Shown piece after piece: positions 1 to 31,197 of a DNA stretch of 31,197 nt (position 1 is the first letter of the stretch; each line of letters begins with the position of its first letter). Origin of the DNA: a virus; IMG/VR virus record IMGVR_UViG_3300049796_000015, positions 1-31,197 of that record; one strand, given 5' to 3'. The notes below the pieces were generated by a model. That model did not search any database. It saw nothing but the letters and a program-made list of their open reading frames with translations, and was not told where the DNA came from. The translations under genes were made by a program, and so were the position numbers.

Positions 1-1
1 C

Positions 2-139
2 TTAGCACTGTCCGGCGACGTGACACATGAATGCAGAATGGTACTTTTCCTCGGCGTGCCTGTCACCGAACATGATGCCGGCAAGCACGGCCGCCACGAG
101 AATAGTCCCTACAACGAAGATCGATGGGTGTATTTTCAT
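2..139 (-). CDS. Tiny single-TM membrane protein, minus strand
   Basis: A 45-residue protein reads leftward from ATG at 139 to TAA at 2-4. Residues 7-24 form one hydrophobic helix, followed by a charged stretch and a short tail with two cysteines (C39, C45). The ribosome site is weak. It points away from the rightward late operon that starts at 188, so it would need its own promoter. The overall plan (short N-terminal helix, small Cys-containing tail, opposite strand to tail genes) is the same as in the 44-residue protein at 7278-7412. Function is unknown; it could be a superinfection or envelope-modifying moron, which is inference only. Confidence 0.45.
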   Translation of the reverse strand: MKIHPSIFVVGTILVAAVLAGIMFGDRHAEEKYHSAFMCHVAGQC

Positions 140-187
140 CCCGAAAGCCTACGCCACAACTCCAAGGCGAACAAGTAAGGGATTCCG

Positions 188-946
188 ATGTTAGGCTTTG
201 GAGCCACCGGCCAGTTTGCCATCGGTCAGGTCAGTGCTTCCGCTGGCGCGGAACCGATTACGGTCGATAAGTGGTTCGACGCGCTATCAGAACCGGTTCG
301 CTTCCTGCCCGGGCTCCGGCCGGGCCAGCAGCAGTTTGCGGCGCTCCCCGATCCATTCCCGTTCGTTTCGTTCGGCTGGTTCGAAGAGCTGTCGATCCCG
401 GCGGTTCGCACCTTGCCCGGGCTCCGCCCGTCACAACAGCAGTTCTCCGCGTTCCATCCGGCGCCGTCGCCGTTCGTCGCAACCGGTTGGTTCGAGGCTC
501 TGAGCGAACCGGTCCGGTTTCGACCGGGCCTTCGTCCATCGCAGCAGCAGTTTTTTGCGGCTGACACCACGGTCATCCCGACGTCGAAGCTGATCGAATG
601 GTTCCAAGCTCTCTCCGAGCCGGTCCGCTTCCGGCTTGGCCTTGCTCCCCGATTGCAGCAGTTCCTCGCCGCGCCGTCGCGTCTGCTGCCAACCCCGAAC
701 GTCACCGGCACGCTTTCCGCGCTCGAAACCAAGGACGTCTTTCTGGCTGGGGCGGCGATCTTCAACCGGGTGATCTCCGGCGAGGTCGGCGTCATCGAGA
801 CGAGCTTCACCGGGGCCGAGATCGGCGTGGTCGAAAAGGCGGCGTCCGCTGGCACCTCTGGCGTCATTGAGAGCGCCGTCGCGCCGGCCACGGGCACGGC
901 GGTCCCGGCCATCACCTCGGCTCACGTTTCCATCCGCATCATTTGA
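188..946 (+). CDS. Phage structural-region protein with four WF..LSEPVR repeats
   Basis: 252 residues with AAGG about 10 bases before the ATG. The first two thirds hold four tandem units of about 36 residues starting at W29, W64, W101 and W138. Each unit has a WF-x-x-LSEPVR part and a GLRP-x-QQQF part (the second reads LSIPAVR, and the fourth is the most diverged with GLAPRLQQF). Units are joined by Pro/Phe-rich linkers. The C-terminal third is Ala/Gly/Val-rich with a repeated GV(I/V)E motif. No enzyme motif is visible. As first gene of the visible late module, upstream of connector genes, it is probably a virion protein (decoration, head or tail appendage). That assignment rests on position only. 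Confidence 0.75.
   Translation: MLGFGATGQFAIGQVSASAGAEPITVDKWFDALSEPVRFLPGLRPGQQQFAALPDPFPFVSFGWFEELSIPAVRTLPGLRPSQQQFSAFHPAPSPFVATGWFEALSEPVRFRPGLRPSQQQFFAADTTVIPTSKLIEWFQALSEPVRFRLGLAPRLQQFLAAPSRLLPTPNVTGTLSALETKDVFLAGAAIFNRVISGEVGVIETSFTGAEIGVVEKAASAGTSGVIESAVAPATGTAVPAITSAHVSIRII
272..670 (+). repeat. Four tandem coding repeats within the 188-946 gene
   Basis: Units begin near 272, 377, 488 and 599 (spacing 105, 111 and 111 bases). Shared DNA pieces include ggttcga at unit starts and cagcagtt near unit ends. Units one and three are the most alike; the fourth is the most diverged. The pattern suggests duplication of one short module. Confidence 0.8.
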
Positions 947-1003
947 GTTGCCGCTCATTTGTTGGTATGGTCGGGTTATGCCGATCGGCCGAGTGGTGGT
1001 CTC

Positions 1004-1519
1004 ATGAGAATCGCAAGAGATTTGGAAAGCGGTCTTACGCTGGACCGACTTCATCACCTTCTCGACTACAATCCGGAAACCGGCGAATTTACCCGCCGCG
1101 TTACTGCTGGTGGCAAACCTGTAGGTTCGCGAGCTGGGTCTCTGAATGACAAGGGGTACGTCAAGCTACGCATCGACGGTCATGTCCATGCTGCCCATCG
1201 CCTTGCGTGGTTTATCTCAACCGGCAAGTGGCCTCGATTTGAGGTCGATCACGTCGATGGTGTTCGGTCCGATAACCGGTTTTCGAAATTAAGAGAGGCC
1301 GATCCGACGCAGCAAGCGCGGAACGTTCGGGTCTACAAGAACAACACCTCGGGTCATAAGGGCGTCTCTTGGGACAAGGAATATTCCAAGTGGGCCGCAC
1401 GCATCAGAATCAACAAACGACTGACGCTGATCGGGAGATATGGCGAGCTTGCGGACGCTTGCGAGGCATACCGTTTGAGAGCTTCGGTTGAGTTCGGTGA
1501 ATTTGTGAGGGCGGCGTAG
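1004..1519 (+). CDS. HNH homing endonuclease with C-terminal AP2 DNA-binding domain
   Basis: 171 residues. The HNH part covers about residues 60-107: H65-R66 and L-A-W, then VDH (D82, H83), then DNR (N91). Residues 115-166 form an AP2-type domain with the typical opening NTSGHKGVSW, a middle basic W-AARIR strand pair, and a closing helix DACEAYR. This pairing is the standard plan of free-standing phage homing endonucleases, which cut alleles lacking the gene. I chose ATG 1004 because it begins the typical N-terminus and has GTGG upstream; an in-frame start at 959 would add 15 unlikely residues. The gene abuts the next ORF (TAG then ATG), so it is a tidy insertion between two structural genes. 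Confidence 0.88.
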   Translation: MRIARDLESGLTLDRLHHLLDYNPETGEFTRRVTAGGKPVGSRAGSLNDKGYVKLRIDGHVHAAHRLAWFISTGKWPRFEVDHVDGVRSDNRFSKLREADPTQQARNVRVYKNNTSGHKGVSWDKEYSKWAARIRINKRLTLIGRYGELADACEAYRLRASVEFGEFVRAA

Positions 1520-1804
1520 ATGCCCTTCAACGTCACAGTCGGATCGACGGTGGAATTTTTGGTCGAGTTCTTCGACAGTAACAACATTCTGACCGTGCCG
1601 ACATCAGCGACGTTGACGGTGACCTATCCGCCGTCGTCGAACAGCATCACCACGGTATCCTGCAGCGTCGCCATGTCGGCGGCTGGCAGCTTCTTTACCG
1701 CGAACTGGGGCTCTGGCGTCGCAGCCCTTGGGCTCTCCAGCTACTCGGTTGCAGCGCCGGGTCAGGCGACCCCGACCACGGGCACGCTGAGGCTGATGAC
1801 ATGA
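1520..1804 (+). CDS. Small beta-rich phage structural protein
   Basis: 94 residues, rich in Ser/Thr/Val with alternating strand-like segments (for example SATLTVTYPP) that suggest a small Ig-like or beta-sandwich fold. The ribosome site GAGGG lies in the 3' end of the homing endonuclease gene. Its stop overlaps the next start as ATGA at 1801-1804, implying translational coupling to the connector gene. A minor head or tail protein is likely from context; the exact role is not known. Confidence 0.7.
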   Translation: MPFNVTVGSTVEFLVEFFDSNNILTVPTSATLTVTYPPSSNSITTVSCSVAMSAAGSFFTANWGSGVAALGLSSYSVAAPGQATPTTGTLRLMT

Positions 1805-2517
1805 CCAACATGTTCAACCCCGTCGTTGTCACCAGCAACGCCTATAACTTCTCGCCGACCGGCGGCGAGTTCATTCTCAATGCGTTCGATCGGATTCAGA
1901 TCAGGCCGACCGAGATCGAGCAGACGCAGATGCAGCGCGCGGTCATGGAGCTGAACCTCGCGCTGGTTCGCTTCAATACGATGCCTGGTCAAAACCTCTG
2001 GACCATCGACCTGCAGTCGATCCCGCTGGTTTCTGGTTCGGCGACCTATTCGGTGCCGGCCGAAACCCGGATGATTCTGTCGGCCTTTATCCGCTATTCG
2101 ACCAACCCGCAGCTCGATCGCTACATGTTTCCGATCAGCCGCGACGAATATGCGGCGATCTCGACCAAGACCACGGCAGGTTTCCCGTCGCAATACTGGT
2201 TTGACCGTCTGCGCTCGCCGACGGTGACGTTCTACCTCGTGCCGAACGGCGCGTTTCCTTACGACTTCTTCTATTACCGCGCGCGCCAGATTCAGGACGC
2301 CACCATCGTTGGCGGCCAGAATTTGGAACTGCCGACGCGATTCTTCGACGCGATCACCGCCGATCTCGCGCATCGGCTCGCACGCATCTATCGCCCGGAG
2401 CTGGAGGCAACGCGAAAAGTCGATCGCGACGAGGCGTGGTCGGTCGCGTCGACCGAGGATACCGAATGGACGCCGATGTACGTATCGCCGATGCTCGGCG
2501 GATACTGGAGGCGCTGA
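1801..2517 (+). CDS. Probable head-tail connector/adaptor protein
   Basis: 238 residues, translated by ATGA overlap with 1520-1804. The N-terminal half has a helix carrying INxAFDRIQIRPTEIEQTQM-like character, where a long helix reads into the main fold. A middle part looks like beta-strands (PTVTFYLVP), and the C-terminal DAITADLAHRLARIY helix precedes a tail ending in GGYWRR. This helix-sheet-helix pattern, and the position just before a second adaptor-like gene, resembles the gp4/gp6-type adaptor proteins that sit between portal and tail in short-tailed phages. I cannot name a family with certainty. Confidence 0.6.
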   Translation: MTNMFNPVVVTSNAYNFSPTGGEFILNAFDRIQIRPTEIEQTQMQRAVMELNLALVRFNTMPGQNLWTIDLQSIPLVSGSATYSVPAETRMILSAFIRYSTNPQLDRYMFPISRDEYAAISTKTTAGFPSQYWFDRLRSPTVTFYLVPNGAFPYDFFYYRARQIQDATIVGGQNLELPTRFFDAITADLAHRLARIYRPELEATRKVDRDEAWSVASTEDTEWTPMYVSPMLGGYWRR

Positions 2518-2518
2518 G

Positions 2519-3328
2519 ATGCGACCGCATGGCAATGCCAGTATCAGTGCCCGCTCGCCGCGCGCGCTCGGCGTGTGCCAGCGCTGTCAATTCATTTACA
2601 ACCTGGACGAGCTACAGTGGCAGTGGGACTGGAAAGGTGGACCACGGCTGTTCAATCTGCGCATCAAGGTCTGCCGGACCTGCCTCGATGTGCCGCAGGA
2701 AAACGGCAGAACGATCGTGCTGCCGCCTGATCCGGTCCCCGTCGCCTATCCTCTCCCCGAAGACTATGTCGGCGCCGATAATCCGCTCTCGACACTTGGG
2801 TTCAACGTCGCCGACAATTTTCTTCCCCAGCCGCCGCAAAGTCTTGGCGGCAACATCGGCAACATGACCTTGAATGGCGGCGTCGATGCTGCGTTCAACG
2901 GGAATGCCAACAAGCGCGCCGAGATGTGTGCGGCGCTCTCGATCTCGAACTCCAGCTTCCAGAACACCGTCGGCAAGAACTGGTCGGCCGATCCCAGCGG
3001 CACGTCGCTCACGCTGCCGTCGACCGTGCCGGCGCTGACCCATGTCGTCTCGTCGTTCACGCTGACGGCGCCGAATGACCGAAAATTTCTCAATTCTGCG
3101 ACTGGCATTACCGGATTTCATCTCGACGGCAGCGCCAACGGCGCGACATGGACCACGCTTTACGCAAGTTCAACGGTCGGCACCGTCGGCGAGATCATCA
3201 CCGCGAATACGACCTCCGGCGCTGCATTCCAATATCACCGGATCGCAATCCAGGGCGATGGCGTCTCGGCCGTCTCCATTGCGCAGGCGACCTTCAATGT
3301 TTCCGACGGCGCACCGAACGATATCTGA
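2519..3328 (+). CDS. Zinc-ribbon plus galactose-binding-like virion protein
   Basis: 269 residues; ATG at 2519 follows GGAGG at good spacing and the previous stop by one base. Residues 20-55 hold two Cys pairs (CQRC at 20-23, CRTC at 52-55) around a Trp-rich strand pair (WQWDWKG), a likely zinc ribbon. After a Pro-rich linker, residues about 140-265 are beta-rich (ITGFHLDGSANGATWTTLY, then FQYHRIAI) and look like an F5/8 type C / galactose-binding-like sandwich. The zinc part is clear by eye; the discoidin-like part is inference. It lies between two adaptor-like genes, so it is probably a tail or head-tail junction component that might bind sugar. Confidence 0.65.
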   Translation: MRPHGNASISARSPRALGVCQRCQFIYNLDELQWQWDWKGGPRLFNLRIKVCRTCLDVPQENGRTIVLPPDPVPVAYPLPEDYVGADNPLSTLGFNVADNFLPQPPQSLGGNIGNMTLNGGVDAAFNGNANKRAEMCAALSISNSSFQNTVGKNWSADPSGTSLTLPSTVPALTHVVSSFTLTAPNDRKFLNSATGITGFHLDGSANGATWTTLYASSTVGTVGEIITANTTSGAAFQYHRIAIQGDGVSAVSIAQATFNVSDGAPNDI

Positions 3329-3337
3329 GGAAAACGC

Positions 3338-4072
3338 ATGGCGCTGACTTTTAACTCCTTTGTCTCCGAGATCGCGACCTTGACCGTGATCTCCTCGACC
3401 GTGCTCGTATCCGGCGACAGCAATTTTGCCGGCATCATGGCCGGCATCATCGACTACGCCGAGGGACGGCTATGGCGCGAGTTGGATCTGCCGGTGGTCA
3501 GCGTGGTCGATACCTCCATCACCTGTTCGTCCGGCGTGAACCTGGTGGCGCTGTCCTCGGCGCAGGGCGAGCCGCTGGTGATCCAGGCGCTCAATCTATT
3601 GACGCCAGCCGGTGCGACTTCGTCCAATGCGACGCGGGTGCCGTTGGTGCCGTCGTCGCGATCGGTGATCGACGCGATCTATCCTTCGGCGGCATCGTCG
3701 AACTGCGGGCAACCGGAATTTTTCTACCGGATCAATAATAACCAAGTGCTGCTAGGTCCGGCACCGGATCAGGCCTATGGCACCGAATTGACCGTCACGA
3801 TCCGCCCGGCGCCGCTCTCCGCATCGAACTCCTCGACTTGGCTCACGCAGAACCTGCCGGAGCTGATGATCGCTGCCGGCATGATCTTCGCGTCTGGCTA
3901 CATGCGCAATTTCGGTGCGCAGGCCGACGATCCAAAAATGGCCGCCAGTTGGGAGGGGCAATACGCCAACCTGATGAAGTCCGCCAATGTCGATGCGATG
4001 AGGATGCAGTTCGAAAGCCAGGGCTGGACCAGTCAGAGCCCGGCACCGCTGCCATCTCCGCCGAGGAGCTAG
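3338..4072 (+). CDS. SU10-type adaptor-like protein
   Basis: 244 residues. Features seen are an N-terminal helix, then a helix with the pattern IIDYAEGRLWRELDLP, a beta-rich centre (FFYRINNNQVLLGPAPD), a helix-rich region LPELMIAAGMIFASGYMRNFG, and a long C-terminal helix DPKMAASWEGQYANLMKS. This matches the general plan of the adaptor proteins of short-tailed phages such as SU10, which form a ring between the portal and the nozzle. It is followed after three bases by the nozzle-like gene, whose ribosome site (GAGGAG) lies in this gene's 3' end. Family assignment is by pattern only. Confidence 0.6.
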   Translation: MALTFNSFVSEIATLTVISSTVLVSGDSNFAGIMAGIIDYAEGRLWRELDLPVVSVVDTSITCSSGVNLVALSSAQGEPLVIQALNLLTPAGATSSNATRVPLVPSSRSVIDAIYPSAASSNCGQPEFFYRINNNQVLLGPAPDQAYGTELTVTIRPAPLSASNSSTWLTQNLPELMIAAGMIFASGYMRNFGAQADDPKMAASWEGQYANLMKSANVDAMRMQFESQGWTSQSPAPLPSPPRS

Positions 4073-4075
4073 CGA

Positions 4076-6112
4076 ATGCCCTGGGGCGCGGTTCAGCTCA
4101 AGCCTGGCGTCGACACGCAACTGACCCTCGCGGCCAATTCGGCTGGCGTGTCGCAAACGCAGCTCATGCGTTACAAGGAGCAGTTGCTCCAGACCGTCGG
4201 CGGCTGGGCAAATTTTATCAACATCACCATCGCATCGACGGTGCGCGATCTGCATCCGTGGCAGGACATCAACGGCGTCAAACACCTTGGCGTCGCAGCC
4301 ACCGGCAACCTCGGGGTCATCACCGCAGGCTCGTATCAGGACATCACCCCCCAGACCAACACCACCAATCCACCGCCGAACTTTTCGATCTCATCCGGAT
4401 CGAAGGTCGTCACCGTGGTCGATGGTGGCTCCTCGGCAAGCGTCTTCAACACCGTATTCTTCAATACGCCGATCGCGATCGGCAATCTGTTGTTCAACGG
4501 CGCATACCCGATCGCTACGGTCACGGGCTCCTCAATTTACACATTTCTGTCGAGCGTTGCGGCATCGACCACGATCGCGTCGAGCGGTAAACTCCCGGTG
4601 TTCTCGACCTCGTCGGGATCAGCGACTGTGACGGTAACGCTGTCGAACAACGGGTTCCAGTCGATCGTCGGCCTATTCCAGCAGTTCATTGCGCCAACCA
4701 CGGTCGGATCGAGCCTTGGGCTCGTGGTGCAGGGCAAATACCAGATTGCCTCGGTCGTCGATTCCACGAACTTCACCATTACGGCGGTAACGCAGGCGTC
4801 GACCACGGCAACGGCGACGATGAACGGCGGCAATGCGCAGCTCGTCTATTATATTACGCTGGGACCAACCCCGGCCGGTAGCGGCTTTGGTGCGGGTGGC
4901 TTTGGCTCCGGTGGCTTTGGGACCGGTACAGCGTCGGCCGGCGTCGCCGGGACGCCGATCACCACGACCGACTGGACCACCGACAACTGGGGCGAGATTT
5001 ACATGGCTTGCCCGGCGAACGGGCCGATCTATGTGTGGGCACCGGATTTCGGGTTTCAGAACGCACAGGTCATCAACCAGGCGCCGTTCTTCAATGGTGG
5101 CATCTACATTTCGATGCCGCAGCAGATTCTGGTGGCATGGGGTAGCGTGCAGGCGACCGGTGTCCAAGACCCGCTTCTGATCCGTTGGTGCAACGCCACC
5201 GACTACACCAACTGGGCCGTCAACAGCCAGACCACAGCGGGATCGTTTCGGCTCTCGACGGGCTCAATCATTGTAGGCGGGATTCAGTGCCCGCAATTCG
5301 CGCTGATCTCGACCGACGTCGATGTCTATACGCAGACCTATGTCGGTGGCACCGTCATCTTCAATCATACCCAGGTCGGCAGAGGTTGCGGCTGGATTGG
5401 TTCGCATGCCTGCGGCATTCTCTCCGGCAACCCGTTTTGGATGAGCGTCAATAATTTTTTCACGCTCGGCGCCAACGGCGTCACGCCGCTGCCCTGTCCG
5501 GTCTGGGATCAGGTGTTTCAGAACCTGTCAGCCTCCAACCAGAGTAAATCGCGCGTTGCGGTCAATTCCGCCTTTAGCGAGGTGGCGTGGTTCTATCCGT
5601 CCGCGAATTCGACCGGCGAGAACGATTCGTATGTCAAGGCTCACATCGAGGGCAGCGAGTATGAGTGGGATTTTGGGACGCTGTCGCGCACGGCGTGGAC
5701 CGACGTCTCGATCCTCGGCATGCCGATTGGCGTCGACAACTTTGGCCAGGTTGTTCAGCATGAGACCGGCACCTCGATCACGGGCGCTGGCTTGCCGAGT
5801 TTCCAGACCGGCTATTGGACCATTGCCGAGGGCCAGGACATTCCCTTCGTGGACATGGTGATCCCCGACTTCATCTTCGGATTACGCAGCGGAAGCCCTA
5901 ACGCATCGATCAATATCACCTTCTTCGGCGTCGATTATCCCGGCGGTCCGCAGACCACCTACGGGCCTTATCTTGTGACGAGCACGACCCAATTCATCAA
6001 CACCCGCATCCGCAACAAGCTGCTGTCTGCTTTCATCCAGAGCAACGCGTCGAGCGAGTTCTGGCGCATCGGCCGCGTCCGGTTTCGATTCGGCCAGTCA
6101 GGCAGGAGATAG
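4076..6112 (+). CDS. Large tail nozzle/hub-like protein
   Basis: 678 residues. It starts MPWGAVQLKPGVDTQ, has a strongly beta-rich body, and carries an internal Ser/Thr/Gly-rich insertion ending in a run of GFG repeats (about residues 267-283). The C-terminal half has Trp/Tyr-rich beta-propeller-like segments such as QILVAWG, LLIRWCN and EVAWFYP. This size, fold style and position directly after an adaptor gene resemble the P22 gp10-type and other nozzle proteins that extend the portal channel and hold packaged DNA. The exact family is inferred. Confidence 0.6.
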   Translation: MPWGAVQLKPGVDTQLTLAANSAGVSQTQLMRYKEQLLQTVGGWANFINITIASTVRDLHPWQDINGVKHLGVAATGNLGVITAGSYQDITPQTNTTNPPPNFSISSGSKVVTVVDGGSSASVFNTVFFNTPIAIGNLLFNGAYPIATVTGSSIYTFLSSVAASTTIASSGKLPVFSTSSGSATVTVTLSNNGFQSIVGLFQQFIAPTTVGSSLGLVVQGKYQIASVVDSTNFTITAVTQASTTATATMNGGNAQLVYYITLGPTPAGSGFGAGGFGSGGFGTGTASAGVAGTPITTTDWTTDNWGEIYMACPANGPIYVWAPDFGFQNAQVINQAPFFNGGIYISMPQQILVAWGSVQATGVQDPLLIRWCNATDYTNWAVNSQTTAGSFRLSTGSIIVGGIQCPQFALISTDVDVYTQTYVGGTVIFNHTQVGRGCGWIGSHACGILSGNPFWMSVNNFFTLGANGVTPLPCPVWDQVFQNLSASNQSKSRVAVNSAFSEVAWFYPSANSTGENDSYVKAHIEGSEYEWDFGTLSRTAWTDVSILGMPIGVDNFGQVVQHETGTSITGAGLPSFQTGYWTIAEGQDIPFVDMVIPDFIFGLRSGSPNASINITFFGVDYPGGPQTTYGPYLVTSTTQFINTRIRNKLLSAFIQSNASSEFWRIGRVRFRFGQSGRR

Positions 6113-6114
6113 CG

Positions 6115-6342
6115 ATGGCATTTGGTCTCGGCGATATCTTGCAGACGCTGCAACAGGGCGTGCAGGGCATCAATGCGCTCACGACGCAAATCAAGAATAC
6201 GTTCCCGCAGGCGACGACATCATCGACGGCGGCGCCCGCGACGGTCGGTACCATCACATTCACGTCGTCGCAGGCAACCGGTTTTCTGCTGGTGGCGCTG
6301 TCTTCCGGCGTGACCGTAAAATTTCCCTACTACCCGCAATAG
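6115..6342 (+). CDS. Small structural-module protein
   Basis: 75 residues starting MAFGLGDILQTLQQG, with an amphipathic N-terminal helix, an Ala/Thr/Ser-rich linker and a short beta pair at the C-terminus. A clear ribosome site (AGGAGA) lies at the end of the nozzle-like gene. It sits between nozzle and fibre genes; it could be a tail plug, chaperone or fibre-attachment protein. No recognised motif. Confidence 0.65.
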   Translation: MAFGLGDILQTLQQGVQGINALTTQIKNTFPQATTSSTAAPATVGTITFTSSQATGFLLVALSSGVTVKFPYYPQ

Positions 6343-6349
6343 GTGAATT

Positions 6350-7300
6350 ATGGCCAGTACCTTCAGCCCAAACCTTAATCTCGAACTTGTCGGCCGTGGC
6401 GACCAAATCGGCGTTTGGGATACGCCAGAAAATTCCGACTGGAGCATCCTGGATTCGGCGGTTGGCGCCATCGCGACCATCAGTCTCAACAACGCCAATG
6501 TGGTGCTATCGAACGCGCAGTTCCGCAGCAAGACGATCACGTTCAACTCGACGTTGACCGGCAGCGTGACGATTTTCTTCCCATCGAGCTTCACCAAAAG
6601 TTACGAGATTCAAAATTTGTGCACGGGGTCGAGTGCATTTACAGTCACATTGACGGCGCCTACGTCGCAGTCTGGGACCTTCATTTCCTGTCCTCCGGGG
6701 GAAATCATCGATGTTGTCAATGATGGTATCAACATCAAGTTCAAGAACCTTGGCCGCGTCGGAACGCTTTGGGACTACGGCGGTTCCTCCGTTCCAAACT
6801 GGGTTTCCCAATGTGGGACCAATAATATTGGTTTAGCTCCACTGCCATATTTGAACTGCGACGGCACCGCATTCTCTTCGGCTATCTATCCCGCCCTCAC
6901 AGTTACTCTGGGCGGCACCACGCTGCCTGACATTCGCGGCACCCAGCGATATGCGCTCAACCAGGGCACTGGGCGCCTGACAACAGCGAGCGGCGGTCTC
7001 GACGGCAACACCAATCTTTCGCTCAAGACGACACAGGTCACGATCGGAACATCGAACCTGCCGGCCTATACGCCGGCTGGCACTATTGCGAATGGTGCTA
7101 TCACGATGGCACCTACCAGTGTCTTGGCTAACGTCGGTGGTAACCTTTGTCCTGGCGGAGGCAGCATCGGAGCCGGTCAGGCCAATACAGCGTCACAAGC
7201 CGTGTCTACTTTCACGGGTACCGCGCAGGGCGGCGTCAGCAACGTCCTTCCCGTCGGCACCGCCACCGTGGTCGGCATTACCATGATCCGTGCTGGATAG
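6350..7300 (+). CDS. Tail fibre protein with phage tail-collar-like domain
   Basis: 316 residues. The N-terminal half (1-140) is beta-rich and probably attaches to the virion. Residues about 165-206 have the tail-collar pattern: PYLNCDGTAFSSAIYPAL, then TLPDIRGTQRYALNQG. The tail after residue 207 is Gly/Thr/Ala-rich and ends in a hydrophobic beta segment. Such proteins form the distal, receptor-binding fibres of phages. A small minus-strand gene overlaps its last 23 bases. Ribosome site AGGTGA precedes the ATG. Confidence 0.8.
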   Translation: MASTFSPNLNLELVGRGDQIGVWDTPENSDWSILDSAVGAIATISLNNANVVLSNAQFRSKTITFNSTLTGSVTIFFPSSFTKSYEIQNLCTGSSAFTVTLTAPTSQSGTFISCPPGEIIDVVNDGINIKFKNLGRVGTLWDYGGSSVPNWVSQCGTNNIGLAPLPYLNCDGTAFSSAIYPALTVTLGGTTLPDIRGTQRYALNQGTGRLTTASGGLDGNTNLSLKTTQVTIGTSNLPAYTPAGTIANGAITMAPTSVLANVGGNLCPGGGSIGAGQANTASQAVSTFTGTAQGGVSNVLPVGTATVVGITMIRAG

Positions 7301-7412
7301 GGCAGTCGGTGAGCAGGCTATCAACCGATCCCGCAATGCAGGTTTGTCGGTTCGCTCCGATATAGAAGGAGGCCGCGACGGCGAGAAGGACGATCACAAT
7401 CCAGGCACGCAT
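7278..7412 (-). CDS. Tiny single-TM membrane protein, minus strand
   Basis: 44 residues reading leftward from ATG at 7412 to TAA at 7278-7280. An excellent ribosome site (GGAGGAGA) precedes the start, which is the main reason to trust it. Residues 3-20 are a hydrophobic helix; the tail has two cysteines (C25, C37). Its end overlaps the tail fibre gene by 23 bases. It resembles the opposite-strand protein at 2-139 in size and layout. Function is unknown; a moron acting on the cell envelope is possible. Confidence 0.62.
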   Translation of the reverse strand: MRAWIVIVLLAVAASFYIGANRQTCIAGSVDSLLTDCPIQHGSW

Positions 7413-7429
7413 AGCAAGTCTCCTCCCAA

Positions 7430-7461
7430 TTGAACATCCAAAGAATTGAGCGTATGTTCAA
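7430..7461. promoter_or_regulatory. Inverted repeat before LAGLIDADG gene
   Basis: TTGAACAT (7430-7437) and ATGTTCAA (7454-7461) form perfect 8-bp arms with a 16-base spacer, directly before AAGG and the ATG at 7465. It may be an operator between the two divergent genes, or an mRNA hairpin masking the start. A related repeat lies at 13821-13850. Confidence 0.45.
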
Positions 7462-7464
7462 AGG

Positions 7465-8007
7465 ATGCCGCTGGATCACAGCAAATCTCCCGGCGCCTTC
7501 AAGGTAGAGACGTTGGCCTATGTCGCCGGTCTCTTTGACGGTGAAGGCTGCGTAAATTTTACCCGGTCCGGCCAGGCTAAAACCTTAGTCGTGAGGTCCA
7601 TGATCCGCAATACCGATAATGGCATTGTTCAGTATCTGGAGGCGACATTTGGTGGCCGAATTGAGACTGCGGTCCATCGCGACCATCCTGACTGGAAACC
7701 AAGCTTTTGTTGGCGTCTGGACGGTGCTGCCGCCGTCGAGTTTCTCAACCTGATCGCGCCATGGGCCCGGATCAAACAAGAACAAATCTTTCTTGCCAGC
7801 CTCTATGACGCGGTCCGCAACAGGGACACGGCTCGTCCCGATCAAGCTTACCGCGAGATGTTGGCGCTGCTGGAGCGTCAATTGAAGTGGCTCAATCGGA
7901 AGGGACAACGAAAGGAAGCCGACATCGAGCCCATAGCAGCATGTTTGGCGACGCTAGCTGTACCGGTCGAGCAAATCCTTTCGGAGGCTGGCTATGCCGC
8001 TCATTAA
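7465..8007 (+). CDS. LAGLIDADG-family homing endonuclease
   Basis: 180 residues. Residues 18-30 carry the family's signature helix AYVAGLFDGEGCV, with the acidic catalytic position at D25 or E27, followed by the expected strands. Only one motif is evident, so it would work as a homodimer. The AAGG before ATG 7465 is too close to be ideal; TTG at 7513 is an alternative start that keeps the motif. Its last 14 bases overlap the next gene, and the ribosome site of that gene (GGAGG) is inside it, so it is integrated into the late operon's translation. The family makes site-specific cuts that spread the gene. Confidence 0.8.
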   Translation: MPLDHSKSPGAFKVETLAYVAGLFDGEGCVNFTRSGQAKTLVVRSMIRNTDNGIVQYLEATFGGRIETAVHRDHPDWKPSFCWRLDGAAAVEFLNLIAPWARIKQEQIFLASLYDAVRNRDTARPDQAYREMLALLERQLKWLNRKGQRKEADIEPIAACLATLAVPVEQILSEAGYAAH

Positions 8008-8620
8008 ATCCGGTAGTCGCGCTGCGGTATCGCAGAATATCTCGGAGATGGTGCACGCCGGGCATCCGCAGAATCAAGCAATAGCGGCAGCGCTCTCAAA
8101 TGCGAGAAAGTACGGCGCAAAAATGGCCTCCGGCGGCTTTACGCCGCCGATGGGCGAGCACTTTGCGGCGCGGCAGGCGTTTCACGAAGGGTTTTTGCAC
8201 TCTTCGGTCCCGGGCCGGACCGACAAGCTTCCGATCTCGGTCTCCGGCGGTGCCTATGTGCTGCCGGCTGACCATGTCGCGGCGCTGGGGCAGGGCAATT
8301 CCATTGCGGGCGCTGACCACGTCAACAAGATGTTCAAGATGGGTCCCTACGGCCAGCAGCTCGGCGGACTCCATTCCGCGCGAGCACCGTCGGCGCATCT
8401 CAATCTTACGCCGAAAGCCCATAAGTTTGCCCGAGGTGGTCATGGCAAGCCAACGCCGATTGTTGCGGCCGGCGGCGAGATCGTCATTCCGCCGGAAAAG
8501 ATCATGGCGAAATACGGCAACCTCGATAAGGGCCACAAGGCGCTCGACAAGTGGGTCGTCAACACCCGCAAGAAGCACGTCAAGACGCTGCGCGGCCTGA
8601 AGCCGCCCCGGAAGGATTGA
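7994..8620 (+). CDS. Phage internal-protein-cluster protein of unknown function
   Basis: 208 residues. The N-terminus MPLIKSGSRAAVSQNISEMV followed by a helix QNQAIAAALSNARKYG is a pattern I associate with small phage proteins found in many genomes. Further on are RGG and AGGEIVIPPEKI motifs and a basic C-terminus (KKHVKTLRGLKPPRK). The Gly-Gly motifs resemble those in the 992-residue protein at 9145. It is probably a virion-internal or assembly protein. The N-terminal part starts inside the LAGLIDADG gene. Confidence 0.72.
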   Translation: MPLIKSGSRAAVSQNISEMVHAGHPQNQAIAAALSNARKYGAKMASGGFTPPMGEHFAARQAFHEGFLHSSVPGRTDKLPISVSGGAYVLPADHVAALGQGNSIAGADHVNKMFKMGPYGQQLGGLHSARAPSAHLNLTPKAHKFARGGHGKPTPIVAAGGEIVIPPEKIMAKYGNLDKGHKALDKWVVNTRKKHVKTLRGLKPPRKD

Positions 8621-8623
8621 GCG

Positions 8624-9136
8624 ATGTCGTGTCCCTCAATCGTTCGCGTTGCGAAGCCGGCAGATCATACCGAAATCTGGCGGCTGTTTCTGCAAGGTCA
8701 CCGCGAGAACGGCCAGTTCAACCTCGCGCCTGAAAAGGTCGAATATTTTCTGTCGCGCGCGCTATTCCCGGAATCGATCCCGGCTTGGGATACCGGGCCG
8801 CGCGGTGCGATCGGTGTGATCGGCGACATCGGCGCCCTGGAGGCTTTGGTGTTTGTCACCATCGGCACATATTGGTATTCGCATGATCGGCACCTCGAAG
8901 AATTCATCGTCTTCGTCGATCCGGAATGCCGGCGTTCCGCACATGCGCGCGCGCTGGTCTCCTGGATGAAAGCGCAGAGCGACGTGACCGGCCTGCCGTT
9001 GGTCACCGGCATCATTTCAAACCACCGCACCGAAGCAAAAGTCCATTTGTACGAGCGGATGCTGCCGCGCGTCGGTGCGTTCTTTCTCTATGGCGCCAAG
9101 GGAGCGACGAGCGCGTCAAGCGCGGCGTTCGCGTGA
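8624..9136 (+). CDS. GNAT-fold acetyltransferase-like phage protein
   Basis: 170 residues. The order of elements fits the GNAT fold: an N-terminal VRVAKPADHTEIWRLF strand-helix, then GALEALVFVTIGTYWYS strands, the central HLEEFIVFVDPECRRSAHARALVSWM segment (strand, then acetyl-CoA loop and helix), and a C-terminal NHRTEAKVHLYERML helix. The P-loop-like R-R-x-x-x-A is diverged, so catalysis is uncertain. In short-tailed phages such as T7, a GNAT-fold protein (gp13) is associated with the internal virion proteins. Its place just before the ejection-protein genes fits that role. Confidence 0.7.
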   Translation: MSCPSIVRVAKPADHTEIWRLFLQGHRENGQFNLAPEKVEYFLSRALFPESIPAWDTGPRGAIGVIGDIGALEALVFVTIGTYWYSHDRHLEEFIVFVDPECRRSAHARALVSWMKAQSDVTGLPLVTGIISNHRTEAKVHLYERMLPRVGAFFLYGAKGATSASSAAFA

Positions 9137-9144
9137 GATAAACG

Positions 9145-12123
9145 ATGGGCAGCAAGGGTTCTAATACCACCACCACGCAGCAGCAGCAGACCTATAATCC
9201 GACTGGTGCTCCGCAGATTCAGAGCGCGCTGGCGCAGGGGCAGGCGGCTGCACAACTGCCGTTCAATATTCCGCAGGCTCCGGTCGCCGGATTTTCGCAG
9301 GATCAGCAGAACGCCTTCCAGAACGTCAATAATGCGCAGGGCATGGCGCAGCCGTACATCAATCAGGCGCAGCAGGATTTCTCGCCGCAGGGTGCGCAAA
9401 ATTTTCTGAATCCCTACGCATCGAATGTAATGGCGCAGATGCAGAACATTTTTGGCCAGCAGCAGCAGCAGGCCACCGGGCAATTGACGCAAGCGGCGGG
9501 CGGCGTCGGCGCCGATCGCATCGCGGTCGGTCAGGGCGAGCTTGCAAACCAGCAAGGCCTCGCCGCAGGTCAAACGATGTCCGGCCTCTACAACAACGCC
9601 GTGCAGCAGGCTCAAGGTGCCGGCTACGGCACCGCCGCGCTCGGCTCACAGGCGCAGAATGCCGCGCTGCAGGGCGCGCAGGCGCAGCTCGGCACCGGGG
9701 GCTTGCAGCAGCAGCTCTCGCAAGCGCAAATGAACTCGCCCTATCAATGGCAGCTCGCGCAGGCGGCGTTCCCGTATCAGCAGGCGCAGTTCAATGCCGG
9801 CATCACCGGGGCGCTGGCGCCGGGACTCGGTGGTACCACCTCGGGCACCGGAAGCACGACAGGCCCGGCACCGAGCATGCTCAGCCAGATTCTCGGGCTC
9901 GGCACGGCTGCGGCTGGTGTGGCGGGTGGCACAGGTATGTTCGGCAGCGGCAGCGGCAGCGGTGGCAAGGGTGCGAATCCGTCCGCTGCTGGCACGCCCG
10001 GCAGTCCGTATTATGGTCCGGTCAATAGCGGCGGTTACGCTCGTGGCGGCGACGTCGGCTACGACGAAGGCGGCTCGACCAATCCATACGGCCTGCCGTC
10101 CGGCTTCAATGACAAGCCGATCAATGTCGATCAGGAGTCGATCGTCCCGAAGGAAGCGCTTACGCCGATCCGGCCGAACATCCCGCAGCTCAACCTCAAT
10201 CCGCCGGCCGCATCAGGTGGCGGCGGAGGCGGTAGTGCTGTCGGAGATGTCGCCAAAATTGCCCAAATGGCGATGATGTTCGCGAAGCGTGGCGGGCGGG
10301 TCGGCTATGCCGAGGGCGGCGAGGTAGCCTCGTCTCCGGAAGATTTCATGAGGGACCTGCGCCGCTCGCCGACAGGGTCGGCCCGCATTGATCCAGAATA
10401 TCCGCCGATGAAGGAATTTCTGAAAGCGCTACCGCCTGATGTCGAACGTGGTGATGAAGGCGGCCCGGTAATTCGACTTCGGAAAAATAAAGCGAGCGAT
10501 TTGATCTCGAACCGGGGCGGCGCAGTTAACCCCTACGCATTCGCCGCTGGCGGCGACACCGACGTCATCAATCCTGATGAACCGTACCGGATGGCGGACC
10601 AGCCGTCGGTTAACGCATGGCGCAGCGGCGCCGACGAGGCGATGAAGTTTGCGCCGACTGGCGGCACCCGCTCCGGCAACGATAAACCGTCGCCACTTGA
10701 TACCGCGCAATGGCCTTCCGGCCCTATCGGTGGGCCTTCGGATGCCGGCGCTGCTGTGAGTGCCTTTGCGCCCGGTAACGCATCCGCGCCCGGTGCTAAC
10801 CCGCCAGAAGTACCTCCGCCGCAAACCGGCTCAAAGCGCGACCATGACCGTTTTATCGACAGTCCATGGGCTGCGCTGATGGCGGCGGGCCTTGGCATCG
10901 CCGGGGGCACCTCGCCGTTTGCCGGGGTCAATATCGGGCAGGGCGGCTTGCAGGGCCTGAAGACGCTACAGGAGCAGCGCGGCTCGGCGCAGAAGGACGA
11001 GACGATCGACCAGGCGGCGAAGCGTCTGGAGCTTGAGGCAAAGCATCATGAGGATCAGTATAGCCGGATGACGCCGGGCCAGAAGGAAACGCTGGCGCTG
11101 CACAAGAGTCAGATGGCGCTCAACGAGAACAAGCCGATCAAAGTCGGCATTGATGCGATGGGCCATGACATCCTCGGCATCCGCGACAAGGACACTGGTG
11201 CCTACGTCGACCCGATCACGCGCAAGCCGGTGCAGGACCCGAATGCTAGGCCGCCGAGCTACAACATCCCGCAGGGGGGCAAGGAAGATGATGCCGCACT
11301 GCCGCCGCATGCGCAATTGACGGAAGGCGTCGATATTCCGGAGGGCGTCGATAAGACAGTACTGGCGCGGATATCACCTGATGTCGCGAAAACAGTTCGC
11401 GCGATCGACGAGGGACGCGCCAACCTGTCGTCAATCCCGATGAAGGATCGCGCAGCGTATCTCAAACTGGTGAATGAGTACGACCCGGCATGGGACCAGA
11501 ATCTCTACAGCCTGCGCAAGCGGCAGAACGACGACATGTCGACGCAGGGCAACGCTGGCAAGATGATCCTCGCGGTCAACCAGCTCTTGCCGCATCTGAA
11601 GAAGGCTAGCGACGATGCCGAGAAGCTGAACAATACCGGCTATCCGGCCGCGAATACCATCAAGAACTGGTGGTTGACCCAGACCGGCGATCCGCGCGTG
11701 AAGCAGTTCGAGCAGGTCCGCGAGGTCGCCGCGATGGACGTTGCGCGTCTGTTGCGCGGCTCTGGCCAGATGGCGGAAAAGGACATCGATTTTTGGCGCC
11801 AGAGCTTCGCATCGGCCGATTCGCCGAAAACGATGCAGGGACTGATCGGCCAGCTCGCCGACGACCTGATGGGCGCGCGCATTGGCTCGATCCAGCAGTC
11901 CTATCGCATGAATATGCGCAAGGAGCCCCCTGACTTCGTTTCCAAGGAAGCGAAGGAGGCTTTGGCTGGGATCAAGACGCGACAACAGCCCGCGCAGCCG
12001 CAAGCGGTGCCTGCTGCGGGAGCGCCAGTTCCGGCGGCCGGTGGCGCTGCGCCAGCCAAGCCACCCACCGTCGTTCAGAACGGCCACACCTACACGCTGC
12101 AGCCTGACGGGAGCTATAAGTGA
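9145..12123 (+). CDS. Large internal virion / DNA-ejection protein
   Basis: 992 residues. Residues 1-220 are extremely Gln/Ala-rich with amphipathic helical repeats. Residues 225-300 are Gly/Ser/Thr-rich with a hydrophobic patch (MLSQILGLGTAAAGVAGG). Three similar motifs of RGG-x-VGY-x-EGG type occur near 296, 381 and 456. The C-terminal part is helical (NQLLPHLKKASDDAEKL) and rich in charged residues. This composition and its place before another long protein match ejection proteins of P22/T7-type phages, which are injected to carry DNA across the envelope. Its stop overlaps the next GTG start. Confidence 0.75.
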   Translation: MGSKGSNTTTTQQQQTYNPTGAPQIQSALAQGQAAAQLPFNIPQAPVAGFSQDQQNAFQNVNNAQGMAQPYINQAQQDFSPQGAQNFLNPYASNVMAQMQNIFGQQQQQATGQLTQAAGGVGADRIAVGQGELANQQGLAAGQTMSGLYNNAVQQAQGAGYGTAALGSQAQNAALQGAQAQLGTGGLQQQLSQAQMNSPYQWQLAQAAFPYQQAQFNAGITGALAPGLGGTTSGTGSTTGPAPSMLSQILGLGTAAAGVAGGTGMFGSGSGSGGKGANPSAAGTPGSPYYGPVNSGGYARGGDVGYDEGGSTNPYGLPSGFNDKPINVDQESIVPKEALTPIRPNIPQLNLNPPAASGGGGGGSAVGDVAKIAQMAMMFAKRGGRVGYAEGGEVASSPEDFMRDLRRSPTGSARIDPEYPPMKEFLKALPPDVERGDEGGPVIRLRKNKASDLISNRGGAVNPYAFAAGGDTDVINPDEPYRMADQPSVNAWRSGADEAMKFAPTGGTRSGNDKPSPLDTAQWPSGPIGGPSDAGAAVSAFAPGNASAPGANPPEVPPPQTGSKRDHDRFIDSPWAALMAAGLGIAGGTSPFAGVNIGQGGLQGLKTLQEQRGSAQKDETIDQAAKRLELEAKHHEDQYSRMTPGQKETLALHKSQMALNENKPIKVGIDAMGHDILGIRDKDTGAYVDPITRKPVQDPNARPPSYNIPQGGKEDDAALPPHAQLTEGVDIPEGVDKTVLARISPDVAKTVRAIDEGRANLSSIPMKDRAAYLKLVNEYDPAWDQNLYSLRKRQNDDMSTQGNAGKMILAVNQLLPHLKKASDDAEKLNNTGYPAANTIKNWWLTQTGDPRVKQFEQVREVAAMDVARLLRGSGQMAEKDIDFWRQSFASADSPKTMQGLIGQLADDLMGARIGSIQQSYRMNMRKEPPDFVSKEAKEALAGIKTRQQPAQPQAVPAAGAPVPAAGGAAPAKPPTVVQNGHTYTLQPDGSYK

Positions 12124-13802
12124 CGGATGACGTCAAACCAGCATTCGATCCGACACAGCCCTTCCAGCCGGCTGATAGCAAACCCGCGTTTGATCCGGCG
12201 CAACCCTTCCAGCCGGCGCCGCAAGCTGCGGCCGGGCCGCAGCCATCAAGCCTTGTTGAAGGCGTAAAAGGCCTGGCGCGCGGCGCCGCCGGGTTTGCCG
12301 GCGACATGGGCGAGGCGGTTATGGGGCCGTTCGGACCGTCGCATCATGCCGGCAACCTTATGGCTGATCTGGGTTTTGGCCAAAAGCCAGCGCCAACGCC
12401 GGGCTACGGCCAGCAAATCGCGCACGCGACCGGCATCGAGAAGAGTCCGGATGCCAGCACGGCGGGTGACTACGCCGGAACGGTCGGCGAATTCCTCGGC
12501 AATCCCTCGACCTATTTCGGGCCTGGCGGTTGGTTGCGGAAGATGATTATGGGCACCGCAGGCGGCGTTGGTTCTGAAGGGGCGGGCCAGCTTGCGCATG
12601 CCAACGCGCCCGCGCTTGAACCGGCGGCCCGCACCGTCGGTGCGCTCGCGGCCGGTCCGGTGGCGGCGCGGGTTCTGAAACCGCAGCTTGCGCCAGCGCA
12701 GCAGATGCTGGCCGATCGCGGCGTCACCCAGATGACGCCGGGCCAGCTCACAGGCGGCTTCCTGAAGGATGCTGAAGACAAGCTGACCAGTCTTCCGATC
12801 CTCGGCAATTTCATCCAGAACTCGCGCGGTCGCTCGATCGAGTCGTTCAATAGGTCGGTCGCCAATCAGGCGCTGGAGCCGATCGGAGAGACGGTGCCGA
12901 AAAACATCAAGGCAGGTCACGATCTCGTCGACCACGTCGAGAACAAACTCAGTGATGCCTACGATGCGCTGAAGCCCAAACTGACTTTCATGCCGGATCG
13001 GCAGTTCGCGCTTGATCTATCGAATGTTCGTGGCGACATGAATCTTGCGGCGCAACCGCAGATCGACCAGTTCGAGCGCATCATTAATAACAAGCTTGGC
13101 CCTAACCGCTGGGACAGGACTTTCACGCCGCCAGGCAGCGGTCCGATTCGTGCGATGTCTGGCGAGCAATTCAAAAAAATTGAAAGCGAATTTACCAAGC
13201 TGGCAAAGGATTACAGCTCTTCGGCGGATGCATCACAGCGCACACTCGGCACTGGGCTCAGTGACCTCGTCAGATCGATGCGCCAGAACCTGGAGCGAAG
13301 CAATCCGCAGCATGCGCAGGAACTCGCGGACATCAATCGCGGTTATGCCATGTTTGTCCGAATGCAGGGAGCGGCCGGCAATCGGAGAACAAGCGCGGGT
13401 GTATTCACACCGAGCGACCTATTGGCTGCGGTCAAACGCGGAGATTCGTCGGTCCGCAAGGGATCATTTGCGCGTGGCGATGCCCTGATGCAGGACTATG
13501 CTGATGCCGGCCAGAAGGTATTACCAAGCAAAGTGCCAGATAGCGGCACCCCGGGACGGGCGATGACCAGTCTGATCGCAAGCGGCGGGCTCGGCTATCT
13601 CAGCCCAAAAGTCCTGGCCGGCGTCGGAGCGGCATCGCTGCCGTATACCCGCCCGAGCATGGCGCTGCTGAACCGCTATGTCCGGCCGACTACCGGCGTG
13701 CGCGCCGACTATTCCAACGTCGGGCGCGGCATGGGAACGGTGCGCCCATTCCTGCAATCTTCGCCATACGGCGACGGGCAGCAAGGCCCGTATTCGCAAT
13801 AG
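12120..13802 (+). CDS. Second internal virion / DNA-ejection protein
   Basis: 560 residues starting with GTG at 12120 (GTGA overlap with the previous stop; GGGAG upstream). The N-terminus has two near-identical units (PAFDPTQPFQPAD, PAFDPAQPFQPAP). Residues 45-200 are Gly/Ala-rich with hydrophobic stretches, and the middle is helical (KNIKAGHDLVDHVENKLSDAY). The C-terminus ends in a Pro/Gly/Tyr-rich tail. It is the last gene before the lysis cassette. Function as a DNA-ejection protein is inferred from position and composition. Confidence 0.72.
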   Translation: MTDDVKPAFDPTQPFQPADSKPAFDPAQPFQPAPQAAAGPQPSSLVEGVKGLARGAAGFAGDMGEAVMGPFGPSHHAGNLMADLGFGQKPAPTPGYGQQIAHATGIEKSPDASTAGDYAGTVGEFLGNPSTYFGPGGWLRKMIMGTAGGVGSEGAGQLAHANAPALEPAARTVGALAAGPVAARVLKPQLAPAQQMLADRGVTQMTPGQLTGGFLKDAEDKLTSLPILGNFIQNSRGRSIESFNRSVANQALEPIGETVPKNIKAGHDLVDHVENKLSDAYDALKPKLTFMPDRQFALDLSNVRGDMNLAAQPQIDQFERIINNKLGPNRWDRTFTPPGSGPIRAMSGEQFKKIESEFTKLAKDYSSSADASQRTLGTGLSDLVRSMRQNLERSNPQHAQELADINRGYAMFVRMQGAAGNRRTSAGVFTPSDLLAAVKRGDSSVRKGSFARGDALMQDYADAGQKVLPSKVPDSGTPGRAMTSLIASGGLGYLSPKVLAGVGAASLPYTRPSMALLNRYVRPTTGVRADYSNVGRGMGTVRPFLQSSPYGDGQQGPYSQ

Positions 13803-13820
13803 CGGCGTGACTTTGTCCAA

Positions 13821-13850
13821 ACTTTGAACTATAGCTCAATTGTTCAAAGT
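13821..13850. promoter_or_regulatory. Inverted repeat before endolysin gene
   Basis: ACTTTGAAC (13821-13829) and GTTCAAAGT (13842-13850) are perfect 9-bp arms with a 12-base spacer. They end one base before the GAGGGCGG that precedes the endolysin ATG at 13860. A TGTCC half-site at 13814-13818 adjoins the left arm. It may be an operator or an mRNA hairpin controlling lysis. The shared core TTGAAC..GTTCAA links it to 7430-7461. Confidence 0.5.
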
Positions 13851-13859
13851 GAGGGCGGC

Positions 13860-14483
13860 ATGAAAACCTCAGCCGACGGTCGTTCGTTCATTGAGGCCTT
13901 CGAAGGCAAGTTTCTGCACACCTATGACGACGGCACGGGTGTCCTGACGATCGGTTATGGCCACACCAGCGCCGCCGGTCCTCCGGCCGTATTCCGGGGG
14001 CAAACAATCACTGACGCCGAATGCGACTCCATCCTCGCGAACGATTTCGCCGCAGTCGAGCGCAATGTAGACCGTCTGATCACGGTCCCGATGACGCAAA
14101 ATCAGTTCGATGCTCTGGTGTCATTCGATTTCAATACCGGCGATCTCGGCAAATCATCCATCTCAACAAAGATTAACGCCGGCAATTCTGCCGCAGCGAT
14201 GAGCACGCTGCTGATGTATGACCATGCTGGCGGTCGGCAGATGGATGGCCTGACGCGGCGCCGCCAGGCCGAGCGACTGATGTTCAATGGCCTGGTGCAG
14301 CAAGCGCTCAGATTGGCTGGCGCGCATGCCGCCACTTCAACCATACCAATGCCGCAGGCCCCGAGCCGTCCGCCCGTTGTCGTTCCGGCACCGCCTTCAA
14401 TTACTCAGCCTGCCAAGGGCTCGATCGGTGCGGCGATTGCGAACCTTATTCTCCGCATCATGTCGATCTTCAAAAGGAAATAG
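13860..14483 (+). CDS. Endolysin, T4-type lysozyme (GH24)
   Basis: 207 residues. The catalytic triad of the T4 lysozyme family is visible: E15 (in FEG), D24 (in YDD) and T30 (in LTIGYGHT), with the correct spacing of 8 and 5 residues. The domain runs to about residue 145. A Pro-rich linker follows, and the C-terminus (GAAIANLILRIMSIF then KRK) is a hydrophobic or amphipathic helix, unusual for a soluble endolysin and possibly membrane-associating. No signal peptide is seen, so it depends on a holin. ATG 13860 follows GAGGGCGG; an in-frame TTG at 13824 lies inside the inverted repeat and is less likely. Confidence 0.92.
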   Translation: MKTSADGRSFIEAFEGKFLHTYDDGTGVLTIGYGHTSAAGPPAVFRGQTITDAECDSILANDFAAVERNVDRLITVPMTQNQFDALVSFDFNTGDLGKSSISTKINAGNSAAAMSTLLMYDHAGGRQMDGLTRRRQAERLMFNGLVQQALRLAGAHAATSTIPMPQAPSRPPVVVPAPPSITQPAKGSIGAAIANLILRIMSIFKRK

Positions 14484-14485
14484 CC

Positions 14486-14710
14486 ATGTGGGAAAAGATC
14501 AAGGCGTGGTTTCAGCGCTCCGAGACAATCGCCTGGGCGCGACTCCAGATGTTCGTCGGCGCGGTCTGGACGGCGTTGTCGATGTCCGACCTGTCGCCCG
14601 TGCTCAATCCGAAATGGCTGACCTATTGGCTGATAGCCAGCGGCGCCATCACGGAATATCTGCGGCGGCGCGGCACCGTGAGCATCGCCGGCACGCTTGT
14701 TGAGAAATAG
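14486..14710 (+). CDS. Small two-TM membrane protein of lysis cassette
   Basis: 74 residues: an N-terminal amphipathic helix (MWEKIKAWFQRSE), a hydrophobic helix around LQMFVGAVWTAL (21-32), and a second at WLTYWLIASGAI (44-55) with a basic RRRG turn after it. It follows the endolysin by two bases with AAAGGAAA as ribosome site. It is likely a holin or holin-partner; which of the neighbouring small proteins is the pore cannot be told. Confidence 0.7.
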   Translation: MWEKIKAWFQRSETIAWARLQMFVGAVWTALSMSDLSPVLNPKWLTYWLIASGAITEYLRRRGTVSIAGTLVEK

Positions 14711-14712
14711 CG

Positions 14713-15096
14713 ATGTGGATGGCGATCATCAGCTTTATCGGCGGTCCCGTCATCAAGGGACTGATCGATGCCTATAATCTGCATTTGCAGGCGCAGTCGG
14801 CGGATGCCGCGACCGCCGCCAACCTGGCCGGGAAGGAGATCGCGGCGCAGCAGCTTGAGATTCAGGCCAGCACCCAGCTCAAGATTGCCGAGATCGGTCA
14901 TCCCTGGGAGCCGGAGAAACTGGCATTTTATATCGTGCTGCTGTTCTTCGCCAAATGCGTGATCTGGGACACGGTCTTCGGACTCGGCACCACCCCTCCG
15001 CTGAAGGGCGACGTCAGCATGTGGTCGGGGCTTGTAATGTCATTTTACTTCGGCAAGCGGACCTTTGAAAACGTGGCACGGATTATCAAGCGATGA
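14713..15096 (+). CDS. Holin candidate (3-TM holin-like)
   Basis: 127 residues. A hydrophobic N-terminus (MWMAIISFIGGPVIKGLI), an Ala-rich helix with charge (QSADAATAANLAGKE), then hydrophobic segments at LAFYIVLLFFAKCVIWDTVFGL and MWSGLVMSFYFGK. The HPWEPEKLAFYI and FYFGKRTFEN motifs are those of the 3-TM holins found in gene-transfer agents and alphaproteobacterial phages. It overlaps the next gene by ATGA. The product would permeabilise the inner membrane for the endolysin. Confidence 0.7.
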   Translation: MWMAIISFIGGPVIKGLIDAYNLHLQAQSADAATAANLAGKEIAAQQLEIQASTQLKIAEIGHPWEPEKLAFYIVLLFFAKCVIWDTVFGLGTTPPLKGDVSMWSGLVMSFYFGKRTFENVARIIKR

Positions 15097-15464
15097 ACGA
15101 GGACTCTGTTGCTCGGGCGCTTGGTGAACTGCAGGGCACTGTTCGCAGCATGTCGGAGCAGTGGCGACGCCAGGATGAGAACGCCACTGTCGGCCGGCGG
15201 GCGCTATATGACCGGTTCGAGGGCGTCTCCCAGCAGGTGACCAAGATGTCGGTCAGCCTTGACGTCGTGACCCAAGACGTTGCGGAACTGAAGAACGATA
15301 TCAATACCGATGTCATGCCGACCATCGATGCCGTTAGGATGGAGGCAGCGCGCCGGCTTGGCATGATATCGGCGGGTAAGATATTCTGGGCGTTCCTGGT
15401 TGGAGTTGCTGGCGCGGTGGGCTTTGCGGTGCACGAGATGCTGCAGTATATTACCAAGCGTTAA
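15093..15464 (+). CDS. Coiled-coil protein with C-terminal TM, lysis cassette
   Basis: 123 residues. Residues 1-75 form a long heptad-like helix with the motif VGRRALYDRFEGVSQQV. Residues 96-113 (IFWAFLVGVAGAVGFAVH) are one membrane helix. This plan resembles the rhizobial DUF1515-type proteins, an assignment I hold weakly. The C-terminal anchor with a long cytoplasmic or periplasmic coil could act in lysis, for example as a spanin-like component. Translation is coupled to the holin candidate by ATGA. Confidence 0.68.
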   Translation: MNEDSVARALGELQGTVRSMSEQWRRQDENATVGRRALYDRFEGVSQQVTKMSVSLDVVTQDVAELKNDINTDVMPTIDAVRMEAARRLGMISAGKIFWAFLVGVAGAVGFAVHEMLQYITKR

Positions 15465-15479
15465 GCGGGGCGGGGCACG

Positions 15480-15695
15480 GTGAGTGAATCTGAACTGGCA
15501 AACTTCATCGCGGCGATTGCCTCGCTGATCGCGGCGCTGGCTTCTGGGGTCGGCGTCCTCGTAAGTCTCATCAATCATCGCAAGATCGAAGAGGTTCATC
15601 AGGCGACCAACGGCATGAAGGCCGAACTGGTCAAGGTGACCGGCGAGGCGAAGTTTGCCGAGGGAGTCGTGCAAGGCGAGAAGAACATCAGATGA
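15480..15695 (+). CDS. Small N-terminal-TM protein, end of late operon
   Basis: 71 residues from GTG at 15480 with GGGG-rich ribosome site. Residues 8-30 (NFIAAIASLIAALASGVGVLVSL) make one membrane helix, followed by a charged helix. It ends in an 8-base convergent overlap with the helicase gene (stops at 15695 and 15688), leaving no room for a terminator. A role in lysis is likely from position; it might be a spanin-type or holin-modulating protein. Confidence 0.65.
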   Translation: MSESELANFIAAIASLIAALASGVGVLVSLINHRKIEEVHQATNGMKAELVKVTGEAKFAEGVVQGEKNIR

Positions 15696-17241
15696 TCGGC
15701 CCCGTAAAGCCGTTAACGTGTTTGCCTGTGTACCAGAATAGGGCACCTTGAACCCCGATAACGCCGCCGTCGCGGAGCTTGTCGCCGGCCCGCTTGAAGG
15801 CCCCACGAAACCGGTTGTCAGTGACATCGTTGTCTTCATGCGGTGCAATGAACCGCTCGCGCATCAGCGCGCGGACATGCCGGCTGTCGACCACCTTGAC
15901 GATGCTCTTTGGTAGACCTGCCGGCGGCGGCTGACCGTGCTCCGTCAGTGAATCGAACAGCGCCCGCATGAACAGCATTTCTGTCGTCGTCGCATGGAAG
16001 CCGGTTGCGGTCCTCGGTGCGACGGCGATGCAGGGCTCGACGGCGCAGCTCGTTTCCGGATTGCCCCATTTGTTGCGGCCGACCTGGATGATGGGAAGGG
16101 TGAACTCCCAGGAGATTCCCGACTTGCCTTCGCGCTGCTTCCGCACCGTGGCGCGATGGATGGTCTTGCCGAGATCGGTGCGCCGGTCGCCGACGGTTTC
16201 GAATTCGATCGTGGTCTCGATATCGGCGGTGATGGAACTGTGCCCGCGAGGTCCATTGCCATTTTTTGGACGATGGTGAACGACACATACCGCCGCTGCA
16301 AACTTCTCCTGCAGCATCAATAGCCGCTTGCGCACCAGCGCCTGATCCTTACCGGAAATCTCGTCCATGCCTTGCGTGATCGCAGACATGGTGTCGATGA
16401 CGATCAGCACCAGCGGCAGATCATAGCTGCGACGGATCGCGGTGATCTCATCGATCAGCAGATTGGCATCGACGTCGTCCTGGAAGAAGTTTGGTCGCTT
16501 GGTCAAGAGGACGAACGGCAGCGGCTCCGATGGCTCCAAGCCGTGCTGGATCGCGTAGGCTACCTTGCGTTTGGCAAAGCCCTTGCCGGCCTCGGCGGCC
16601 ACATAGATGACCAGGCCGTGCTCGACATTATGGCCGTTGAACTTGACGTTCCTGGCGACGCACATCGCCATGTCGAACATATCAAAGCTCTTGCCGGTGC
16701 CGGAATCGCCGAACGCCATGGAAATTTCGTTGAGCGGGATGACATCCTCGACGAGCCATGCATAGCAGGCGGCAGCGCCGGCGGTGCCGATGTCCTCCCA
16801 GCGCTGCGCGCCAAATTTCGAGACGAACGGCTTGCCTCGGTTGAAATCGACGTCATCGACGGTGCCGACGGCGCGGCGCTCGCTGACGATCTGCAGATGA
16901 TCGGCGATCTCGGCGACGTCGTCTGCCAGGTCCGCCGCCGCACTCAGGCTGGCGACAAACGCGCCGGCTGACTTTTCGCCGCCGAGGCCGGCTACCAGCG
17001 TCGCCATGGTCAGTGGCGTATCGGTCTCGTAACTCCGGATCAGTATCTCATAGACGCGGCGATGCAGCGGATCGTGCAGATCGCTCGGCTTGAGGATGTC
17101 GATCGTCTCGGTGATCGCGCCAGGCCTATGCAGCAGATAGCCCAGCATGGCCTGCTCGGCGCGATGATCGGTAAGCTGCGCGCCTCCGGCATCGAACAGG
17201 TCGCCGACGGAATCGTCCTGTCGTTCGTCAAGGGCAAACAT
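15688..17241 (-). CDS. DnaB-N / RepA-type replicative helicase
   Basis: 517 residues. Residues 25-115 resemble the DnaB N-terminal domain (AEQAMLGYLL, LHDPLHRRVYEIL). Residues 150-390 are a RecA-fold ATPase of the RepA/AAA_25 type: Walker A GDSGTGKS (178-185), an AAEAGKG motif (215-221), Walker B LVLIVIDT (277-284), and a VVHHRPKNGNGPRGHSSI loop (320-337). The C-terminal 120 residues look like a winged or helical DNA-binding tail. It should be the phage's replicative helicase, loaded on DNA and probably contacting primase through the DnaB-N part. It is the last gene of the leftward operon. Confidence 0.85.
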   Translation of the reverse strand: MFALDERQDDSVGDLFDAGGAQLTDHRAEQAMLGYLLHRPGAITETIDILKPSDLHDPLHRRVYEILIRSYETDTPLTMATLVAGLGGEKSAGAFVASLSAAADLADDVAEIADHLQIVSERRAVGTVDDVDFNRGKPFVSKFGAQRWEDIGTAGAAACYAWLVEDVIPLNEISMAFGDSGTGKSFDMFDMAMCVARNVKFNGHNVEHGLVIYVAAEAGKGFAKRKVAYAIQHGLEPSEPLPFVLLTKRPNFFQDDVDANLLIDEITAIRRSYDLPLVLIVIDTMSAITQGMDEISGKDQALVRKRLLMLQEKFAAAVCVVHHRPKNGNGPRGHSSITADIETTIEFETVGDRRTDLGKTIHRATVRKQREGKSGISWEFTLPIIQVGRNKWGNPETSCAVEPCIAVAPRTATGFHATTTEMLFMRALFDSLTEHGQPPPAGLPKSIVKVVDSRHVRALMRERFIAPHEDNDVTDNRFRGAFKRAGDKLRDGGVIGVQGALFWYTGKHVNGFTGPII

Positions 17242-17247
17242 TTACTT

Positions 17248-17619
17248 TCAAAAATGCTCCAGCCGGTAGATCGCGCCATGCCCACCGGAAGAAACAATTC
17301 TCTGGTTTACCGCAGCAAGGCGTTTGTTTGTAGACATGATCTGAACGTAGACGGATGTGGCTGCGTAGAGCGGGCCGCCATCGGCCCGGTGGGCATAGAC
17401 GCGATCGATCAATTCCGTGCCCAGGATGCCGTGCTTCGATCTGCGGACAATGTCCCAGATGCGAAATTGCAGCGGCGATAGATCGACCGGAGACTTCTCT
17501 TCAATCTTGCCAGCACCATTGCAGCACGGACAAATGACTATCCGCGCAGCCCTCGGGAGATGCCGCGCCCGAACAGCGGCGTCGGTGCCATCGCCAGTTT
17601 TGGTTCGATCAGCGCGCAC
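17248..17619 (-). CDS. Zinc-motif plus winged-helix protein
   Basis: 123 residues from GTG at 17619, with GGAG seven bases before it. A CPCCNGAGK motif (31-39) may bind zinc in part. Residues 47-121 (SPLQFRIWDIVRRSKHGILGTELIDRVY and IYRLEHF at the end) look like a winged-helix DNA-binding domain. The gene overlaps the RuvC-like gene by 82 bases, which is long; a shorter start would need a rare codon (ATA or ATT near 17543). It lies just before the helicase, so it may be a loader, initiator or regulator. The function is unknown. Confidence 0.65.
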   Translation of the reverse strand: MRADRTKTGDGTDAAVRARHLPRAARIVICPCCNGAGKIEEKSPVDLSPLQFRIWDIVRRSKHGILGTELIDRVYAHRADGGPLYAATSVYVQIMSTNKRLAAVNQRIVSSGGHGAIYRLEHF

Positions 17620-18092
17620 ATATAACTCCAGACAGCTAAAGCATCGGCCTCGTTATCATCTGCCACGTCCCAGCCATTGGCGCGGCATTGGCGCATCACC
17701 ATCGGCTTCGCCTTGGCGCGCTTCGGGTTGCAGCCGATGAAGTGCTGGCGAACCGCGCGCGTCTCGGCTTTGCGGATGTCATAAATGCCTTTGAGATATG
17801 CGACGGCACCGATTACGGCGGGCAGGCCATAGAGAAGCGTCGTGGTGTTGGTGTTGCTTTTGCCACGCGAAAAACTCGTCGGCAGAGGGCTTTCCCATAC
17901 GATGAGACCCGGCGCGTAAAACGTGATATTGTCGCCCATCCATCTTGCTGCTGCTGCGAATACCGCCTCATGGCTCGCGCCGGCATGGGCGAACCGAATG
18001 GAGCCATGTGCTGGACTCTCGCCAGGCTTTCCGCAGCACCACCCAGAAACGGATGCGAGATCGAGCGCCATGATCACCGGCATGTCGGCCAT
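17538..18092 (-). CDS. RuvC-like Holliday-junction resolvase
   Basis: 184 residues. The RNase-H-like fold shows D11 in the first strand (IMALDLAS), E67 in IVWESP, and D145/D146 and D150 in the DDNEADALAVW helix, which together make a RuvC-type acidic site. The family cuts four-way junctions, needed in phage recombination and packaging. ATG at 18071 (MALDL, preceded by GGTGA) is an alternative start. A 96-base gap separates it from the GapR-like gene. Confidence 0.8.
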   Translation of the reverse strand: MADMPVIMALDLASVSGWCCGKPGESPAHGSIRFAHAGASHEAVFAAAARWMGDNITFYAPGLIVWESPLPTSFSRGKSNTNTTTLLYGLPAVIGAVAYLKGIYDIRKAETRAVRQHFIGCNPKRAKAKPMVMRQCRANGWDVADDNEADALAVWSYMCALIEPKLAMAPTPLFGRGISRGLRG

Positions 18093-18188
18093 TGCGAGGG
18101 CAATTCAAACTTACGAAGCGTTGCGTTGAGGTGCGGTGAGTGGCGGAGCGGCGAGCCGAGTTGAGCCGCGACGCGCGTTGGTTGATTA

Positions 18189-18539
18189 TCAGCCTGCGGC
18201 TGCAATTGCGGCCTTGCCAAGCGGCAGCGTCCCATAGTCGCCAAGCGCTTCAGTCAGCATTTCCAGTTCGCTGCGCTCATCGGCTTCGAGGTCCAGAGCA
18301 AGCCCCTCGATCTTCCGCTCCAGCTCGCGTTCCTTGACAATCAACTTCAACAATTTCTTGCTGATGCCTTGCTCAACCGCGCGATCATAGTCGTTGGACA
18401 TATGCTCGCGGATGCGCCTGCACTGCAGCATGTATTTGCCGCGCTCGGAGGCCAGTTCGGTGTATCGATCTTCGATATTGCGAACGGCGGCCTGGACGTC
18501 TTCGCTCTCGGGGGTGTTGTTATTCGCCTGCTTGGCCAT
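18189..18539 (-). CDS. GapR-like (DUF2312-type) nucleoid-associated protein
   Basis: 116 residues. The helical region (IEDRYTELASERGKYMLQCRRI, then REHMSNDYDRAVEQGISKKLLKLIVK) resembles the helix-loop-helix plan of the GapR family, with the typical basic patch and the G-x-x-x-K-x-L-(K/R) helix. GapR binds overtwisted DNA ahead of forks. A GAGGAG ribosome site sits in the end of the upstream YdaS-like gene. GapR assignment is inference from pattern; it might instead be a distinct phage coiled-coil protein. Confidence 0.6.
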   Translation of the reverse strand: MAKQANNNTPESEDVQAAVRNIEDRYTELASERGKYMLQCRRIREHMSNDYDRAVEQGISKKLLKLIVKERELERKIEGLALDLEADERSELEMLTEALGDYGTLPLGKAAIAAAG

Positions 18540-18541
18540 GG

Positions 18542-18802
18542 TTACGCGCTCCTCGCGCTGCTGTTGTTGGGGTTTCGTCGATAGATATCCGGACGGATCA
18601 GGCTGCGAGGTCGACCGATGGCGCGCTCGACATCACGGACCCGTTGCTGCGGCACGCGGACCCAAAGCCGCACGGCTCCAGGTGTGATCCCGCATTGCAA
18701 GGCAACCGCATTCCAGAGGGTTTTGCGGGCGATGTACCGCATTGTCGCGTCGCGTTCCTTGGTCAACGGACGACCGCGTTTGGCTTCTCCGTTCGATGCC
18801 AT
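18542..18802 (-). CDS. Cro/YdaS-like HTH regulator
   Basis: 86 residues. The region around residues 32-75 (AVALQCGITPGAVRLWVRVP, RVRDVERAIGRPRSLIRPDIY) is the helix-turn-helix plan of YdaS-type Cro-like proteins: a Trp in the recognition helix and the ending RPDIY. A preceding GGAAAGG is a good ribosome site. As first gene of the leftward replication operon it is likely a Cro-type repressor controlling the divergent early promoters. Start at ATG 18802. Confidence 0.78.
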   Translation of the reverse strand: MASNGEAKRGRPLTKERDATMRYIARKTLWNAVALQCGITPGAVRLWVRVPQQRVRDVERAIGRPRSLIRPDIYRRNPNNSSARSA

Positions 18803-19206
18803 CTCAACCTTTCCTCATGATCGGGAGCGTCATGGCTATCGAAGCGCGATCGGCACCGTCAACATTCTTGAGGTGCGAGTTTCGAGAAAAACCGGCCGAA
18901 TATCTTTTCCGATCAATGGCATCCAACTATTCGCGGGTGTGGATTTCGGTTTTGTTAGCGGCGTTACGTTTTCGGCCGTTACAAAGAAAGTTTTTCGGCT
19001 AACGGAAATGTCTGGCACGGGAAATGCTCTGTGCAGACTAAGTAATAGTAGAGCCACCGTAGAAAGGGTCGACAGGCCCATTTCTTTCTCTGGCTGCTTG
19101 CATACCCAGAAGATCGGCCTGTAACGGCGAAATAAACCCGGCTTCGCGCCGTTGCTAAATCAGAAAACTCAGCGACAAATAAATCCCATCACCAACGGGA
19201 TCGTAG
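18803..19206. other. Gap between divergent early operons
   Basis: About 400 bases with no gene I trust. It separates the leftward replication operon from the rightward early operon, so it should hold their promoters and operators. On the minus strand a possible -35 (TTGACG, 18862-18857) is followed after 16-17 bases by a weak ATAG-type -10 near 18840-18834. A GC-rich imperfect hairpin lies near 19123-19150. No copy of the TGTCCAAAATTGGACA palindrome is visible here. Confidence 0.35.
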
Positions 19207-19416
19207 ATGAGCGTCGTCAGCATCTGGGCAGACAAGCACCGCATCTTGAGAAGCATAAACGGCGAAAGGCCGGAAGTAATCGCTATGTGCAAAAACCATA
19301 GCGTTGCCGTGATGTTGGCAGGCGCGTGGGTCTCCCATATGCAGCAACAGCAACCGGGGCGGGAAGCGAGTTTCGTTATCCCGGGGAAATACGAAACAAC
19401 AGTAGGTTCAACATGA
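19207..19416 (+). CDS. Small hypothetical protein, first gene of early operon
   Basis: 69 residues from ATG 19207 with GGGA upstream; it ends in ATGA overlap (19413-19416) with the next small gene, which is the main support. Composition is mixed, with CKNHSVAVMLAGAWVSHMQQQQ in the centre. No motif recognised. It could be a chance ORF. Confidence 0.42.
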   Translation: MSVVSIWADKHRILRSINGERPEVIAMCKNHSVAVMLAGAWVSHMQQQQPGREASFVIPGKYETTVGST

Positions 19417-19574
19417 GCGACCAGTCCATTGCCGCTATCGCCAGAGAACTTGCTTTGGCTCTGCTGCACCGCGCGCGAACGCGCGGACCTGACGATCAAA
19501 AAGCGGTTCTCTCGCTACAAACACAACTTGTCCAAGAATACTTGGCCGAGCCTATCAACGCCGCTGAAAAATAA
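19413..19574 (+). CDS. Small hypothetical helical protein
   Basis: 53 residues starting MSDQSIAAIARELALALLH, an amphipathic helix, followed by a second helix AVLSLQTQLVQEYLAE with a basic patch between (RARTRG). ATG at 19413 is coupled to the previous gene by ATGA. An upstream in-frame extension to 19326 is unlikely. No known family. Confidence 0.45.
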   Translation: MSDQSIAAIARELALALLHRARTRGPDDQKAVLSLQTQLVQEYLAEPINAAEK

Positions 19575-19584
19575 ATCGCCCAAG

Positions 19585-19600
19585 AGTCCAATTTTGCACT
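19585..19600. promoter_or_regulatory. Operator-like palindrome copy 1 (TGTCC family)
   Basis: AGTCCAATTTTGCACT; read on the minus strand it is AGTGCAAAATTGGACT, three mismatches from TGTCCAAAATTGGACA. It lies 66 bases before the nuclease gene start. It matches the other copies at 25408, 27350, 27685, 27979 and 29478. Confidence 0.5.
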
Positions 19601-19666
19601 TTCAGCATTGCTGGCAATAGGCAACGGTGCGTTTCAGGTTTTGCACAGAAAGTTTGAGTACCGATA

Positions 19667-20590
19667 ATGACTGCGTCCATCCGATGGGACGGCAGACCGA
19701 TCACGGCTGACGGCTGGTATGATCGCGTCCCGCTCTCTACCTATCACTCATCCAAAATCACCGTCGGACCGTCGATCTCGTCGAGCGGGTTGCGGCTGCT
19801 TTGGTCCAAATCGCCGAAGCATTTTTATGCAAAATGGCCCGGGAATCCGAACCGCGACGAGCTTGCAGAGGAGGAAAGCCAGGCGTTTCTGCTCGGACGC
19901 GCCGCGCATCATCTCTTCCTCGGCGAAGACGACTTTTCGCTGCAGTTCATCGAACGGCCCGCGAAGATTGCCGGGCTCGACTGGCACGGCAACAGGACGG
20001 AATGCAAGGCGTTCGTGAAACAGCAGGCGCAGCTCGGTCGCACCGTGCTGACGCCGAACGACATCAAGATCATTCGGGGCATGGCACGGAGTCTCGCCGA
20101 GGAGCCGCTGGCGGTCGATCTGCTGCAGGGCGCGGTTGAGCAAACCCTGATCGCCCAAGACCCGGACACCGGCATCTGGCTTCGGGCGCGGCCGGACGTG
20201 ATGCCGTCGTCGGACGGCATGTTCGCCGATCTGAAGACGACGCCGAGCGTGCTCGATATCGATCTGAAGCGGACGCTGCGGGACTACGGATATCATCAGC
20301 AAGGCGCCGTCATTTGGCAGGTATGCGAACTGCTCGGGCTGCCGTTCGACGGCTTTGTGCTCATTTTCATCGAAAAGAAATCGCCGTTCTGCACCCGCAT
20401 TGTCGAGTTGACGGATGACGATCTCGGCCGTGGCCGGTTGCAGAACATTGCCATGATGCGGCGGCTGAAGAAGTGCATCGACAGCGGCGCTTGGCCCGGG
20501 CCTGGCAAGCACGATGCAGAGTTCTTCTCGATGCCGGCATCGGAACAGGAATTCATTGATCTGCGGCTGCGCGAACTGGAGGCGGCGTGA
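19667..20590 (+). CDS. PD-(D/E)XK nuclease, RecE-like exonuclease
   Basis: 307 residues. The motifs of the family are visible in order: GRAAHHLFLGE (H81/H82), WLRARPDVM (D177), FADLKTT (D188, K190), and a DYGYHQQGAVI helix (Y209, Q212). The function should be 5'-3' resection of double-stranded ends in phage recombination. The start region (WDGRPITADGWYDRVPLSTYH) is typical of phage RecE-like proteins. A RecT-like gene follows two genes later, forming a two-component recombination system. The TGA overlaps the next ATG as TGATG. Confidence 0.85.
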   Translation: MTASIRWDGRPITADGWYDRVPLSTYHSSKITVGPSISSSGLRLLWSKSPKHFYAKWPGNPNRDELAEEESQAFLLGRAAHHLFLGEDDFSLQFIERPAKIAGLDWHGNRTECKAFVKQQAQLGRTVLTPNDIKIIRGMARSLAEEPLAVDLLQGAVEQTLIAQDPDTGIWLRARPDVMPSSDGMFADLKTTPSVLDIDLKRTLRDYGYHQQGAVIWQVCELLGLPFDGFVLIFIEKKSPFCTRIVELTDDDLGRGRLQNIAMMRRLKKCIDSGAWPGPGKHDAEFFSMPASEQEFIDLRLRELEAA

Positions 20591-20763
20591 TGGCTCAAGA
20601 TAAGGAAGGCCTGCAAGTAAGAATTCCCCCCGAAATCATTAATCAAATCGACAACTGGCGACGGAAGCAGCCGGTTATGCCGGCTCGGGCCGCCGCTGTT
20701 CGCTACTTTCTCGAAAAGGGTATGAGCCTCGTTCAACAAGAGCCAAAGAAGGGTCGGAACTGA
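20590..20763 (+). CDS. Ribbon-helix-helix (Arc-like) small protein
   Basis: 57 residues between two TGATG overlaps (20588-20592 and 20761-20765). The core LQVRIPPEIINQIDNW has the beta-strand and first helix of an Arc/CopG-type DNA-binding fold, and ARAAAVRYFLEKGM is the second helix. It may repress the recombination operon or act with the nuclease and RecT pair; the role is inferred. Confidence 0.75.
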   Translation: MAQDKEGLQVRIPPEIINQIDNWRRKQPVMPARAAAVRYFLEKGMSLVQQEPKKGRN

Positions 20764-21566
20764 TGGCGTTCGACGTCAATAAAATCGAAGAGCGGATCGA
20801 CAAGATCGTCACGGGATCAATGGAGATCAATGCCGAGGCCGGCGGCCTTGTTCTCAAGACTTCGACCGAAGCAATGGAATTTGCAAAGATGATGGCGACC
20901 GCCACGGCGGCATTGCCGAAGTATTTACGCGGTAACCTCGGAGACGTGCTTTCCATCTTGATGCAGGCGAACGCATGGCGCATGGACCCCTACGCGGTTG
21001 CGAGGCAATCATACTTCGTTAACGACACTATCGCGTTCCAGTCGCAGCTTATACACGCTCTCGTCAACACGCGCGCTCCGATCAAGGGAAGACTAAAAAT
21101 CTCTTTTGATGGCAATGGCGCGGAGCGCGTGTGCACCGTATGGGCGATCTGTCGAGAGGATGACGAGCGGGTAGAGTATGTCTCACCCGCATTTGGGGTG
21201 ATCAACCCCAAGAACAGCCCGCTCTGGAAAAACGACCCAGATCAGCAATTGCTTTATTTTTCGGTGAGAGCGTTCGCCCGCCGGAACTTCCCCGAGGTTT
21301 TGCTTGGTGTTTATGCCGACGATGAGTTGCGCGATACGGAACCGATGAAGGATGTCACGCCGGATCGCGGCACTCTGACGGATCGCTTGAAGAAACAAAA
21401 ACGAATTGCGTCATCGCGCGGGTTCGACGCCGCGCATGTCGAGCGCGAGACGCAAAAGGATGACCCGGCCGCGCTTACTCCCACGGCCGGGTCTGAGGCC
21501 GCGCCGTCCGAAACCCTCGCAGTGGCGGCGGACGGCGCGGTACCTCTCGAAGAGAAAGCGAGCTGA
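20763..21566 (+). CDS. RecT-like ssDNA-annealing protein
   Basis: 267 residues. Residues 35-150 show the RecT core: a LPKYLRGNLGDVLSILMQA helix, an NAWRMDPYAVARQSYFVND segment, and a FQSQLIHALVN helix followed by the IKGRLKISFDGNG strand. The C-terminal 70 residues are polar, low complexity and rich in Ala/Glu. It should anneal single strands produced by the nuclease at 19667, as in RecE/RecT and Exo/Beta pairs. The pairing and order support both calls. Confidence 0.85.
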   Translation: MAFDVNKIEERIDKIVTGSMEINAEAGGLVLKTSTEAMEFAKMMATATAALPKYLRGNLGDVLSILMQANAWRMDPYAVARQSYFVNDTIAFQSQLIHALVNTRAPIKGRLKISFDGNGAERVCTVWAICREDDERVEYVSPAFGVINPKNSPLWKNDPDQQLLYFSVRAFARRNFPEVLLGVYADDELRDTEPMKDVTPDRGTLTDRLKKQKRIASSRGFDAAHVERETQKDDPAALTPTAGSEAAPSETLAVAADGAVPLEEKAS

Positions 21567-21568
21567 TC

Positions 21569-21727
21569 ATGGAATTTTTGGTTGGATTGATTGTCGGCGC
21601 AATTGTCAGCGGTACCGTCAGCGCCATCGTCGTCGGCACGATGATGGCCGCGAAGCGCGCCGACCGCGACTATGAGAGCGAGTTGAATGAGCCGCAAAGT
21701 CGAAGAGTGGATCGGCAAGGACGATGA
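21569..21727 (+). CDS. Tiny single-TM protein in early operon
   Basis: 52 residues from ATG 21569, two bases after the RecT-like stop. Residues 3-26 (FLVGLIVGAIVSGTVSAIVVGTMM) form one membrane helix with Gly-x-x-x-Gly-like spacing; the tail is charged. It overlaps the HNH gene by 41 bases. Function unknown. Confidence 0.5.
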   Translation: MEFLVGLIVGAIVSGTVSAIVVGTMMAAKRADRDYESELNEPQSRRVDRQGR

Positions 21728-22058
21728 CGATCAGGTGCCGCCGAGGGTGCGGCTCCGGGTGTTCGACAGGTTCGGCGGCATCTGCTGCGAATGCACGACC
21801 AAGATCATCGCGCGCCGCTGGATATGCGATCACCGCCAGGCGCTGATCAACGGAGGACAGAACCGCGAAAACAATCTCGGCCCAATCCATGAGGACTGCG
21901 ACAAGACCAAGACCGTCGCCGACGTTGCGGAGAAGTCGAAAAATGCTCGGGTGCGATCGAAGCATCTCGGGATCAAGAAACGAAAGGGACGCGCGTTCCC
22001 GGGATCACGGGACAGTCCCTTCAAAGCGAAAATAGGCGGCGGCTGGGAACGGCGATGA
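21687..22058 (+). CDS. HNH endonuclease
   Basis: 123 residues. The HNH fold is clear: GICCEC Cys cluster (33-36), WICDHRQAL (H49), GGQNRENNLGPIHEDCDKTKT (N63, H68, C71). The tail is basic. HNH proteins of this shape are common in phage early regions, either as nicking enzymes in recombination/packaging or as homing elements. Here it is in the operon by overlap on both sides (next gene by ATGA), which argues against a recent insertion. Confidence 0.85.
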   Translation: MSRKVEEWIGKDDDDQVPPRVRLRVFDRFGGICCECTTKIIARRWICDHRQALINGGQNRENNLGPIHEDCDKTKTVADVAEKSKNARVRSKHLGIKKRKGRAFPGSRDSPFKAKIGGGWERR

Positions 22059-22243
22059 CGAAGATCAAGCGGCATTTCTCGAAGAAGAAGATCAACGACG
22101 CCGAACTGAAGCGATTATGGCCGTCACGACTAACAGATGCCGAACTCGCGAAACGGCTTGGTCATCACCCTTGGGTCTTGCGCCGCCGCGTCGTCAAGCT
22201 CGGTCTGCCATCATCGCGGCGCGAACTATGGAGTCAATCATGA
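22055..22243 (+). CDS. Small HTH-like basic protein
   Basis: 62 residues. The centre (LTDAELAKRLGHHPWVLRRRVVKLGL) has helix-turn-helix spacing of a homeodomain-like or sigma-like HTH, and the N-terminus is highly basic (KIKRHFSKKK). ATGA coupling to the HNH gene upstream and to 22240 downstream. Likely a DNA-binding regulator. Confidence 0.65.
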   Translation: MTKIKRHFSKKKINDAELKRLWPSRLTDAELAKRLGHHPWVLRRRVVKLGLPSSRRELWSQS

Positions 22244-22401
22244 GAATCCTCACCGAACTGATCGGCGGCGTAGTCCTGCTGCTGGTGTTTTTCTACGGCG
22301 TCAATGAGACCATCAAGTTCTTTGAACAGAGGGAGAGACAGAATGACAATGTACAACCTACGCAACGACAGCCCGACCCCGATGATGCGCCCGGGGCGTA
22401 A
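22240..22401 (+). CDS. Tiny single-TM protein before SPFH gene
   Basis: 53 residues. GGAG six bases before ATG 22240 is a perfect ribosome site and the ATGA overlap couples it to the HTH gene. Residues 3-20 (ILTELIGGVVLLLVFFYG) form one membrane helix; the C-terminus is polar and acidic. It overlaps the SPFH gene by 59 bases, so the two membrane proteins may be made together and could interact. Confidence 0.62.
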   Translation: MRILTELIGGVVLLLVFFYGVNETIKFFEQRERQNDNVQPTQRQPDPDDAPGA

Positions 22402-23290
22402 CCCGATTAGATTTTTTGCCACTATCGCGGGGGCGGTGGTCTTCGTGATTGCCGGGCTCACGGTGTTCTTTGGTAGTTGGTACACGGTTGACCAGACCGA
22501 GCGGGCTGTTCTGCTTCGCAACGGCGCTTTCGTCGAAGTGGTGCAGCCTGGTCTGCACTTCAAGCTGCCTTGGGCTGAGTCCGTCTACAAAATCGATATG
22601 CAGACCCATACCAAGACCTATGGCCAGGATGCTTCGAGCGGCAAGGACATCATGGAGGCGTACTCGGCTGATCAGCAGCCGGCGTTCCTGCGGGTTTCGG
22701 TCACGCTGCATATCGCACCGGATAAGGTCGCTGAGATGTATTCCAGGTTCGGCGGCGATTACGACGCGGCGCTTGGCCGGGTGATCTCGCCGCACGTCTA
22801 TGAGCGGGTGAAGGTGGTATTCGGTCAGTACACGGCGGCCAAGGCGATCAGCGCCCGAGGCCAGCTCAACGCTGATGCATCGAACTCGATCACTCAATCG
22901 ATCGCGTATGATCCGGTATTCATCATCGAGAGCGCACAGATCGAAAATATCTCGTTCTCGCCGGACTATATCCACTCGGTTGAGCAGCGGATGCAGGCTG
23001 AGGTCGAGGTGCAGCGCCAGCAACAGAATTATCAGCAGGAGAAGATCAAGGCCGACATCGCGGTGACGCAGGCGACGGGTCGAGCGAACAGTGTTCGCGC
23101 CGAAGCACAGGCCAGCGCGGATGCAACCGTCCTCCGTGGCAATGCTGAAGCTACCGCGATCAAGGCGAAGGCCGATGCTCTGGCGAGCAATTCCAACCTA
23201 ATCGCGCTGACCCAGGCTGAACGCTGGAACGGGGCATTGCCAACTACGATGGTGCCGGGATCGGCGGTGCCGTTCATTTCGGTGAAATAA
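22343..23290 (+). CDS. SPFH / Band-7 (prohibitin-like) membrane protein
   Basis: 315 residues. ATG 22343 is preceded by GAGGGAGAGA. A membrane helix lies at about 23-45 (FFATIAGAVVFVIAGLTVFFG). The SPFH domain follows (WYTVDQTERAVLLRNG, VVQPGLHFKLPW, SVYKIDMQTHTKTY, ALGRVISPHVYERVK), then a coiled coil from about 215 (QRMQAEVEVQRQQQNYQQ, AEAQASADATVLRGNAEATA). SPFH proteins form large cages in the membrane; HflK/HflC hold FtsH and thereby affect lambda CII stability. A phage copy could modify host membrane proteolysis or envelope stress. Role is inferred. Confidence 0.88.
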   Translation: MTMYNLRNDSPTPMMRPGRNPIRFFATIAGAVVFVIAGLTVFFGSWYTVDQTERAVLLRNGAFVEVVQPGLHFKLPWAESVYKIDMQTHTKTYGQDASSGKDIMEAYSADQQPAFLRVSVTLHIAPDKVAEMYSRFGGDYDAALGRVISPHVYERVKVVFGQYTAAKAISARGQLNADASNSITQSIAYDPVFIIESAQIENISFSPDYIHSVEQRMQAEVEVQRQQQNYQQEKIKADIAVTQATGRANSVRAEAQASADATVLRGNAEATAIKAKADALASNSNLIALTQAERWNGALPTTMVPGSAVPFISVK

Positions 23291-23628
23291 TGACCCCAAG
23301 CCAGATCATCCGCGAGACCTGCTTGAAGCATGGCGTTGGTTCTACGGAAGTCACCAGCCAATGCCGCAGCGACCGTGTGGTCCGTGCTCGCATCGAGATT
23401 ACGCATGAGCTTTCGGCTCGGGGCTACAGCCCGAGCCGGATTGGCATGATGCTGAACAAGGATCGCAGCACGGTCGTTTTCTACCTTGGGCGTACCAAGA
23501 AGGAGCCGAGCGTCAAGCTGCTTCCGCCGAAGGTCCGGGTCGTGAAACGCAAGCGCTATCTGATCCCTTATGCCGGCGCCTATTGGCCGGAATACGACTG
23601 GAAGGAGCGGCCATGCCGGAGCGGATGA
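23290..23628 (+). CDS. DnaA domain IV-like DNA-binding protein
   Basis: 112 residues. Residues 27-66 (SDRVVRARIEITHELSARGY and SPSRIGMMLNKDRSTVVFYL) look like the C-terminal DNA-binding domain of DnaA (R-x-x-x-R helix, IG-x-x-L, then DHTTV-like DRSTV). The AAA+ part is absent. It may be an origin-binding protein or a decoy for the host DnaA. TAATG overlap couples it to the SPFH gene. The similarity is by pattern only. Confidence 0.65.
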   Translation: MTPSQIIRETCLKHGVGSTEVTSQCRSDRVVRARIEITHELSARGYSPSRIGMMLNKDRSTVVFYLGRTKKEPSVKLLPPKVRVVKRKRYLIPYAGAYWPEYDWKERPCRSG

Positions 23629-23840
23629 GTTGCACCTACAGGATTTATCCATCCTGGTTCGGCGGCGAAAGTGGGAAGGCGATCACGGAGCTGGCGCACG
23701 GGTCGGCTGATCGGATGGGCCGGCGTGTGCTCGCCATTGATGTCATCCGGAATGATTCCGACTGGCGTGGCGAGTTCATCGATTTCCGGGTGACCTATAC
23801 GTCGACTGTCGCGAACGACTGGATGCAGAGGAAGCCATGA
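23613..23840 (+). CDS. Small hypothetical protein in early operon
   Basis: 75 residues from ATG 23613, where AAGGAG precedes at good distance; an upstream start at 23583 is unlikely. Beta-rich with Tyr/Phe/Arg (CTYRIYPSWFGGES, EFIDFRVTYTS). It overlaps the DnaA-like gene by 16 bases. Unrecognised. Confidence 0.6.
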   Translation: MPERMSCTYRIYPSWFGGESGKAITELAHGSADRMGRRVLAIDVIRNDSDWRGEFIDFRVTYTSTVANDWMQRKP

Positions 23841-23938
23841 ACTGTCACGACATCATCAATGGAATGATCGGCATGTCCATCCTTACCGTTGTGATAGCGC
23901 CGCTAGCGTGGGCTCTGATGTTTTGGAGGAAGCCATGA
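23837..23938 (+). CDS. Micro-protein with one TM helix
   Basis: 33 residues (23837-23938) with ATGA overlaps at both ends (23837-23840 and 23935-23938), and AGAGGAAG before the ATG. Residues 8-29 (NGMIGMSILTVVIAPLAWALMF) form one membrane helix; the tail is WRKP. Such double overlap gives it modest support despite its size. Function unknown. Confidence 0.5.
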   Translation: MNCHDIINGMIGMSILTVVIAPLAWALMFWRKP

Positions 23939-24444
23939 GGAAATTGACATTGTACCCAACGGAGTCTCTGACGATGGATCATTCAGCAAATATCTTCAGG
24001 CTGGACGATGTCGAAAACGACATCGCGACCGAGCTGCGGCGAGCCCCGCCGCTACGCCAACAGCTTCCTGTCGACTACGCGCCGCCGGCCGTGCGCTCGC
24101 CGCTGGTGCCAATGCCGGATTACGTCGAGCATGCCGATGGCGTCAACGACGTCGGCAGGCTCTCCGCCGAGGCCATGGTCCGCGACTACGAAGCGGCGGC
24201 AAAAGAGGTCGAGGCGATGTTCGTCGAGCTGACCGATACCGCCAAGCGATGCGAGACCATGGTCGCCGCCGTGCTCAAGACCGCTGCCGAGGTCAAGGAA
24301 ACAGCCACGTTCTTCCGCGAGGAAGGCAAGCGCGTCTTCGAAGAGATTCAGCGATGCTCGCTGATGAACGAACAGGTCCGAGAGACCTGCAACACCCTGA
24401 AGGCGAATATCGCCGGATCAAAGGACACCTATGACGCAGGATAA
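23935..24444 (+). CDS. Coiled-coil hypothetical protein
   Basis: 169 residues; GGAGGAAG precedes ATG 23935. The N-terminal 70 residues are Pro-rich and disordered; residues about 80-165 (SAEAMVRDYEAAAKEVEAMF and following) are one long amphipathic coiled coil. No known family. A structural or regulatory partner is possible. Confidence 0.7.
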   Translation: MRKLTLYPTESLTMDHSANIFRLDDVENDIATELRRAPPLRQQLPVDYAPPAVRSPLVPMPDYVEHADGVNDVGRLSAEAMVRDYEAAAKEVEAMFVELTDTAKRCETMVAAVLKTAAEVKETATFFREEGKRVFEEIQRCSLMNEQVRETCNTLKANIAGSKDTYDAG

Positions 24445-24697
24445 AAAAATCGCTGCCTTCTGCAGGGAACGGGATGAAATGCTGCTGGCGGCAGATGTTG
24501 ATCGCTCGATAGCCTTCGGTCTCAAGCATAATCCACATGCACTGCCACCATCATCGCGGGAGGTTGCCGAAATTTCCATGCATAAAGCGATCACCGCAGT
24601 CAGAACGCTGCCGCTGGAACACCGCCGTAAGTCATATCGATGGCTGACCGAACGTGGGTACACCTCGCACGACGACGGGGAGTTGAAGGATAGCTGA
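24431..24697 (+). CDS. Small hypothetical protein
   Basis: 88 residues, mostly helical and charged (FCRERDEMLLAADVDRSIAF, EISMHKAITAVRTLPLEHRR). It overlaps the coiled-coil gene by 14 bases and the next gene by one (TGATG). No family recognised. Confidence 0.62.
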   Translation: MTQDKKIAAFCRERDEMLLAADVDRSIAFGLKHNPHALPPSSREVAEISMHKAITAVRTLPLEHRRKSYRWLTERGYTSHDDGELKDS

Positions 24698-25404
24698 TGC
24701 CGGAGATCATGCCTCAAAAGCAGGCCGTAAGCCTTGGACTGAAGCACTACTTTACTGGCATCCAATGCAAGAGTGGCCATCTGGCCGCGAGGCGGACTTC
24801 CGATGGAAGCTGCTTAGAATGTAACAGGCTGCGTAATATAAAATACCGCTCTGTAAACGATGGTGCCCATCGGCGTGCGATCCCGATCACGATCGCTGCT
24901 GCGCTAGCTATTTGGGTGATGCTCGCTCGCCCGGCGCACTCGGCATCGTCTTGCATGAGCAAGAACGAAGCGCGTCACGCCTTCGAGACCTCACATATCT
25001 ATTGGCATGGTCTAAGCCATTGTTGGGACGCAACATCTCCGCGTTCGCATCACGTTCGATTTCGTGACGATGCGCGTTCGCGTCACGAATCGCATCACAA
25101 ATCATTTCGTGACGATGGTGCCCCGGTGCCGCTGCCAGCGGCCGATTTGCGCAAGCTGATGCAAGAGCCGGAGACCGACCTGACCACCGCGATGCCATGG
25201 GTCGATCGTTGGACCGACGTTGCCCCGGTCGTGCCAGCGCCCAGGCATATCGCGGTGTCCAAAATTGAACCGATGGTTGCCCCGCGCGACGTGATTGCCG
25301 CGATCCTGACCGTCCTGCTCTCGATCGCGCTGGTCGAGGTGGTGTTCGGCCGCAGGATCAATGAGCACCTGCGAAGGCGCCGCCGTCGCCATTTCGGCAC
25401 CTGA
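24697..25404 (+). CDS. Composite zinc-motif and membrane-anchored protein
   Basis: 235 residues. Residues 16-50 have a small zinc motif (YFTGIQCKSGHLAAR, CLECNR; C24, H28, C39, C42) of a type common in phage proteins. After it comes a signal-anchor-like helix (61-78, PITIAAALAIWVMLARPAHSA), then a Cys/His-rich segment, and at the end a second helix (DVIAAILTVLLSIALVEVVFG) with a basic tail. The joining of a cytoplasmic zinc motif to a secretory-type helix and Cys-rich domain is unusual; it may be a fusion. Last gene of the early operon. Confidence 0.62.
   Translation: MPEIMPQKQAVSLGLKHYFTGIQCKSGHLAARRTSDGSCLECNRLRNIKYRSVNDGAHRRAIPITIAAALAIWVMLARPAHSASSCMSKNEARHAFETSHIYWHGLSHCWDATSPRSHHVRFRDDARSRHESHHKSFRDDGAPVPLPAADLRKLMQEPETDLTTAMPWVDRWTDVAPVVPAPRHIAVSKIEPMVAPRDVIAAILTVLLSIALVEVVFGRRINEHLRRRRRRHFGT
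25059..25114 (+). repeat. Alternative-pairing hairpin repeats inside 24697-25404
   Basis: TTCGTGACG occurs at 25061-25069 and 25106-25114, each within a 14-base direct repeat (25059-25072 and 25104-25117). CGTCACGAA at 25081-25089 is complementary to both. The middle arm can therefore pair with the left (11-base loop) or the right copy (16-base loop), like an attenuator. Confidence 0.4.
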
Positions 25405-25407
25405 AAA

Positions 25408-25423
25408 TGTCCAAAATTGGACA
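25408..25423. promoter_or_regulatory. Operator-like palindrome copy 2, best copy
   Basis: TGTCCAAAATTGGACA, with perfect 7-bp arms and a 2-base centre. It starts 4 bases after the stop of 24697-25404 and sits before the integrase unit. TTGGAC in its right half could be a -35 with TATATG 18 bases downstream (25441-25446), so a bound protein would cover that promoter. Confidence 0.65.
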
Positions 25424-25457
25424 AATGTTAACTCTCTCGGTATATGAAGGCATTGCA

Positions 25458-25676
25458 GTGCGTACCCGAATCCGGCGACAAAAGGGGGTTATCCGGCCCC
25501 TTGATCCGGCCGACCCGAGAAACCCGAGCCATCCGTGCCATGATGAACAGTGGCTCGAATTGGCTAGGGCGATCGGCCGGTCCATCGGGCGGAAGCAGTA
25601 CGCAAAGGATCATGGGGGAGTTGTCGATGAATCCCAAAAAGAAAACAGCGGCGCTATACGCAAGATTCTCAAGTGA
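25458..25676 (+). CDS. Small protein overlapping integrase start
   Basis: 72 residues if started at GTG 25458, with GAAGG seven bases before; ATG 25407 and ATG 25425 would give longer forms overlapping or adjoining the palindrome. The sequence DPADPRNPSHP then EQWLELARAIGRSIGRKQYAKDHG looks like conserved small proteins I associate with rhizobial serine integrases. It overlaps the integrase start by 50 bases, and might be an excision or integration partner. Function unknown. Confidence 0.55.
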   Translation: MRTRIRRQKGVIRPLDPADPRNPSHPCHDEQWLELARAIGRSIGRKQYAKDHGGVVDESQKENSGAIRKILK

Positions 25677-27345
25677 TCTGCAAAAGGATTGCTCGATCGA
25701 GGATCAGTTCGCAGTGTGCGAAGCGCTGGCGAAACGCGAAGGCTTCGATGTTACGCAGAGGTTTTCTGACCGGGCAAAATCCGGCGCGACCATGTTCGGA
25801 CGGTCTGGCATCGAGGCGCTGATAGTCGCGGCGAAGGCGCGCAAGTTTGATATCGTCATCTGCGAAAACTTCGAACGTCTCTCGCGCGATTCCGAAGACA
25901 TTCAATATCTGTTTAAGCGGCTCAACCATGCCGAGATTGTCCTGCATTCTGTCAGCGACGGCAAGGCCGACAACATGAACGTGACGCTGCGCGGCCTGAT
26001 GGGCGCGATGCAGCTCAAGACCATCGCGGCTCAAGTGAAGCGCGGCCATAATGGTCGGGTCCGTGCCGGGAAATTCCCAGGCGCGGTAACCTACGGCTAT
26101 GATCGCATCCCCGGACAGCCAGGTGAGCGTGTAATCAATCTGGAGCAGGCAAAAATCATCCGTCGAATTTTTACCGAATATGCGGCAGGCAAGTCGCCGC
26201 GTGACATTGCCATAGGGCTCACGCGCGACAATATTCCGTCGCCCAAGGGAAGCGCCAACTGGAATCATCAGACGTTCGTTGGGGGCGGCGAAAAAAATGG
26301 CTTGATCGGGAATCGCCTCTACATCGGCGAGATCGTATGGAATAAGAATCATACCGTCACTGACCCGGATACTGGCCGCGACAGCATTCGCAAAACTGAT
26401 CTGAGCGAGCGCATCGTGACCCCGGTCCCGCACCTGCGCATCATCGATCAAGAATTATGGAATGCGGCGCAGGCCGTTCGCCTTGGTCGATCTGCGGTGA
26501 AGTTCGGGCCGGGCGGCATGAAGGTGAGAGATGTTGTTCCTCGCAACCAGCATTTGCTTTCCGGCTTGCTCCGCTGCGGTGTCTGCAATGGTCATATGAT
26601 CATCACCAATAAGGCGCGCGGAACGCAGTTCGTGGCCTGTGCCGCCGCGACGTCGAAGTCGGCATGCTCCCACCGGAAAAGCTATGACATCGCCAAACTG
26701 AAGAAGTTGGTTCTCGATAACTTCCGGGAAAACCTGATCGATCCGAAGCGTCATGCCGAGGCCATGCGCGCGGCTCATGCCGAATATGCGGCAGAGGAAA
26801 AGCGAAACAGCGCGGAGAAGGTATCTGCTGAAAAACAGATTGCTCGCCTGACGGTTCAAATTCGTCGCCTAGTTGATGCGATCGAAAACAGCGACAGCCC
26901 GGTCAAGGAGCTGCTTGCTTCCCTGGAAGCCAAAGAGGCTGAAAGGGTAGGGCTTGTCGAGCGCGTCCGATTGCTCGCCGCCAGCAACGTCGTTTCCCTG
27001 CATCCACATGTTGTCGATGCCTACCGAGAAAACATTGAGCAACTTCACGAGGCACTGAGCGGCGAGGATATCGATATCGACACCAAGCTGGCCTTCCACA
27101 ATGTAATGGACAGCATCGTTGTCCAGCCGACCGGATACCGCGAAGACTACGTGGTCGATGCTTACGGTAGACTGTCCGCCATCATGGGCATCAACCTGTT
27201 CCCGATAATGCGCTCGAACAACGAAATCGTTGCGGCAGAGGGTCTTTCTTGCCCCAATAGCGGCAACCGGGATTTCTCCGGTTTGCCGCTATCGCAGCAA
27301 CGAAACGGGCTGATATTATTGGGGCGCTGGCGTGCCGCAGCCTAG
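25627..27345 (+). CDS. Large serine recombinase (phage integrase)
   Basis: 572 residues from ATG 25627, with GGGGGAG upstream; the open frame extends to 25444 but that part is unlike the family. Catalytic domain 1-150: YARFSSDLQ with nucleophile S15, FDIVICENFERLSRD. Recombinase domain 185-300 (AGKFPGAVTYGYDR, IRRIFTEYAAGKSP, NRLYIGEIVWNK). Zinc ribbon about 315-365 (GLLRCGVCNG, CSHRKS). Long coiled coil 370-450, and a C-terminal tail. It should catalyse attP x attB integration; excision normally needs a separate small factor. att sites cannot be recognised from one copy. Confidence 0.92.
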   Translation: MNPKKKTAALYARFSSDLQKDCSIEDQFAVCEALAKREGFDVTQRFSDRAKSGATMFGRSGIEALIVAAKARKFDIVICENFERLSRDSEDIQYLFKRLNHAEIVLHSVSDGKADNMNVTLRGLMGAMQLKTIAAQVKRGHNGRVRAGKFPGAVTYGYDRIPGQPGERVINLEQAKIIRRIFTEYAAGKSPRDIAIGLTRDNIPSPKGSANWNHQTFVGGGEKNGLIGNRLYIGEIVWNKNHTVTDPDTGRDSIRKTDLSERIVTPVPHLRIIDQELWNAAQAVRLGRSAVKFGPGGMKVRDVVPRNQHLLSGLLRCGVCNGHMIITNKARGTQFVACAAATSKSACSHRKSYDIAKLKKLVLDNFRENLIDPKRHAEAMRAAHAEYAAEEKRNSAEKVSAEKQIARLTVQIRRLVDAIENSDSPVKELLASLEAKEAERVGLVERVRLLAASNVVSLHPHVVDAYRENIEQLHEALSGEDIDIDTKLAFHNVMDSIVVQPTGYREDYVVDAYGRLSAIMGINLFPIMRSNNEIVAAEGLSCPNSGNRDFSGLPLSQQRNGLILLGRWRAAA

Positions 27346-27349
27346 TACC

Positions 27350-27365
27350 TATCTAAATTTAGACT
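27350..27365. promoter_or_regulatory. Operator-like palindrome copy 3
   Basis: TATCTAAATTTAGACT, with the perfect 12-bp palindrome TCTAAATTTAGA at 27352-27363. It is 4 bases after the integrase stop and 98 bases before the XRE start. It shares the T-TC-AAA-TT-GAC pattern with the other copies. Confidence 0.45.
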
Positions 27366-27463
27366 TGCATCCTCACCGAGCGCCAACCTCTCGTGTGTAT
27401 ACAAGTTGTCCCGCATGCAGCAAAATTCAGCATTCACCAACCAAAAAGGCAAAGAGGAACAAA

Positions 27464-27685
27464 GTGGCATCCCGGCGACATATCGGAAAAATTCTCAAGG
27501 CAGCTCGCGTCAAGAAAAACTTGAGGGCCGAGGACGTTGGTAAGCGATGCAACGTTTCGCGAAGTCGCGTCTACCAATGGGAGAAGGGACGTCACGTCTT
27601 CGAGAAGAACATCCCGGCCCTTGCGAAAGTCCTCGGAATTCCCGTCGAAACACTTGAACGCGAGAACATAAAAAAAGCCGACTGA
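27464..27685 (+). CDS. XRE-family HTH regulator
   Basis: 73 residues from GTG 27464 with AGAGGAA upstream. The HTH_3 domain covers almost the whole protein (RHIGKILKAARVKKNLRAED, VGKRCNVSRSRVYQWEKG, LAKVLGIPVE). An ATG at 27332 would add 44 unlikely residues. Candidate for lysogeny control next to the integrase. The stop codon begins palindrome copy 4. Confidence 0.85.
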   Translation: MASRRHIGKILKAARVKKNLRAEDVGKRCNVSRSRVYQWEKGRHVFEKNIPALAKVLGIPVETLERENIKKAD

Positions 27686-27700
27686 GTCCTATTTTGGACA
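27685..27700. promoter_or_regulatory. Operator-like palindrome copy 4
   Basis: AGTCCTATTTTGGACA; its complement TGTCCAAAATAGGACT differs from the best copy at two positions. It overlaps the last base of the XRE stop codon and precedes the gene at 27737. Confidence 0.6.
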
Positions 27701-27736
27701 AGCATTATCCGGCGGCTGGGGATACGATCCCCGACC

Positions 27737-27985
27737 ATGGCCGATGACGATAAAAATCAAATGACCGAACACCTGACACGGAGAAATCCGGAGATGGAAA
27801 AGTACGTTGAGATTCAGCCTGTCGTCATGAAGGGGTACCCCGATGCGCACAATGTCTTTCTCCGGGTTACGAACCAAAGGTTTCAGGTGATGCAATATGG
27901 CTGCGAAACCAGGGAAGATGCTGAATGGATGCGCGACATGCTTTGCATCGCCCTGGCTAAAATCGTTGCCGATTCAAGAGTCTAA
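27737..27985 (+). CDS. Small hypothetical protein
   Basis: 82 residues; helix-strand-helix (EKYVEIQPVVMKG, FLRVTNQRFQVMQYG, DAEWMRDMLCIALAK). No family recognised. A perfect 6-bp hairpin GGGGAT-acg-ATCCCC (27718-27732) lies five bases before the ATG, which could hide the ribosome site. ATG 27761 is an alternative start. Confidence 0.65.
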   Translation: MADDDKNQMTEHLTRRNPEMEKYVEIQPVVMKGYPDAHNVFLRVTNQRFQVMQYGCETREDAEWMRDMLCIALAKIVADSRV

Positions 27986-27994
27986 TTTTGTACA
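27979..27994. promoter_or_regulatory. Operator-like palindrome copy 5
   Basis: AGTCTAATTTTGTACA; its complement TGTACAAAATTAGACT differs from the best copy at three positions. It straddles the stop codon of the preceding gene and lies upstream of a candidate promoter. A second inverted repeat (GAAAC..GTTTC, 27999-28016) lies next to it. Confidence 0.5.
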
Positions 27995-28024
27995 CCACGA
28001 AACCAAATTTAGTTTCACGCCCAA

Positions 28025-28053
28025 TTGACAGCAGTATTTTGCGGATGGATGTT
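28025..28053 (+). promoter_or_regulatory. Candidate promoter for 28094-28510
   Basis: A perfect -35 TTGACA (28025-28030) is followed by 17 bases and GATGTT (28048-28053), a partial -10. The start would be near 28060, ahead of GGAGGAG at 28081. The 27999-28016 repeat and palindrome copy 5 lie just upstream. Confidence 0.4.
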
Positions 28054-28093
28054 TCACAGCGTTGCTATCACCCAAAAGACGGAGGAGCCCGCT

Positions 28094-28510
28094 ATGAATA
28101 AGCAGTTGTCGGCCGATGAAGTTGCCAATCTTTCAGTTCCGATCCCGATCGTCGAGCCGATGACCCGGCAAGCAAAGCTGCAGCGCTTGGCTGACATTGC
28201 CAGGAAAAACTTTCCGACCAGAATATATCACCAGCTCGAACATTATCCCGACGAAGCGTATGACGAGATGGGCACCACAGGCTCGGTGTTCCATCTTGCG
28301 AAGAATGATCCTGTCCTGCGCGCCGCCGGTTATGTCGGGGAAACTCTCGGAGATGCAAAGCGGTTCTTCGAATTGACCCGCCATGACCTGCACGAGTTTT
28401 CATGCGATTGCGGCGGTGAGGTCACCAACCAAGACATGGCGGATCGAATCGAGAAGATCGCTGGTCGCGTTCCGCAGATCGTGATCGACTCGAAATCTTG
28501 GACTGGCTGA
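28094..28510 (+). CDS. Hypothetical protein
   Basis: 138 residues; GGAGGAG is six bases before ATG 28094. Features include helices (RQAKLQRLADIARKNF, DAKRFFELTRHDLHEF), a Cys-rich turn (CDCGGEV), and a helix (MADRIEKIAGRV). The centre (EHYPDEAYDEMGTTGSVFHLA) is acidic. No family recognised; could be a host or phage gene. Confidence 0.72.
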   Translation: MNKQLSADEVANLSVPIPIVEPMTRQAKLQRLADIARKNFPTRIYHQLEHYPDEAYDEMGTTGSVFHLAKNDPVLRAAGYVGETLGDAKRFFELTRHDLHEFSCDCGGEVTNQDMADRIEKIAGRVPQIVIDSKSWTG

Positions 28511-28521
28511 ATTCGCCGAAA

Positions 28522-28620
28522 CGAGAGACTGTGCAGGAGGCTATGCCCAGCCCTGTAGCTCTGACCTGCAAGTCTCTCGGGGAAGGGGTCGTCGACGAGC
28601 GGCAACGTCGGCGGCCCCTT
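28522..28620 (+). ncRNA. Candidate structured small RNA with terminator
   Basis: 28522-28537 pairs with 28565-28579 in a 15-bp stem with one bulge (G28531). Its apex holds a small hairpin GGCT-atgccc-AGCC (28539-28552). A second 15-bp hairpin (28583-28620) with a T-containing tail follows after three bases. It lies between the stop of 28094-28510 and the end of the CRP/FNR gene. It may be a trans-acting sRNA from the 3' UTR; no family recognised. Confidence 0.45.
28583..28620. terminator. Strong hairpin terminator between convergent genes
   Basis: AAGGGGTCGTCGACG (28583-28597) pairs with CGTCGGCGGCCCCTT (28606-28620), 15 bp including two G-T wobbles, with an 8-base loop. On the plus strand it is followed by tctagttttctt, a weak T-tract. 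It would end 28094-28510 and may also serve the minus-strand gene that ends at 28622. Confidence 0.7.
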
Positions 28621-28621
28621 T

Positions 28622-29299
28622 CTAGTTTTCTTCCTGCCTCTCGTGCAGCACGGCATTGAGCAGCGCGGTATTCACCTCGATCTCGCCATTGTACTTAATC
28701 ATGCCGAGCTTCCGAAACTTGTTCATGAAGTGATTGACGTATTGTCGTGTGGTGCCGATCATTTCGGCCAGCATCTCTTGGGAGATATGGCTCGGTATCA
28801 CCCGCTTGTTGTCCGCGCCGGAATTCGCCAGCAGCAGCAACAGCCGCGCTAGCCGCTTCTCGCGCGAATTGAAAAGCTGGTCCATTAGGTCGGCTTCGAT
28901 GCGGCGATTGCGATGGGACATGTAGTCAATAAACAATTGCAAGAAAGTCGGTTCGCGCATCAGGAATTCCATCATCGTGTCTCTCGTGATTGTCGTGATC
29001 ACGCTGGGCATCAGGGCCACCGTCGTCGTCAGCCTGGTGTGTGTGCCGCCTTCCAAGGTGGTCTCGCCGAAAAATTGGCCCGGGTCCAAAATGCCGACCA
29101 CGACTTCCTTGCCGGCCATGGCCTCTTTGCCCTGATCGGAAGTAACAGTGACCTTGACTCGGCCGGTTTGCAGATAGTGCACCATGATCGCAGGCTCGCC
29201 CTGCTTGTAGATGATCTCGCCGGTCTTGAATTTTGTGATGGTTTTGCCTTCCCCGGGCCTCGACAGAAATGCCCTCGGATCGAACCGCGTATCGCGCAC
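28622..29299 (-). CDS. CRP/FNR-family transcription regulator
   Basis: 225 residues if started at GTG 29299. Residues 21-125 form the cyclic-nucleotide-binding-type sensor (GEIIYKQGEPAIMVHYLQTG, GQFFGETTLEGG, T-R-L at 88-90 where CRP has R-S/T). Residues 148-205 are the winged helix (REKRLARLLLLLA, HISQEMLAEMIGTTRQYVNHFMNKFRKLG). The recognition helix has R185, Q186 and H190 where CRP has R180, E181 and R185. An unusual GKEA/GKEV doubling lies at 57-65. The frame stays open to GTG 29494, in palindrome copy 6. The best ATG with a GGGAGGAAGG site lies in another frame (29353), so the start is uncertain. Confidence 0.85.
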   Translation of the reverse strand: MRDTRFDPRAFLSRPGEGKTITKFKTGEIIYKQGEPAIMVHYLQTGRVKVTVTSDQGKEAMAGKEVVVGILDPGQFFGETTLEGGTHTRLTTTVALMPSVITTITRDTMMEFLMREPTFLQLFIDYMSHRNRRIEADLMDQLFNSREKRLARLLLLLANSGADNKRVIPSHISQEMLAEMIGTTRQYVNHFMNKFRKLGMIKYNGEIEVNTALLNAVLHERQEEN

Positions 29300-29413
29300 T
29301 GGTCGTACTCGCTTTTCATGGATGTTGGAAAATCCATTGCTTTCGCTCCTGCCATGGCGTTCACCCTTCCTCCCGTTTGGGGTGAAAAAATCTTGCGCGT
29401 ATCGGCTCAGGTT

Positions 29414-29419
29414 ATTATA
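29414..29419 (-). promoter_or_regulatory. Candidate -10 box for CRP/FNR gene
   Basis: The minus strand reads TATAAT here, a perfect -10, with a weak TTCTGC -35 about 18 bases upstream. Transcription would begin near 29407, so the usable start codon must lie downstream, consistent with GTG 29299. Confidence 0.45.
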
Positions 29420-29477
29420 GCAGAGCTTGCAAATGTCGCAGAAACGCTCTAGCAGTTTGGACACATTAAAGTCCAGA

Positions 29478-29493
29478 TGTCCAAAATTAGACA
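29478..29493. promoter_or_regulatory. Operator-like palindrome copy 6
   Basis: TGTCCAAAATTAGACA, one mismatch from copy 2. It lies between the CRP/FNR gene (minus) and 29534 (plus). A TTTGGACA half-site (29456-29463) and GTCCA at 29471-29475 (TGGAC..GTCCA repeat) adjoin it, so the divergent control region may have two sites. Confidence 0.62.
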
Positions 29494-29533
29494 CGAGATG
29501 TAACCTTACCCGCAGAGTTTTACCGAGGGGGCG

Positions 29534-29803
29534 ATGATCAAAGAGGGCGACGACATACTGATCACCTGTGATGGCCAGACCATCACAGGCAAGTTAACCA
29601 TGCTTTCCAAGGATAAGGTCTCGGCGCTTCTGTCATTCGGCCGGGAGGTTTTCGCGGGCCATATCGCTGCCATACCAGTGCAACGGTACGACCTGGCGCG
29701 CGGCATTTATCGCTCGATCATCGACGGCACCGCCGTCACCTTCCAGAAAAAACCCGACGATGTCCCGCAACCACCCGCAAGGCCGCGCAAGCGCTCGGTC
29801 TGA
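29534..29803 (+). CDS. Small beta-rich hypothetical protein
   Basis: 89 residues with GAGGGGGC before the ATG. The N-terminal part (DDILITCDGQTITGKLTMLSKDKVSALLSFG) is beta-strand-rich, like a small barrel; the C-terminus is Pro/Arg-rich. No recognised family. It is divergent from the CRP/FNR gene and first of a rightward unit. Confidence 0.68.
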   Translation: MIKEGDDILITCDGQTITGKLTMLSKDKVSALLSFGREVFAGHIAAIPVQRYDLARGIYRSIIDGTAVTFQKKPDDVPQPPARPRKRSV

Positions 29804-29825
29804 TCGCAACGCCATTGGAGGAGTT

Positions 29826-30554
29826 ATGGCAAAGCCACCTGAAACGCGAGATCGATTTAAGATTTTTGTAGAAACCAGCAAAGAGCAGATGGGCGATGTA
29901 ATCGTCGTACTGACTAAAATGGGTTTCGAAAATATCGGTCACGAGCTGATCACCGACGTCAAGGCCTGGGGCCGCAAGACGCATGACACCACGGCGGCAG
30001 ATGCCATCGCCGAATATATCAAGGAGAACCCGACATTCCGTGCCCGCGACCTTATTGCTCATCTCAAACTGGATGGGCGCAACAATAACGCGGTCTATAG
30101 CGGCATCAGGACCATGCTCGACAAAAAGTTGCTGATTAAACTTGGCGAAGGCAACTACCAGCGCGCCGATGTCAAGGCATTGGCGGCACCGAAAGCGGCG
30201 CCAGACAAGCGGCCAGCGAAGAAGTCGCGAGCAGGGATCAAGCCTTACGAGATCACCAACTATGACTTGATCTGGCGGCATTTCAAGAACCGGCAGTCGT
30301 TCAAGGCCAAAGACGTTGCCGTTCTTTTCCGTGCCAACAACCGGCCGGATAAATCGGCGACTTCTACGCTTTCGACAATGACCACAAAAAAAATATTCAG
30401 GCGCGTCGGCGAGGGCCGATACGAAGTGGTCAAAGAGAAGGCTACCGCCGCGAAGAAAAAGGTCGCGACCAAACGCAGCAAACATCAACCGTCGATCGAG
30501 TCACCTGTGGTGAATGCATCGGCATCAACATCGGGGACCATCGTCTATGGCTAA
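29826..30554 (+). CDS. Tandem winged-helix protein
   Basis: 242 residues from ATG 29826 (GGAGGAG just before). Two similar winged-helix repeats are visible: about 57-115 (DAIAEYIKENPTFRARDLIA, ending KLGEGNYQRADVK) and 144-205 (NYDLIWRHFKNRQSFKAKDV, ending RVGEGRYEVVKEK). A basic linker separates them; the end is basic and low complexity. The doubled DNA-binding unit suggests a sequence-specific regulator or architectural protein. Overlaps the next gene by 8 bases. Confidence 0.75.
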   Translation: MAKPPETRDRFKIFVETSKEQMGDVIVVLTKMGFENIGHELITDVKAWGRKTHDTTAADAIAEYIKENPTFRARDLIAHLKLDGRNNNAVYSGIRTMLDKKLLIKLGEGNYQRADVKALAAPKAAPDKRPAKKSRAGIKPYEITNYDLIWRHFKNRQSFKAKDVAVLFRANNRPDKSATSTLSTMTTKKIFRRVGEGRYEVVKEKATAAKKKVATKRSKHQPSIESPVVNASASTSGTIVYG

Positions 30555-30918
30555 GAAATCAAAAACAAACGGACACGGCGGCGTGGGGCACAATCGCGGC
30601 GTGCTCCGGCTCTATCGGTCCTACAATCATGTCACCAAAAATCCGTCGATCGACAAGTTGCGGACCGCGATGCAGGACGAAGGGCTCGACATCAAGAAAC
30701 TCCATGTTCTTTCGAACGTCGGCCATACCACCATCGACAACTGGTTCAATGGCAAAACCAAGAACCCGAATTCAGTGACGCTCAACGCTGCAGCGGCGGC
30801 GATGGGTTTCGACTGGCAGCTCAAGCGCGAAAAGAAATTGGACTACGCGAAGGAAATTCCAGCGGCGGTTCGCTGGCACGAACGGATTGAGACGGACCGC
30901 AATCAACAGAAGAAGTGA
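30547..30918 (+). CDS. HTH protein (XRE-like)
   Basis: 123 residues from ATG 30547. Residues 30-95 (SIDKLRTAMQDEGLDIKKL, GHTTIDNWFNGKTKNPNSVT, AAAAAMGFDWQL) form a helix-turn-helix of the XRE type with Trp in the recognition helix. It begins MAKKSKT like the next gene, which suggests duplicated translation starts. Part of the regulatory cassette; the target is unknown. Confidence 0.7.
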   Translation: MAKKSKTNGHGGVGHNRGVLRLYRSYNHVTKNPSIDKLRTAMQDEGLDIKKLHVLSNVGHTTIDNWFNGKTKNPNSVTLNAAAAAMGFDWQLKREKKLDYAKEIPAAVRWHERIETDRNQQKK

Positions 30919-30932
30919 GAGGAACAGGGCTG

Positions 30933-31197
30933 ATGGCAAAGAAATCGAAGACAGCGCGCAATCCGCGCACTGCCGGCAAAGCAGAAGAAACGATGGGCCA
31001 CCGCATTCGGCTGCGGCGGGTCGAGCAAAAAATGTCGCAGATGGAACTTGGCCTCAAGCTCGGCGTCAGCTTCCAGCAGGTCCAGAAATACGAAAAGGGC
31101 ACCAACCGCGTCGGTGCATCGCGGTTACAGCAAATTGCCACCGCGCTGGATGTCCCGGTGACGTTCTTTTACGATGGCACTAATGGCAAGCAACTGG
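30933..31197 (+). CDS. XRE-family repressor-like protein, cut by window end
   Basis: At least 88 residues, open to the right edge. The HTH_3 domain is clear (ETMGHRIRLRRVEQKMSQMEL, KLGVSFQQVQKYEKGTNRV, LQQIATALDVPVTFFYDG). This form is common in alphaproteobacterial chromosomes and phages. It may be the phage repressor, an alternative to the CRP/FNR protein as the palindrome-binding factor. The start MAKKSKT matches the upstream gene. Confidence 0.85.
   Translation, partial: MAKKSKTARNPRTAGKAEETMGHRIRLRRVEQKMSQMELGLKLGVSFQQVQKYEKGTNRVGASRLQQIATALDVPVTFFYDGTNGKQL

Follow-up and report, generated by a model that had tools for sequence, protein, structure and literature searches.

Six shared 16-bp palindromes in a soil bacteriophage and a phage-encoded Crp/Fnr protein as their candidate reader

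Which protein reads a set of nearly identical palindromes that accompany the recombination, integration, and regulatory genes of a soil bacteriophage, and which genes does it control? The window, by which we mean the whole analyzed stretch of 31,197 nucleotides, contains six copies of a 16-bp, two-fold symmetric sequence between positions 19585 and 29493. Their consensus, WGTCYAAWWTTRGACW, has a 5+6+5 arm layout (TGTCY-N6-RGACA) with the same spacing as CRP sites. The original prediction listed these six sites, and all of them are present. One additional candidate, which had been overlooked, is included below; ranks refer to the independent weight matrix described in the next paragraph.

19585..19600: site AGTCCAATTTTGCACT, 67 bp upstream of the exonuclease VIII/RecT unit; one mismatch, rank 6
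25256..25271: possible extra site TGTCCAAAATTGAACC, inside a 235-aa ORF; two mismatches, rank 7
25408..25423: site TGTCCAAAATTGGACA, upstream of the integrase and of the small gene at 25458; exact match
27350..27365: site TATCTAAATTTAGACT, just past the integrase stop and about 100 bp before the XRE gene; one mismatch, same in phage G001
27685..27700: site AGTCCTATTTTGGACA, overlapping the stop codon of XRE, upstream of the 82-aa gene; one mismatch
27979..27994: site AGTCTAATTTTGTACA, overlapping the 82-aa stop codon, 100 bp upstream of the 138-aa gene; one mismatch
29478..29493: site TGTCCAAAATTAGACA, between the divergent crp (minus strand) and 89-aa operon (plus strand); exact match, rank 1

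An exact order-1 Markov calculation gave 0.0045 sites expected by chance with up to one mismatch to WGTCYAAWWTTRGACW, and 0.09 with up to two. The more degenerate pattern that had been proposed originally also showed a real excess, with 18 matches on both strands at up to three mismatches versus 3.6 expected, a number reached in no shuffle, but WGTCYAAWWTTRGACW is the better consensus. When a weight matrix trained exclusively on 11 sites from three other phages (G003, G010, and G012) was run over the approximately 31,000 positions of the window, ranks 1 to 6 were exactly the six sites, with scores of 25.0 to 16.9. The 25256 candidate followed with 13.7 and the next position with 10.6; as the G001 listing has no counterpart of it, we regard 25256 as doubtful. 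The shared palindrome set is thus confirmed as real. Single exact motif matches also occurred in about 100 other viral contigs, which we took to be mostly chance, and only multi-copy contigs were followed; two scans of genome contigs found no relatives.

The genes around the sites are as follows.

19667..20590, plus strand: exonuclease VIII-like nuclease (phrog_412, E 1.5e-62); presumed target
20763..21566, plus strand: RecT-like annealing protein (phrog_561, PF03837); presumed target
25444..27345, plus strand: large serine recombinase (integrase), longest ORF (phrog_95, E 8.5e-83); presumed target
25458..25676, plus strand: small gene (VRTRIRRQKGVIRPLDPADPR...) that overlaps the 5' end of the integrase as annotated; first gene past the 25408 site
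27464..27685, plus strand: XRE/HTH_3 protein of 73 aa (HTH_3); rival reader
27723..27728, plus strand: putative -10-like box TACGAT, 22 bp past the 27685 site
27737..27985, plus strand: 82-aa gene, 88% identical to its G001 homologue; presumed target
28094..28510, plus strand: 138-aa gene with homologues in G007, G010, and G012; presumed target
28622..29299, minus strand: crp, Crp/Fnr-family regulator of 225 aa with a putative GTG start at 29299; proposed reader
29534..31197, plus strand: divergent operon encoding an 89-aa protein, a 264-aa protein, an HTH protein, and a second XRE protein, running off the contig; presumed target

No known family among the Pfam and PHROGs profiles matched the 82-aa or the 138-aa gene. 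The integrase proper may start near 25630, and a gene with a start similar to that of the small gene, MRPRIKKATGVLRPLGAGDPR, lies at the same place in L176. The six sites lie in gaps, at stop codons, or within a doubtful 5' extension of an ORF. The original view that all are located in gaps or at stop codons therefore holds for most, the exception being 29478, which is inside the longest possible crp ORF beginning with GTG at 29494. However, the N-terminal extension encoded there is broken by a stop codon in L123 and absent from both L027 and L176, so that GTG 29299 is the likely start and the 29478 site would be intergenic. These same three relatives share the gene order of the divergent operon. 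Matches were not equally common inside coding regions, as almost all sites are outside coding sequence. They are confined to 19.5-29.5 kb, and no site was found in the left 19 kb, the mostly structural half of the window. While a regulon with one reader fits well, the term 'phage-wide' was therefore too strong.

The sites recur at corresponding positions in phages whose proteins are only about 40-65% identical. An identical copy of the 19585 site precedes the same gene in G001, and counterparts of 25408 precede the integrase unit in G001 (8092), G003 (10896), and G012. The 27685 site has counterparts after XRE in G010 and G012, the homologue of the 138-aa gene is preceded by TGTCTAAAAGTAGACA in G012 and by TGAGCAATATTGACCA in G007, and a 29478-type site occupies the corresponding gap of G001, G003, G010, and G012. 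Such a site is found beside crp in all TGTCY phages. L174, whose Crp is 29% identical, has a single copy of another palindrome, TGTTCCCACGGGAACA, in the corresponding gap, which we did not use as evidence.

This conservation bears on whether the palindromes are operators at all. That some overlap stop codons and that a serine recombinase adjoins two of them could indicate terminators, recombination sites, or copied repeats, but we consider this highly improbable: no T-run follows the palindromes, the copies have only the 16-bp core in common without mobile flanks, and the conserved positions include the divergent promoter gap and are kept in G003, which has a tyrosine-type integrase.

The original prediction did not name a particular regulator as the reader; the best candidate suggested by the sequence is the phage Crp/Fnr protein encoded at 28622-29299. 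Its N-terminal cNMP-binding-type domain (PF00027, 60.4 bits, cut-off 27.5) and C-terminal Crp-type winged helix (HTH_Crp_2, PF13545, 49.3 bits, cut-off 27) are those of the CRP/FNR superfamily, and its predicted fold is the CRP fold, matching GlxR, MtbCRP, and CRP at a TM of about 0.7-0.78. The sites are likewise of the CRP/FNR kind, being 16-bp and two-fold symmetric with 5-bp arms and a 6-bp spacer near presumed target promoters. The protein scored far under the equivalog cut-offs for CRP, FNR, FixK, and NtcA. A CRP orthologue was rejected (44.6 bits versus a cut-off of 266, a glutamine at the E181 position, and no TGTGA-N6-TCACA match at the sites), as was an FNR-like Fe-S oxygen sensor, since the 225-aa protein, read from V65, contains no cysteine and the sites no FNR box (TTGAT-N4-ATCAA). 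As judged by eye in alignments, the equivalents of the cAMP-contact residues E72 and R82 are kept, but S83 and the T127/S128 pair are not. Canonical CRP, FNR, and alphaproteobacterial LexA patterns gave weak or single matches only, none of them at the sites. Phage-encoded Crp/Fnr proteins are rare and almost absent from PHROGs (no Crp-type match), INPHARED (three hits with 23-25% identity), and BFVD (one good match).

We therefore propose that the palindromes are probably binding sites of this protein and define its regulon, which would take in the nuclease and annealing genes (exonuclease VIII/RecT), the integrase unit, XRE, the two genes of 82 and 138 aa, and the 89-aa operon together with the divergent crp. 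The inclusion of crp itself makes autoregulation probable. A Crp dimer would grip TGTCY-N6-RGACA with one recognition helix per arm, a constant arginine (R180 of CRP) presumably reading the constant G of TG..CA, and the missing E181 equivalent is consistent with the lack of TGTGA specificity.

The neighboring small XRE/Cro-type protein (27464-27685) could instead be a repressor whose operators surround xre, the integrase and recombination genes, and crp. Every phage whose TGTCY set is well supported (the window, G001, G003 with two copies, G010, and G012) has it, so that co-occurrence cannot separate XRE from Crp there. Moreover, the sites flank xre, XRE repressors often bind symmetric sites with A/T-rich centers, and the XRE recognition helix CNVSRSRVYQWE is nearly invariant among relatives whereas the Crp helix varies. 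Nevertheless, we consider this reading unlikely because of a sister palindrome, TGNNCAAWWTTGNNCA, found near Crp relatives that are encoded by Bradyrhizobium and Methylocapsa plasmids and by phage G007. On these plasmids, it is nearly absent elsewhere: the only two matches in the 291 kb of W03 both flank crp, all five in the 573 kb of W01 are at 89-106 kb around two crp genes (92.5 and 102.6 kb), and one of the two in W04 lies 1.4 kb from crp. G007 has four matches, one just before crp, and G008 has one, some 120 bp past crp. With the reversed control pattern, no match was obtained, and plasmids W02 and W05 and phage G011 contain the Crp subfamily without a motif match. The small XRE is absent from G007, G008, W01, W03, and W04, all with the sister motif beside crp, and G007 also has this motif before a homologous target gene. 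Furthermore, the sister motif has the same 16-bp skeleton, for which XRE gives no account.

A reading by the phage Crp also agrees with the recognition helices. The helices RQYVNH, RTQVNR, RPRVNQ, and RPRVNY go with TGTCY, and RSRVS goes with TGAGC, TGTTC, or TGGTC; at the sequence level, motif type thus follows helix type (VN with TGTCY, VS with TGAGC/TGKTC). In G007, whose homologue of the 138-aa gene is 44% identical, the site type differs together with the helix. The second XRE (30932 on) was rejected as the cause of this switch, as its FQQVQKYEKG helix region is shared unchanged by the window and G007, whose motifs differ. The link between helix and motif may reflect one ancestral change.

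Some records without crp raise the question of whether the operators on the phage serve a host protein, such as a chromosomal Crp belonging to the same subfamily. In G002 and G005, TGTCY sites precede a gene for an outer membrane protein, with neither crp nor the small XRE in the record, and G004 and G006 contain clustered perfect copies without a Crp match. However, the G002 and G005 records may be incomplete, the bacterial relatives found here have RSRVS helices and different arms, and the sites track the phage crp gene, which makes a host reader quite improbable, more so than XRE. The AGTCTCGTTTTGGACA copies in G002 and G005 are doubtful as sites, because the G005 copy is within a sugar-epimerase-like coding sequence.

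For the phage Crp as reader, the promoter geometry suggests class II activation at some sites. Six of 30 sites were followed by a -10-like hexamer at 22 bp, the commonest offset, compared to about one at others, and the center of such a site would be near -42.5 from the presumed start. Within the window, one promoter has a clear -10 box at this distance, TACGAT (score 5.0 versus a background 95th percentile of 2.9). Class I distances at the other window promoters were too loose to claim, and repression would be equally possible there. As a contrast (control) sequence to the 25408, 27685, and 29478 sites, TGAGCAATATTGCTCA is suggested.

The usual picture of phage decisions is one of CI/Cro-type or SOS-coupled control. 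If our proposal is true, phages with their own Crp/Fnr protein and private operators would place integration and recombination genes under a ligand-sensing input of the metabolic type. More broadly, an alphaproteobacterial phage family may be under a Crp/Fnr master regulator of its own that is related to a bacterial plasmid regulator and whose operator specificity has switched from TGAGC/TGTTC to TGTCC/T. Genes for recombination, integration, regulation, and accessory functions would then obey a host signal via a Crp-type sensor, which would replace or accompany a CI-type repressor; for this wider scenario, we see the chances as evenly balanced. The comparison also yields a predicted operator (TGAGCAATATTGMTCA and variants) for the Bradyrhizobium-type Crp subfamily, for which we found no published motif in the literature searched, and, for studies of Crp specificity, two naturally occurring recognition-helix types with their operator types. 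No regulon of a Crp/Fnr protein encoded by a phage was found in the literature searched, which covered few subscription journals.

Compared with known CRP/FNR regulators (E. coli CRP, GlxR, MtbCRP, Sinorhizobium Clr, and NtcA), the system shares the cNMP-binding and HTH_Crp_2 domains, 16-bp symmetric sites with TG..CA edges, and a class II-like distance of some sites from the -10 box. It differs in being phage-encoded, in its TGTCY instead of TGTGA arms, in the missing E181 equivalent, and in cAMP contacts that, as judged by eye, are only partly kept. The Bradyrhizobium/Methylocapsa plasmid subfamily (RSRVS) is 47-57% identical to the phage Crp and likewise has a palindrome adjoining crp, but its arms are TGAGC, TGTTC, or TGGTC, its neighbors are stress-type genes (CsbD, GlsB/YeaQ, AI-2E) and not phage genes, and the small XRE is absent there. 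With the CI/Cro systems of lambda, 434, and P22, the window shares a phage-encoded regulator and a number of palindromic operators, here presumed ones, which are located at recombination and integration genes as well as next to the gene of the regulator. In contrast to these systems, its sites are single and dispersed and do not form clustered tripartite operators, and the proposed reader is a Crp/Fnr protein that may act at least partly as an activator.

The original prediction of six copies of a 16-bp palindrome, placed in gaps or at stop codons, was borne out at all six positions (19585, 25408, 27350, 27685, 27979, and 29478). Their refined consensus is WGTCYAAWWTTRGACW, which is matched exactly by the sites at 25408 and 29478 and with one mismatch by the other four, with only 0.0045 sites with up to one mismatch expected in the window under an order-1 Markov model. 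As this consensus was drawn from the six sites themselves, we also ran an independent matrix, trained on 11 sites taken from other phages (three in number: G003, G010, and G012), which placed the six sites at ranks 1 to 6 among all positions of the window. A seventh position, 25256, which lies within an ORF, came next, and scores fell thereafter. The window spans an entire virus record of 31,197 bases. Its left half, with head, packaging, and replication-type genes, contains no site. The remainder is organized as follows:

From 19.6 kb on: exonuclease VIII-like protein, then RecT
To the right of these: large serine recombinase
Right part, with 27464-27685: 73-aa XRE protein (small XRE) and small genes
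Right part, 28622-29299, minus strand: Crp/Fnr protein (Crp)
Opposite crp: divergent operon of an 89-aa protein, a 264-aa protein, an HTH protein, and a second XRE protein

Each of the six sites falls in a gap, at a stop codon, or within a doubtful 5' extension of an ORF. The last case concerns crp, whose longest ORF starts within the 29478 site. As the corresponding N-terminal extension is interrupted by a stop in the related sequence L123, and L027 and L176 lack it altogether, we placed the start at GTG 29299, so that the site falls in a gap. The 5' end of the annotated integrase is overlapped by a small gene at 25458-25676, so that the integrase may start near 25630; a start like that of the small gene is also present in L176. 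The 264-aa protein (29826-30551) matched nothing in NCBIfam and, judging from its sequence, may consist of two repeated halves resembling winged helices; its gene follows the 89-aa gene in all phages with TGTCY-type sites (TGTCY-N6-RGACA, as in the window) in which that region is present in the sequence.

The window encodes three candidate regulators, namely the small XRE, the second XRE, and Crp, and we consider it probable that the sites are operators of Crp, which is the best reading of the sequence comparisons. Four distinct viral records besides the window combine TGTCY sites with Crp and the small XRE. G001 (Crp 98%, XRE 79%) has counterparts of all six sites and more. In G003 (Crp 42%, two XRE), sites lie between crp and the 89-aa gene and ahead of both an XRE and the integrase operon. 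In G010 (Crp 44%, XRE 48%; nearly identical to a second record, L124), they lie in the crp/264-aa gap and downstream of XRE. In G012, which is L176 (exonuclease 66%, RecT 41%, integrase 40%, XRE 58%, 138-aa protein 40%, Crp 42%), they precede the integrase unit and the 138-aa gene, follow XRE, and also occur in the crp gap. Only 0.002-0.003 matches with up to one mismatch are expected in the 14-21 kb stretches of these four. The main rival reader is the small XRE, as every phage whose TGTCY sites are well supported also has it. In G009 (Crp helix RPRVNT), crp is preceded by a single weak site of the TGTCC type, and no small XRE was found.

However, the small XRE was not found in phages G007 and G008 or in plasmids W01, W03, and W04, all of which carry a sister palindrome with the same skeleton and the arms TGAGC, TGTTC, or TGGTC. 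This motif, TGNNCAAWWTTGNNCA, was scanned for in carriers of Crp relatives chosen outside the TGTCY phage group: W01 and W04 (Bradyrhizobium japonicum), W02 (Bradyrhizobium CB82), W03 (Methylocapsa), W05 (Methylocystis), and phages G007, G008, and G011. The only two matches in the 291 kb of W03 flank crp, the five in the 573 kb of W01 all fall at 89-106 kb and surround two crp genes, and of the two in W04 one is 1.4 kb away from crp. Four were found in G007, with one immediately before crp, and one in G008, about 120 bp after crp. W02, W05, and G011 had none, and the reversed control pattern had no match. A weak small-XRE match in G007 was the second XRE instead. The helix region of the second XRE is identical in the window and G007, yet their motifs differ, which rules it out as the cause of this difference.

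The five W01 copies of the sister palindrome, on the Bradyrhizobium japonicum plasmid p1S06B (89-106 kb; L168 1352-18162), lie near CsbD, GlsB/YeaQ, and AI-2E-type genes and may mark a stress regulon that this Crp subfamily controls on the plasmid. Of the two crp genes there, the one at 102.6 kb seems to carry a frameshift. In the phage L174 (IMGVR_UViG_3300014167_000003), whose Crp is far diverged (29% identical), the palindrome TGTTCCCACGGGAACA lies at 13462-13477, in the gap between crp and a 264-aa-type gene.

The recognition helices of Crp are of two types that track the motif: RQYVNH, RTQVNR, RPRVNQ, and RPRVNY go with TGTCY, and RSRVS goes with TGAGC/TGTTC/TGGTC. The site ahead of the 138-aa gene reads AGTCTAATTTTGTACA in the window and TGTCTAAAAGTAGACA in G012, and the G007 homologue (44%) is preceded by TGAGCAATATTGACCA. 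As one ancestral change may account for the pairing, the covariation supports but does not prove it.

Some motif copies occurred in records in which no Crp was found. The records of G002 and G005 contain no crp, and in them the motif precedes a gene for an outer-membrane protein. This gene (MKKHIFAACIAALGVAPAAAADM...), which encodes a beta-barrel and is apparently accessory, is preceded by one or two copies in G001, G005, and G002, with a pair spaced 25 bp apart in both G001 and G005. G004 and G006, in which neither a Crp nor a small-XRE match was found, each contain six perfect copies of the TGTCCAAAWTTGGACA type that cluster within a few kb, most of them in gaps. The copies are located as follows:

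L164 3282-3322, L080 3162-3202, and L020 4168-4183: before the beta-barrel gene
L095 3648-5662 and L038 (G006, IMGVR_UViG_3300028103_000018): clustered copies
L076 6813-9665 (G004, IMGVR_UViG_3300033463_004735): clustered copies

If Crp reads the sites, it may activate some promoters, although this is less certain than the assignment itself. TATAAT-like hexamers were most frequent 22 bp downstream of the site (at 6 of the 30 sites, compared with about 1 at other offsets). Judged from this spacing and the presumed start sites, the site centre would lie near -42.5, as in class II CRP/FNR activators. At offsets 22-24, the box is clear for crp in G007, G003, and G010, two further G007 units, a GlsB/YeaQ gene on W01, and the 82-aa gene of the window (27723-27728). 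It was not seen at this distance for other window genes, which may be repressed or may have their sites at other positions.

Crp-type proteins are rare in phage libraries: PHROG gave no Crp-type match, INPHARED three (23-25%), and BFVD one good match. Domains and predicted fold place the phage Crp in the CRP/FNR superfamily, and NCBIfam cut-offs rule out orthology to CRP, FNR, FixK, or NtcA. The protein has no cysteines, and cAMP-contact positions, compared by eye, are kept only in part. With regard to R180 and E181, whose roles in E. coli CRP are known, the glutamate is absent from every compared helix, consistent with no motif being TGTGA, and both helix types keep the arginine at the R180 position together with the TG..CA motif skeleton.
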